A stretch of DNA of 64,000 bases, from assembly GCA_026168455.1 (NCBI GenBank), contig CM047425.1, forward strand, positions 42,304,711 through 42,368,710, written 5' to 3'. Shown piece after piece: positions 1 to 64,000 of this stretch (positions are counted from its first letter, which is position 1; each line of letters begins with the position of its first letter). A program made the translations under genes and the position numbers. A model generated the notes under the pieces. That model saw nothing but the letters and a program-made list of their open reading frames with translations, did no database searches and had not been told where the DNA came from. The stretch is from Theocolax elegans (Eukaryota; Arthropoda; Insecta; Hymenoptera; Cerocephalidae).

Positions 1-194
1 ACTTTCTTATAAACACTGTTTTCTAATAATTTATATTTTATTTTTTTCAGCTTTACAAAAAAATATTAATAAAAAATTTAAAATAATCGTTTAGAAAAAT
101 AAAAAAAATTATAATTATTATTAAACAATTGAAACAAATTATTAATATTATTTTTATAATTGTGAATCATTTTGTAAAATAAACCATTTTTATA

Positions 195-872
195 ATGGGT
201 TTGACGGAAATAAAAATATTAGTTGTGAAAACGATTGAACCATATAGCGACGATGCTTCTATGTTAAATGATGAACACATATTAGAATTTAATAACATCC
301 TTAAATCATGTACACCATTCAATATGCAAACAACTCTTTTAGTTCAAAAACAATATAATATTAACTCAGTTCAAATGAATAATGAATACATTCAATTGTT
401 ATTTTCTGGAAAATATGAAAAAGATCATTGGATTTGTATGTATTAGAATAATAGAACGATACACATTTATGATAGTTTAAATGCTAAATATTTGCAAAAT
501 GAACATAAAGTATACATCAATAGATTATTTCCAGATAGTCAACAATTAAAAATTGTTTTTGAAACAGTGCAATTTCAAACCAATAGTTATGATTGTGGAA
601 TTTTCGCGATAGCTTTTGCTGTCTCTATTGTATTTAATTTATGCCCATTCAGTTTAAACTATGATATTTCCCAAATGCGTTCACATTTACTAAAAATATA
701 CGAAACACGTAGTATTACGATGTTTCCAATTTTACAAAATATAAACTATAATATTTCAACAATACCAATCAAAAGATACATGATTCATATTTGTTGTATT
801 GATGAAAAAAAAATTGAATTTCAATGTAGCAGAAATAAAAATAATAGAATAAAATTTTCAACAGAAATTTAA
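195..872 (+). pseudogene. Ulp1/C48-type cysteine peptidase domain (Helitron accessory)
   Basis: The reading runs from ATG 195 to a stop near 872 with one in-frame TAG at about 444. The C48 catalytic order is visible: His in DHWICMY just before the stop, Asp in IHIYDSL just after it, and the nucleophile in NSYDCGIFAIAFA. Ulp1-like peptidases cleave SUMO or related conjugates. Here it lies directly upstream of Helitron coding blocks on the same strand, so I read it as element cargo, not a host SUMO protease. The in-frame stop separates His from Asp and Cys, so the copy is presumably dead. A free-standing host Ulp1 pseudogene is the alternative. Confidence 0.7.
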
Positions 873-891
873 TTCTGAACAACAAACAATA

Positions 892-1623
892 ATGAATTTA
901 TATAATAAAGGTAAAATCATTTCCGTTGATTCTATTACCCCAATGGAAATAGACTATGAAATACCAACTTATAGTTCATTTTATCAAAAAAATAAAAATA
1001 AACAATTTAATGATATAGAAATAAAGCAGCTAAAAATAAAACAGCAAACTGTGATAAAAAGGCAAACAATTAGCTGTATCGATATAAAAAATGAACGAGA
1101 AAAAGAAGCGTTGCATAAAAAAGAAGCTTATATGAGGAGTAAAGATAGTAATGACGGCAAAATAGAAGAAAAAAAATAAAGAGAAAACAGCAAACCATGA
1201 TGAAAAGACAAAAATAAATAGTGACGAAATAAAAAATGAACGAGAAAAAGAAGCATTACGAAAAAAGAAGCTTATATAAATAATAAAAATAGCAACGACG
1301 GCAAAATAGAAGAAAAAAAAATAAAGAGAAAACAGCAAACCATGATGAAAAGACAAAAAATGAATGGTGACGAAATAAAAAATGAACGAGAAAAAGGAGC
1401 ATTACGAAAAAAAGAAGCTTATTTAAAAAGTAAAAATAGTAATGACGGCAAAATAGAAGAAAAAAAAATAAAGAGAAAACAGCAAACCATGATGAAAAGA
1501 CAAAAAATAAATAGTGACGAAATAAAAAATGAACGAGAAAAAGAAGCATTACAAAAACAACATATTTATTATAATGAAAATACTGATCAATGTAAAAAAA
1601 AATGTATTTACAAAAAAATTTAA
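892..1623 (+). pseudogene. Helitron lysine-rich repeat ORF (broken)
   Basis: After an ordinary N-terminus beginning MNLYNKGKIISVDS, the sequence encodes repeated basic, coiled-coil-like blocks containing KNEREKEAL, KKEAY and NDGKIEEKK. Stops and frame changes separate the blocks (892-1179, then 1342-1623 in another frame). Similar Lys/Glu-rich repeats are common upstream of the zinc-finger block in insect Helitron proteins; that is family knowledge, not a search result. I infer it was once continuous with the next block. No enzymatic motif is present. Confidence 0.55.
1030..1560 (+). repeat. Tandem repeat, about 147-bp unit, about 3.5 copies
   Basis: The string aaaaatgaacgagaaaaag recurs near 1087, 1229, 1377 and 1526, a spacing of about 142-149 bp. 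It is followed each time by gaagc and a block with aatagaagaaaaaaaataaagag. The unit length is near but not always a multiple of three, so copy changes break the reading frame. Confidence 0.8.
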
Positions 1624-2346
1624 AAAGACGCATATGTATGAAAAATGACAAAGACATGGAAATACCAATCATATTGCTTAAAAAATTAAAAATTGATGAA
1701 GGAAAATTTTTTAACGTATATGATAAACCAATTAATACCAAAAAAGGTATAAATTATAAAGAATTAAATAAACGTATTTTAATTAAAAATGAACAAAATG
1801 TAAATTTAGTAAGTAAATCCAAAATAATAGGTCGAATAGCAAATGTAGATTTTGATGAAAAAATAATTATTGAAAACAATTTAGGTTATATGTCTGAAAC
1901 TTGTAAACATTGTAATACTAAACATTTTGTTTTTGAATATACACTAGGTAAAGAATTTTCTAATTGTTGTCACAAAGGAAACGTAGACTTACCGAAAATG
2001 CCTCCCTATCCGGAAGAATTAAAGCAATTAGCTACAGGAATATCGGAAGATAGTATTAATTTTCGCAAAAATATTCGGCTATATAATAATGCGTTAGCTT
2101 TTGCAAGCTTTGGAGCTAATTTTGATAAGTTATCTGAATCTTAAATGAAAATGAAGCTCGAAAATATGGGCAATTGTATGTTCTAGATAATGAATTAGCT
2201 GCAGCTGAAAGAAAAAGTTTTAAAAATAATTTAGATACAAAATTAGAATTGTCAAGTAAATTAGATAGCTTAATTAGAAATGTTAATCCTTATGCTAAAG
2301 CTTATAAAATGATGTATGAGGTAGAAAAAGAAAAATTAGAATATTA
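1602..2346 (+). pseudogene. Helitron N-terminal zinc-finger block
   Basis: The frame from about 1638 to 2144 carries the Helitron-specific pattern CKHCNTKHFVFE ... FSNCCHKGNVDLP, followed by FRKNIRLYNNALAFASFGA. This Cys-rich block precedes Helitron_like_N in animal Helitron transposases and probably binds DNA. The reading continues in a different frame from about 2141 (NENEARKYGQLY ... YAKAYKMMYEV), so a frameshift lies near 2140, before a TAG at about 2347. Context and motif agree well. Confidence 0.8.
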
Positions 2347-2402
2347 GAAGAAAAGTGAGATAAAAATATATATATAATGAAGCTACTTGTAATGAAGTTG
2401 CA

Positions 2403-2957
2403 ATGGTATTTGTAGGAAAAAATGGACTGCCTACTTCAGAGCGGGATATAGTTATATATTCAAAATATGACAATCCAATTAGTACTCCTTTAATAAGTAA
2501 ACACACTGATCCAATGACATACCCACTTATTTATCCAAATGGAGGATATGGATGGATGCCTAATATGAAATGCAAATATAAGAAAAACAATATTTCATGT
2601 TTGCAATTTTATAATTACAGACTTTCTATGAGAAATGGATTTAATCCATACCTTAATATGGGAAAAGTTTCTCAACAGTTTACAATTGATGCATTTGTAA
2701 AAGTTGAACAATCAAGATTATATTTTGTAAAGAAAAACCAAGATATTTTAAGAAGCGATTATTATAAAGGCGTAATGGATTATTTACACAAGAAAAAAGA
2801 ATCTGAAAATATAAAAATTGGAATAATGTTTATTTTGCCATCAAATTTTGTTGGAAGTTCAAGATTCCTAAAACAAAATTACATTGACTCAATGAGTATA
2901 GTAAATCGTTACGGAAAACCTGACTTATTTATAACAATGACATGTAATCCAAACTGA
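2403..2957 (+). pseudogene. Helitron_like_N domain fragment
   Basis: The 184-residue reading contains HTDPMTYPLIYPNGGYGW near its start, then QQFTIDAFVKVEQSRLYFVKK, and ends in GKPDLFITMTCNPN. These are hallmarks of the Helitron_like_N domain that precedes the rolling-circle replication initiator. A stop at 2955 falls where the family continues with Trp-Glu or similar, and the text further on is rearranged. It would act in the nucleus as the DNA-strand-cleaving transposase, but this copy is broken. Confidence 0.85.
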
Positions 2958-3025
2958 AAAGAAATAAATGAACATTTAAAAAATATGAAACTGTAATTGA
3001 TAGACCAGATTTAGTATTTAAGGTA

Positions 3026-4246
3026 TTTCATCAAAAAATAAAGAATTTAAAGAATTGGTTGCAGAAATTCCAAACGAAGATATCTATCCACGGTTGTATA
3101 ATATTGTAAAACAGTTTATGATTCATGGACCTGTGGAGAGCAAAACATGAGTTCACCTTGCATGAGTAAAGACACAAAAAAATGTACGAAAAATTTTCCA
3201 AAAAAATTTAATAACAAAACAACTTTTAATTCATCAGGATATCCATTATATAAGAAGAAGCAACACAATTACACTTTCCTACTGCTCTTTGTGAATTATT
3301 TGCATATATTTGTATTTTTCACAATCCTATTAATGCAAGAGATTTGTACGAAAAATAGAAACACTTTTTTTACCACCCAAAATATGAACAAAATGCTGAT
3401 GAAAACCTAGCATTAAACATTATTGATAAGAACCTACAATTGAATGGATATTCTTTAAATAATTTTAATTTACCCGTTATATCTACATTTATAGAAGATT
3501 ATGCTGATAAATCAACAACACATAACAAAAGTTGCACATTTACTGAAATAAACGTCAAAGTATTTCAAAAAAGAATTTAAAGAATTGGTAATTAAGCAAG
3601 GTGTTTTAGGAAATTGTATCGCCTACACTTATGTTATCGAATTTCAAAAACGTGGACTTCCTCACATGCATATGCATATATAGTATATTTTTAGATAAAA
3701 ATTATAACATTAAAACTCCCGAAAAAGTAGATGAACTCATAAACGCAGAAATTCCAAACGAAGATATCTATCCACGGTTGTATAATATTGTAAAACAGTT
3801 TATGATTCATGGACCTGTGGAGAGCAAAACATGAGTTCACCTTGCATGAGTAAAGACACAAAAAAATGTACGAAAAATTTTCCAAAAAAATTTAATAACA
3901 AAACAACTTTTAATTCATCAGGATATCCATTATATATAAGAAGAAGCAACACAATTACACTTTCCTACTGCTCTTTGTGAATTATTTGCATATATTTGTA
4001 TTTTTCACAATCCTATTAATGCAAGAGATTTGTACGAAAAATAGAAACACTTTTTTTACCACCCAAAATATGAACAAAATGCTGATGAAAACCTAGCATT
4101 AAACATTATTGATAAGAACCTACAATTGAATGGATATTCTTTAAATAATTTTAATTTACCCGTTATATCTACATTTATAGAAGATTATGCTGATAAATCA
4201 ACAACACATAACAAAAGTTGCACATTTACTGAAATAAACGTCAAAG
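3026..4246 (+). repeat. Tandem duplication inside the Helitron Rep region
   Basis: Copy 2 (3560-4246) begins gtatttcaaaaaagaattta and runs to aataaacgtcaaagt. Copy 1 (3026-3559) has the same start and end but lacks about 150 bp internally (between agaattggt and gcagaaattcc). The copies are otherwise almost identical. Copy 2 retains the two-His HUH motif (EFQKRGLPHMHMHI, about 3640-3680) followed immediately by an in-frame TAG; copy 1 has lost it. The high similarity shows that the duplication is much younger than the decay of the element. Confidence 0.85.
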
Positions 4247-4338
4247 TAAATTCTTTAAAAAATCATAACAAAGACATTTTTGATACTATCGTGCAACATT
4301 TAAAAATTGAAGACAAAAAAAGCTTATTGTTTAAATGA
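3560..4338 (+). pseudogene. Helitron Rep (HUH nuclease) fragment
   Basis: The readings at 3631-3834 and 4126-4338 contain the HUH His-hydrophobic-His signature GLPHMHMHI and the following text TPEKVDELINAEIPNEDIYPRLY, MIHGP and SPCMSKD. The last is typical of the segment preceding the second Rep motif. The catalytic Tyr region is not recognisable. Stops at the HUH motif and after MIHGPVESKT, and frame changes around 3830-4120, make this non-functional. Confidence 0.75.
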
Positions 4339-4361
4339 ATCTATCGTTCGTTCAAGTAATG

Positions 4362-4656
4362 TTTAATAAAAAGTGTCCTTTATTATGAAGAGTGGCTTTT
4401 GCGAGATTTACACGAGTGATATGTGGTTTTTTTGAGTTTTGTTAGAATTTGGTGAGTTATGATTTGTTTTGTGACATCGATGTAAATATTTCACTATTGG
4501 GTATTAATCTATATATTTTGTAAATTATTAATTTTTTTAGCCTTGAAAAGGGACGGCGTAAAAACGTCCGAAACGTCGGCATATTTTTGTAACTTAAATA
4601 AACATCTGTAAACACCATTGGTTCGTGACGATCAATAAAGGACACTTTTTATTAAA
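4362..4656. mobile_element. Short insertion in helicase, with 24-bp inverted repeats
   Basis: The helicase reading is interrupted by about 295 bp bounded by a perfect 24-bp inverted repeat (4362-4385 and 4633-4656; core aaaaagtgtccttta). Inside, 4533-4575 contains gggacg-loop-cgtcc followed by gaaacgtcg, resembling the stem II and GAAAC portion of hammerhead-like ends of Penelope-like elements. The other hammerhead strand (ctgatga or ctgaaga) is not convincing here. I read it as a small non-autonomous, possibly Penelope-derived, insertion; the family is uncertain. Confidence 0.5.
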
Positions 4657-6002
4657 CAAAAAAAGCTTTTTTATTGATGGACCAGGAGGAAGTGGGAAAA
4701 GCTGTTTACTTAATGTTCTAATAGACTATCTTAAATTCTCAAACATTTCATTTTTATGTGTTGCTTGGACAGGGATTGCAGCAAATTTATTACATAACGG
4801 GAAAACAGTACACACAACATTTAAACTACCACTTAATATCACAGAATGTACTATATGTAATATTAAATCTAATTCAATAGATGGTAAAAATTTAAAAGAA
4901 GTTCAAATTATAATATGGGATGAAATATCTATGACATCGAAATATGCTTTTGAAGCAGTCAATCGCCTATTTCAAGATATATGTAATAATAAAAAAATAT
5001 TTGGTGGTAAAATTTTGGTTGTTTCAGGCGATTTTAGGCAAACATTACCAGTTATACGACATAGTAGTCGTACTGAAGTTATTGAAAATTCAGTTAAAAA
5101 CAGTTACTTATGGCCGAATTTTATACGTATGACACAATGAAAATCTTCGAATGACAGATAATGACAATTATTTTAGACAATGGTTATTAAATGTAGGTGA
5201 AGGTAAACGTTTAAATATGTATGAAGAAGAAAATGAACTGCTTGAAATCCCTCTTGATTTAATAACAAAAGAAAATGATATCATTGCAGAAATTTTTGGA
5301 AACGAAATAAAAATAAATGATAAAGATTTAAATGATTAAGTTATATTAGCCTTCACCAACAACGACGTAATTGAAATAAATAATAAAATTTTGGCTATAA
5401 TGGAAGGGCAAATTATTGAATACTTAAGTGTAGATACAGCAGAAGATGATAATGGAGAAAACTTAGATGTCACGTTACCTACAGAATTTCTTAATTCCCT
5501 TACACCTAATGGACTTCCTCTACATAAATTACAATTAAAAGTAGGTGCAATAGTAATTCTTCTAAGAAATTTAAATGTGAATGAAGGTCTTTGTAATGGA
5601 ACAAGATTATTAGTAACAAAACTTATGAAACATTTAATTAAAGCAGAAATTATAAGCGGAAAAAAAATTGGAAAATTAGTTTTAATACCAAGAATCACTT
5701 TGTCACCATCTAAAGAAGATATACCATTCAACATGCGCAGAAAACAATTTCCCATTTGATTAGGTTTTGCAATGACTATTCACAATATGACAAATCACAA
5801 GTTCAGTCATACAAACAAGTTGGTATCTATTTACCTTCTCCAATTTTTAGCCATGGTCAATTTATACGTAGCTCTTTCAAGAGCTAAAAGTAGAAAAAAT
5901 TTAAAAATATTACTGTTAAACAATGCAAAAATAGAAAATGATACATTAAAAAATAAACACAAAATTTACACTAACAATATAGTATTTAAAATAGTATTGT
6001 AA
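4640..6002 (+). pseudogene. Helitron PIF1-type helicase domain
   Basis: SF1B helicase motifs appear in order: Walker A DGPGGSGKSCLL (about 4675-4710), Walker B IIWDEISM (about 4910), motif III SGDFRQTLPVI (about 5025), GLCNGTRLLV (about 5590), and the C-terminal LYVALSRA (about 5855). PIF1-like helicase unwinds DNA during rolling-circle transposition. Stops occur at about 5138, 5337 and 5757, and the frame changes near 5790. The 5' end abuts the 4362-4656 insertion. The degree of decay matches the rest of the Helitron. Confidence 0.85.
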
Positions 6003-6632
6003 ATGTGTAGACGAAAATTTATACACATTTTATATAAATTTTATAAATAAATAAAAATGGAAGTATGAAAAAAAACATTAAAATATTACAACTATTGAAT
6101 GATTAAAGTGAATATGCAAAATATTTAATAATTGTTTGCGCTGAAAATCATTAAAATACAATTGAAAATCGGCTGCAACATATCATATTATAAATGACAA
6201 ATCATTACATTAGTTATAATAAATAAAAAAAATGAAATATAAGAAAAATCCATTGAAATATTACTACTACTGAATCATTAAAATAAATATGCAAAATAAT
6301 TGATAATAGCCTGTCGTTCGACAAAACTTACAGACTTCAAAAAAGAATCAGAGTTTCCCAAAATACAACGACCGAAGGTTAATTCTTATAATAACGTATA
6401 AACAGGTATTTAAAATTATTATTTAAATACTTAAATTTGTTAAAATTTTACAATTAGAATTATATTTGCATATATCATGTATAAAATATTTCTACAGAGC
6501 CGCCATTTAGATACAATCACTCACCCAACGTGCGTAAAAAATGATTTTCATAACACTCAATTTTATAATAACAATTACTATACAGATTCTATTAAATACC
6601 AAAATTTTTAAATATGCATTATAAAAACCATC
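6003..6632. other. A+T-rich sequence, nothing recognised
   Basis: No coding signal is seen. The Helitron 3' terminus should lie here or before, but I could not identify a convincing hairpin followed by CTRR. Confidence 0.5.
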
Positions 6633-7028
6633 GGCAGGGGTCTGTTTCTGCACACAGGAATCAAACACATAATGTTTGTGCACAAAAATACTGCACTTTA
6701 CTTTTATGCACGGTGCACAAATATTTTACAAAATAATTTAAATTAATAAAAATAATCGTTTATTTTGTGCACATAAAAATTGAGCACATAAATATTGTAC
6801 ACATAAAAATTGTACACATAAATATTTTTTTACTTATTTTGATGTGCATAATATTTACGTGTACAATTTTAATGTGCACAATTTTTATGTGCACAAAATA
6901 AACGATTATTTTTATTAATTTAAATTATTTTGTAAAATATTTGTGCACCGTGCATAAAAGTAAAGTGCAGTATTTTTGTGCACAAACATTATGTGTTTAA
7001 TTCCTGTGTGCAGAAACAGACCCCTGCC
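6633..7028. mobile_element. 396-bp palindromic MITE, hAT-like
   Basis: The element starts GGCAGGGGTCTGTTTCTG and ends with the reverse complement CAGAAACAGACCCCTGCC. The whole sequence folds back on itself around about 6835. The 8-bp direct duplication AAACCATC (6625-6632 and 7029-7036) flanks it, the length made by hAT transposases. It is non-coding. The centre holds near-repeats of gtgcacataaaaattg. Confidence 0.9.
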
Positions 7029-7036
7029 AAACCATC

Positions 7037-8640
7037 ACTTTGAAATAATACAAATTAAAACCATATATAACACAACGACAGTATTATATACCACTTTATA
7101 AAAAATGTTACCACCGCCATTAAAGAAAAATATAATTTATGAGAGTATATAACATGCTTATATTTTATGTATTCTGTAAACACATTATATTACATCAATT
7201 TATTTAAAATTACGATACCCCCCCAAATGGAAATTATTTTATGTGTGTGCATTTTAAATATATTAAATATATGGACATATTTCACTTTCTTTCTGAACAC
7301 ACGCACACACACCTTTATAATAACATTATTAGCGTCAAAATTTAACAGTATACTTTTCTTTCCTTAACTTACACTGTTACAGAGCCCTTATTATGTTACT
7401 ATTAAATGGATCATGCATTGAAAAAATATATGATTCTTGAAATGTATACCTTACCAGCACATCCTCGCCGTAAGAGTCGAATACAATATTCATATGTTGG
7501 CTAACGCTGGAAGCATAAATATATTTTACGGAGCGCGTGTTACAACTATACACGAAAAATCTAAATGACTTCAGTTCAACATGTCTTGGTCTGCAGAAAC
7601 GACATCAGGTTTTCATCAAATACACTATCCAAGAGCCTAACTCTCATCCAATAATGTATAAATAGTTATTTAAAATTATCAAATAAAACGAAAACATTGG
7701 AAAGTCGACACAAAACATATGGAGTTCTCGCATCTTTTCAACTCGTCTACGCGAGATCAAGATTCGAGATGCCTTTTTGAAACGATTGCCCGCTCATATA
7801 CTATAAAGGACCCCTACAATAATGATGAAAATGGAGTCGAAATCTCACGAATGATTGACATTTGACGGATTCTGTGAATGTTACGAAATAATTGATAGTC
7901 ATTAGATGATCAAGTTTTCAGTTGAACTTTATTTTCAGTTCCGTCTTTGACGTTTTTTTTAATCTATAACCTCTTTTAAAAAACCAAAATATTGGAAAGT
8001 CGACACAAAATATATCGAGTTCTCACACTCTTTTCAATCGTCTGTACAATAGTAGTTACATGTAATTTTAAAGAAATTTTGATTAATTTTAAAACTTTGG
8101 TAGTTAACTATCATATTTTGTTTATTTCTCAATTTTTTTTTACAAAAACGACATCTCAGTCACCACATTAATTATACCATAATCCTCTTCGCAATGCGCA
8201 AATTATCATTGTTGGTGTTAAGGGTAGAGTACGGTTATAAAAATATTTTTGTAATTTTTATAAAATATTATGTGAAATGTCATGTTTATAAAATATATTA
8301 TAAAAAATATTCTTTTTTGATGATTTTTAACACATTCATTAAGTAAAATATTAAAATATTATCAAAAATAGGCTTAAAACAGGTGCAAATACAAAAAACT
8401 CCTTACAGGATAAAAGTTGTCGAAGGGCTTTAATCCAAGAAAATTTAAATTTATATGCATATAAACTTCAACTTTACACAGCGAATTTGGTGTATCTATA
8501 AAAATGCAATTTCTGCCTTGATAAACCCAATTGGTTTACTAATTATTTAAAAAATGTAATGTTTTTCATTTAAAAAATGAACATAAAAATGTCACATTTA
8601 ACTTTAAAGGAAAAAGGCTGTGTAACTATTTTACATATAC
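7037..8640. other. Non-coding, one diverged direct repeat
   Basis: A stretch of about 60 bp beginning attggaaagtcgacacaaaa occurs at about 7694 and again, diverged, at about 7990. Otherwise it is A+T-rich sequence without coding signal. The left end of the Polinton should lie somewhere here or just to the right; I could not identify its terminal inverted repeat. Confidence 0.4.
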
Positions 8641-8699
8641 TCATCTAAAATAAGCACGATCAAAATACAACCGAGTGAGCGTTAGCGAGCGAGGTATCT

Positions 8700-9290
8700 G
8701 TTGCTAGTTTTTAATTAAAACGTCAACATTATTCTTTTTTTTTTCTTTTTTCTTTTCGAAATTTTCATCGATTTCTTCTTTTTGCTTTGTTTCTTACGCT
8801 TGATTTTTGACTGTAAGCGTTTTAAAGACTTGGTTATTTTTGTACGTTTCCTTTTCTTTATACTTTGACGACGTTTGTACTTTTTGCGAGGTTTAAGGTG
8901 TTTGATACGTACACTTCACCGTTCTACGGAAACTGTAGAGCTCTCCTTTCCTCAAATGTTTTATATCCAGATCCCTCCATCATTTTATTAATCTTGTCTA
9001 CGGCTTTAACGTTTCAAATTTTTGCCAGATTCGTTCATACGATTATTAAAGGATTCTTTGAACGACAGATTTCCATCCGACACGTCATCTAATATGTTGA
9101 CGCCTGCTCGGACTGCTTCTTTACCAAGGGCGCGAGCACCTTCAGCAATCAAAGGCACTGCTCTTTTAAATAAACCTGCGAGCCAACTACCCACACCGTG
9201 TCCTCGTTGCGATGTTGAACCTGCATAAACGTGATGTACACCCCGTCCGCTTTTAATTTGACTATCGTAATAAAGGGAGTAATAAGCCAT
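8700..9290 (-). pseudogene. Polinton pVI/pX-like small structural protein, frameshifted
   Basis: The open part (9314 to 9006) reads MAYYSLYYDSQIKSGRGVHH near its start, then GHGVGSWLAGLFKRAVPLI and EGARALGKEAVRAGVNILDD. This amphipathic Gly-rich pattern is recurrent in Polintons and resembles adenovirus-type minor core or cement proteins. I prefer the Met at 9290 as start; the open frame allows one at 9314. It overlaps the end of the capsid-like gene by about 29 bp. A frameshift near 9008 leads into a continuation (DKINKMMEGSGY) and then a very basic Lys/Arg tail reading to about 8700, as expected for a DNA-binding C-terminus. Confidence 0.65.
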
Positions 9291-10089
9291 ACCAGACGAA
9301 CGACATTTGATCAATCCTTTTAAAATGTAGCGCTGCGGTCAACGTACTAAACTCGAATGGTAATGGATGACCATATTGATCTCTTATATCAATGTCGATA
9401 ACTTGAAAACAATTGTAAAGTATAGGTGTATAACTGACGGGTGCAAAACGTTTAACTACAGTGTTTCCATAATTGAAGTGTTTCGATTGAATATTCACTA
9501 TGCGAAGCAGCGGTGCGTAAGAATCTCCTATTATGCAAGGTTCACACAGATGTGTATAAACAAAAAGTTGATCGGCTAAGGCTCTCAAGAGGCTGGCGGG
9601 AAAATTTGCTACTTGAATCGTTGATCCATCGTAACTTTCATATTTTAACGTTTCGTTCAAATCGAAACCTAAAATACGATTAACTGTTGTTGAAAATGTA
9701 GCAAACGGTTTCGTACGATTTTCATTTTCTTTGAATTTTATCATTTCTACGAAACCTCCTTTTTCGTTATAGACTAATTTTTCAATTTCAGTGTTGCCGT
9801 GATATTTGAATAAACTGTCGTTAATAGAATCGACAAGGTGATTAACATTGTCGTATAGACCGAGTTCAAAATAATAGTTTTCCGTTGCCGAAAATTTTGA
9901 TTTCTCTCTGGTCAAGTGTAAGGTAGTGCAGGGTACATGTATCTCGGCTAGTCCAACCATCCATCGTCCTTGTAAAGCTGCTTGTATCTGCTTTGGTAAT
10001 TTAGTTGAGAAGCACGTCGTTATATTCTTTGGAAAATATTTTATACTACTGTTGCTCGGCAAAACAATGGTAAAATCGTCGGAATCCAT
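9262..10089 (-). CDS. Polinton minor-capsid (penton-like) protein candidate
   Basis: This 275-residue open frame begins MDSDDFTIVLPSNSSIKYFP and continues with ...FSTKLPKQIQAALQGRWMVGLAEIHVP. That opening is characteristic of Polinton proteins assigned as minor capsid (single jelly-roll) proteins: a beta-rich start, then a sentence of the type W-x-VGL-x-EI-x-x-P. Its ATG (10,087-10,089) lies 1 bp past the integrase stop (10,091-10,093), so the two genes are packed head to tail. It would act in a virion-like particle. No internal stop is seen. Assignment to minor rather than another structural protein rests on the N-terminal pattern only. Confidence 0.65.
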   Translation of the reverse strand: MDSDDFTIVLPSNSSIKYFPKNITTCFSTKLPKQIQAALQGRWMVGLAEIHVPCTTLHLTREKSKFSATENYYFELGLYDNVNHLVDSINDSLFKYHGNTEIEKLVYNEKGGFVEMIKFKENENRTKPFATFSTTVNRILGFDLNETLKYESYDGSTIQVANFPASLLRALADQLFVYTHLCEPCIIGDSYAPLLRIVNIQSKHFNYGNTVVKRFAPVSYTPILYNCFQVIDIDIRDQYGHPLPFEFSTLTAALHFKRIDQMSFVWYGLLLPLLR

Positions 10090-10090
10090 T

Positions 10091-11194
10091 TTACAATGTT
10101 TTTAAATCGTTGGCAAAGACCCACGAATTAAATTTTTCAGAATATCCAACCCAGCTGACGAAATACCGTTTGCGTTTACTTTTGTCTTTACTACGTAAAA
10201 TTTGATCTATTTTGTGTTCACGATTTTCTACGCAACAACTATCAACGGCCGTGAGGTCTTAGGGATAAAAAAATCCTTCAATGCTTTCACAGTCCAAATC
10301 GGTCAAAGCATAAACGTAAATGTTTTGTTTTTTCGCAACACTTTTAATTATAAAAATTTCCTCTTGCCATCCTCTGACATAGACTTTTTCAAAAGCGTTC
10401 TTCTCTCGACTGATTCGAATGTAATTACCGACTTTGTATATATTCTTTTTCCGTTTTGGTAATTTGTTTCGGCACAGATGTTCTAACTTTTTTCGCGCAA
10501 TCTCTTCGTTGTGAATAGTTACCGAAGCCGGTGTCATTTTAATGCTGGAATGTCTTGTGGTATTGTAAGCCTTGACGATGTGTTATAATACGCCAATATA
10601 CCTATGAGTATTTTTATGTGTGAAATAACGCCACATACGTTCTTTCAGAGTTCTATTTACTCGTTCAACCACCGCAGTCTTCCCGTCCGGATTACGCACA
10701 ACTCAAAAGCGAATGTCGTTAAGTTTTAAAAAATTTTGCACAAATTTACCGAGAAACTCCTTTCCTCGATCGCTTTGAACCATGTACGGAAAACGTTCTC
10801 CGCTTCGTTTTAAAATTTTTTTAAATGCCTCGGTTAATTGGTCACTCGATTTGTCTTTCAAAGGTTCCACCCAGACAAATTTACTTAAAACGTCGATCGC
10901 CACCAAAACGTAAGACACTCCGTCGTTGTAATTTTTGATTGAGCGCAAGTCCTGTAAATCGACCTCTCAAACTTGATCTAAATACGATACGTTGTAATAC
11001 AATCTCTTAAACTTTCTTCGTACAGGACGATGTAACGTATAAGCGTCGTATTTTTCCAACCATTTATAGATCTGTTCCCGCGGTATATTTTTATTCAATC
11101 TAATTAAATTTCTTGCACCCGAAAACCCTGCTTCGTGCGAAGGATCAAAATACTGAGACTCTAACCTTTTATTTACATATTTAGACTGAGCCAT
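10091..11194 (-). pseudogene. Polinton integrase (DDE core + chromodomain), four nonsense codons
   Basis: A single frame of 367 codons spans 11,194 to 10,094, ending in TAA at 10,091-10,093. In order it holds an N-terminal region (DAYTLHRPVRRKF), the catalytic core (VDLQDL, AIDVLSKFVWVEPL, MVQSDRGKEF, VVERVNRTLKERMW), an SH3-like part (VYVRGWQEEIFIIKSV) and a C-terminal chromodomain (YFVSWVGYSEKFNSWVFA). It would cut and join element ends to target DNA. It is interrupted only by in-frame stops: TGA at 10,967, TGA at 10,703, TAA near 10,568 and TAA at 10,259. There are no frameshifts. The first stop lies where relatives have Trp. Confidence 0.9.
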
Positions 11195-11284
11195 TTTTTT
11201 CTAATTTCCTTTTTTTCAAATGCGGTTTTTGGACAATGGTACTGTTTATAAGACAATTTGACAGTGACGAATATAACTCGACGT

Positions 11285-11671
11285 TTAATAACGGTTTAAC
11301 AAAAGTTCTGATTTTCTTTTGTAAATGGTTGGAACACTGTTTATTATTTTATCATAAGTAATTTCGTTTCCGATCTCTCCAACTGTGTCGTTTGTCAATG
11401 GGTTTAGATATTTGTTTTCAGATTTAAAAAATAAGGAACGTTGTAACAACTGTATATACTGTTTTAAACGATCTTTGTCATCTAAAATGTTTGTAGAATC
11501 TAAAACTCTTTTCATTTCATCGTTGAGTCTGGAGAGATTATCGTCTACAGTTTGCGTTGTTTGCAATTTTTCGTTGGGTTTACCGTCCGTAGAGTTTGAT
11601 GAAACTGATTGCTTTTGAATTCTTTCCATTTGTTCTGCGGGAACAAGAATCATTTTCTTTGTTCTTTTCAT
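11285..11671 (-). CDS. Polinton conserved 128-aa protein
   Basis: The open frame starts MKRTKKMILVPAEQMERIQ, has a polar Ser/Thr/Asn linker and an amphipathic helix (LSRLNDEMKRVLDS), then KDRLKQYIQLLQRSLFF. Proteins with this layout, a start with MILVPAEQ and a short helical core ending YLQLLQR-like, recur next to the ATPase in insect Polintons. No enzyme motif is visible, and its role is unknown. It sits between the integrase and the 87-aa gene, on the same strand. Confidence 0.55.
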   Translation of the reverse strand: MKRTKKMILVPAEQMERIQKQSVSSNSTDGKPNEKLQTTQTVDDNLSRLNDEMKRVLDSTNILDDKDRLKQYIQLLQRSLFFKSENKYLNPLTNDTVGEIGNEITYDKIINSVPTIYKRKSELLLNRY

Positions 11672-11705
11672 TATTACTGTAAAAGCGTGGAAAACAGCGT
11701 CGATA

Positions 11706-11969
11706 TTATAGGCGTAATTTTCTGAGAATATTTTGGTGACGTTTTAATTTTTTAAATTGACAATCTTTCAAAGGTACTATACCTTGTAAAGTATTTAAAG
11801 CGCACTCGCAAATATATTTAATTAATTTTTCATCGGCGGTTTTTAATATTGCTAAACGTTGCTCTTTGTATGCTCGTGATAAAGTGTGTAACAGAACAAC
11901 GTACCTTTGTTCAAATACTTTTGATTTATTTTTTACTCGAAAAGAAGATTTCGATGTACTCTTTGCCAT
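11706..11969 (-). CDS. Polinton conserved 87-aa basic protein
   Basis: The open frame is rich in Lys and Arg. It carries KYICECALNTLQGIVPLKDCQ followed by KKLKRHQNILRKLRL. The CECALN-x(5)-VPL then basic tail pattern recurs in Polinton small proteins. The function is not established; the basic tail suggests nucleic-acid contact. It lies 35 bp from the 128-aa gene and 54 bp from the ATPase, in the same orientation, consistent with one transcription block. Confidence 0.6.
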   Translation of the reverse strand: MAKSTSKSSFRVKNKSKVFEQRYVVLLHTLSRAYKEQRLAILKTADEKLIKYICECALNTLQGIVPLKDCQFKKLKRHQNILRKLRL

Positions 11970-12022
11970 TATCGTTCTTTAACTGAAGTATCATCTGTTT
12001 GATACTTTTATTTATTGTATTT

Positions 12023-12667
12023 TTAAATATATTTTATAAATGTACTACTACGATTTTTAGGCACATAGACGTAATGAAATTCGTTGTCTGGAAAAATAAA
12101 GCTTCGAAATCGAAACTCGTCGGGTGTTGCCTGTATCAAATCTAATAAAAGATATCCGTATGCCTGTTTTACAGTATCTAGATATGCTTCCTGCAAAAAT
12201 TTAGCGTCTTCGAGGTACACTTGTCGCGCTTGGTCTCGAGAATTTTTAAACAACACTATGTAATTTGAGTTTAAGCTGACGTGGCGTTGACCCTGTCCTT
12301 GATGAAAAATATTTTGAATTATAAAAATAACACTTATATTTTTATGATGACATTTTTTGGTAAATAAATCGACTATAACACTGTTTGACGATTCACGCAT
12401 CAAGTCGTCGATTATAATTAATTTTTTCAAATAAGGATTGTTTGAATAATCTTCGGGTCTCGGTAGACCCTCGCGAAATGCAACACACGAAAATTCTTGG
12501 CTTTTGTAACCAGCTTGCCACTCTTCGTAATAAAAAAGAATCCTATCGAAAACAACGTCGGTCATTTGAGTACGAAACTTTATGAATTTTCGAACCCACA
12601 CCGATTTACCACAACTCGTAGGACCGGAAATCGTATAAGTCCACGGATGACGCCAACGCGTATCCAT
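12023..12667 (-). CDS. Polinton packaging ATPase (FtsK/HerA-A32 type)
   Basis: This 214-residue open frame has Walker A SGPTSCGKSVWV (about residues 14-25), Walker B KLIIIDDLM (about 85-93), and a following sensor-like segment ISVIFIIQNIFHQG. It ends YVYVPKNRSST, matching the usual size of Polinton genome-packaging ATPases. The family pumps DNA into capsids using ATP. No stop or frameshift is seen, although integrase and PolB of the same element are dead. Its start is the Met at 12,667; a G+C-rich leader (ggcggcggcggcgg) lies just upstream. Confidence 0.85.
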   Translation of the reverse strand: MDTRWRHPWTYTISGPTSCGKSVWVRKFIKFRTQMTDVVFDRILFYYEEWQAGYKSQEFSCVAFREGLPRPEDYSNNPYLKKLIIIDDLMRESSNSVIVDLFTKKCHHKNISVIFIIQNIFHQGQGQRHVSLNSNYIVLFKNSRDQARQVYLEDAKFLQEAYLDTVKQAYGYLLLDLIQATPDEFRFRSFIFPDNEFHYVYVPKNRSSTFIKYI

Positions 12668-13987
12668 TTTGTGGTAAGGTCATTCCGCGTTCGGCGGCGG
12701 CGGCGGTAAATGCGCTGCTAGAGTTTTAGCGTCGTTTTATTTAATTAGCTAAACGCGGAAGAAAAAAGCAAATTTAGCAGACGCTGCGCAATGCTAATTT
12801 TACAGCGTTGCGCAGACCAGATGACCCAGCGACGTACGCGGGAAAAACTTGTTTATACGCGCACGCTGAAAAAAGCTTGTTTGAACGCGCACGCGGAAAA
12901 ACGTTTTTTGAACGGGCATGCTTAGAAAAGCTGATTCATGAGCGTGGGTGAGCGGACGAGGTATTATTTCGCTCAAATTATTATTATGTAATGCCATCTG
13001 TTCAAAACGCAACCATTAAGCTTATAATTTATCGAGTTTTCCTTTTTTGTATAAAATTCTCACTCGACAGGATGACTGCGATTTAACAAATTAACAAAGG
13101 AAGACGTAGTTTTTATTACCAGGTATTGTTGACTCATCTATGAAGGAAGATGCGTGGCCCTTTTTTTCTTTTTTACAAAAAGAAATGTAATAAAAAATTT
13201 TAACTACTTTTCTATTGTACATTTTCTAAATTTATATCTATTTGTCCATTTATTAGTCTGTCAATGTATTCACATGTATGTAGTCAGACAATGTCTAGTT
13301 TTTCAATTATTTAAAAATAGAATTCCGCGAAGGTAAGGTGTCTAAGAAGAATACATGGGAAAAATCTTGTGAGTACACGTAACGTATAAAATTTAATTTA
13401 CGAGATTGGGTAAAAGCTTGAACATACGTTTGTTAACCTTTTTTTAAATAACAATATTTAAATATTAGATTCCCACACTTTTAGAGAATGACATCTGTTT
13501 AAAGATTATCGTTAAATGAATTATTTATAGAATTTTCTTTATTCTCTCAAAATTATTCCACGACTCTATAAAGGTTTATGTAATTCTTAAAATTTTAAAA
13601 ATTGACAAAAGACGTTTTTATTTATTATGCGTAATGTTCATTTGCCGACAAACGTAGATGCGTGAACTTTCTTTATAGTAAGAAATAAATAATATTTACG
13701 ACTTTTTATTGTATATTTTTTAATTTATGACATTTCATCCGTTTCTTACTTTGTCAATTACACAAAAACGTAAACGGCATACAAATCTATTCAAATTTTT
13801 TTTTGATATTCTGAGCAAAAATAATTTTTACGTATACGTACCTTCCCACAATATCCACCCTTACAGCTTACCCTTGATTTTCCTTGGAGGTGGTACCTAA
13901 GTAACGCTGTAACCTTACCATTGGCCAAATTTTTTCTATTTTATTCTACTCTCTCTGCTAATTTTTCCACCTCTACTCGTCGTCGAC
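12668..13987. other. Polinton intergenic region with short degenerate repeats
   Basis: Between 12,830 and 12,925, about three copies of a 30-odd-bp unit (cgcgga/gaaaaa...tttgaacgcgcacg) stand in tandem. Upstream are paired blocks around gctgcgcaa and gttgcgcag (12,780-12,815). The position, directly upstream of the - strand structural genes, would suit a promoter or replication element. The remainder to 13,987 is A+T-rich without recognised features. Confidence 0.4.
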
Positions 13988-14022
13988 TTAAATATCGAAA
14001 CTATGTGTAGGGAGAGTCAGTC
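13988..14022 (+). promoter_or_regulatory. TATA + initiator core promoter of the Tudor fragment
   Basis: TTAAATAT at 13,988-13,995 is followed by the arthropod initiator TCAGTC at 14,017-14,022. The predicted +1 A at 14,019 is about 30 bp downstream of the TATA-like box, the canonical spacing. The first ATG of the Tudor ORF is 41 bp further on. Confidence 0.6.
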
Positions 14023-14059
14023 ATTTTTAAAACTACAGCTAAAATAGAATTTTGGCAAA

Positions 14060-14776
14060 ATGTCGGGTAACTGTGGGATACACATTTTGAGAGATTTAAA
14101 ACATCGCAATATGAGAAGATTTATTAATTCAAAACAAAGTATAAGAGTGTTAACGTTTCATACCATACCGTCTTTCTACCTACAAATAATCGACGAAGAC
14201 GAAGCGTACAATGCTCAACTAAAGGAAATCAACGAGAATTACGAAGAAGTACCGAAATACATTCACACAAAAAAATTGTGTCTGAAAATACCTGTGACTA
14301 GTAAATTAAATCATGCAGATCTTTATGTAAGTATACAAAGAAATTTAAACAATGATAATGAAAATTAATTCAATAATTTATTATTATTATTTTTTCAGCC
14401 AAGTCAGTTTATAGCTATAAAGGTAAACGGTGAATGGGGACGATATATTACAGATGACGTCATCGAACGCTGCAGATCGGTAGACACTGAAGATAGTATC
14501 GAACTTACCAAGACGTAATAGAATAAGGGAATCTATGACTTGGACGATCGTTTCATGCTGCTACCCTCGAGAGTCATACTATGTGGACTTTCAAACATAT
14601 TACCAAAAATTGATAAACCGCACCGATGGACCGTGAAAGCTTGCAAAATTATGAAGGACGTAATGACTAATCGAAAGTTAACCGTAATTTTTCTGCCTAT
14701 AGGACTATTTCACAACTCTGCGTATACTTGCTTAGCGTGTCAAGATAACGATAATACTGAGATATATTTAGGTTAG
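14060..14776 (+). pseudogene. Tudor-domain protein fragment, two exons
   Basis: Exon 1 (14,060-14,326, 89 codons) is followed by a 72-bp GT-AG intron (gtaagt ... tttttcag) and exon 2 from 14,399 in the same phase. The product reads like an extended Tudor domain: TIPSFYLQIIDEDEA (SN-like lead), then IAIKVNGEWGRYIT and SVDTEDSIEL for the Tudor core, and DDRFMLLPSRVILCGLSNILP for the following helix and strand. Such domains bind dimethyl-arginine in piRNA-pathway proteins. Two adjacent stops (TAA TAG, 14,516-14,521) interrupt the domain before its second half, which remains in frame. It lies opposite in strand to the Polinton, between ATPase and PolB. Confidence 0.6.
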
Positions 14777-14779
14777 TTA

Positions 14780-15110
14780 CTCGTAGCGTTAGATTTAGCG
14801 ATATTCGATGCAAGTGGAATTCATCATCCACTCTGGCCAACCGATATACATTGTTAATATTAAAAACAAAAACTCTTACCTTGGAAATGTTATATCATTG
14901 TTATTAGAATTTAGAAATGATAATAAATATATGTTTGAAATATAATTGATTGTACGTTTATTTAAGTACCTGAATGTAAAAATAAAAGGATAAGGAATAG
15001 AATGGGAAAAATAGTAAATTAGAAATGTTTAATTTTTAAAATAAATATTTAATTATTATTAACGTTATATTTATATACATATATACATAGAGTTATAATT
15101 AAACGCCATA
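14780..15110. other. A+T-rich, nothing recognised
   Basis: Non-coding gap between the Tudor fragment and the PolB C-terminus. Confidence 0.5.
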
Positions 15111-15113
15111 TAA

Positions 15114-16046
15114 TTATACATAACCGAACGGTAGAGACAAACTATTTCAAACAAATCTTCGTTTCTTCAACACGACGCTACAAGTTTTTGTTTCTTCGCG
15201 AGTAATAACCTCGTGGAATCGGGTCCTTGCAATCGAATTGAATTGCAAATGTATTTTTATCGTCATCGTTTCTATTATTAATGAGACTTACGATACTGTC
15301 AAAATTAATCTTTTTGAATTTTCATAATTTAATTTTATATCTTTAATTTTACAAATTTCAAATGTTTCATTTTTACTATTTCTTACCTTAAAAGCATAAA
15401 ATTTTGGACTTCCTGAAACACATTTTTCAATATAAGAACCTTTACAGTAAATTTCCGATTCGCAGGTTAATTCGCCTAGCATGGATCCTACCTTTGGTTC
15501 GTACGTATCACTCGGTTTACTTGTAAAAATAATCGAGTTGGTGTCGTAGTAAAGTACGCGTCTATCTAGTTTTTCTAAATACGAGTACAATAACAAACGA
15601 GTCTGTGCTGTAGTGTAGGCGGCGATCGCTACGTTACTACACCCCGACCCGGTTTCTGTTTCTTTAATGTATTCTATGGAGCCATATAGTACCTCGTCGT
15701 TCACTATAACGGTTTGCTTCACATTTATCTCGGGGTCAGAAAAAAATTTGAGCGTCTTGATAATCTTTGACGATTTCCGTTCTCGTCAGATTATCGCCTT
15801 GCCCAAACTTTCCCCAGAATGAATTTAAACATAATTTAGCAACCGAACGTAAACCAGAGTTTTTTAAATTAATTTCGGATCTAAATTTATTCCTTCTTCA
15901 TTTATATATTCTTCTATCAATTGTTTTTCTTTTGTATCGTTTGTACATTCACAGGGATACCCACTGGCCTCTTGTTTTAATTTTAAAAAAGTATTAATAT
16001 ATTCGTTAAATAGCCCGTCCGTATTGGCTGTGTAATGTCGGCTAGT
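15114..16046 (-). pseudogene. Polinton DNA polymerase B, C-terminal part
   Basis: Reading leftward on the - strand: GLFNEYINTFLKLKQEASGY, then KNSGLRSVAKLCLNSFWGKFG (palm), then SNVAIAAYTTAQTRLLLYSYLEKL, and motif C as YYDTNS. The C-terminal end is LPFGY-like, with a stop at 15,114-15,116. Protein-primed PolB copies the element during replication. Damage: frameshifts near 15,725 and 15,300, a stop near 15,210, and Asn in place of the second catalytic Asp of the usual DTDS. This part is cut from the rest by the insertion that starts about 16,060. Confidence 0.9.
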
Positions 16047-16059
16047 TTTTTTCTTCCCT

Positions 16060-16076
16060 TCTACATAAATACATAA

Positions 16077-16111
<35 letters not shown>

Positions 16112-16180
16112 TTATATATATATATATATATATTATATATATTTATATATATATTTTTATATATATATATATTTTAATGC
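16060..16180. repeat. AT microsatellite
   Basis: Long runs of (TA)n with minor interruptions mark the left edge of the block of nested insertions that splits PolB. Confidence 0.9.
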
Positions 16181-16565
16181 ATTTAGCCCATGAATAGAAT
16201 TTACTTAGCAATCTTTACGATTTCCTTCTAGGATAAAATTTGGGAATTTGACCGACTCTTTTCCTTGAAGGATCGTAAAAGTAAAAGTTATATAAAAAAA
16301 AACCTTTTCGGACCCCCGCGCGGCCACCTGACATCCTTGCATGGGTTAAAAAAAAGTACGTTACAACATTTGACAATCGTCTCGAAGTAATAAATTATTA
16401 GACGAGTGTCAGATTTTGTCCGAAAAACCATTATGGTCGTAAAGATAAAATGCATCTGCGTTGCATTTTTCTTTCACTTATGTAGGAAAATTCCACTTTC
16501 ACTTTTAAGGATTTTAGAATATATTTAGAATATTTAATACATTTATTTTATACATATATATATAT

Positions 16566-18221
16566 GGGTGGTTCTCTGTGACATCGAAGATGAAAAAAAT
16601 AAATATTGCTATAACTGTGGGAATATGTTTTAGAGGTATCCAGTAGTTCTCCTGAATTTTTTCAGATTTTTTCTGGGCCATTATTTTAAGATACAGAGAG
16701 TCAAAGTTGACATTTTAGCACTTCTTTGCATTATATGCCCATTTTCATGAATTTTTAGCTCCCAGGGGATGCATTTTTCACTAAAAACATAAGTATGACT
16801 TTTTTTTGTAAAATTTTCCGAACTTTTCATTAAAAATACTTTTAAAGACATAAATGTATGTTGTCACACTCTTGTAAGCCATCTAAACCTTAAATAGTGA
16901 AAATCAGCAATTCTGCTCCGGACTCTGGTAACCTAATACTGTCTAAAAGATGACTTTTTATAGTCAGAAACTGCCTAAAAATTTCCAGAGTGGGTCTAAA
17001 TCATTAAGATCACTTATGGTCAAAATATCCGGGAAAAGTGCCCGAAATATTAATAGAAATGTATATTTGTTGCCTTATAACGATGAATATAGTAGCATGA
17101 TCATTGCAAAAAAATTTGTGCACTTACCTTGGAATGGTAGAAAAGTATCTCCACTTGTTTCAGTATCCATCTAATCCCCTGTAAGCTGCTAAAAATACAA
17201 ATATTATTATAAAATTATAAAAAATTATTTTTTAAACATTTATAATGCTGGATTTTTAGTTTTACATCCCTTATAAGAATTATAATACTAATCTGAAGGA
17301 TTACTATAAAAGTATCAACATTATTATTATTATTATTCAGCAATACATTGTTTTGATTTCACAAACTTGTCACTGTCACGTTATCATATTATTCGTTATA
17401 ATTATATATCCGATTTATTTATATATCTTTTGTATTAAATACGTATATTCAGTTATTGTAATAATGATGTTTATATATTTATAGTAATCCTTCAGATTTA
17501 TATTATAATTCTTGTAAGGGATGTAAAACTAAAAATTCAGCATTATAAATGTTTAAAAATTAATTTTTTACATTTGTATAATAATATTTGTATTTTTAGC
17601 AGCTTACAGGGGATTAGATGGATACTGAAACAAGTGAAGATACTTTTCTACCACTCCAAGGTAAGTGCACAAATTTTTTTGCAATGATCATGCTAATAGA
17701 TTCATCGTTATAAGGCAACAAATATACATTTCTATTAATATTTCGGGCACTTTTCCCGGATATTTTGACCATAAGTGATCTTAATGATTTAGACCCACTC
17801 TGGAAATTTTTAGGCAGTTTCTGACTATAAAAAGACATCTTTTAGACAGTATTAGGTTACCAGAGTCCGGAGCAGAATTGCTGATTTTCACTATTTAAGG
17901 TTTAAATGGCTTAGAAGAGTGTGACAGCATACATTTATGTCTTCAAAAGTATTTTTAATGAAAAGTTCGGAAAATTTTACAAAAAAAGTCATACTTATGT
18001 TTTTAGTGAAAAATGCATCCCCTGGGAGCTAAAAATTCATGCAAATGGGCATATAATGCAAAAAAGTGCTAAAATGTCAACATTGACTCTCTGTAACTTA
18101 AAATAATGGCCCAGAAAAAATCTGAAAAAATTCAGGAGAACTACTGGATACCTCTAAAACATATTCCCACAGTTATAGCAATATTTATTTTTTTCATCTT
18201 CGATGTCACAGAGAACCACCC
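16566..18221. mobile_element. Long inverted-repeat (fold-back) element, 1.66 kb
   Basis: The left arm (16,566 to about 17,290) starts GGGTGGTTCTCTGTGACATC. The right arm (about 17,490-18,221) is its near-perfect reverse complement, leaving a spacer of about 200 bp. The flanks are TATATA-like, compatible with TA target preference. Identical 70-odd-residue readings in opposite directions (16,950-17,174 and 17,614-17,838) are a by-product of the symmetry, and I do not call them genes. A related single arm lies at 62,797-63,283. Confidence 0.85.
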
Positions 18222-18364
18222 ATATATATGTTATGTATTTCAAAATGATAATGAAAAACTATTATATTCTTTAGTTATATTAATGTCATTCACGCAGTTG
18301 AAATTGTAGATTAGGTATTGTATCGATAATTGATGAACACACTGTATTGTTTATATTACATTAC

Positions 18365-18398
18365 AACGTTTCGATGGAAATTCTCCATCCTCTTCAGG
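18365..18398 (-). ncRNA. Hammerhead-like ribozyme motif (left arm, reverse)
   Basis: Reverse complement of the motif at 22,207-22,242: cctgaagagg, a stable hairpin (gatgga / tccatc), then cgaaacgttg. Hammerhead ribozymes are known in the terminal repeats of Penelope-like elements. One bulged G in stem II makes activity uncertain. Confidence 0.5.
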
Positions 18399-18702
18399 CA
18401 TTACCTTTATTACACATATTTTTTACATTAGATTAGAATAACAAGATTGAATATACATATATTATAATTATTACATTGGTAACCTACTACACGTCAATAT
18501 TCATTAAAAATTATAAAAATTCTTTCGTAGTATCTCTGAATCGTTGCACTATGAATTTAAGACAAAGCATAATAAATACATATTCCCGAAGATAAGTATT
18601 GCACAGAAGTTAAGGTTATATAGCCAACATTTACCTCTCCTTTATGTGATTTACACATTATTATAAAATAGAAATCAATAAAATAAAATAAATAAATAAA
18701 TA

Positions 18703-19936
18703 AACAATAAATAAATAAATAAATAAATAATTGGAACAAAACACAACGTATTTAACACAAAGAAAAAGCAAAAGCAGTCAGGTAAACACGAATGAAAACA
18801 TGACAGACGGTTATTATATGAGTCATTTAAATCTTATTGACATGCGCAATTATGTACAATTATTAGATAAGCGCGCGAAATATTATAATACGGCGCGAAA
18901 ATTCAAAACTTGTAATTGTATATTATAAGTGTAAATTCATGATAGGGAAATTAATACATGATAATACTTTTAATATTTAATTAATACATTATTTTTACTT
19001 AAAAATTATTTTTTCCAAAATATTAATAATAATAAAAATTACATAACAACACTTCGTATTCCTTATATACCTGATTTTTATGGAAAAACCAAAAGTTCTT
19101 TGAAATATAACAATATTAGAGTGGTACCAAAAATTCCTAATAACTTTAACAGTATCATGTGAGAGGAAAAGATAAAAATTCCAGAGACTCCGAAAGTAAC
19201 GTAGTGTATAGAATAAAGTGTAAAGATTATAATTCGGCATATATTGGAGAAACTAAACGACAGTTAAAATGTAGAATAAAGGAACATATATCTAATACAA
19301 AGAAATCCAACAATCAATATGTGATTAATAATCATATTAGTGATTATAATCATTCTTTTGATTTTGAAAATGTAAAAATTGTTGATAAGGAATGCAATTG
19401 GAGAAAAAGAATTGTATCTGAAATGCTTCATATTAAATTAGAAAATAATCCTATAAATGTAAAGGAAGATGTTAGAAATCTTAGTCATCACTATAATGAT
19501 ATTGTTAATAAAATGAAAGTAAATTATAGATAGCTAATATTTATTTCTCCTTTAGTTCTTAACTAATTTCTAGTCAGGTTTCAATAGCCGCGGATTAATT
19601 GTATTATGAGTGATTTGAGTTTTGGTAAAAATAATTTTTAAGTAAAAATAATGTATTAATTAAATATTAAAAGTATTATCATGTATTAATTTCCCTATCA
19701 TGAATTTACACTTATAATATACAATTACAAGTTTTGAATTTTCGCGCCGTATTATAATATTTCGCGCGCTTATCTAATAATTGTACATAATTGCGCATGT
19801 CAATAAGATTTAAATGACTCATATAATAACCGTCTGTCATGTTTTCATTCGTGTTTACCTGACTGCTTTTGCTTTTTCTTTGTGTTAAATACGTTGTGTT
19901 TTGTTCCAATTATTTATTTATTTATTTATTTATTGT
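18703..19936. repeat. Inner inverted arms around GIY-YIG segment
   Basis: The arms 18,703-19,011 and 19,630-19,936 are reverse complements and essentially identical; each predicts the same 65-residue reading in opposite directions. They begin at an AAAT microsatellite with ATTGGAACAAAACACAACG next to it. The near identity points to recent rearrangement or gene conversion between arms. Confidence 0.85.
19040..19533 (+). pseudogene. Penelope-like GIY-YIG endonuclease domain
   Basis: The main reading (19,159-19,533) holds NVVYRIKCKDYNSAYIGETK, then RIKEHI, ending DIVNKMKVN. V-x-Y-x-I-x-C followed by Y-x-G-E-T-x-R-x-L-K-x-R is the GIY-YIG nuclease fused to reverse transcriptase in Penelope-like elements; here the YIG part is AYIGETKRQLKCRIKEH. 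In another frame just upstream (about 19,040-19,155), IPYIPDFYGK and VPKIPNNF match the RT-to-nuclease linker, so a frameshift lies near 19,157. The element cannot encode RT. Confidence 0.8.
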
Positions 19937-20336
19937 ATTATAAAAAATTTATATTGCTTATAAAAAAGCAATATCGTCTGATTGACAGTCCGTTTTCAGC
20001 TACTGCGCATGCGCGGCCAACGGAAGTGCGAGATTCGCATGCACACGAGCTTTTCAACCGCACGAGATTTTAAAATCGTAAAAAAGGGAAAAAATGCATG
20101 GGAGGCATTGATAAAATATCCATCGTCGCATTATTATTATTAATTACCAGAATTTGTGGAAAAAGTAATTGTACCCTCCGAATCATTGATATTTAACTCT
20201 ACTATGAGTAAATAAAAAAATGTACATTATCTGTACGTAATTGCACATTCGTCAAACTTTGTATTTATTAATGGGAATCAATAGTAAATAATTAGCTGAA
20301 CGAACGGGCGCACTATGTGCAAGTGCGGTTGTGACG

Positions 20337-20667
20337 CCTATGAAGTCAAGCGTTTTAAAAACGCGAAAAAAGCAAGTAACGCTCGGTTATTTGACCTTGT
20401 AACCCCGTTTTTTGGTTATAATCCTAAAGAAGATGCATTATTATAAGGCTTTTATAGTTTTTTCATAAAAAAAGTCAAAAGTGTTTATTATTTATGAGGG
20501 TTATGTGGGTATTTGAGACTTATATAGACAGTCGTCTATAACTCTTTTGGGTCGAAAAATTGAGAAGTAAGTACGGCCCCGTCTTAGTCAATAACCTGAG
20601 GGATAGTTTATTTTTAAAAACATAAAGCAAATCAATAATAAAGAGTTCAGATAAATACCTTTCCATA

Positions 20668-20725
<58 letters not shown>

Positions 20726-20965
20726 CATAGATAGGGTGGACCATATTTTTATTGTTGATTTGCTTTATGTTTTTAAAAATAAACTATCCTTCAGGTTATT
20801 GACTAAGACGGGGCCGTACTTACTTCTCAATTTTTCAACCCAAAACGAGTTATAGACGACTGTCTACATAAGTCTCAAATACTCACATAAGCCTCATAAA
20901 TAATAAACACTTTTGTTATTACTTGCTTTTTTCGCGATTTTAAGACGGCTGCCTTCATAGGCCCG
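20337..20965. mobile_element. Fold-back element around a TA microsatellite
   Basis: The arms, about 20,337-20,665 and 20,745-20,965, are reverse complements of each other (for example acggccccgtcttagtcaat and attgactaagacggggccgt). A (TA)n run at about 20,671-20,717 separates them. The outer ends share cctatgaag and gcgaaaaaagcaagtaa. The left arm has about 100 bp absent from the right. It is non-coding. Confidence 0.75.
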
Positions 20966-20968
20966 CTG

Positions 20969-21560
20969 GTAATTATTTAATTATCTCTGCTGAAATTTTA
21001 TGTGTAAACCAACAAACTAATGATGGTACAATTAAGAACAAATGAAAAAGAATATTTTATTTATCTTTTTATTGTTAAACAGCAGTTGTACACGCTGCTT
21101 CTAACGTTTCCACCTGTAACCTGTCAATAACTTTTTTTTTCTCAAAATCTCAGGTGGTACAATTAATTTTTCTGTAAAGTTTATTAAATATAAATATAAA
21201 TATATTTTTAACTATTTTTTTCAGAGTCATTATACCAACTTTCACGTTTCTTTGAATTTTAAATCACCCGCCTTTTCGTACGCCACAACTGCGCATGCGC
21301 GATGCCCATGCTTGCCCCCTGGTTATTATTTAATTATCTCTGCTGAAATTTAATGTGTAAACCAACAAACTAATGATGGTACAATTAAGAACAAATAAAA
21401 AAGAATATTTAATTTGTCTTTTTATTGTTAAACAGCTGTTGCACACGCTGCTTCCAACGTTTCCACCTGTAACCTGACAATAACTTTTTTTTTCTCAAAA
21501 CCTCAGGTGGTACAATTAAATTTTCTGTAAAGTCTATGAAAGATAAATGAATATACATCG
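20969..21560. repeat. Tandem duplication, about 353-bp period
   Basis: The stretch from ttatttaattatctctgctg to tggtacaattaa...ctgtaaagt occurs at about 20,970-21,190 and again at about 21,322-21,540 with few differences. The copies are separated by sequence containing ctgcgcatgcgc. Each includes two copies of a GGTACAATTAA-type motif. Confidence 0.8.
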
Positions 21561-22206
21561 TTGACTATTTTTTATAAGATCTTTCGAGCATTTTTTGATC
21601 TATTCATGACTTTTAAATAACGCGCCATAAGAAAGCCGCTACGCATGCGTTTCTCGTATTTCCGGTGACCGCGCATGCGCGGTGACTGGAAATATATTTG
21701 CGCTATGTCAGTACAATTTTTTTTTGATTTTTTATTTATTGTATTATATTATTTCGCAAAAGTAACGGTGGTACAATTAAGTATAAAAAAAGTACAATTT
21801 TTCTGCACCTTTCCTTTAACGTTAAAACCACTTTAAAAGGAGCTATTGGCGGATTAATATTCTAGTACTTTAGGATTTTTTTTCTAAAAAACTACGGGGG
21901 TACAATTGAAAATTTTTTTTTTGTTGAAAAGTACAATTAAAAATACGTAGATTAGCATTTTTTTTTAATTATATTTCGAAGGGTCGTCGGGCTGGGGTAA
22001 GGGCGGTACTTATCTTCGAGAATATGTATTTATTATACTTTGTCTTTAATTCATAGTGCAACGATTCAGAGATACTACGAAAGAATTTTTATAATTTTTA
22101 ATGAATATTGACGTGTAGTAAGTTACCAATGTAATAATTATAATATATGTATATTCAATCTTGTTATTCTAATCTAATGTAAACAATATGTGTAATAAAG
22201 GTAATG

Positions 22207-22242
22207 CCTGAAGAGGATGGAGAATTTCCATCGAAACGTTGC
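22207..22242 (+). ncRNA. Hammerhead-like ribozyme motif (right arm)
   Basis: The core ctgaaga and gaaac flank a hairpin with stem gatgga/tccatc and loop gaatt. In hammerheads the seventh core position is variable, so ctgaaga is allowed. A bulged G before the stem weakens the match. It is located in the terminal arm, as in other Penelope-like elements. Confidence 0.55.
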
Positions 22243-22329
22243 AATGTAATGTAAACAATATAGTGTGTTCATCAATTATCGATACAATACCTAATCTAGA
22301 AAAACTATTATATTCTTTGTAGTTATTAC

Positions 22330-23290
22330 ATTTTTCTATAGAAATTAACTTAGATTATTTTTAAGTAATAACTATATTTTATAATATTTTGTAGTTAATT
22401 TCCAGTTGTAAAAACATAAATGTTACATGTATGTAATAAAAAATATATGCATGTAACATGCATGTTTCTTTTATTATATAAGTTTATATATTAGATAAAT
22501 ATTAATAAGTTTAAAAATAACATTATTATATTGTTTAACGTTATAATAAATTAAAATTTATAATGAAAATTGAAAGATGAGCTTAAATGGTACATGCAAT
22601 ACCATCTTACGATGCATTTTTCAACTTTCATTACCGATTGAGAGACAGAAAAGTCCTCCCTTTGGAAAATTAGGACGGCCTCTGGGCCTTGCACTAATCA
22701 ATTAGAGGGTCAGCGCGCTCGATTTTGGGTTGGACCCTCAGGCTTTTCCAGCCCTCCTACGCAAGAGTGGAAGCTTAAAAGTGCATCACCGAGCTGATGT
22801 GTAAAGGAAAAGTGCAAGGACAGGTCAGTTCCATTCAGTTTATGCAAGTCAAACTTTTCAATCAATTTTCAAGCTTGTTAAGTTGCAAACGTTTTTATTT
22901 TGTTATTTTTCTAAGTTAATCTAAGTGATTTGAACCTGATTTAAGAATATTTGTATAAGTCAACGGAAAAACTCAACTTTAAAAAAGTAAGAATAAATCT
23001 AATTATTAATATAAACTTATAGTCTATCTTTTATAAATCTTTATTTCCACTCAAACCTATTCTGTCCAAAGAGAACTGAAATATACGCTAAGTTCATAAA
23101 GCGGTTCTCTTTAATATTTTCTTGCTATACCCATTCCTAAAAGTTATAAATAAATACGCTACTTTGTATTAGATAACTTTTCCTTCTCATAATACTAACA
23201 ATAAAATCACCCAAAAAAAAGAAATAACGTAAAAGAAAGTTGATTTTTTTTCAAGCGCAAAAATTAAAACCCTGACTATTGGAAATACTA
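22330..23290. other. Non-coding, G+C-richer patch inside
   Basis: No gene is recognised. The segment 22,620-22,840 is richer in G+C than its surroundings (gacggcctctgggccttgc, ggaccctcaggcttttcc) and may be a remnant of a different element. The PolB reading resumes on the - strand just right of about 23,290. Confidence 0.4.
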
Positions 23291-24620
23291 TCTAGGCCAA
23301 AAACTTAACGGTTATTTAAAAGTTGTGATACCGACATCACAGCTGTATATTGACAAACACTATACTGCCAAATCGCGTGAATTTTTATTAATTTATAACC
23401 GCGTTCTTAACTTTTTTTATTTCATCAGACACCCATGTACCGGTAAAAATACGTTTTTCTTCTAGGTCGTGCGTGCACTCTTGCTCATTTAGCATTTCGT
23501 GCAGGTACGACACAATGGAAAAAGTAATCTTTCGTGCATTTTTACTGGTAACACGGGATGAAATAAATTTTGCGGAGGTAAAATGTCGCATTTTATTAAA
23601 GCTTCGACATTATTAAAATTTTCAAAATTGGTACCTACTAAATCGTTACATTGTTGACCAATATAAATTTTTAGATGACTTAGTGGGTATTTTCCGTACT
23701 TGTTAATGTACGGATACAGCGAACATACATCTAAATATTTAATTTTGTACGTTGTCTTTCGCCTCGTACATAATTACGGTATTATCTATACGGCCATCGT
23801 AAAAGGCATCTCTCTGTTCTATTTTAATCCCTTTTAAAAGAGGATGTGATTTTAAAAAGTCATTTAAATCAGTATTATCTGATAGATATTCTTTAAAATT
23901 ACACCCCCACATTTCTATTATAATATATCCAAAGCTTTTAATGTGTTTAGTTTTTAAAACGGTTTTTTCATAACGACTGTTAAAAGTCGAACCGTCTATT
24001 AAAATTTTATCACGACTCGACGAAAAATAGCGAGGACATCCGTGGTAAAAACAATCGTGATATTCATAAACGGTACCCTTATGGGTTACGCTCGGTAAGA
24101 AACCATCAACACGAAAACCTTCGCTTAAAATATATTGTCGAAGGCGTACGGCGTGTACGATTTCGCGACCGATTTTTTTTTCTTCACACAGAAGCCACGA
24201 AGCTTCTTGTGAATTTTGTCCCGTTTGCGCATAACCTGTTGACGATATTATGCCGATTGTATCTTTTTTTAAAAAAATTTTACGGGATAATATCGAACAG
24301 GTTAAAGCTATCGTCACAGCTTCTTCAAAAATTCATACACGCCTCTCGCAATATATTTACGTCGTCTATACAATATTTAATTATTTCGCTACGTAAATTT
24401 TATACATGATTTTTGTCAATATTATTATACCATTTATAAAATGTTTGTCGATCTTCGCTTGACATCGTTTCGGGGGAAAAATATTTATCATCCGGAATCG
24501 AGCCTACATAATTTATATTTTCTTTTGTATTGAAGAGATGTGGAAAGTAGCCTGTTTTCATATCAGCTGCAAGCCCAAATGGTTTGGGTAAATTTGCCAA
24601 TTTCATTTGCATGTAAGGTA
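23290..24620 (-). pseudogene. Polinton DNA polymerase B, central part
   Basis: From right to left: LANLPKPFGLAADMKTGYFPH and DKYFSPETMSSEDRQTF, then the exonuclease III motif IIKYCIDDVNILREAC near 24,360. The reading 24,317-23,739 follows (EYHDCFYHGCPRYF), then motif A as YLDVCSLYPYINKYG near 23,710, and TGTWVSDEIKKV near 23,430. Stops and frame changes occur at about 24,400, 24,318, 23,741, 23,510 and 23,388. The reading ends in IHAIWQY, and its continuation is found at about 16,046, across the nested insertion. The motif order is complete for a protein-primed family B polymerase. Confidence 0.9.
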
Positions 24621-24623
24621 AAA

Positions 24624-25443
24624 GTCCCTGTTATTAAACGATTTTTAACATGTTTTTTGATCATCTCACATCTCAATAAAAAATTGAAATAAGCATGAAT
24701 GTTGGAAATTTGTATACCATTCGATGCGCGTATTCTTTCTGAACAATTACCTGGTTAAACATTTTTATTTAAACGGTTTTAATTAATTATATTATTAAAA
24801 AACGGAGAGCCTTATGTGCACGTATTATTAAACGCCTTGAAATACATGTCCCGGCTGTTTAATAATCCTGTCCCTATTTATTAAACACTTTTAAAAACGC
24901 AAAATTTAACTATTTTTTAACAATTTAGCTTAGTATTTCGATTGATACTACAAGGATTTATCTTTATTTAGTATATGCAATCATAAAATTCTATAAATAA
25001 AACGATGTTTAATAATTTTGATCATAATACAAATGCGAGTTACTTTGGTATAAAATGAACCTGTAAGAGTCTTCCGTGAGTCTTGATGCAACTATATTAT
25101 AAAGATTCAATAGCCCTTTTTCACATACTTTTGAATTTTAATCGGTTACTAATGAATAATGACGAGCATACACATATTAGTGATTCGATAGATATACGTA
25201 TCACTAACACACATACTGAAATAATATCAATTTTTCCGAAAAAAAGTTCAAAAGTAACCTTCAAGTGCGTTTGTAGGTTAACTTTCTAACCAAAAGAAAT
25301 ACATTATTTAGCCTTTATACAACATGCATATATCATTTAAATCGATTAATAATGCATTTTTAACTATTTTACCAATAAACATCTATAAATAAATCGGTAA
25401 ATATTGATTTAAAACAGTGTTTATACCGTTTAATAATAGGGAC
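24624..25443. mobile_element. MITE inserted in PolB
   Basis: The left end gtccctgttattaaacg (24,624-24,640) matches the reverse complement of the right end cgtttaataatagggac (25,427-25,443). A further copy of the end (cctgtccctatttattaaac, 24,868-24,887) lies inside next to an inverted partner, suggesting a nested or rearranged copy. No coding potential. It separates the N-terminal PolB fragment from the exonuclease region. Confidence 0.6.
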
Positions 25444-25689
25444 AGGAACAAAATCATATGTACGTAGTATGGAACAGCTAATAATTTAATTAAAGCAATA
25501 TTAAAATTGCAAAAACAGTCTGTAATCGAAATCTACGATATAAAAACTATCCCCTAATGCTTAAACGATCATATATAATCCTCTTATTAATGTATTAGAG
25601 TTAGAAAACTTTGTGCGACAATGCCGACTTTTTCCGTCAAAATGTTAATCGATCTATGCAATTTTGCCGAGTGCACAGTTTAATATTTT

Positions 25690-26160
25690 TTTGTAATTTC
25701 CCCAGTGCTTCATTCTAATTTATTTCCTTCAAAATTATTTTCTTCAAAAATTATTAATTTTATATTTTTTTCAAGAAAATAATTTTTGTGAAAATCAACC
25801 TCTTTGTTCTCAACACCCGAATTTCCCTTACCGACGGGCATTTTAACGTAAATAACGTTGATATTCAACAATTCATCAATTGAAAAATCGGAATTGCTTT
25901 GACAGACCTTGCCAAACAATTCCCATATTTCTTTTGATTGAAAATCTTATACACGTGTAAAACGCGACCCGGTACTACCTAACGGAAATTTGTCGGAACT
26001 TAGAGTTATTCCAATCATATCGCTGTTCGAGCGATCTTTTAATATATAACGCGTTATTTCTTGAAACGTATCTTTTACATAATTAACAGGATTTTTGCTT
26101 CCTGCGTAATCTATAATCTTAAACTTTATCTCGCGACCTAATGTACAAAAACGGGGCAGG
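25690..26160 (-). pseudogene. Polinton DNA polymerase B, N-terminal part
   Basis: The reading from 26,160 leftward contains IIDYAGSKNPVNYVKDTFQE, SDMIGITLSSDKFPLGSTGS, KEIWELFGKVCQSNSDFSI and VIYVKMPVGKG. This sequence of statements (IGI-x-L near the start, IW-x-x-F-x-x-V-x-QSN, V-x-MPVG-x-G) is the standard N-terminus of Polinton PolB. One in-frame stop lies near 25,950. The true start Met was not identified; 26,160 is approximate. Confidence 0.85.
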
Positions 26161-26620
26161 TATCGCTCGCTATTATAATATAATTTAAAAATTTACACAA
26201 ATCATTAATGATGATGATAAAATCTGTAACGAATAATTGTTATTATTTTATAGATTGAACTTGAAACTAAGATTTTTCAGCACCACTTTCGCAATAATTC
26301 AGCTAATTCAAAGAGTATCTACTAATTACGGATCTCAAGAAATTCCTAAAAACCCAGATATAGCCTTCTGCAGGGTTAAAATTACTTTTGTTAAGGGTTT
26401 TATATATAATAAATGGACAGCGTAATATTTATTTAACGAATAGAATTGTTTATTAACAAAACAATCAATATAGTTTGTAACGCTTCCGCTGGGGATCAAG
26501 GCGGAGGTTTGGAGATATAATTTAAAATAAACATTAGGGCAGTCAAAAACACTTTACTGTTGCTGGAATTAATTTACAGTACTTATAAATTATATAAAAT
26601 CACGGTCGTCAGTCACTATT
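26161..26620. other. A+T-rich, nothing recognised
   Basis: No coding signal. The right Polinton terminus should lie in or beyond this stretch. A sequence tgtaacgcttccgctgggg at about 26,476 has the look of an LTR start (TGT...), but no partner end was found. Confidence 0.35.
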
Positions 26621-26639
26621 TGAGTGGCAAATGAAATAC

Positions 26640-27190
26640 TAGCATACGCACACTCATACCGCGCGAGGAAGCCACGCCACGGCCTTACACTCACCGAGAG
26701 TCGCGCGCTCGCGTACCGCGGACTGCATCGTACGAGTTGCTTGTCGAGCGTCCAAAACGAGAGAGAGCGGACGAAACGCGCTGAAACTCGAGCTACGGCC
26801 GTGGCCGATAGCATAGTTTCGCGGTTGCCCGTGCGCTTGCCAAGCGCTGAGAATTTGGCCCGACTTACACACGCACACGCACGCACACGCACACGCACAT
26901 GTGACTGGCATTAGAGTGACCAGTTAGCGATTTTTTTTCCTTTTCTCTCTTACGTATATTGACGTTTATTAAGCAAGAGCAACAAAGAGAAAAAAATCAC
27001 CATCTGGCAATCCTGACTGGCATACGAATCGCTATGTCACAAGTTCAACAGACTTATTACTCACGTGCCCGTTACATGAGAGCCGAAGCGCACGGTACCG
27101 TGTCTGTAGTTTCGGAGTGGCAACGCAGAGTGCGAGAATACCCGACAAGAGAAGAGGAAACACTTCTCTTCCCTGATGTCACAGAAATTA
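26640..27190. other. CpG-rich block with CA-type simple repeat
   Basis: G+C and CpG content rises sharply (for example accgcgcgaggaagccacgc, gagtcgcgcgctcgcgtac). The (acgcac)n run at about 26,872-26,900 is a simple repeat. Open frames here on both strands are a by-product of high G+C. It may be an LTR or promoter remnant, or a host CpG-rich exon. I cannot decide. Confidence 0.4.
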
Positions 27191-27199
27191 TCTAGAGTA

Positions 27200-27855
27200 T
27201 TCGACCACTTTTTAACCCATTAAGTCCCAACCGACCATTTCACAGTCGATTTGTTTTTCGCTTAGAAAAAATAGAGAATAGACTAGAATAAAAAAGGAAA
27301 TGACTGTTTCTTATGTAAAATTACCTGCTCTATCTGAATTCAGCATCAGATTTTTGATATTTTCCACGGAAAATTCAATATAGCCGCTCAAAGCAAAAAA
27401 AAAATTCCATTTTTTGAAAATCGACTGTGGGCCTTTATTTTCTAATTTTGACGACAAAATCAAATGCACATAGTAAAACGACCATAAACATGATTACATA
27501 GCCATTAGTAAAAACTCGAACAAACATTTTTTTTAAACCAACTTGATTTATTGTGATGCAAAAAAACCACCCTGCTGAAAAACATTCATTCAAAATGATT
27601 AAAATTTATTGAAAAGAAATTAATTTTAATAATTTTTAATAGATTCAATGAACTTAAAAATTTTAACAATTAAAAAAGAATGGATTTTAATCAATTTTAA
27701 AAATGATTACATTTCGGATGAATTTTAATTTCGATATAAATAAACTTTAATCGACATTTATAACATATAATAATAGAATGGCTTCATATTTACTTAATTC
27801 TGATTTAATTCAATAAATTCTAATTGATACGAATACTAGTGGCATCAAATTATTT
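27200..27855. other. Non-coding, possible second piggyBac-type end
   Basis: ttaacccattaagtcccaac at 27,212-27,231 resembles piggyBac-type ends (TTAA followed by C-rich start), and cgactgtgg near 27,422 is an inverted match to ccacagtcg-type sequence near 27,240. No coding potential is visible. Confidence 0.3.
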
Positions 27856-28905
27856 TTAACCTTTAGAGGATGGGGATGGTCGATATTTTGACCACCCAAC
27901 GAACACAAACTATTTGATAGTTTTAAGGTAAAATTAATATGCTTAATAACAGAAAAATAGTAAAAATAGTTTTAAAGGTGTCCTTGACCTTGAAAATTAT
28001 CATTTCAAGGTCAAATATATTTTTTAGTATTTTAGTTTCAAAGAGTGGATATCTATGTTCTTTGATGCGCTGAGTTTGAAAAAAATAATGAAAAAATTCC
28101 TGAAAGGATTCTTGACCTTGGAAATTGCTACTTAAAGACAAAATTTTTTTTGGATATTTTGTTCCTGATGTTGGTTATGTCCACATTGTTTGATGCGCTA
28201 ATTGTATGTTCGAAGTAATACTGCGTATCGGAAAATTCATTTTATTATCTATGTAGATCTAAGGTCTAAAGTATAAATAATTATAAGTATTTGCAATAAA
28301 GTAAGTAGGTAGCAAAGTAAGAATTGGATTGTACTAAATTCGTAGCAGATCAATATAATTGATTCATAATCTTACGATTAGAATTCTTATAGGACATGTA
28401 CACATTTACTTGATGTATTATTATAAGTTTTTTTACGTTGTTGTATAAATATTTTATCAGATTATCTTATCATTGAAAAAATGGAAATTGATGGTTGGAG
28501 TAGTGGCGAATCCGAACCAGAGGTAGAAGGAAACGTAGAAAATGAAGAAATTGATGACATTAATTTTGAAGATAATTATGTTGAAAGTGAAATTTTTCAC
28601 GACGCGTATTTTTATTCATCAATCAAAGACCTCGAAGATAGTTCAAAAATAAATCCGAATATTTGTATATCAGGAACTAATCCAATCGATTATCTTAATT
28701 ATTTTTTAGATTCATCATTATTTCAAATGATTGTAGACGGAAACGAATCGTTATCAAACTCCAGATAATGGAAAACGTTATACACATACAAAATCTTGGA
28801 ATCCTCTTACGAAAGATGAACTTAAAAAAATTCCTTGCTCTTTCGATTCTAATGAGTCATATGCGAAGAGATAATTTGAAAGATTATTGATCTACAGAAG
28901 TATGA
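27856..28905 (+). mobile_element. piggyBac element, 5' part only
   Basis: TTAA at 27,856-27,859 is followed by CCTTTAGAGGATGGGG, a piggyBac-type terminus. About 620 bp further on is the start of a piggyBac transposase. The coding sequence ends abruptly near 28,900 and no 3' end was found, so this is a 3'-truncated copy. Confidence 0.6.
28481..28905 (+). pseudogene. piggyBac transposase N-terminal fragment
   Basis: The first reading starts MEIDGWSSGESEPEVEGNVE (acidic N-terminus) and reaches NPIDYLNYFLDSSLFQMIVD, the conserved entry to the DDE_Tnp_1_7 domain. A frameshift near 28,740 continues the domain (GKRYTHTKSWNPLTKDELKK). A second near 28,835 continues with LALSILMSHMRRDNLKDY, and a stop follows at about 28,888. 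The catalytic aspartates are not present. PiggyBac transposases cut and paste at TTAA. Confidence 0.8.
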
Positions 28906-29570
28906 GTGTACTCAGGCGATACAAGAACTCGTCTTTTTGCCACCCTCGCTTCGCTCGGGCGGCAAATGCGGCTCGTGCGTGAATCACCTGCTTCGCACAC
29001 TCGTATCGTAATATACTATTTTCCGTGATTTAAGCACTCCTTAATCAGAATGCTTTGCGCACGGTTTTATCTTGTATATTCATTATATTCATTGTTTAGC
29101 CCTGTAACTCAGAAAGTACGGCACAGAGAAAAAAAGTTCCATACATAAGTTGCTGGATTTCGCCCGGGCAATCTGGTAGTAACCTTAATTTGACCTTAGG
29201 CTTGAACTTCAAGGTCATTTGAAGGTCTAGTGGAGTTTTTTAAATGGAAACTTCTATTGTTTATTGCAGAAATAGAAAGCGGCAGAAATTCCCTTTCTAA
29301 CTAGATAAGAGACATAGGGAAACGTGATCCAAAAGTCATTTGAAGGTCAAATGTCCTGAAAACCCTAAAATAGGAGTTTTCCAGATAATTTGAAAAGTAA
29401 GGACGCTAGAAAAAGCTTTTCACGGAAAAGTTCCAGGATTCTTTGTCAATCAATTAACTGTGATCTTTGCCATGACATCCAGTTTCGTTTATGAAATGGA
29501 ATTCTCTTTTATTTTTACTAAAATTAAAAGCGAGAAAAATTGCCAAATTTGTCAAATTTGTTTTTTTTTC
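28906..29570. other. Non-coding; palindromic GCTCGCTTCGCTCG-type motif
   Basis: Around 28,945 the sequence ctcgcttcgctcgggcggc resembles motifs at about 32,250, 40,145, 40,440 and 63,300. No gene is recognised in the rest. Confidence 0.4.
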
Positions 29571-29575
29571 TATTT

Positions 29576-29810
29576 GACGTTGGATAACCTTAAATCTGGC
29601 CTCTTACGGAAAGCTGATCCCAGAATTGGACTCAGCGACCCCAAAAACTTATAAGACCGGTTGCTCGAGCCCTTCGCTTGAATTCTTCAATTTGACTTTG
29701 GATGACCTTAAACCTGGTGTCTTACGGAAAAACCGACCCCGAATTCGGACTCAACAACTCCAAAAATCTGTAAGACCGATGGCTCGGATCCGTTGCTTAG
29801 GTTCAGTTTA
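29576..29810 (+). repeat. Diverged tandem duplication, about 119-bp unit
   Basis: Two units start at about 29,576 (ttggataaccttaaatctgg) and about 29,695 (ttggatgaccttaaacctgg) and share tcttacggaaa, ggactca, ccaaaaa and taagaccg at the same spacings. They are clearly diverged. The unit is of unknown origin. Confidence 0.7.
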
Positions 29811-30149
29811 ATCGATTTCTAAAACGAACTCATTATTTCTTATACTCTTTTCTCGTACGAATTCATAATATCGATGCTTTTTCAAGAAATCTCAACTGGA
29901 AGGTACTCTGTAATGCGTTATCAAACATTAATAGTACTATTGAAAGAAGATGCATTTTGAAACCTAGTTTAAGCTGAAAATTTTTGTTCTGAAGAAACCA
30001 GTCATTATTTTGTAGATTCGTAATTTTTACCGAAAGAAATTTTGTTATTCATTTCATTGTATAAATTTTGAGAGCATCTCATTATAGCCTCAATCTTTTA
30101 AACGCTTTTGGCTGATTTAAATCATTTGATTTTCTCGGATTTGTTCGCA

Positions 30150-30460
30150 GCGTATCCTTATAAAAGAGTCGCTGAGAGTTTCGCGATGCAGATAATAAAA
30201 TATCGAAAAGTATAGTTATGCGGACAGTACAACGTTTTGAGCAAACAGGGTATGAGGAAAAGTCGATAGAATTCCTACAATCTTCAACAGAAGATCAACA
30301 CATTTCTCAACATAGTGCTGCTCTGGAGTACGAAATTTCACTTGGATCCTCTTCTAAGATCATGAAAAAGAATAAGTGGCATCCATACAAAATTCACATG
30401 ATCCAAGAATTACCAGAAGATGATATCGATAGGCGTTCACAGCACGATTACAACTTTTGT
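30150..30460 (+). pseudogene. Tc1/mariner-type transposase, helix-turn-helix fragment
   Basis: The reading 30,218-30,541 contains MRTVQRFEQTGYEEKS near the start, KKNKWHPYKIHMIQELPEDD, then IDRRSQHDYNFCI. In the DDE_3 group of insect transposases the pattern is a first helix-turn-helix ending V-x-R-x-F-x-x-TG, then K-x-HPYK-x-x-x-x-QEL-x-x-DD-x-RR-x-x-FC. The catalytic domain is absent downstream. It is a relic, and the surrounding 29,850-31,490 shows no other part of it. Confidence 0.6.
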
Positions 30461-30544
30461 ATAAAACATTTTTTTTCTGAGCTATACTTTCTGAGTTACA
30501 GGGGGGTTCGGGACGTTTTTAAGTCTTTATATATGAAGTGACAA

Positions 30545-31490
30545 ATTAGAAATTAATGCAACTTAAAAGGCAATTACACAAAATAGGATTAGAAAAATTA
30601 AATCGGACAAAGTGATTTAAGGGTTTCTGCCCGCCTTGAACACAATGAAGGTATTTTTTCAAGATTACTTTCATAACTAAAAAAATGATTGCTTGAAATA
30701 ATGACGGCCTACAGATGATGCTCTCTACGGAACGCGTAAGAGGCGCCGTATTTAAGTAATTTTAGCACATCTGGCAAGCTAGCTAGACAAAAACAAGGTC
30801 GGGTCATAAGGACTTAATTTTGAAAACGAATGCAAAGCAATTCTTTTTTTAAATTGGTTTATTACACACTGTTCTGCGGTATGTTTGTGAAATGAGTTTA
30901 GGTAGATTTCACACTCTTTCTAAAATTTTTCCAGGATTTCAATGAACTTAGAAAAATTTAGATCGGTTAATAAACAAATCGGTTAAGATTGGTTTAAAGC
31001 CTACCATCATTTTACCTGTTTTTTATGCAACGATACCCGCTCTACGTAACGAACAATTTTTACGAAAAATTTTATTTACTTTCTTATATAAGCTTTGTTA
31101 AGATATTTTACTATTTACATTATTTATTTTAATAATTTTGCTGGATAGAATTATATATCTAAAACATTTGCTTTAATAAAATATTTAACGAAACTTTGAT
31201 TGTTGAAAATATTACATGTTTCCGTATTATAAACGCATCGTCAAGTATTCTTTTTCTGGGTACAGTAATTTTTTATTATAATGAAAGGCGTTTAGATTTG
31301 TTAGACAGAGAGGGGAAAATTCGTTTTTCTTTTTGGAAAAATATTTGATTATGCCTTTAGATGCTCTTGATTATTTGATCAACAAGGAGAGTAATATCTA
31401 TTTATTTGTTATTGTAATGTATATTATTGTATTTAATTTAATTTGTTCCATAGTTTTTTTTTCTATTCTTAGCTATACTAATATTACAAC
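30545..31490. other. A+T-rich, nothing recognised
   Basis: No coding signal or repeat was identified. Confidence 0.5.
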
Positions 31491-31498
31491 ATGAAAAG

Positions 31499-31612
31499 TT
31501 GCAAAATAATATAAACAACAGTAACAATAATAACAATAACAATAATAACAGTAATAATGACAATGATAATGATAATTATAATTATAATAATTATAATAAT
31601 CATAATAAATAT
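31499..31612. repeat. AAC/AAT low-complexity run
   Basis: Imperfect (aataac)n then (aatgat)n then (aattat)n. It would translate to poly-Asn but has no gene context. Confidence 0.9.
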
Positions 31613-31696
31613 AAACTCAAGGTAATTTGTAAAGTAAATGAAATTTGCAAATTAAATGAAATTAAGCTAAATAAAATCTATATTTTTCTTACATTA

Positions 31697-32056
31697 CAAG
31701 TATTTTTGTAATAAATTTATTTTTAATAAAATTTTATTTTCGAATTCGGCCTCGGACATCCGATTAAACTTTGGAAGGTCTAGCAACGTGGCGTACGAAA
31801 ACAAACGTTCTACCGATGCTGAAGATGCTAAGGCGGTATTAAATTTTACAAATTGCTTTTTAACAATTGGATAATTATCCAATATTTTCATCGAGCTTGA
31901 ATTATTTCTCCAGAAGTAAAATAATTCATGATCTGCATTTTCTGGTGACCCTACTGGTATGATCTCACCTTCTTCTTCATGATCAGAAAAGTTAAAAAAT
32001 TGGTCTTCTTCCGAATCCTCACATGCATCGGGTACATTCGATTCATTTTTCGTCAT
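31697..32056 (-). pseudogene. hAT transposase: C-terminal dimerisation domain
   Basis: The 120-residue reading has an acidic start (DACEDSEEDQFFNFSDHEEE), then FNTALASSASVERLFSYATL, LPKFNRMSEAEFENKILLK. This is the hAT family dimerisation motif (ALASSA-x-VER-x-FS ... R-x-x-L/M-x-x-x-x-FE-x-x-x-LLK-x-N). It is the last exon of the transposase whose upstream parts lie to the right. Confidence 0.85.
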
Positions 32057-32059
32057 ACT

Positions 32060-33165
32060 TTTAACTAAATCTTTAACTTTTGCAGCAGCTATGGGACTTA
32101 AGCATTTGGTTCATTGTTCTTTTAACTTTGAATGAACTAGTGCAGCAACCGCAGCAAATTAATCTAATTTTATAATAATTGACTTTAAATGCTGTAGTCT
32201 TCTTTTAATAATAGTATATTACGATTATATATTATAGAGTATATACTGGCTCGGCTTCGCCTCGGCCGTCATATCACGCAGGCCAGGAAATCCAAAATTC
32301 TGGCTGAGTGTCGTATACTATTTTTCTTTATCCCAGTCCGAAAGTACATCTAATAATTAATCTAATAGAAAATACCCGGTGCCGCAATATTCGTCTACAG
32401 CTACTTTTGTGGCCTGCTTCAGAGCCATCTAGATGTAACCTCTCGTACCGCGACGTGACACGCGATATTCGATGTTTGTTATATATATATAGCATGTATA
32501 AATTTATTGTAAAATCGTACTACATTAGCAGCGGTTTTAATGCAAAGTTGCGATAAACAGCGTGCATAGAAGAAGTCGACTTTACATTAATAAAATATTC
32601 ATTTGTAGTCAAATATCAATTGCACTGTTAAAATTTGAACATAAAGAAATGAAACATATTTCTTTCACATGTATTTACACCATCGATATTAAATCAATAT
32701 TAAATTGATAGTGTGAAATTTGAAAATGACACAAAATAGGTAGAATGAACACAGTCAACATAAGTATTCTATATATACTCTCGCTCTCTCTTTCTATCTC
32801 TCGTTTTATTAAACAAAACAATTATACAAAATTTTTTTTAAGGCAACATTAAAATATGTTTTACATTTGAAAAACATAAGTGCTTGTAGTAAATCGATTA
32901 ATAAATTTGAAATAATTTAGCAATAGTTACTTGAGAGAATAAGCAACGTACATGTTATATTGGGAACGTTGCGGCCGTTGCTACAGCTGTTGCTATGCAT
33001 CAAGGCCGCGAAAATCTCTGAGCCAATCAGAGCGCGCGAGACTCCGGCCGGCCGCAGAAGTCGCTCTTCCCGTATCCATATGTGGCCGGAAAACACGTAC
33101 TTTCGGCGGGGGGATGAAGAAAATTAAATATGTCTACCCTCCGTTAAATACTGTTCACTACACTC
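32060..33165. other. Non-coding with CpG-rich patch
   Basis: The segment 32,940-33,115 is CpG-rich and contains agccaatcagagcgcgcgag (CCAAT-like) and gccggccgcag. At about 32,245 cggcttcgcctcggcc is a short GC palindrome-like motif. Neither has a coding interpretation. It may be promoter-like sequence of another element inserted in the hAT. Confidence 0.35.
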
Positions 33166-33171
33166 AAAAGT

Positions 33172-33348
33172 TTTAGGTTGATCTTCTCAATCTAAGCGAT
33201 TGAATTTTGGGTTAATCTTATTAGATTTAAAATTTCAATCTGATAGATTAATTAGCATTAATCTAATATAGGACAGTTAGAATCAATCTAACCTTCTTAA
33301 TTCAAAACTCAATTGCTTAGATTGGTTCTTAATCTAAACACTTAAGTG
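33172..33348. mobile_element. Short MITE with imperfect inverted ends
   Basis: The end sequence around ttaggttgatcttctcaatc (33,174) is an imperfect inverted match to gattggttcttaatctaaac (33,322-33,341). Several copies of aatctaa/ttagatt lie inside. About 177 bp, non-coding. Confidence 0.55.
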
Positions 33349-33499
33349 TACATATATAGGTATACTAATTTGAGGGACATTTAGTAATTATATATAATAA
33401 AATGGTTATTTTTTACAATTCATTATATAAATCTACATTTTTCTAAAAAGTGTATAAATAATAGAATTATTTTAATTTTTTAATTACGCCTGCAATTTT

Positions 33500-33950
33500 T
33501 TGGCTATTTAAACTGTTTTAGAGTATTCACCTGCTCCTTCAATTTCCAATAATTTTACTAACTCCTCAACGACAGATGTCAATATTGAAAGTTTATTATT
33601 GTAAACCAGTTTATTCCACTCCCGTTGAATTTTTAAAAGTCCTGGCAGCACGTACCCATAATGACTGTCATCGCCTTGAAATCGGTCTATTGCGGTTGCC
33701 AGGGGTTAACACCATAATAAGTACTCTGTTAAGTACTTAAAATCTTGTTCTCTAAATAATTTAACGGTTTGAACAATACTCCAGACCTCTTTACTATTTA
33801 ATTTTTCTTTTAAAAAAAGAATTTGTTTTATGCAATTGTACAACGAGTTCCATCTCGTCACAACAGGTGTTGCGAGACAGCATTTTAATTTTTCCGTTAA
33901 CTGTTCTCTTTTTTTTGGAGACTTCAAACTTTTCACAAAACGTTACATTT
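33500..33950 (-). pseudogene. hAT transposase: core exon (VTRWNS region)
   Basis: From right to left: MKSLKSPKKREQLTEKLKCC, then CLATPVVTRWNSLYNCIKQI, and after a stop at about 33,706, RFQGDDSHYGYVLPGLLKIQ and ILTSVVEELVKLLEIEG. The TRWNS segment and the FGYLLPTL-like segment are standard in ZBED-type hAT transposases. One TAA or TGA between the two parts shows the copy is dead. Confidence 0.8.
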
Positions 33951-33986
33951 ATTTAAAACAGTTTGGTGCATATACGATCCCTAACA

Positions 33987-35655
33987 CGAAATCTCACGTG
34001 AGAACTCACGTGAGATCTCATGCCAAAATCCCATCCGACTTTTCTCTCGGACCGCTGCTTAAACTTCTCAAATAATAGGTGTGACAATGCATTTAATGCA
34101 TGTCAAGTTAAGCGAGCTTGTACCCTACGTAAGCCCTTACCGAACCCTACCTAAGCCTCACCGAACCCTACCAGCCTACACACACACAGGGAAGCTGCAT
34201 CACCCAGCACAAAAGCAACAGCTCAGGAGTCTCCAGGAAGATCCAGAGGAAGCCCGAAGTCCAAGTAATGCCAGGAAGTGGTGAGGAGAAATCCTTCACA
34301 TCACACCTGGAGAAGCAGCGTAGCCAATCACCTCCCACAGCAGCCATCCAATTCAGCAAATAAACCTGTAAGATTACTGCTTACAGTGTGCACCTTACAA
34401 AGGAAGAGGACAGGATCACACAGCAGTTAAACAGCTGTGTATAGGATGGGTGCAGAGGAGAGGTTAGGTGAGACAACAATACATAAACCGAGTAGCCGTA
34501 CGGTTTATAACTCACCCAGGTAAAAAGGCTGACTGCATTCCCGAGTCCTCGAGCCAGTGATCGCAAGAGAGAAGAAGGAGGCAGCCAAGAACACCACGAA
34601 GAAGGCCGAACAGCTACGTCGTCGTCGCCACCAACTCGCCGTCGTTGTTACGTTCGTGCGCGGCGGACATCTTCGTTAAGCCGCACGCGGCATAAGGCCG
34701 CGTATGCACGAAGTAGTCAAGGCGCATGCGCGCAGCGACTCTCTCGCGTCAACGACGACGAGAGCTCAGAGCTCGTCCGACCGCCGATTCGGAACCACCG
34801 ATCCACGTATTGACGACGTCCGTGAGAGAGCGATCGAGAGAAAGAGCATAGCGAAGAGTGTGTGCCGCACGTGTGCCAGCATCGCAAAAGGTTTGTGCGA
34901 CCTAGTGCCAAATTCATAGCCGTTTCCCTTGCCTGTGTGTGTGTCACGAACTCCGTGTATCCTAGCTTCTTCCCTGTCTTTACAATAGCCTTGTTCGCCG
35001 CGTAAAATAGTGTACCCCAGCTTCTTCTCCTCCCCCTTCGCGCGCGAAGTAGCCGGCTTACAAGATGCGTGTTACAGCCGTGCCGTTCGCTTCTTATTTC
35101 GAATACTAGGATATATAACCACGTGTATCCAATTGAACGTTCCTTTTAAGCGAGTAGCGAATCACTACAATTACTTCGAAACGTACGCGACTGGCACCCG
35201 CTGTTATAATAAATTAATAAATTAATAATTTATAACTAAACCTAATTTGATCACTCGCACCCTGATCCCCAGTGCGACGTGACATAGGAAATCAATTTAC
35301 GAATATGGTGAGTCACTTATTAAGTGATAACACCCCCCAGATGAGTTCAAAAATCAAGGTTTCAGAGCGTTTTAAGCATATTTTCGATTTTTAGAAATTT
35401 CTCACATGAGATCTCACGTGAGAAATTTTCAACGATCGAAAATATTTCTAAAAATCGAAAATATGCTTAAAACGCTCTGAAACCTTGATTTTTGAACTCA
35501 TCTGGGGGGTGTTATCACTTAATAAGTGACTCACCATATACATAAATTGATTTCCTATTATTTGAGAAGTTTAAGCAGCGGTTCGGGTGAAAAGTGGGTT
35601 GAGATTTTGGCATGAGATCTCACGTGAGTTCTCACGTGAGATTTTGTAATAGGGA
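33987..35655. mobile_element. Fold-back element carrying a solo LTR
   Basis: The left end (33,990-34,076) with aaatctcacgtgagaactca and ccgctgcttaaacttctcaa is the reverse complement of the right end (35,555-35,645). After removal of the LTR at 34,080-35,284, the left arm joins cttctcaaataatagg to aaatcaattta, exactly mirroring the right arm. The centre (35,289-35,555) is a further perfect hairpin around ctcacatgagatctcacgtg. It is non-coding. The arm symmetry proves the LTR came in later. Confidence 0.85.
34080..35284. mobile_element. Solo LTR, 1,205 bp
   Basis: The sequence starts TGTGACAATG, ends GACGTGACA, and is flanked by TAGG (34,076-34,079 and 35,285-35,288). A 4-bp duplication and TG...CA ends suit a Gypsy-type LTR left by recombination between two LTRs. 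The interior is G+C-rich compared with the neighbourhood (gtcgtcgtcgccaccaactc). Orientation is not certain. The open frames inside are not credible genes. Confidence 0.75.
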
Positions 35656-36235
35656 TACGCTTGAGTATCTGCCTATCGTTTCACCTGCGATAATAATTAT
35701 TATTAATTATAATTAATTCTTTAACTATTTTTTTTATTTAACGTCGTTCTTTTTATGCTTCCAATCGGTGCCAATCAATTCTTTAATTATGAAAATACAC
35801 GAAAAATTGATTAAATTTTTAAAGCAATGTCGGACTCAAAAAATGGTCATTTTTTATATTTTTTATAAGCAACATGGATAAATTTTTGACAAAATCCTGA
35901 GCACCAGGCCCTCAGGCATGTTTCAAACAATATTCTTAAATTTGTCTACATTTTTAAATCGGTAATTTAATAATGATGTTTGCATTAAAAGTTTGTGCCT
36001 TGTTGAGTAATAATTACCGACCAAAATTGTTTATTCAATCATTAATAAAAAAATTAATTTTTACCCGTATTTTTTTAGATTTTAATTCAATATTTTAAAT
36101 ATAATTGTTATGATAAAAGGTGTAGATTCCAGTAATTTTGTTCCGACATGTCCTTAAACTATAATATATACGAAAAATAAATCATGCAGTTAAAAATAAG
36201 AGAATTGCAATACTGATTAATTATTAAAAGATAAT

Positions 36236-36445
36236 TCAAACTTTTTGCACTTCCGCACCTTCAGTGGCCAGAAGGTTTAAAGTATGGCTTGCACACCTAA
36301 AATGTCGAGATAACGAAGGAATATTGAAAGAAATATTTATGCAGTTTTCTAAATCATCTTCGTCTATCTCTTCTGAATCTTCTCTTTGATCGTTGTCCTC
36401 TAGTTCGTTTTCATCATATTCCTCATCATCTTCATCTTCATCCAC
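36236..36445 (-). pseudogene. hAT transposase: exon with RCASHTLNLL motif
   Basis: An acidic stretch (DEDEDDEEYDENELEDNDQR) precedes SRHFRCASHTLNLLATEGAE. The (R/Q)C-(A/F)-(A/S)-H-x-LNL-(I/L) motif is in the hAT insertion domain. It should continue into the exon at 33,936; the fold-back element lies between. Confidence 0.8.
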
Positions 36446-37339
36446 TGCGTGTCCCTCACTGACCTCTCCTTCTCCGTCTTGTTCCTTACTTTATTCCACT
36501 TCCATTGATGCCTCATCATTTTTCAAAAGTGATTCTGGCACGTTAGTTTTAACATAATCTATACTTTAAAATTATTTTGAAATGTTTACAAATATCTATA
36601 AGAAATTAATATTTTTAACCTATAAGATAGTCGTGTTTTTTTCACGATGTGTTAAAAAATAGTATACGATGCACGCGCTCACCTTATCTGTCACCTTATA
36701 CCTATATTATTTATATTTTTTATGTTTATTATTTTTATTATTTATATTTATATTTGACGTAGAAAACTTAATTTTTTCGGTATTTTAACTTTTTTATTAT
36801 TTAATTTTTTATTTTAACTTTTATTTTTATCAACAAGTAATCAATAGAATAACTCAAAATTTTCACAGCATATAGACCGTATTAAAAGCTTTATCACTAT
36901 GATTCTTATTCAACAAATCGACCAATTAATTTCAGAGATATAACAGATTTAAAAAAACAGCTTTTTTTAATAACTCGAAGACTAATAAAGATAATTTAAA
37001 ACACTCAAACCGAGAGAAAAATTTTTTTATTCACTACAAAATATATTTAGTCAAAGTTCATCTAATTCAAAAATATCGCTTGCAACATTAAAAATTAGAA
37101 AACATAAAATTTTCAAAATCGAAATTTAGTGTTAAAACAAAGGCAAATCAATAGATCCAAAAAGCAAGTTTTCTTCCCAAATTCGCAAATAGGAAAATTA
37201 CATGCCTATGTAAAGTAATGTTGGCCGAGCAGCTTTAGAAACAGGATAATACACATAATCTGTCTGAACATTTTTTAAAAATAGTATAAAATGACTTTCA
37301 ATAGATCAAAATATGTTTTTAGTGTTATCTAAAAATATC

Positions 37340-37846
37340 TTGTCTTTATTATCAGAAAGTTTTTTGTAGGACGAGAAAGCAATTCTGAAAATGATATCTT
37401 ACTAAATGTATGTAACATTCAGGATCAGTAAGACCAAATACTTGAAATGCTTTGACAAAGTTAGAACCATTGTCTGTAACTGTTGCCACAATTTTTTGAT
37501 CCTCGATATCGTACGCCTTGTATTTTGCCGATAAGGTTTCTGCAACATTTTGAAAATCATGCGTGTCCGGAAATCTTTGGCAAGCCAAAGCAGCTGATTC
37601 TATAGAGTCTTATCATCAGGCTAAATAAGAAAGTACTTATGAAAGTACTATTAATTATTAATTAATGCTGTAGAGATATTCTAATTTTGCATAAACCTTG
37701 CATACCCAGTAAGCCGTGACTCCTAAGAATCGACGTTTATTGCCAGTCCAAATGTCAGCAGTTGTGCATACATAGAAAGTAAATGCAAGGGCTTTTTTTA
37801 ATTTTTGCACATAAATTATTATAAATTGCATCCATTTCCTTTCCAA
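37340..37846 (-). pseudogene. hAT transposase: catalytic-core exons
   Basis: Two readings, 37,846-37,658 and 37,588-37,352, contain YVCTTADIWTGNKRRFLGVT and KIVATVTDNGSNFVKAFQVF. The first is the D-x-W catalytic strand and the second is the (V/C)-TDN-(A/G)-SN strand with the second catalytic Asp. A short gap between them could be an intron. Acting as dimers, hAT enzymes excise and insert with 8-bp duplications. Stops at the ends of each reading leave it unclear whether splicing would restore continuity. Confidence 0.85.
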
Positions 37847-38099
37847 CTTTATATCGCGCCATGTGTTTCATTGGTTCTTTGCCATGTATAATTTGAAAAT
37901 CTATAAACAATTTTAATTTTATGTAATTAAAAAACTTGAATTATAAACAGCATAATATATAGTAAATAACAAATTGAATACAAGCACAGCGGTCAATTTT
38001 TTATAGAGGGCTTTTGCGCCCGCTGGGCACAAAAATGCGAAATACTTGCATGTATTACAAGAAAATATTTATTATTTTATAAAATAGAAAATACCATAA

Positions 38100-38660
38100 C
38101 GTATACCGTCAAAAACTTTCCGAAACATTGGACATTCAGCAATACGATGTGCTAGCTGATTTGCTACAATAAATTTAGTGACGTTATATTCAAACAGTGC
38201 TTGCGAAAACCTGCAAGTAACTCGTCTTATTGCATTATTTGTAGACAATCGAGCCCTTTTGGCTTTCTTATAGTCCGCGCACCCAGCATAAGTTCGCTTA
38301 TGATTTTCCTAAAAAATTAAAAATATACATTATTACTTTAAGATGTCGAAGAAAATTGGAAGAAATTAATAACGATCCTTTGACCGATTTACTACACTCA
38401 ACGCATTTTCCCGTTACGTTGCCTGTTGAAGTAGATTGATTTATAATTACTTCGAAATATTTTCCGTCTAAAAAAGCAGTATTATTGCATTTTTTTGTTC
38501 TTGATCAGTCAAAATAACTACAGTAGCTACTTCTTCATCTTCTTGCATAGTTTGAACTGATATAGAAACGGTTGATTCTGTATTTTCTGTTACTTCAGTT
38601 GGTTTATCAGATGTTAAAGAACTAGACAGCATTCTTAAATTACTAATTGTGTAGTTCATT
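38100..38660 (-). pseudogene. hAT transposase: N-terminus with BED zinc finger
   Basis: On the - strand, an opening MNYTISNLRMLSSSLTSDKP leads (after a stop near 38,470) to GKCVECSKSVKGSLLISSNF and LRHLK. This gives the C-x2-C ... H-x-L-x-x-H pattern of a BED finger. A 28-nt GT...AG interval (38,309-38,336) splits it from the next segment, NHKRTYAGCADYKKAKRARL. Then FIVANQLAHRIAECPMFRKV follows. BED fingers bind element ends. The 28-nt interval may be a mini-intron or a small insertion. Confidence 0.65.
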
Positions 38661-39171
38661 GAACTAATTTCAAGTTGACTGTCAGACGCACTTATAATGT
38701 AAATAACAGAACTGATTAGACTAAATAAAATATAATAATTTCATTGTAGTTATAAATGAATTTTCTGATTAACGGTAAATGAAAAATAAGTCAACAATAA
38801 TTAATGGAGAGATAATTTTTTTAAATTCTCTTCATAAAAAAATTAATTAAAATAATTTATATGACGCGAAAGTTGCATTTTAATGTGCTGTAGCTATTAT
38901 GAAACTTAGTTTTAATAAATCTGAGTAATTGTGAGTTTCCTCTAATATATCATTAAACTCATAAAGCGGTTTCAAGTACGAAAAAAAAAATAACATCAAC
39001 AAGTAAGTATGATGAATGTGTAAGATGGATTAACAGTGAATTGAAAAACTGGAGACAAGCTTAAAATTTGAGAAGTGTTTCCTTTAAAAGTAAACTTTCG
39101 CGCTTTCCAGTTTCGACCACGTTCCCGGGTGAGGTCCGATTTGTCGAAGGCGCATTCAAAATATGTGCGAT

Positions 39172-39438
39172 CCTGCGTAAAAAAAGTCTGGCAGATGTCT
39201 GGCAAAACTCTGGAAAATTAGATGATCCCAGACTTTATCCAAGACTTTGATCAATTTTATTTTCAATAAAAAGTCTGGGAAAATGACCTAAGCATTTCAA
39301 GATAGATCATAGACAATGTCTAGGCCATTTCCCAGACTTTTTATTCAAAAAAAAATATTGCACAGTCTTGGATAAAGTCTGGAATTGTCTCATTTGACAG
39401 ACTTCTGCCAGACATCTGACAGACTTTTTTTACGCGGG
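39172..39438. mobile_element. 267-bp palindromic MITE
   Basis: The left end cctgcgtaaaaaaagtctgg matches the reverse complement of the right end cagactttttttacgcggg. The whole element consists of (un)paired stretches of gtctgg and ccagac, with the repeated word cccagacttt. It is non-coding and may form a hairpin transcript. Confidence 0.75.
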
Positions 39439-39439
39439 A

Positions 39440-40990
39440 TAATTCGAATTTTGAAAATTAGAAACGCTTTTCCTTTATTTACCATGCAAAATATTCTTTA
39501 TGCACCAAGAAAAATAGAATGATTATTATTTTGAAAGCAATAAATTCTTTAGTTTTGATATATTTTGTTCAAACATTCGATCGTCAAAATGCAGATAAGT
39601 TACTTTTGTAATACTTGCTTATCAATATCTTGATAACAAACAGTAATATAGAAAATTATTTATCTACTATTTGCAATTCGAAGTACTGAATCGACTAGAA
39701 AAAATATTTAAGATTTAATCGAATTTGGAAATATTGATCGTTCCAGTTTTCTTGTTGAGAAATAAAAAAATAATTTTTAAAACTCGAAAAATCATACACA
39801 TTTTTAATGAGCTTTCGATAAATCGGATCCCACCCTACGTTACCATTCAAAATATTTAAAATAAAAAAATATTTTAAAAAACATCTGAAAATAGCCAGTT
39901 TAGGACGGCTCTTGAGGCTGTAAAACGCCGGAAATCATGTTTTAATATCTTGGTAGAAAAAACTGGTACATTACGATACAAGTGCAGTCCGAAACAGACG
40001 ATTCACGCACGAGTTGCATTTCACGTGGCAAAAAGATGAGTGCTTGAATCGACTGAGCACAGGAGAATCGTATACTATTGTTTAACACGATGTAAGTGAA
40101 ACACGTGTAGATAAACAAGTCAAAGAGCAGTGCGAGTAGACCCTCGCTACGCTCGGGCAACAAACAGGCGAGCTACTAAATAAATCAAAAGTTTACTATA
40201 TAAAAACCAAAACAACAAATATAGAAACACCTTGCTTCACGCATGCTTCAATTCATTAATACATTTGTCTCGACATTTGTTAATGCTGCAAGAACAGCGT
40301 TTTACTTTGAATGCAACCTTCTCTAATATTTCTAATACGCAATAAAGTCTACCTCTACATCAAAATAAAATATTTGTATTGTCGTATTCTTGATAATTAT
40401 TTGAAAAAAGTATCAGTCGAAAATTTGACTCCTCGCTATGCTCGGCGACCAAGTCACCTCGCACTACTCTTTGATTTGTTTATTTACACGTATTTCATTT
40501 ACATCGTGTTAAAAAATAGTATACGATACACGTGTGCTCAGTCTAATGTACTATTATGCAGAAATACAATAAAAAGCTTTTGATCGACATAAAAAAGTAG
40601 TTCATGCCATAAATTTTACAAAGATATTTAAGTAATATGAATAAAATTTCCTTATCTATGCTTAAAAACAAAAGAGCGAGACAGTATCATCTACACAAAT
40701 AATCGCAACGATAAACCTGCGTTTTTTTCCATGCAATTCTCATGCATTAATCGATTAGAAGTTAGTTCAATTAAAAAGTAAAAAATTCCAAGAAATTAAG
40801 TAATTTAGAAAAAACCGCTACCTACATTCTCCTTTAATAATAAAAATTCACATCATCTACGCGAATGACGAAAAACCCCGTGATAACTGCAGCACAATAG
40901 TCTAAAACTTCTCCTTTGAGCTAGAAGAAAGAGTAGGAGGCGAAGGAGGAGGAAAATAAAAGTAATAAACAAATAGCAGATTTTGATAAT
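39440..40990. other. Non-coding, one inverted repeat pair
   Basis: 40,062-40,165 and 40,435-40,540 are inverted copies (both include atagtatacga/tcgtatactat, cgatgtaa and aaacaa(g/a)tcaaagag). Next to each lies a ctcgcta(c/t)gctcgg motif. The sequence looks like a short MITE family with a GC-rich end. The remainder has no recognised features. Confidence 0.45.
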
Positions 40991-41445
40991 TATCCCATTA
41001 AGGGGGTATCCTCATATAGATCGCGAGAAATGAAGACAAACTTTAGGAATTTTTTTAAAAGAAACTATTCAATATTTTTATTTGAAATTTTATTTACGTA
41101 GTTTCTTATAGTTTGTAGAAACATAAAAAAATTTGATATATACACAATGTTAATTAAGTGAGCCACGTAATCAAATTCAAGGTGAAGATATATTTTTTTT
41201 GGTCTCAATTGGCGCCATGTTTCGTTGTTGCTGCGTCATTCTGAAACATAAGAAACAAAGTTTTTTGACATTATTATACCAATAAAAGTTTTTTTTTTTA
41301 TTATTGCAGAAGAGTTATTAAATAATTTTTTTAAAACAAAATTCTTTAGGTTTGTCGACTAGCTAATTAAATTTTCTTTAAAATAGTATAAATTTTTTTT
41401 AATAGCTTCGAAACTCGTACTTACAGCTACTAATCGACTTTTGTA

Positions 41446-42150
41446 CTATTCAGCAATGCCTGCTCCATAAAGAAGCCCTTCTTGTTCTTCGAAATGCTGA
41501 TTTTCAGATGCAGTTTTCCTTTTTTTGACCAATCGAGCTTCCTTGGATGCGCTCTCCGTTCTGATGTTTTGCCGTGTTACTCGTTCAGCGTCGGTGTTCT
41601 TGGCGTAAGTGGCACTGGGCAATCCGATTTTGAACTCCAGGCACTTCATCATCTTCAAAACTGCATTGAATCCGTCATTAAAAACTACGGCAGCTATATA
41701 AGCAGCAATTTCCACGGTCTTTGCGCCACAATGCAAGGGTTTTGGTGCTAAATGCCACACGAGCGCATTAAAACTCTCGTTAGCGTTTTGAGTGTAGCCA
41801 CCTAAACATCTTTCCAATAAATCATCTTTGGAAAGATCTTGGTAGATTGAAAGAAGGTTTTTTTGAACGTCCGGATGCAGTGGCGGAGGATGTTCATAAA
41901 CGTTTGCTCCAATACATTGTGAGGCTTGTCATTCGCACCAACTGTCTACTCCAGCAGGGCAGTTTTCGTGTTGCGGGTTCTCGTCAGTTGAACACATGTG
42001 GTAGTATGTTGCCATTATAGCTTTTTTCATGTCTTCAACGGAGTTAACATTTCTTCTAATCGCGAGTCCATAATAATTGGTTAACTTTTTGATGAGCGCA
42101 TCGATGAGCTTTCCTTTTCCGCCAAGTTTTTCACTTTTTTTCAAATTTCG
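41446..42150 (-). pseudogene. Kolobok transposase, C-terminal part
   Basis: From right to left: KSEKLGGKGKLIDALIKKLT, YYGLAIRRNVNSVEDMKKAI, then a TGA at 41,929 after DSWCE. It continues in frame to 41,817 and on as LGGYTQNANESFNALVWHLA ... PKPLHCGAKTVEIAAYIAAV. The NANES-x-N-x-x-(V/I)-W-x-x-x-PK pattern is typical of this transposase family. Its frame continues exactly from the right-hand part across the inserted retroelement. The single nonsense codon inactivates it independently of the insertion. Confidence 0.8.
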
Positions 42151-42158
42151 TAAACGCG

Positions 42159-42700
42159 TGTTACGTCAAACAGTCATGCTATTATATTTTACCGCTTTTT
42201 AGCCAACAAATAATTGTTAGAGCTGGGGACAGGTCAATATACAATATTAATTATAACTACTCTTACTATTAACTGTAAATTATTAATTTATGCTGGTTTA
42301 GTTATTATTAATAACTGTAATAATTTTATATTATAAATTTCGTATTAATCAAAAAAAATTATTCTATATCAACCCGTATCTTACGATCCTGGGTTGAATT
42401 ATTGTTAATGTATTAGTATCTTTTATATGTGCTTTTATTAGTTTAATTAAATTATTAGATTTTGTAATAGAACTATTATTTCCAAATGTTAGGTAATTAT
42501 ATAAATGCATATGCACAATTACAGTTAATATCCGAACCCTAAGGTTCTTGATAAACAAATCGTACCATAAAGGTCCTTATTTGATTACTGAAATTGTACC
42601 TATGTTTTATTTAATATAAATAACTATAATTTCAATAGTTTATCGAACTCAAAAGTTCAGATAAAATCAACCGGACCAAATTGGTCCTTGTTGATAATTG

Positions 42701-42737
<37 letters not shown>

Positions 42738-44025
42738 TTATTCTATTAATTTAGTATAAATGATTATAAATTCAATAGTTTATCGAACTTAAAAGTTCAG
42801 ATAAAATCAACCGGACCAAATTGGTCCTTGTTGATAATTGAAAATTATAACCCTTTATACCCAAAATTAATATTTTTAGAATTCGTAACAATATAATTAC
42901 AAAAATTACAGTTTTATCGGTACACTTATGTCCAGACAATATCAATTCGTACTTAGAAAAGTCCAGGATTGATTAATTCAATTATAAATAATTACAAACA
43001 AAAGCACGTGTTAAGGTTAACAATTAATACCCGTACCTCTAATTATAGTGGTCCAGAGTAACAAATCGTACCCGAAGGTCCTTATTTGTTAATTGTTAAA
43101 TTTATTTATTGTTAGTAATTTTTTAGATACCAGTACCCATAAGGTTAGTTATATAATTCAATTATAAATAATTATAACAAAAGCACGTGTTAAGGTTAAC
43201 AATTAATACCCGTACCTCTAATTATAGTGGTCCAGAGTAACAAATCGTACCCGAAGGTCCTTATTTGTTAATTGTTAAATTTATTTATTGTTAGTAATTT
43301 GTTAGATACCAGTACCCATAAGGTTAGTTATATAATTTAATTATAAATAATTATAACAAAAGCACGTGTTAAGGTTAACAATTAATACCCGTACCTCTAA
43401 TTATAGTGGTCCAGAGTAACAAATCGTACCCGAAGGTCCTTATTTGTTAATTGTTAAATTTATTTATTGTTAGTAATTTGTTAGATACCAGTACCCATAA
43501 GGTTAGGTATATACTTACTTTTTTTTGTTTTAAATGAAATGACGAATTTTCAATTGGACAAGGTTTTCGAGTTTATTTGGAGATGTTGTTACAGAGACGT
43601 TTGGGAGCAAAAGAAGCATAAGCATGCCTTGTGACCTCTGCTTTTATACCCTTGGGCCTCTGGAAAAACTGGGGTTGAGGGTGGGGGTGCATGCTCAAGC
43701 TTTTCTTTTACCCAAAACATCTGTTTTACAGATATCCTTAAAAACTAAATAATCTAATCAAGACTTCGTATAAAAATTCCCCTTAAATTCACACTTATAC
43801 ATACTTGTTCATGATAAAAATAACAAATATCTATTTATATAAAAAAATATACGTATTTTATTGTAAAAATTGGGCTGAATAAATTCTATTTAACTAACTA
43901 AACTAGAAATAACGTACAACTAGATGGTATTATTGATATTAAGTAAAAGAAATTATATTTAATTATTTAATTAACAACAAAATACGCATATGTTTTCTTA
44001 TGCATTACGTATACATACATACATG

Positions 44026-44063
<38 letters not shown>

Positions 44064-45390
44064 CATTTATACGTAAGATTCTATGTAAAATAGTTGCTTA
44101 TTAATGGTTTATATTATTTAAATAATTGATATTGATTATTTAAACAATGAAATAATAAGTTATAGTATTGAATAATAATTTTGTCAGTTTATTATTAACT
44201 ATTCTTATTATTATTGCTTCAATAACTATAATTATTAAATCATTGTATCATCTATAAATATATACACATATATGTACGTACAATATAGATACAACAAAAC
44301 GTTAATCAATTGAGTAGAACAAAAATGTGTAAAATAAACTTAATAACAATTGTTTAAAAATATTATGCTTGCCTGTAAGTAGTGAATCAATATTTAATTA
44401 TTATAATTCGTTACTATTTATTTAACTATTTTAAAACTTGAGTAAGTATTTAAAATATATTAACTAAACAAATTGGTTATTTATCTACGTAAAATTTAAC
44501 CTTATACATACGCATATATACATGTAATATTTTTCTATGTAACAATAATTAGTTCCTTTTTTTATAAAATATATGTATGTATTCAAATTACATACATAAG
44601 CCATGTATATATATCTATATGCATAATTATTTTATAACTAAACTTAAACTCGATCGATAAACTATAAGTGCAAGCCTAGAATATAAGAAAAATTATTATT
44701 TTTAAGAGCTATAATATTTGTATTTCTTAAATTATAATTCTTATTTATTTGTAAAAATAATGTCAACTAAAAGGAATAAACTATTAGACGCATTGGAAAA
44801 TATATAGTAAATATTTATCTCTATTTATTTAATTAAAATACATTATAGCTACACATAATATTAAATAATTAACTAATTAAACATTGGTTAATTACCATCA
44901 TAACTTTTCTTATATTATATTATATGCGAAATTACATACAAACAGATGCTTATTTAATAGTAACAATATATCAAAATCTATTACTTATCCTAATTAAACG
45001 GTATAATAAAATCAAAGTATCATTATATTTAAATTCACTTGCTAGATTCAATTCATTATGCATTGAATTTAATTTACATCGTTTGGAAAAATAAAGCGAA
45101 TGGAAAATTCTAGGCTAAAGTAAACCCAAAAAAAACTCTTCGAGAAAGGAGTCATATTTCCCTTTTTTACGACTTTCAGATGCATCGGTCAACTGTCGCT
45201 CGGGCATCTGCTTTCTTTCAATTGATTTTATTGCTTAAAGATGTGCATGGCACTTTTCTTGGGTTTTTCCCAACGCTTAAACCTTCCGATCGTCTAACTT
45301 TTATTACTAAGAATTACAATCAAGAACTCAAATTTACTTGTTTTAAAATATACTATATTTATTAATAACTAAATGTTACTAGACGTAACA
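42159..45390 (-). repeat. 3' LTR of the retroelement (3,232 bp)
   Basis: Same sequence as 57,659-60,902 apart from microsatellite lengths and a few substitutions. It contains three copies of a ~179-bp unit, a (TA)n run near 42,709, a second near 44,033, and many short hairpins. There is no gene in it: the readings at 42,364-42,558 and 45,180-45,365 are just open frames present in both LTRs. Confidence 0.95.
43001..43510. repeat. Tandem repeat inside 3' LTR, about 179-bp unit, 3 copies
   Basis: The word aaagcacgtgttaaggttaa starts at 43,001, about 43,180 and about 43,359. Each unit continues with cccgtacctctaatt, ggtccagagtaac, gtacccgaaggtcc and agtacccataaggtta. The same array is at about 58,502-59,010 in the other LTR. 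Upstream (42,530-42,850) two further related units have gaactcaaaagttc and ggaccaaattggtcc palindromes. Confidence 0.9.
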
Positions 45391-45471
45391 CCCGACGCCT
45401 TAAACGGTTGCTAGGTATAAAAAAAATATACGTAGCAATCGTTACTATTCTCCATCACAAAATCAATCTAC
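45391..45471 (-). other. env-to-3' LTR spacer with hairpin
   Basis: On the - strand, TTGCTACGTAT, a T-rich loop and ATACCTAGCAA form an imperfect hairpin (about 45,412-45,442), ending 21 bp from the LTR. A long polypurine tract is not obvious; the last bases before the LTR read AAGGCGTCGGG. Confidence 0.45.
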
Positions 45472-47427
45472 TTATAATTGAAAGAAACTCTTCTCGCTGG
45501 TTGTGGCTGAGTCCTTAGGTACTACACTCCTAGTACTTGGTGTAGGATTGATGTCCAAAACGTCTTCCTTTACTTTAGTTAGTAATTCTACGTTAGTAGG
45601 TTTGTTTATGTTTTCTTCTGGTTTTCTGCCTGCGTGGATTAAGCAATAAGCCAGTGAACTCCATACAGCTCCTAATAGATGAATGGACCATCCATAGACT
45701 TGGTGAAGTAGGTACCCATTGATTACCATACTAATAATCATTTTTATTCCATGAATTATCACTAGAATTGCTATTACTCCTGCGCTGGCTGTACCAAAGG
45801 TGATAAATTTTCCCCATAGTCTTCCCCATGCTGATTCCACAATCTTTTCCATAGCTTCATCGTTGAGTAGTTTACTAATGGTTCCTTCTTGATCAGAAAT
45901 AGGATGTCCTTGCATTTCTCTCGCTACGTCATTTAATAACGCGGATTTTTCAACAGGAAACATAATATGATCTCTTAATTGATTAAGATCACTCTCAGTA
46001 TAAATACCGCTTGTAGCTAATGAGGATGGGTTGATATACTTCCATGTAGATTTCGTCAATGGTTTAATGATGATGGGGCTGTGAGCTTCAGTAACAGCTG
46101 GCAGAATTTTATACCATTCACTACCAACTTGATAATATGAAGGTAACAATTTATTGCAAGATACTCTCGTTCCTTTTGCCTTGAGAACATGCGTTCTTGG
46201 TGTTAGAAATCTTGTGGTATTTTTATAAGAAACTTGTAACTCAGCATAACAAACTGTATCTTCTTTTATCTTAACCTCAACAGGAACACATTTAATAACA
46301 TGGACAACTTCTCCCGCAGTAACTGCCATATATCCTGGTCCCTTCATTAAATTATAAGCAAATTGATCAGGTGCTTGAGTGGCGATAGCTAAGGAATTTT
46401 TAAGAGTTTGACGTTCTAAGTCACATTTTTGCATTAATACATCACGATAAAGTTGCTTAATTTGAGTTCTTAAATGTTTTTCAACGTATACAAACTTTGA
46501 ATTAACATACGCAAAAATATCTAAATTAGTAACGCTTTTAGTAGTACGACTAGCAAAAGACTCACCCTTAATAGTTTCAAAAATTACTAACTTAGGATGT
46601 TCAGTACGCATAATAGTATAACCGCATACAGATTCTTCCTTACTAATAGATAATGCGAAAGTAATATCTTGAGTAGATATGGAATATACCGTAGGTTCTC
46701 TTTCCGGTGAAAGATCAACAATTTTATTTGCGTATCCTTCATACAGAATACTAAATCGTGAAAATTTGCAGGAATCAACTGGAATTGGATTCCAAAAAGA
46801 ATAACCATCTTCCATATCTAAACAAGAACCTTCAGATAAATGACACGAAGTACCGGATTGTAAATATATCTTATTATTATTATTATCAACGCGCGCAACG
46901 TGAGTCTTGAGTGTAACCTTGACAATACCTTGAACGACGACTGATGGCCAGGATCCATAGGGATCTGCGTAAGATGCTCCACTGCAGGAACCATCTTTAT
47001 CTACAGTTCCAGCAAAAACCATAGGATAACTTGACGTTCTGTTTATTCTTAAGCCACTAATGATGCCGTTATAACCAATTTTTAAGATTCCGGTAGCATG
47101 TGCTTCTTGACATCTCTCACGACTTATGTCAAGGATGAATTCAGCTTGGCTATTAACTACTTCTGAATTATAAGATTGCCATCCACAATAATAAGCAGTT
47201 CTGCGAATCTCCACTTTGCATTGTATTACGGAATTATCTAGGAATTCATTAATTTGAAGTAACTGTAGGTGTTTTTTAGTTACGTTCAAATTATCACTTG
47301 GAATATCGCACGGTCCTACATCTAATAATGATAAGGTCGTAATATTTAACGACCTAGCTCCACAATCAAATCCTATTAACGCGTTGACCAAAGGTAGTAG
47401 AAATAAACATATTATAGGAGAATTCAT
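45472..47427 (-). CDS. env: Envelope glycoprotein, chuvirus-like
   Basis: This is a 651-residue open frame. The N-terminus is a hydrophobic signal-like segment followed by LIGFDCGARSLNITTLSLLD. Many Cys and several N-x-S/T sites follow, and a strong hydrophobic span at about residues 545-600 (TASAGVIAILVIIHGIK and onward) precedes a polar tail. The FDCGA-x-x-LN-(I/V)-TT-x-SLL-(D/E)-V opening and the following Cys pattern resemble chuvirus (Mononegavirales relatives) glycoproteins, which have been captured by insect LTR elements. It differs from baculovirus-F-like env of classical errantiviruses. It would mediate membrane entry of particles. No internal stop is seen. Family identity is from motif memory and needs a profile search. 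Confidence 0.75.
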   Translation of the reverse strand: MNSPIICLFLLPLVNALIGFDCGARSLNITTLSLLDVGPCDIPSDNLNVTKKHLQLLQINEFLDNSVIQCKVEIRRTAYYCGWQSYNSEVVNSQAEFILDISRERCQEAHATGILKIGYNGIISGLRINRTSSYPMVFAGTVDKDGSCSGASYADPYGSWPSVVVQGIVKVTLKTHVARVDNNNNKIYLQSGTSCHLSEGSCLDMEDGYSFWNPIPVDSCKFSRFSILYEGYANKIVDLSPEREPTVYSISTQDITFALSISKEESVCGYTIMRTEHPKLVIFETIKGESFASRTTKSVTNLDIFAYVNSKFVYVEKHLRTQIKQLYRDVLMQKCDLERQTLKNSLAIATQAPDQFAYNLMKGPGYMAVTAGEVVHVIKCVPVEVKIKEDTVCYAELQVSYKNTTRFLTPRTHVLKAKGTRVSCNKLLPSYYQVGSEWYKILPAVTEAHSPIIIKPLTKSTWKYINPSSLATSGIYTESDLNQLRDHIMFPVEKSALLNDVAREMQGHPISDQEGTISKLLNDEAMEKIVESAWGRLWGKFITFGTASAGVIAILVIIHGIKMIISMVINGYLLHQVYGWSIHLLGAVWSSLAYCLIHAGRKPEENINKPTNVELLTKVKEDVLDINPTPSTRSVVPKDSATTSEKSFFQL

Positions 47428-47450
47428 CTGAAATCAGAAGGAAATAAATT
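47428..47450 (-). promoter_or_regulatory. Splice acceptor abutting env start
   Basis: On the - strand, TTTATTTCCTTCTGATTTCAG lies directly before the env ATG: pyrimidine-rich tract and AG at 47,428-47,429. Env in insect Gypsy elements is made from a spliced mRNA, so this is very likely its acceptor. The donor was not identified. Confidence 0.7.
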
Positions 47451-47456
47451 TGTTTT

Positions 47457-49733
47457 TCATTCTGAATCTAAGCGAACCTTTCTTTTCTTAGGTTTCAACT
47501 TCGATTCACGATTAATATAAGAAATTCTTAACCGATTAGCATGTACTATTTTTTGTTTTTTATAAAATTGAATTTTAATATTATTTTTATTGATTATTTC
47601 TAATATTTTATGAGGGCCAGTATAATGATCTCCGAACTTATTAGGTTTTGGTTCTTTTAGTAAGAATACAAAATCTCCTACTTTAAAATTTTTTTCATTT
47701 ATTTTTCGGTCATAATATTCTTTAGATTTATGTTTACTTTGAACTAAATTATCATAAGTTAATTTACGTATCCCATTTAATCTTGTTACTAGTTCCTTGA
47801 TATATCCTTGATAAGTAGGTAATAAATCTGCTTCTCTTAAAGGTTCATTTGATGGTAATCTTGCCAAAAATCCGAATACAACTTCAAATGGTGTATGTCT
47901 CGTACTTTCATGTACACAGGTATTATAATTTAATATTGCTATTTCGACCCATTGATCCCAATTATTATCCTTTTCGGTGTATTGTTTTAAAAATTCACCC
48001 AGAGCATGGTGTGAACGTTCAAGTGCCCCATTAGATTGTGCGTGGAACGATGTCGTTTTAATTTGTTTAATCTTGAATCGTTTCGCAACCCTCTGCATTA
48101 ACGAACTTAAAAAGTTACGCCCTTGGTCTGTTAAAATGACCCGAGGAGCTCCGAAAATACACAAAAATCTTTTAATAAATGCGTCAGCTATAGTTGAAGC
48201 TAATGCATTTGGTAAAGGTACCGCTACACAAAACTTTGATAATTGATCTTGAATAGTTAGTATATATTCATTATTCAAAGTAGTTTTACATAATGGTCCA
48301 ACAATATCTAAGGCCACCTTCGAAAACACAGTTCCAGGTGTATCCGTTATTACCATAGGTTGCTTTGTTTTTAATCTAACTAATTTCTTGAGTTGACATT
48401 CTAAACATTGCTGTATTCGCCTTTGTATATCTCCCTTAAGATTTTCCCAATAATAATACTGTCTTACTCTATTAAATGTTTTAGATACACCTCTATGTCC
48501 ACCGATAGGAGATGTATGAAATTCGTAAAATATACTATCTCTTTTATCTTGAGGAACATATTGTAAAGTTCCTTTACAAACAATTATCTTTATATTATAT
48601 TCTTGAAATATAGATTTAATCATATCTATAATATCGCTCCATGGTAAATTCTCGATATATTTATTTTTAGCAATACTAATTTGACTAATGTTTTTATCTT
48701 TTAATGCTTTGCATAGGTTATTAAGTGCTTTATATATATTTGACTTAATAATTGACTGGGATTCAAATTCATTTCCTCGTATGCTTAATCCAAAATAATA
48801 TTTATTATTTGATTTTTTATATTCGGAAAAACTTCCAATACCAACATTTTGTTTTTCAGGTATTATATTTCTTTTTATCAATTTTTCTGCTCCAATGTCA
48901 CATGGTTTACCATTGGATGTTATAAAGTAAATTATATTGTCATTTCTATATTCTAATAATTCTTTTGTTTCAACAATATTAAATTTTATATCAAATTTTT
49001 CTTCTTTATTCATTTTTTGAGAATCTTCAGAGTCTTCAGTTTCACTATTTTCAGATATACTTTCTTCTTGTCCTTTTATAGGTTTCCTTTTCTTGTAATA
49101 TTCTTCCATAAATGATGTTTCAACATCATTATTAATTGAATTATATTCATGTTGAAGATTTGTAACTTCATTATTTTCATTATTTATAATACTTGCTTCA
49201 ATATCTCCATCACTTAACTCGCTTTCTTCATAATTTATTGTTTTATTATTATATCTCTTTAAAATTGATCTAGATTGATTATTTTGATTATTCTCCTTGT
49301 TAATTATATCTTCTTCTTTTAATAATTCTTCATTTTCTTTTATTTGATCACAAATTTTTGATTCTTCAGTTTTTGATTTATTAAAATTTTTATTTTTAAC
49401 ATTTTTATTCCTTTTGTTTGGTTTGTTAATTACTTGACATTTCTCCCTTTCATCAGTTTGTTTTTCTTTATCTTCTAATTTCTTTTGTCTCCTAGTTACA
49501 ACATTTACATCAAATTTTTCTACTGGGTTTCTAGACAGGGCGTCAGCATTTACATTTAGCTTCCCAGGTTTATATAAAATATTATAATCATATTCAGAAA
49601 GTTTAAATCTCCATTTCTGAACTCTAGTATTTAACTCTGCAGATTGAAACCAAATTAACGGTCTATGATCTGTTATAATTGTAAATTTTCTGCAAAAAAC
49701 ATATGGCCTAAAAGTTTTTACACTGTGTATCAT
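47457..49733 (-). CDS. pol: Pol: RNase H end, macro-like segment, integrase
   Basis: The 758-residue frame starts inside RNase H (FTIITDHRPLIWFQ, NADALSRNP). Residues about 75-245 are acidic and Asn/Lys-rich, and 248-390 resemble a macro domain. The integrase follows: zinc finger H-H-C-C (GGHRGVSKTFNRV ... CLECQLKK, 405-450), core D at VALDIVGPL (~475), D at ILTDQGRNF (~536), E at ALERSHHAL (~572), and a GPY/F-like C-terminal part (YTGPHKIL, ~700). It is the continuation of the RT frame after a one-base frameshift near 49,815. It ends 29 bp before env. Confidence 0.9.
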   Translation of the reverse strand: MIHSVKTFRPYVFCRKFTIITDHRPLIWFQSAELNTRVQKWRFKLSEYDYNILYKPGKLNVNADALSRNPVEKFDVNVVTRRQKKLEDKEKQTDEREKCQVINKPNKRNKNVKNKNFNKSKTEESKICDQIKENEELLKEEDIINKENNQNNQSRSILKRYNNKTINYEESELSDGDIEASIINNENNEVTNLQHEYNSINNDVETSFMEEYYKKRKPIKGQEESISENSETEDSEDSQKMNKEEKFDIKFNIVETKELLEYRNDNIIYFITSNGKPCDIGAEKLIKRNIIPEKQNVGIGSFSEYKKSNNKYYFGLSIRGNEFESQSIIKSNIYKALNNLCKALKDKNISQISIAKNKYIENLPWSDIIDMIKSIFQEYNIKIIVCKGTLQYVPQDKRDSIFYEFHTSPIGGHRGVSKTFNRVRQYYYWENLKGDIQRRIQQCLECQLKKLVRLKTKQPMVITDTPGTVFSKVALDIVGPLCKTTLNNEYILTIQDQLSKFCVAVPLPNALASTIADAFIKRFLCIFGAPRVILTDQGRNFLSSLMQRVAKRFKIKQIKTTSFHAQSNGALERSHHALGEFLKQYTEKDNNWDQWVEIAILNYNTCVHESTRHTPFEVVFGFLARLPSNEPLREADLLPTYQGYIKELVTRLNGIRKLTYDNLVQSKHKSKEYYDRKINEKNFKVGDFVFLLKEPKPNKFGDHYTGPHKILEIINKNNIKIQFYKKQKIVHANRLRISYINRESKLKPKKRKVRLDSE
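48563..48992 (-). other. Macro-like segment between RNase H and integrase
   Basis: Residues about 248-390 of the pol frame read DIGAEKLIKR, QNVGIGSFSEY, KYYFGLSIRG, then KALNNLCKALKDKNISQISI and WSDIIDMIKSIFQE followed by IKIIVCKG. This order matches macro (ADP-ribose-binding) folds: a GAG-like loop with helix, V-x-x-G strand, YYL strand, helix L-x-x-L, IA-x-P-like strand, and final helix W-x-x-(V/I)-x-x-x-(I/L)-x-x-x-F. The Gly-rich loops that bind ADP-ribose look degenerate, so activity is doubtful. Confidence 0.5.
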
Positions 49734-49780
49734 AGCTAAAGCTTCTTTTTCATAAGTATCATATCGAAGTTCAGGGCCTC

Positions 49781-51253
49781 TTAATACTCTTGATGTATAA
49801 GCAATTGGTTTATCTTACCAATCTCTCCTTGAGATAAAATACCTCCTACTGCATAACCAGATGCATCCGTAGTTATTAGAAACGGTTTACTCATATCTGG
49901 AAATTGTAATAAAGGTGCTGTACATAATGCATTTTTTAATGTTTGAAAAGATTGTTCAATTTCTTCATTCCAAACAAAATTTTCTTCTTTTTGCAAAAGC
50001 TTAGTCATTGGTTTAGCTATTTTCGCGAAATCTTTAATAAATCTCCTATAATAACCTGCTAGTCCTAAAAATTGCTTACTATTTTTCCTATTCTTTGGCC
50101 TTGGATATTCTTTAACAGCTTCAATTTTCTTTGGATCTGGGTTTAAACCTTTTTCACTTAAAATATGTCCTAAGTAGGTAACTTCTCTTTTTAATAATTC
50201 ACATTTTTCTGGCTCTAATTTCCAATTGGCTTTTCTAAGTCTGTCCATAACTAAATTAAATAATCTTTCATGTTCTTCTAAAGATTTTGCATATATAACA
50301 ATATCATCCATATACACAAAAACTCCTTTTCCAATTAAACCTGCTAATGTAATTGACATAGCTTTTTGGTATTCAATTCCTGCACAACAAAGTCCAAATG
50401 GCATCCTGATAAACTCGTAATGTCCATTAGGAGTAGAGAATGCGGTCTTATGAGCATCTTTTTCATCTAGCATAATTTGATGAAAACCAGCTACACAATC
50501 AATAACACTATAAAATTTTCCATGTCCGATCTGATCAAATATATCTGTTATATTTGGTAATGGAAAATTTTGAGGAATCGTTTTTTCATTTAATGGACGA
50601 AAATCTAATACTACTCGCCATTTTGGTTTTCCATCTGAACCTGCTTTCTTAGGTACTACCCATAAACTAGTATTATATCCTGAACTAGATGGTCTTATAA
50701 TGCCTTTTTTTAATAAATCCTGCACTTGTCTTTCTACCTCTTCTTTTAAGGCATGTGGTAAACGATATTGTTTTGTATTAACTGGTAGATCATCTGTTGT
50801 TGGTATCTTATGTGTAGTTATATTAGTAGCTGTTAATTCGTCTCCCTCTAAATGAAATCTATCTGCATTTCTTTCAATTAATTTAAGAGCTTGTTCTAAT
50901 TCTTCACCCTTTAAATGATCTAATTTAATTTTTTCTTTTAACAAACAAACACGATTTGTAATTTTACATATTTTAACATTACCATCTATATTTCCCTGAG
51001 ATTTAATAAAATATACCTTTATATTAATTTGTAAATTATCATTATCTACATTTAATAATTCAAATGTCTCTATATCCGATATTTGTTTAGTATATAGATT
51101 AGATAAATTTGTAAATTGAGTCGCATAATCGGATAGAACTATATTATTATTTTTAATTACGTTTTCTTTATTTAAATTATCTTGTGAATTTATAATCTTT
51201 ATATTATATTTATTAATCAGAAACATATTTAAATTAAAGTCTATTATTGCCAT
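49781..51253 (-). CDS. pol: Pol: reverse transcriptase
   Basis: This 490-residue frame has Gypsy-type RT motifs: WRVVLDFRPLNEKTIP (~213-228), motif A SVIDCVAGFHQI (~249-260), RMPFGLCCAG (~283-292), catalytic YMDDIVIYA (~314-322), and the thumb with YLGHILSEKGLNPDPKK. It enters RNase H (PFLITTDASGYAVGGILSQG) and then shifts frame. It copies the genomic RNA into DNA. Its N-terminal part (MAIIDFNLNMF) belongs to the end of the second protease domain, because a frameshift near 51,295 separates it from the upstream frame. There is otherwise no stop. Confidence 0.95.
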   Translation of the reverse strand: MAIIDFNLNMFLINKYNIKIINSQDNLNKENVIKNNNIVLSDYATQFTNLSNLYTKQISDIETFELLNVDNDNLQINIKVYFIKSQGNIDGNVKICKITNRVCLLKEKIKLDHLKGEELEQALKLIERNADRFHLEGDELTATNITTHKIPTTDDLPVNTKQYRLPHALKEEVERQVQDLLKKGIIRPSSSGYNTSLWVVPKKAGSDGKPKWRVVLDFRPLNEKTIPQNFPLPNITDIFDQIGHGKFYSVIDCVAGFHQIMLDEKDAHKTAFSTPNGHYEFIRMPFGLCCAGIEYQKAMSITLAGLIGKGVFVYMDDIVIYAKSLEEHERLFNLVMDRLRKANWKLEPEKCELLKREVTYLGHILSEKGLNPDPKKIEAVKEYPRPKNRKNSKQFLGLAGYYRRFIKDFAKIAKPMTKLLQKEENFVWNEEIEQSFQTLKNALCTAPLLQFPDMSKPFLITTDASGYAVGGILSQGEIGKINQLLIHQEY

Positions 51254-51279
51254 TGATTTTTCGAAAAATTCCGCACCAA

Positions 51280-51909
51280 TTATTCCGTCACTATTATAAT
51301 AGCAAAATTATCAGGTATTACCTGAAACTTTATTTTTTCATCATATATAGTAAATTCTACTAACCCAAGAGTTTTCTCTAGTTGACCACTAATTCCCATT
51401 AAATATACCGATTCATTTGCATTTATTACACAATCTTCTGGTATTAAGCTCTTTTTAATTAAATTACCTTCTGCACCGGTATCTAATAAAAATTGAGTAA
51501 CTGCTCTTGAATTAGGTTTATAAATTTTTATATATGGTAAACAATTTGTATTTGCCAATCGAAGATTTACTACTCTACCAGTTTTAACACGAAAATTTGG
51601 GTTATTATTCTGATTAAAACTTACTTCTTGATTATTAATTATTAAATTTTTATTTTTAAAATCAATTATTGACTTACTATCATAAAAAAATTTTGAGCCT
51701 AATATCCCACTGTAAGGTATCGGAAAATTATTTTCTACTACGTAAAATTTAGTTACATGATTGAATATATTTAAATTTACGGTTCCTAAAGTTTCAATAG
51801 CTATATTAGAAATTCCCGTTAAAATAACATTTTCATTCAAATTTATATTTATATCGTCCGGTAAAAATCCTATTCTAATTACATTTCCCTGAGAACCTGT
51901 ATCTAGCAT
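51280..51909 (-). CDS. pro: Pro: two tandem retropepsin domains
   Basis: The frame is the same as gag and continues beyond gag's UAG. Two successive aspartic-protease domains are seen. The first has MLDTGSQGNVI (residues 1-11), flap-like ILTGIS and SGILGSKFF (~67-75). The second has LLDTGAEGNLIKK (~142-154), flap-like LMGISGQ and, after a frameshift near 51,295, its GIIGAEFF end. Retropepsins are usually single domains that dimerise. The tandem arrangement could give a single-chain protease. In family logic it releases gag and pol products. The second domain is disrupted by the frameshift in this copy. Confidence 0.8.
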   Translation of the reverse strand: MLDTGSQGNVIRIGFLPDDININLNENVILTGISNIAIETLGTVNLNIFNHVTKFYVVENNFPIPYSGILGSKFFYDSKSIIDFKNKNLIINNQEVSFNQNNNPNFRVKTGRVVNLRLANTNCLPYIKIYKPNSRAVTQFLLDTGAEGNLIKKSLIPEDCVINANESVYLMGISGQLEKTLGLVEFTIYDEKIKFQVIPDNFAIIIVTE

Positions 51910-51978
51910 AAGGTCGATTATTTTATTTGTCTTTAAATCCTTTATTGATATATACGGGATAAGTTTACTAGCGGTTAT

Positions 51979-51981
51979 CTA
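51979..51981 (-). other. In-frame UAG between gag and pro
   Basis: Gag and the protease reading are in the same frame, separated only by this TAG (context AAT TAG ATA). Sense codons continue without break for about 24 codons to the first protease Met at 51,909. It may be a readthrough-type gag-pol junction as in gammaretroviruses, or a mutation. No clear downstream pseudoknot was examined. Confidence 0.5.
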
Positions 51982-53712
51982 ATTCAATGGTAAAAGTTCG
52001 GTAAATACGTCTTGAGTTTGAATGCAATTGGTTGAACGCGTTGCATTTGGTGTAGTCTCCCTTACCGCGTTCGCTTGCTGGAGACCCATCGCGTTTCCCG
52101 ACTGATTTCTCTCATTATATTGTTTTTTTCTACAAACTGAGATATCATGACCTACGTTTTTACAATAATCACAAGTCTTAACTTCCCCATTTCTTTTATC
52201 TCTACATGTGGCTGCTGTATGACCTATACGTTGACAAATTTGGCACGATAATTTAGCTCTGGCCTCAAACTGATTTTTAAAGAAACAATTCTCTGCTAAA
52301 TGACCGGGTTTACTACATACTTGACAGTTAGATATAACTACTCTACACTGGGCAGCTGTATGACCGGGTTTATTACATCTTTGACACGAAAAATTAATAT
52401 TATTTTGTCTCTTAAAAACCTTATTACATTTATCTGCCAAATGTCCAGGCAAGTGACATAATTGGCATTTAATAGTACAATTACTAGACGTATGTCCAAA
52501 TCGATTACACGATTGACATTTAATATTTGCTTGATTTTTTAAAGAATAACATTTATCGGCCGTATGCCCATTACGTTTACAAAGCTGACAAACATTTGTA
52601 GGTTGAGATTTAAATTTACAATTATTATTATCATGCCCTTCCTTTTTACATATTGTACAAGTATATACTGGTTTTTTTATTGCCTTTACATTGGAACTTG
52701 AATCTATCTTATCTTTATTTCGATGTCTTAACGCAAGTTGAGCTTCTAATATTTTTTCAGCTTTAATCGCGTTTCTCACAATATTAGTCATATCATCAGC
52801 ATTTTCTAATTTATTTTCAATTTCTGGTTTTAAACCGCGTTTAAAACTTTCTATTATATTTTTCTCTACTGAAGTTCTAAAAACATCATCTATTGTATTA
52901 TTATTATTTAATTTATGTACATCAGTTATTCTTCTACCTATATCTCGAATCCGATTTGCGAATGATATAACTGATTCGTCATCTCTTTGAAATTCATGGC
53001 CTAAATCTCCTTGTAATTGTTGTACAGTTTTTGCAGGGAAATAAATATTTTTTATAAATTCTTTTAGTGAATCGACATTTTTAAATGATTGCCCATGAAT
53101 TGCTCTGCGTGCTTCACCAGTTATTTTTGATCGCAACAATTTAGTTAAATTTAATTCATTTTCTGGACCTATCATTTCTTTGGCTTCGTCACAGCCTTCA
53201 AAAAATAAACTAATAGATGAACTGCTTCCATCGAATTCAGGTACTATTTTTAACGCGTCTTTTAAAGGTACTGCTTGAATAACAGTATTCATTTTTGGCT
53301 CCGTATTATTAGCTGTAGTAGCCATTTTAACGTTATTTCTATAGTTATCTAATTGGTTTTTATCTTGCTTCTTTTGATCCTTAAGTTTTTGTAATTTTAA
53401 ATTTTCAATCTCTTCTTGCCTTTTTAATATTAATTCCTTTTCTAACCTCGCTTCTTCAATTCGTTTTTGTATCTCTATTTCCCTATTCCTACGTTCTATT
53501 TCCCTTTCGGAATCGCTCAATTCTTCGCTTGATTGTTCGGTGTCAGAAAGAATATTAAATGACTTATTATATTCTAAAAAGAAATCCTTCGCAGGTACAA
53601 ACTCTTTGTCTATACTGGGTTCTAATTCTTTCGACCTATCAAAGTTAATATTTTCTACTATTTCTTTCTCTTTCCTACTTTTACTCCTAGTTCTTCTCGG
53701 ACTATTACTCAT
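51979..53712 (-). CDS. gag: Gag with eight CCHC zinc knuckles
   Basis: This is a 577-residue open frame. After a basic start (MSNSPRRTRSKSRKEKE) comes a charged coiled-coil region (~65-125, RRNREIEIQKRIEEARLEKE), then a capsid-like helical region (~145-340, IVPEFDGSSSSISLFFEGCD ... SFKRGLKPEIENKL). Between ~352 and ~530 are eight CCHC knuckles (C-x2-C-x4-H-x4-C), such as CTICKKEGHDNNNC and CQRCNKPGHTAAQC. Gag packages RNA and forms particles. The frame ends in TAG at 51,979-51,981, after which the same frame stays open into protease. Confidence 0.95.
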   Translation of the reverse strand: MSNSPRRTRSKSRKEKEIVENINFDRSKELEPSIDKEFVPAKDFFLEYNKSFNILSDTEQSSEELSDSEREIERRNREIEIQKRIEEARLEKELILKRQEEIENLKLQKLKDQKKQDKNQLDNYRNNVKMATTANNTEPKMNTVIQAVPLKDALKIVPEFDGSSSSISLFFEGCDEAKEMIGPENELNLTKLLRSKITGEARRAIHGQSFKNVDSLKEFIKNIYFPAKTVQQLQGDLGHEFQRDDESVISFANRIRDIGRRITDVHKLNNNNTIDDVFRTSVEKNIIESFKRGLKPEIENKLENADDMTNIVRNAIKAEKILEAQLALRHRNKDKIDSSSNVKAIKKPVYTCTICKKEGHDNNNCKFKSQPTNVCQLCKRNGHTADKCYSLKNQANIKCQSCNRFGHTSSNCTIKCQLCHLPGHLADKCNKVFKRQNNINFSCQRCNKPGHTAAQCRVVISNCQVCSKPGHLAENCFFKNQFEARAKLSCQICQRIGHTAATCRDKRNGEVKTCDYCKNVGHDISVCRKKQYNERNQSGNAMGLQQANAVRETTPNATRSTNCIQTQDVFTELLPLN

Positions 53713-53715
53713 TAA

Positions 53716-54012
53716 TTACTTCAATTTTAAATTTTTCATTAAAGTTTCTATATTCCTAATCGCGGCTTCCTGTTCTAAAAACGTACTCTGGTATTCTGCT
53801 AATAAAATTTTTGTTTCTGCATTGGATTTAGAAAGAGCTTCTATCCATTTAAAGAAAAATCCTAATTTTCTCTCAATTCTCTCAATTTTACAACGTAATA
53901 TCATACAATTAATTGCTAATGTTTGACCGTTGTCATCAAGCGATTCTAATTGTTCATTAATTTCCGTATATCGATTTTCTGAAAATCCTGTTACAACTCT
54001 TCGTAAAGACAT
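53716..54012 (-). CDS. Accessory ORF, 98 aa, immediately before gag
   Basis: It begins MSLRRVVTGFSENRYTEINE and ends in a heptad-like region (TKILLAEYQSTFLEQEAAIR). Its stop is 3 bp before the gag ATG. The predicted protein is helical, with no known motif. The tight spacing to gag suggests reinitiation, a separate spliced message, or both. It is open and recently inserted like the rest. I do not recognise it. It could be non-coding by chance, though 98 codons in such A+T-rich DNA is long. Confidence 0.5.
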   Translation of the reverse strand: MSLRRVVTGFSENRYTEINEQLESLDDNGQTLAINCMILRCKIERIERKLGFFFKWIEALSKSNAETKILLAEYQSTFLEQEAAIRNIETLMKNLKLK

Positions 54013-54044
54013 TTAATAAAAAAAAAATAAAAAAAAAAAAAAAA

Positions 54045-54350
54045 TTATTTATTTAAATCTAAAACTCTGAATTGCTCAATTAATTCATCGACAGAATTAT
54101 TTCTGCTACCAATTATACTATTGATCTCATTAATAATTTCTTTTATATCATGGTCAATTTTACTTAAATTGTTTATTTTTAAAGTATATATATTAAGTTT
54201 CTTTTCAACTTTATCAAATTTCTTTAAAAGTATATAATAATAATGATATAATTTACTATAATAAGTACTTAATTCGACAACGTAATCATTAATATCAGCT
54301 AATTGATCTTCTGTACCTTCAAAAATAATCTTTACAAAATCAGGCGTCAT
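54045..54350 (-). CDS. Accessory ORF, 101 aa, coiled-coil
   Basis: It begins MTPDFVKIIFEGTEDQLADI and contains YYSKLYHYYYILLKKFDKVE, then a leucine/isoleucine-rich C-terminal half (HDIKEIINEINSIIGSRNNS). It has a helical, coiled-coil-like profile and no known enzyme motif. It lies between the 77- and 98-aa ORFs, 32 bp from the latter, on the - strand. Function unknown. Confidence 0.5.
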   Translation of the reverse strand: MTPDFVKIIFEGTEDQLADINDYVVELSTYYSKLYHYYYILLKKFDKVEKKLNIYTLKINNLSKIDHDIKEIINEINSIIGSRNNSVDELIEQFRVLDLNK

Positions 54351-54390
54351 ATAATTAATTATTAAATTAATATTTGTTACTATTGCTAAA

Positions 54391-54624
54391 TTAATTAACT
54401 TCGTTAAAAATCGACCATTCTCCGTAGCTTTTGTAATACGAAATAGGATCTTGTGGGTAAGCCCAATATACTACTTCTCTATCCAAAGCAAAACCGTGAT
54501 TATCGGTAGATATTATGGTTGGATAATTTTTTACTAAATTTAATAATTTGTCATTCAATTCGAGAGGTAATTCAAAATATGTTGAAGGACATATGCAACC
54601 ATCAGCTAATTGTAGATATGACAA
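54391..54624 (-). CDS. Accessory ORF, 77 aa
   Basis: It begins MSYLQLADGCICPSTYFELP and includes STDNHGFALDREVVYWAYPQ. It has a well-mixed amino-acid composition, unlike the Asn/Lys/Ile bias expected from non-coding A+T-rich DNA; this is the main reason to take it seriously. Aromatic-rich, no signal peptide, no known motif. It is the first ORF after the 2.3-kb leader. Confidence 0.45.
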   Translation of the reverse strand: MSYLQLADGCICPSTYFELPLELNDKLLNLVKNYPTIISTDNHGFALDREVVYWAYPQDPISYYKSYGEWSIFNEVN

Positions 54625-56906
54625 GGATTTATTATCAGATTGAAAATATCATAAATACCCTTGAGAGATTCCTCCAGTATGATATAAATAAACCTTATCA
54701 AAATATTTATTTAACTCATAAGTTAAGATTTTATAATAATATTTACAATGTAACTATCAGATTTCACTATAACACTAAAAAAAATTTAGTCTTTTATCTG
54801 AATTTGTGAAACAAGGTATTTGGGATACGGACTACGGAACTAGGAACATGCGTATATACCGTACAATTGGTACAGTGACGCAGCCTTACTATTTTGTTTT
54901 ATTTCTGTCAAGTGACACTACCTGAAGTTCCAAATTATTTTGACAGGTAACCTAACCCTAAATAGAAAAAGAGCAAGATCTTGAAATATTTAAACAAATT
55001 TATATACTTTAAAAGATTTATTGTGAATAAAATTCTAAAATAAGCTGTTATTTATGCAAAGAAATATTCCTCATTCATACCTTTAACCATAAATGTAAAT
55101 TTTAGTTGTACGCTGAATATAAATTTATTAATATTGCTTCCTTTGTATTAATATTATTAACTATTTATAAATTTTATTCAATTTAGACTATAATAATTGA
55201 AATATTCTAATTCTAACTACTAACATGGAGTTGAATTGAATAATAGTTGAATTTATTAAAATTTAGGGGTACGCTGGAAATATCATATATGCACTTCTTG
55301 AAATTTATTTATTTATCCAACTCAGTACAATTGTATCATTTACATTAATACTCAATTTCAACTACAAAGGTTCCTTTAAATCTCAAAAACTTGATATAAA
55401 ATGATCATTAGCATTTTCACAAAATTCTAAGTTATACGCTGATAATGCAAATCTTGTTTTCAGCTCTAATAACAAAAATATGATTTACAACAGATTGTTC
55501 ATATAATAATCATTTACTTATTCATTATTAAGGATAGAAAACACATGGTTTAATTGATTTCAAGTTTTATTTAAGATTTTGACTATAAAATGTTGGATGT
55601 TAAAATTTTTCAAGTTTACGCTAAAATTGACATTTATCTAATTTTGAAAATTACTAGTTTAATTTACACAGACATAACAATTGTTATCTCTATTAGCTAT
55701 TATTGTACTAACATTGAAATTCTAATTAGAATCTATCGTCAGTTTAGATTTTACAGTAAAATTTTACTATAAACTGAGTAATAATATTTTATACAAAAAT
55801 CAGGTTATACGCTGAAAACTCTAATATTGTTTCCAACTTATTAATTATAATATTAAGTTACATTAGTTTCTCAGAATTACAACTAATTATTTATTTATTA
55901 TTAAGGAGAGAAAGTACAATAATTATTCAATTTGAATTTATTTTTATTATTTTTACTGGAAAAGTTGAATATCAAAATTTTTCAGGGTTACGCTGATGCT
56001 TGAAATAACTCTTTCAGCTTCCCTGACTACAATTTTGAAAATAAACTAGCTTTTATTATTGCAAATAGTTTATCATATGATATTGAAAATTAATTACAAA
56101 TGTTATTATAACTAAACTTTATTTTTAAGGATTTTTACTAGAATTGTGTGTAAAAAAAAATTTTTCCTGGTTACGCTAAGTACTAAAGGTAGTTTTTATT
56201 TGACTTATATGCAAATTATATTTTATTGTAACAAAGTAGGTATGTTAAAATAATTTAATCAATAATATTCCAGCTTGATGATTTCTTTAATTACTTACAA
56301 TTGGTTATTGTACTTTCTTATCTATTATATTGATATTTCTGACTTCAAGAACTAATTTACAAAATTTTTAACATCTAATATTTGTTTGAATATAAATAAT
56401 TATACTTGTTTTAAAAATGAATTTCAACTATACATAACCATATTAATTCTAAGGCTAATACTAAATTCTTATAATCAGTTAGAATTGAAAATACCTAAAA
56501 TTCAGGGTTCGAAGGAATTCAAACTTTTTGAAAAATTTTTATTAATTATGGTTTTAACAACTGAATAACTATTTCTACCTTATTTTTATAGTGTAACTAA
56601 CTGCTATTAATATAAAAAATAAAAATAATTATAATAGTATTGTTTTTAATACTAGGTGAGGAGTGGGGGTAGGGACCGATACAATCAATTTTCAAGCATA
56701 TCAAATTTTATACTAAATTTACAGGTTTTTTATTCATCATAACACTGAAATTTTATAATAACCATTTCTTCCTAACAATATAAGTGTAATTTTATAATAA
56801 ATCTTATTCTCTATAATACTAAATTTATAATTTTCTACTACTAAATTATACAATAACTCTTATTTAATATAGTTTATACATATTTAGCCTAGAATTATAA
56901 AAAAAT
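54625..56906 (-). other. Leader region with periodic TACGCTRA motif
   Basis: A 2.28-kb stretch without credible ORF. On the + strand, tacgct(g/a)(a/g) occurs at 55,109, 55,270, 55,435, 55,617, 55,808, 55,989 and 56,172, with spacings of 161-191 bp. Usually it is preceded by a T-rich tract and ggtt or agtt. A degenerate instance (ttcagggttcg) lies at about 56,500. Between the motifs the sequence has diverged. It looks like an ancient tandem array in which only the motif is conserved. Confidence 0.75.
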
Positions 56907-57539
56907 CTATTTTTTTATATTGTTAATAAAATTCATGACCCAGAACTTATCCTTTTTTTCTATTTTCCAATCTTCTGGGTCATAACAAAACTTCGCGTCA
57001 AAACAGTCTTTACAATATTCGCTCTTAGGTTGAATTTGGCAACTCCTACAATAAGTGGTATCTCTATACCTTTTATTACTTATTTCTAATGGTAATCTTT
57101 TACCTTTTCCGAATTTAGGTAAATTCTTAAGAACTATATTTGGTTTTTCTACCCTTACAACCTTCGGTAATTTCCTTACTTTCTCTATTATTACCGATTC
57201 GTCTTCGCTATCTGATATTACAATTGATTCCGCGGTAATTTGGGAGTTCTTTTGAAAACTACTTTTTAGTAAGCCTTTTTGTACTTCTAAAGCCTTAGCT
57301 GATTCTTCTACATATTTCTCTAATTCGATAATATTTTCTCGCTGCTCTAAAATATTTTCTATGCGCGGTAAATTTTCTTGAATCGATTTATACGATATAT
57401 TTATGTCTACGACTAACAACGCGGCCCGTTCTTTCAATTTTTGCCTCTGCTCCCGAATTTTTTGCCGCTGATGTTTATTCCGGGCGCATCTCTTTTTTGT
57501 ATTTTTATCGTTTTTTAAGAAAAATTTCTTTCCGGTCAC
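56907..57539 (-). CDS. Accessory ORF, 210 aa, basic with Cys-rich C-terminus
   Basis: The first ORF after the 5' LTR and primer-binding site. The N-terminus is very basic (KRCARNKHQRQKIREQRQKL), suited to RNA binding or nuclear import. A helical part follows (ENILEQRENIIELEKYVEES), then a possible SUMO-interacting motif (SIVISDSEDES, residues ~105-115), and a Cys pair pattern CRSC-x8-CKDC-x5-C (residues ~164-185) that could bind zinc. I know of no family match. Position and layout recall regulatory proteins of complex retroviruses, but this is inference only. No internal stop. Confidence 0.65.
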   Translation of the reverse strand: MTGKKFFLKNDKNTKKRCARNKHQRQKIREQRQKLKERAALLVVDINISYKSIQENLPRIENILEQRENIIELEKYVEESAKALEVQKGLLKSSFQKNSQITAESIVISDSEDESVIIEKVRKLPKVVRVEKPNIVLKNLPKFGKGKRLPLEISNKRYRDTTYCRSCQIQPKSEYCKDCFDAKFCYDPEDWKIEKKDKFWVMNFINNIKK

Positions 57540-57630
57540 TGCAACGAGAAAAAGAGGGAGAAAAAAAAAAATTATTTTAAATTAGCTGCAAAACTATAAT
57601 TATATATTAATTGACCTGGCGGCTCACTAT

Positions 57631-57648
57631 ATCCCTCCGGGGCCTCCA
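57631..57648 (-). promoter_or_regulatory. Primer-binding site
   Basis: On the - strand, TGGAGGCCCCGGAGGGAT starts 10 nt inside the 5' LTR end. TGG is the complement of tRNA CCA. The first ten bases match the 3' end of some threonine tRNAs as I remember them, but the rest does not clearly fit, so the primer tRNA is uncertain. Confidence 0.55.
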
Positions 57649-57658
57649 TTAATTTTTC

Positions 57659-58200
57659 TGTTACGTCAAACAGTCATGCTATTATATTTTACCGCTTTTT
57701 AGCCAACAAATAATTGTTAGAGCTGGGGACAGGTCAATATACAATATTAATTATAACTACTCTTACTATTAACTGTAAATTATTAATTTATGCTGGTTTA
57801 GTTATTATTAATAACTGTAATAATTTTATATTATAAATTTCGTATTAATCAAAAAAAATTATTCTATATCAACCCGTATCTTACGATCCTGGGTTGAATT
57901 ATTGTTAATGTATTAGTATCTTTTATATGTGCTTTTATTAGTTTAATTAAATTATTAGATTTTGTAATAGAACTATTATTTCCAAATGTTAGGTAATTAT
58001 ATAAATGCATATGCACAATTACAGTTAATATCCGAACCCTAAGGTTCTTGATAAACAAATCGTACCATAAAGGTCCTTATTTGATTACTGAAATTGTACC
58101 TATGTTTTATTTAATATAAATAACTATAATTTCAATAGTTTATCGAACTCAAAAGTTCAGATAAAATCAACCGGACCAAATTGGTCCTTGTTGATAATTG

Positions 58201-58239
<39 letters not shown>

Positions 58240-59526
58240 TTATTCTATTAATTTAGTATAAATGATTATAAATTCAATAGTTTATCGAACTTAAAAGTTC
58301 AGATAAAATCAACCGGACCAAATTGGTCCTTGTTGATAATTGAAAATTATAACCCTTTATACCCAAAATTAATATTTTTAGAATTCGTAACAATATAATT
58401 ACAAAAATTACAGTTTTATCGGTACACTTATGTCCAGACAATATCAATTCGTACTTAGAAAAGTCCAGGATTGATTAATTCAATTATAAATAATTACAAA
58501 CAAAAGCACGTGTTAAGGTTAACAATTAATACCCGTACCTCTAATTATAGTGGTCCAGAGTAACAAATCGTACCCGAAGGTCCTTATTTGTTAATTGTTA
58601 AATTTATTTATTGTTAGTAATTTTTAGATACCAGTACCCATAAGGTTAGTTATATAATTCAATTATAAATAATTATAACAAAAGCACGTGTTAAGGTTAA
58701 CAATTAATACCCGTACCTCTAATTATAGTGGTCCAGAGTAACAAATCGTACCCGAAGGTCCTTATTTGTTAATTGTTAAATTTATTTATTGTTAGTAATT
58801 TGTTAGATACCAGTACCCATAAGGTTAGTTATATAATTTAATTATAAATAATTATAACAAAAGCACGTGTTAAGGTTAACAATTAATACCCGTACCTCTA
58901 ATTATAGTGGTCCAGAGTAACAAATCGTACCCGAAGGTCCTTATTTGTTAATTGTTAAATTTATTTATTGTTAGTAATTTGTTAGATACCAGTACCCATA
59001 AGGTTAGGTATATACTTACTTTTTTTTGTTTTAAATGAAATGACGAATTTTCAATTGGACAAGGTTTTCGAGTTTATTTGGAGATGTTGTTACAGAGACG
59101 TTTGGGAGCAAAAGAAGCATAAGCATGCCTTGTGACCTCTGCTTTTATACCCTTGGGCCTCTGGAAAAACTGGGGTTGAGGGTGGGGGTGCATGCTCAAG
59201 CTTTTCTTTTACCCAAAACATCTGTTTTACAGATATCCTTAAAAACTAAATAATCTAATCAAGACTTCGTATAAAAATTCCCCTTAAATTCACACTTATA
59301 CATACTTGTTCATGATAAAAATAACAAATATCTATTTATATAAAAAAATATACGTATTTTATTGTAAAAATTGGGCTGAATAAATTCTATTTAACTAACT
59401 AAACTAGAAATAACGTACAACTAGATGGTATTATTGATATTAAGTAAAAGAAATTATATTTAATTATTTAATTAACAACAAAATACGCATATGTTTTCTT
59501 ATGCATTACGTATACATACATACATG

Positions 59527-59576
<50 letters not shown>

Positions 59577-60902
59577 TTTATACGTAAGATTCTATGTAAA
59601 ATAGTTGCTTATTAATGGTTTATATTATTTAAATAATTGATATTGATTATTTAAACAATGAAATAATAAGTTATAGTATTGAATAATAATTTTGTCAGTT
59701 TATTATTAACTATTCTTATTATTATTGCTTCAATAACTATAATTATTAAATCATTGTATCATCTATAAATATATACACATATATGTACGTACAATATAGA
59801 TACAACAAAACGTTAATCAATTGAGTAGAACAAAAATGTGTAAAATAAACTTAATAACAATTCTTTAAAAATATTATGCTTGCCTGTAAGTAGTGAATCA
59901 ATATTTAATTATTATAATTCGTTACTATTTATTTAACTATTTTAAAACTTGAGTAAGTATTTAAAATATATTAACTAAACAAATTGGTTATTTATCTACG
60001 TAAAATTTAACCTTATACATACGCATATATACATGTAATATTTTTCTATGTAACAATAATTAGTTCCTTTTTTTATAAAATATATGTATGTATTCAAATT
60101 ACATACATAAGCCATGTATATATATATCTATATGCATAATTAGTTTATAACTAAACTTAAACTCGATCGATAAACTATAAGTGCAAGCCTAGAATATAAG
60201 AAAAATTATTATTTTTAAGAGCTATAATATTTGTATTTCTTAAATTATAATTCTTATTTATTTGTAAAAATAATGTCAACTAAAAGGAATAAACTATTAG
60301 ACGCATTGGAAAATATATAGTAAATATTTATCTCTATTTATTTAATTAAAATACATTATAGCTACACATAATATTAAATAATTAACTAATTAAACATTGG
60401 TTAATTACCATCATAACTTTTCTTATATTATATTATATGCGAAATTACATACAAACAGATGCTTATTTAATAGTAACAATATATCAAAATCTATTACTTA
60501 TCCTAATTAAACGGTATAATAAAATCAAAGTATCATTATATTTAAATTCACTTGCTTGATTCAATTCATTATGCATTGAATTTAATTTACATCGTTTGGA
60601 AAAATAAAGCGAATGGAAAATTCTAGGCTAAAGTAAACCCAAAAAAAACTCTTCGAGAAAGGAGTCATATTTCCCTTTTTTACGACTTTCAGATGCATCG
60701 GTCAACTGTCGCTCGGGCATCTGCTTTCTTTCAATTGATTTTATTGCTTAAAGATGTGCATGGCACTTTTCTTGGGTTTTTCCCAACGCTTAAACCTTCC
60801 GATCGTCTAACTTTTATTACTAAGAATTACAATCAAGAACTCAAATTTACTTGTTTTAAAATATACTATATTATTAATAACTAAACGTTACTAGACGTAA
60901 CA
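57659..60902 (-). repeat. 5' LTR of the retroelement (3,244 bp)
   Basis: Nearly identical to 42,159-45,390. It differs in (TA)n lengths (58,206 and 59,534 regions) and in scattered bases such as aaacgttac for aaatgttac near its + strand right end, cttgcttgatt for cttgctagatt, and aattagttt for aattatttt. It contains the three-copy ~179-bp array at about 58,502-59,010. As the 5' LTR in - orientation it should hold the promoter; I could not place a core promoter. Confidence 0.95.
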
Positions 60903-60906
60903 CGCG

Positions 60907-61967
60907 CACCTATTCGTTTCTGAACGTGTCCAATGCACTCGCATTTCTTGACAATGCAGTCTTCTCCATAAGGATTTATTTTAAGTATAGCCAAAAAAGT
61001 CTTGGAGTCACCATCGCCGATGTAAATAGTGTACATGACGCCGTAATACTCTTGCGATCTCAAAAACATTTCGACGACTGCATCGACTCCCTTTTTGCCA
61101 GCGGATCCGGCGTGGTTTGCGCTGCATTCGTCTGTGTGCTCTTCATACCAGTCCAGATATTCTTGTGTGTCTTTTTTGTATTTACATGTTGCGCACGCTT
61201 GACATAACGTGCTTTTCACGACTAAATCAATAATTTTCCCGCTCTCGTATGCAATCAAAGTGGTGACACCAAGTTTTGATGAGAAACCACGCTTTTTCCA
61301 CGATCCATCGCCTGAAACTTTTAACTGTAGAAGTGGCCTGTCATTTTCTTCGTTGAGCTTCTTCTCCTCTTCAATAGCACTTTGGCAACTACTCATAAAA
61401 CAGATCTTCGACGCTTGATATATGCTCCAATATGCCATCATATGCCTTTTTACTTAATCCTACACCAAAGTCCATCAAACTTGAGAATAAATTGAGGCCT
61501 TTCAAGCCTACACCTAAAAGTCTCATAACAAACACTGTTCTACGATTGACTTCGAAGCCGTTATTGATGAAAGGGCCAGAGTTCACTTGAGTGTCACCAC
61601 ATCTACACGAAATCACTAGTTTCCAACCGAGACCGCGATGCCCAGCCTCCTTGAAATTCACCCCTCCTTTGCATTTTCTGCAGCACAATAGTTCACTCAA
61701 CACGGTAAAAACTGTCATAAACTCGATTATGCGGTACCGATGATCATAGTCAATCGAAACATTATCAGTAGATGCTGCAGACAATTTTCGGGCACTTGCA
61801 CTAGCATCTATTGGCTCGCCCGTTTCCGTTGTATGCTGGTTTCCTTGAAAAGAACGCTTGCGTTCTGATGCTCGATACCTCCCGGCCTTTTCACCTTTAG
61901 GGTAAGACGACATTTTGCACGCAAAACAGCAGTGAACTAATCGACAACTACGAGAATACTGAGCCAA
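60907..61967 (-). pseudogene. Kolobok transposase, N-terminal and central part
   Basis: Probable start MSSYPKGEKAGRYRASERKR at 61,913 (the open frame allows 61,967). A Cys-rich zinc-like region follows (LCCRKCKGGVNFKEAGHRGL ... ISCRCGDT), then LLGVGLKGLNLFSSLMDFG. After a frameshift near 61,410 comes LLQLKVSGDGSWKKRGFSSK, CQACATCKYKK, CSANHAGSAGKKGVDAVVEM, YIGDGDSKTF and VKKCECIGHVQKR. The D in VSGDGSW and in YIGDGDSK are likely catalytic acids. At CGCG the frame is broken by the retroelement and resumes at 42,154 on the left. Confidence 0.8.
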
Positions 61968-62350
61968 CAGTTGTAAAACTCTTCGAAATGAACCTATACT
62001 TAAGAAACCTATACTTTCAGTCGGCTTAGACTTCAGTAATGCTCTTATTTACACAACTATACGCACTAATACAACTAAAATTGGAATAGCATCTGCCACA
62101 GTACAATTGCGAAGCATCTCAAAGACCCAAACTCATCGGGGCACCTATTGTATTCGAGCGCGTACCTGCCTACCTGCGCCGCATTCCGGCAGCGCATCGC
62201 ACAACTTTAAAGAAAATAGCCATAGCATCAAAACCGCTGCGAATTTCACTTTAAAATTTTAACAGCATACTATTGACATGTTACACTATCGACTTATGTA
62301 ATAAAAAAAAATCGATTTTTCAATCGATCTATACGAGGATACCCCCTTAA

Positions 62351-62795
62351 TGCCCGAAAGTCCTATAATAATGTTCTTTCGAATGCCGTCGAGAAAATTG
62401 ACTTATTTTCAAAAAAGAGTTTTTTTTTAATATAAAACAATATAACAAATTTGTTGCTTTCTTTTTTTAATTAATTTTTTCTATAATCAAAAATGCATAT
62501 AAATTGCATAATTATTAGTTGTACTTTATATTTTTTATTTTTTTATTGTTACATAGTGAAAAAATCGTCGACAATCTACTTTTCTCACAAATTACCGTCC
62601 GCGCTGCTAAGAGACATAACTATAAAAAAATAAATATAAAAAAATGTATAAATGTATAAACTCATCAGCTAGTAGTAAAATACAAGGAGGTTAGAATAAT
62701 TGAGGTTAGAATAACTTTTGAGCAAATAGATTCCAGTACCAAAAATTTTTTTCTGTATTCTGAAAAACATTTGCAATGTGGAATATCCCATATAT
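62351..62795. other. A+T-rich, nothing recognised
   Basis: No coding signal or repeat. Confidence 0.5.
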
Positions 62796-62796
62796 A

Positions 62797-63283
62797 TAAG
62801 GTTCTCTGTGACATCGAAGATGAAAAGAATAAATATTGATATAACTATGGAGATATGTTTTAGAGATATCCAGTAGTTCTCCTGAATTTTTTCAGATTTT
62901 TTCGGAGACATTATTTTAAGTTACAGAGAGTCAAAGTTGACATTTTAGCACTTTTTTGCACTATACGCCCATTTGTGTTGCTCCTAGGGGATGCATTTTT
63001 CTCTAAAAACATAAATCTGACTTTTTTTGTAAAATTTTCTAAATTTTTCATTAAAAATACTTTTAAAGTCATAAATGTATGCTGTCACACTCTCGTAAGC
63101 CGTTTAAACCTTAAATAGTGAAAATCAGCAATTCTGCTCTGACCTCTGGAAACCTAATGCTGTCTAAAAGATGTCTTTTTATAGTCAAAAACTGCTTATA
63201 TATTTCCAGGGTGGGTTTAAATCATTAGATCACTTATGGTCAAGATATCTGTGAAAAGTACCCGAAATATTAATACAAACTAG
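62797..63283. repeat. Single arm of the 16,566-18,221 fold-back family
   Basis: From ggttctctgtgacatcgaag to ccgaaatattaata, it parallels the left arm at 16,571-17,055 with clear divergence (for example aagaataaatattgatataac for aaaataaatattgctataac). The second arm and the rest of the first are missing; it stops before tagctaaaatgctcgcttcg. Confidence 0.8.
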
Positions 63284-63284
63284 C

Positions 63285-64000
63285 TAAAATGCTCGCTTCG
63301 CTCGCAGTTAAATAGTATTGTTAACATAATAATTCTTTACCATCAAATTACATGTAATGTAATATTCGAAATATTACTTTTTAAAAACTATTTAGTAAAA
63401 TAAATTATAGTACTAGTAATTAAATAAATATTACAATTATATAATTTGTTGGGATAAGTCCTTAATAATTAATAGATGAATGAACAGTTTTACTATTTAT
63501 ATCATTAACAATTTTTGTTATTCCCAATAATTAATTCTAATATTATTATTTACATTAATACCTGATAAACTTTATATAATTCATAATAGATCGATTCATA
63601 TTAATAAATTATTAATTATAACATTCCAATTAGAATTTAAAATACCACATGTACTAGGATGACAAATATTAGAAGTTCAAATAGAAATAACGATTTGTTT
63701 TTACAATTTTTGATATATTGTTTTGTTATATTATTTTTGATATATTGTTTACTTATATATATATATATATATATCCCCATTAAAAAATCTCACTGGAGAT
63801 CTCAGATCATATCCCAGGTAAGATGTCATACCAAAAACTCATTTCAGCAATTTTTCGTTCATTACACGTTTTAAACCTTCTTATGTCGATTGATAACTTA
63901 TTTAAGTGGGTATCATACTCAATTACAAATACAAATTTCGCACCAGAAAATAGCAGACGAAAAAACAACTAATTTATTTATAACAATTAATAAAAACAAA
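63285..64000. other. A+T-rich, nothing recognised
   Basis: A short gctcgcttcgctcgc motif stands at about 63,292-63,307 and a (TA)n run at about 63,755. Around 63,785 aaaatctcactggagatctc faintly recalls the end of the fold-back element at 33,987-35,655. Confidence 0.4.

Follow-up and report, generated by a model that had tools for sequence, protein, structure and literature searches.

A young Ty3/Gypsy element with a chuvirus-type env gene in the hymenopteran Theocolax elegans

Among the closest described systems, as the cited portions of the reports present them, is Anakin, a mosquito BEL/Pao element with a chuvirus glycoprotein (Dezordi et al. 2020, PMC7642597). Errantiviruses and other insect endogenous retroviruses (ERVs) carry an env of the baculovirus F type that is expressed by splicing (Senti et al. 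2025, PMC12992720), and mosquito gypsy elements with "type III fusion glycoproteins" are mentioned in an article (EMBO Rep 2026, PMC13172572) that cites Chary and Hayashi 2025 for envelope-carrying gypsy. In Hymenoptera, Jingchuvirales glycoproteins are known as endogenous viral elements (EVEs), and Gypsy sequences are often adjacent to them (Dezordi 2023, PMC10084718). We found no description in the open-access literature of complete elements combining Gypsy with a chuvirus class III env, with a tandem protease in some.

The window analyzed here is a 64,000-nt stretch of T. elegans contig CM047425.1 (GCA_026168455.1, positions 42,304,711 to 42,368,710), and its positions 42,159 to 60,902 are a single minus-strand Ty3/Gypsy element containing gag, pol, and env. 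It is very probably a recently inserted, provirus-like insect ERV whose env descended from a chuvirus (Jingchuvirales) class III glycoprotein. The minus-strand orientation and the splitting of pol over three frames are absent from a first-pass annotation of the same DNA. No tRNA genes or Rfam families were detected within the window. The features, in window coordinates, are as follows.

42155..42158, no strand: target-site duplication CGCG, left copy
42159..45390, minus: 3' LTR, 3,232 bp, TG...CA, from alignment to the 5' LTR
42181..45021, no strand: 2.84-kb stretch in the 3' LTR, coordinates by offset
45472..47427, minus: env, 651 aa, open; PF24664, chuvirus-type class III fusion glycoprotein with a long helical C-terminal part
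47428..47445, minus: splice-acceptor-like tract ATTTCCTTCTGATTTCAG, abutting the env ATG, read by eye
47457..49814, minus: remaining RNase H and integrase (H2C2 and rve)
49781..51307, minus: reverse transcriptase and start of RNase H
51208..51610, minus: patch of ∼0.4 kb shared with a related lineage, from substitution comparison
51280..51978, minus: protease region, two tandem retropepsin-like domains (DTG twice)
51979..53712, minus: gag, 577 aa, CCHC zinc knuckles, open
52093..52099, minus: heptamer GGGAAAC of −1 frameshift type, in gag phase
53716..54012, minus: 98-codon ORF immediately upstream of gag
56907..57649, minus: probable accessory ORF0, spliced, 221 aa, CxxC pairs near the C terminus
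57539..57615, minus: predicted 77-nt intron, CCAG/GTCAAT ... TTGCAG, splice signals by eye
57659..60902, minus: 5' LTR, 3,244 bp, TG...CA, from alignment to the 3' LTR
57681..60534, no strand: stretch in the 5' LTR corresponding to that in the 3' LTR, 2,854 bp
60903..60906, no strand: target-site duplication CGCG, right copy

The first-pass annotation had called the element very young, with a perfect CGCG duplication and 3.2-kb LTRs differing at about five bases, and had proposed aligning the two LTRs. The alignment bears out their near-identity and supports a very young age, with 4 substitutions in 3,230 aligned positions (0.12% divergence) and a further 16 gap columns, 12 of which fall inside two TA-rich microsatellites; the duplication is perfect at both flanks, and copy L003 has the target duplication CTAC. 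A stretch beginning with TGG lies 10 nt past the 5' LTR and was not matched to any tRNA, and the sequence preceding the 3' LTR, searched for a polypurine tract, has no clear run of purines.

The 2.84-kb LTR stretch contains a TA microsatellite and tandem repeats of 140 and 179 bp and is bordered by an ∼11-nt direct repeat near the LTR 3' end (in element orientation). It is absent from both LTRs (393 bp each) of one sister copy. We reject a new insertion of this stretch (2.85 kb) in the long form as the simplest reading because long-form LTR sequence is present in L005 (94% env identity) and L007 (87%); among the relatives searched for it, the match in L007 is weak (82%), L006 is ambiguous, and L008 has none. 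The 393-bp form instead seems to have arisen through a deletion that ran between short direct repeats. The length of the LTRs, previously described as unusual, is real but is not special to this copy, with paired LTR matches of 1.87, 1.82, 1.98, 0.76, and 3.45 kb in the five other families tested.

Both gag and env are uninterrupted, as first described, and the earlier view that env is of chuvirus rather than baculovirus F type is upheld by a profile search, in which env matches the Jingchuvirales-type glycoprotein family PF24664 (1.2e-232, residues 5 to 628 of 651). An F-type env is rejected, PF24664 being the sole Pfam family up to an E value of 1. The fold of chuvirus and other Jingchuvirales glycoproteins is one that we take to belong to the class III fusion proteins. 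The predicted structure of env, of middling confidence (pLDDT 67), resembles herpesvirus gB in Foldseek comparisons (post-fusion matches at a TM of about 0.31 to 0.41) and also matches rabies G and chu-like virus glycoproteins, and this model places env with the class III fusion fold. The closest named relatives of env are hymenopteran. A search for solved structures by env sequence gave two hits, both at chance level, and an IMG/VR scan for env relatives gave 18 pattern matches, of which none was confirmed.

Genome-wide, 68 env matches were scored, and 25 of these loci, chosen rather than drawn at random, were examined. Such a glycoprotein could be an ordinary EVE or a host-domesticated antiviral protein that simply happens to be located next to or within Gypsy debris, as Gypsy fragments surround similar genes without clear evidence of capture in the cited portion of one survey (Dezordi 2023, PMC10084718) and mosquitoes have solo glycoproteins (PMC7642597). 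However, env is enclosed here by near-identical LTRs and a perfect duplication, four env copies (that of the window and three others) are 100% identical at different sites, and Gypsy pol sequence adjoins env at 19 of 19 further loci, making this explanation very improbable.

The pol order is protease, reverse transcriptase, RNase H, and integrase, with domains RT_RNaseH, RT_RNaseH_2, Integrase_H2C2, and rve, and the best solved relatives of the reverse transcriptase are Ty3 structures (4ol8, 3.8e-60; 7q5b, 2.6e-59), in agreement with the initial assignment to Gypsy. "Transposon 297" and "17.6," which appear among the named relatives, are annotation labels. The env is of the same kind as that of mosquito Anakin (PMC7642597), but a BEL/Pao hybrid of that sort has next to no credibility: we reject a BEL/Pao origin on the Gypsy domain set and the Ty3 best solved match, and the Pfam search of pol lists no BEL/Pao peptidase domain.

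Pol of the window copy has three frame changes, near 51,980, near 51,300 (in the second protease domain), and near 49,800 (inside RNase H), whereas in two of the three near-identical sister copies pol is a single frame spanning 1,512 codons or more. Three such changes seem excessive for a copy with so little LTR divergence and an env identical to three others, and they could be assembly or consensus errors in a copy that is really intact; we consider this unlikely, though not negligibly so, as the third sister copy (L011) is interrupted as well and a patch in pol shows that the window copy has had a history of its own. Specifically, related copy L013 shares 26 of the 32 window-private substitutions compared, all inside 51208..51610. 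Because a continuous Pol cannot be produced from the window copy, its last copying would have been from a parent with a working Pol or would have been helped in trans.

The broken pol of the window and of one in three sister copies could also signal a dying or non-autonomous family, in which the window and most other copies are mobilized in trans and env is now irrelevant. One close relative (env 94%) has a stop in env and retains only the integrase end upstream, and 26 of the 68 env matches have internal stops. This reading is nonetheless improbable, given the long pol frames of the two sister copies, the 42 env matches (by hand count) with no internal stop, and an env dN/dS that is far below 1 for the comparisons in which dS can be used, most dS values being saturated. 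Taken as a whole, the lineage appears to be live, since near-identical LTR pairs and open genes are found in several families.

The protease domain is duplicated in tandem in five of eight pol frames. Retroviral proteases usually work as homodimers, and the two-domain form found in one group of families could act as a single-chain pepsin-like enzyme; it is a testable oddity beside the usual homodimeric enzymes.

The heptamer GGGAAAC is located 121 nt before the gag end, within a 133-nt gag/pol overlap, and in-phase −1 frameshift heptamers occur at seven of eight other loci (raw count; the exception is L030), although the stem that follows the slippery site does not outperform shuffled sequence (z, −0.26). 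The "extra genes" announced in the first-pass annotation come down to two ORFs. The first exon of ORF0, after the 5' LTR, begins at the ATG at 57649 and is separated from the main ORF by the predicted intron. Matching pieces of 186, 168, and 26 residues are present in all three sister copies, their lengths limited where the compared stretches end or a copy is truncated. ORF0 has no significant Pfam match, no counterpart among the 5' regions of five other families, and no hit in L055, of which the compared stretch may not cover the corresponding place. The 98-codon ORF has a similar protein (43 to 49% identity) in one other family (L043).

Elements of this kind are not confined to the window. 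The search for further copies shows that they recur in the genome, and protein model P0246 of the wasp Trichogramma kaykai also joins Gypsy pol to a chuvirus-type env, although it is without a reverse transcriptase core (no RVT_1 domain and no YxDD); the supposedly unusual long-LTR Gypsy element with such an env is thus real but not unique. Pol and env distances among six families are correlated (r, 0.86; 28 of 720 relabelings equally good), seemingly driven largely by one distant family. Pol rejects the clades of the window with L014 and L016 (p-AU, 0.006) and of L016 with L024 (p-AU, 0.0006), but we make no claim of env/pol swapping between families because env does not reject a clade of the window with L024 (p, 0.10).

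The life cycle that we envisage begins with a full transcript that would be translated into Gag and, as the overlap and heptamer suggest, also into Gag-Pol through −1 frameshifting at GGGAAAC, and with a spliced mRNA for Env, for which the tract just before the env ATG is a candidate acceptor. By analogy with errantiviruses, Env would carry particles between cells, the simplest route being from the gonadal soma into the germ line, and a need for entry in element spread would fit the low env dN/dS. Reverse transcription and integrase would then generate a new copy with a 4- to 5-bp duplication, consistent with the LTR pairs and duplications observed. More broadly, and tentatively, at somewhat less than an even chance, these elements may constitute an insect retrovirus lineage of Ty3/Gypsy type with a chuvirus class III env, a single-chain-capable tandem protease in one family group, infectious germ-line spread, and recombination between co-packaged genomes. 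If so, many chuvirus glycoprotein EVEs of Hymenoptera would be env genes of such elements, and perhaps some "chu-related viruses" in transcriptomes likewise. Our data suggest that, in Hymenoptera, counts of glycoprotein EVEs may partly reflect retroelement copies rather than RNA virus infections.

An entry protein of RNA virus class III type serves Gypsy elements across deep divergence, separately from Anakin of BEL/Pao. Both are LTR retroelements with a chuvirus-type glycoprotein, but Anakin has a BEL/Pao pol and is found in mosquitoes, whereas the element described here has a Ty3/Gypsy pol and hymenopteran env relatives (PMC7642597). Errantiviruses share the Gypsy-type gag-pol-env organization and express env by splicing, with a splice-acceptor-like site preceding env here, but their env is of the F type rather than the class III chuvirus type (PMC12992720). 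The mosquito gypsy elements combine Gypsy with a type III env, a likeness drawn from a brief mention, and the tandem protease and long LTRs present here do not figure in that mention (PMC13172572). The EVEs of Hymenoptera belong to the same protein family as env (PMC10084718; Flynn and Moreau 2019, PMC6540820), but they are presented, in the cited portions, as endogenized virus genes with no clear capture by Gypsy, whereas what had been a suspected Gypsy link is represented here by a complete, young, multicopy element that has target duplications, is dated by its LTRs, and shows signs of selection acting on env.

The window carries, on its minus strand (42,159-60,902), a Ty3/Gypsy LTR element with gag, pol, and an env coding for a chuvirus-type fusion glycoprotein (PF24664), organized as follows.

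Features of the element, in element order after the LTRs
42,159-45,390 and 57,659-60,902, minus strand: LTR pair, starting with TG and ending with CA
ATG at 57,649, 9 nt past the 5' LTR, minus strand: probable accessory ORF of two exons, 221 aa by predicted splicing
57,539-57,615, minus strand: predicted 77-nt intron of the accessory ORF
Upstream of gag, minus strand: 98-codon ORF, with a counterpart in one other family (43-49% identity)
Between the 98-codon ORF and protease, minus strand: gag, 577 aa, with zinc knuckles
After gag, minus strand: pol domains in the order protease, reverse transcriptase (RT), RNase H, integrase
Last gene, minus strand: env, 651 aa

Both outer ends are adjoined by CGCG, and within each LTR a 179-bp repeat occurs three times and a 140-bp repeat twice. 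Aligned over 3,230 positions, the two LTRs show 4 differences; of a further 16 gap columns, 12 fall, by position, within two TA-rich microsatellites. At an assumed substitution rate of ∼3e-9 per site per generation, these differences would date the insertion to about 200,000 generations ago. Among sister copies elsewhere in the genome, the LTRs of L003 are full-length, differ at 14 of 3,063 positions, and come with a separate duplication, CTAC; L004 has mutually identical LTRs of ∼393 bp with TATAT on either side; and L002 has no 5' LTR at the expected place. The short LTR form is without a 2.85-kb stretch, at whose boundaries is an 11-nt direct repeat, and looks like a deletion that replication passed on, because long-form sequence is present at another env-bearing locus, L005, and weakly matched at L007. 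Paired LTR matches in five other families span 1,874, 1,817, 1,976, 757, and 3,478 columns, with identities of 99.7, 99.6, 99.9, 98.9, and 98.2%, respectively.

A Mutator-like transposase match (PF20700, 8.8e-07) is present at 61392-62048, a short distance outside the element, so the insertion site could be within or close to transposon sequence of greater age. Elsewhere in the window, plus-strand ORFs at 2364-2954 and 4598-5137 with a Helitron N-terminal domain and a PIF1-like helicase are probably a Helitron remnant, and there is a 147-bp tandem array at 1031-1557. The ORF at 12026-12679 has weak AAA ATPase and poxvirus A32 matches, all under curated cut-offs; a Polinton/adintovirus-like remnant would be a guess.

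The best solved relative of the RT is Ty3 (3.8e-60), and the pol frames of three copies contain Gypsy-type RT, RNase H, and integrase domains, with the BEL/Pao peptidase absent. Of three sister copies with an env identical to that of the window, two keep pol open in a single frame, with minimum lengths of 1,512 and 1,513 codons (the sequence examined starts inside the frame), and the third has a frame of 1,422 codons preceded by an interruption; relative to these, the window pol changes frame near 51,980, 51,300, and 49,800. It also has 36 private substitutions, 30 of them at 51,000-52,000. L013, a relative with 89% env identity, agrees at 26 of 32 comparable private sites, all 26 at 51,208-51,610, a patch produced by recombination or gene conversion; one reading of its origin is template switching in a two-genome particle. 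Particle formation, like splicing and germ-line infection, would be expected of this element, which may be currently active in what is presumably an insect host.

The pol frame is -1 relative to gag, with a 133-nt overlap. GGGAAAC is in gag phase 12 nt inside the overlap, and a second in-phase run, AAAAAAA, directly precedes the overlap. By raw count, seven of eight other loci have an in-phase heptamer near the overlap start: GGGAAAC in L016, L024, L025, and L026 (L025 and L026 being one family), AAAAAAC in L014, and TTTAAAC in L028 and L032, with none there in L030. The stem 3' of the slippery heptamer is no stronger than in shuffled sequence (z -0.26). Gag-pol would be made by a putative -1 frameshift.

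The window protease region contains two retropepsin-like domains with 41% identity over 81 residues. Two D[TS]G motifs ∼140 residues apart are present in five of eight pol frames from this genome (L009, L014, L016, L024, and L025; domain 1 versus domain 2 identity, 33-42%), and a single motif in L028, L030, and L032. Outside this genome, nine RT relatives extend 480 residues or more upstream of their RT motif, as needed to be counted; one (P0127) has two motifs, one has none, and seven have one, which is the very first residue in three that may be cut. A search aimed at the protease region yielded five proteins, each with one motif. Protease duplication is therefore not general.

We searched the whole genome (658 Mb, 1,277 contigs) for env and scored 68 of 1,554 first-look candidates. 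In hand counts, which are lower bounds, env is 100% identical in at least four copies, including the window's, and at least 42 of the 68 matches have no internal stop. We examined 25 of the 68 loci, comprising the window, five close copies, and 19 others picked nonrandomly down the list. The window RNase H-integrase ORF is matched beside env in all 19 others (in L022 over only the first 417 of 785 residues), as is RT in 17, being absent from the stretch examined at L017 and L021. The close copy L012 retains only the last part of integrase. On contig C4, a second, distant env (34% identity; L033:3493-5280) lies downstream of a copy with 94% env identity, and L012, upstream of L033, has a 602-codon frame on the opposite strand, perhaps reflecting nested insertions.

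Comparison of the window env with that of L006 (89% protein identity) gives a dN of 0.06 and a dS of 1.07, and with that of L005, across 447 codons, a dN/dS of 0.12; dS values of more distant pairs are saturated or could not be computed. In a quick env tree of 55 rows hand-picked from those at hand, the families of this genome form several groups interleaved with other sources, including Trichogramma. The env type therefore predates these families, through descent or horizontal spread. P0246 (Trichogramma kaykai TKK_0016653), a 2,398-residue model, aligns in order to the window gag (34% identity), RT (40-73%), integrase (55%), and env (52%); the RT core is absent, which means that P0246 is either a damaged copy or an erroneous gene model, and such fusions of gag, partial pol, and env can mislead host gene counts. 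P0091, the glycoprotein of OKIAV146 ("Hymenopteran chu-related virus"), shares 50% identity with the window env and is placed, with weak support, among other env proteins in the tree; its source may be an env transcript of a retroelement instead of a free virus gene.

The open-access literature searched, as available in part, yielded no description of a complete Gypsy element with a chuvirus env and tandem protease. Flynn and Moreau 2019 (PMC6540820) describe 224 glycoprotein EVEs from ants, which fall into clades without a close relationship to exogenous viruses, and Dezordi 2023 (PMC10084718) reports an abundance of Gypsy fragments next to hymenopteran glycoproteins of this kind and "no clear evidence" for their capture by Gypsy. 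Capture by a BEL/Pao element, mosquito Anakin, is described in Dezordi 2020 (PMC7642597). Gypsy with type III fusion glycoproteins is mentioned for mosquitoes in an EMBO Rep 2026 article (PMC13172572), citing Chary and Hayashi 2025, and the broad kind, Gypsy with this env type, is therefore probably already in print.
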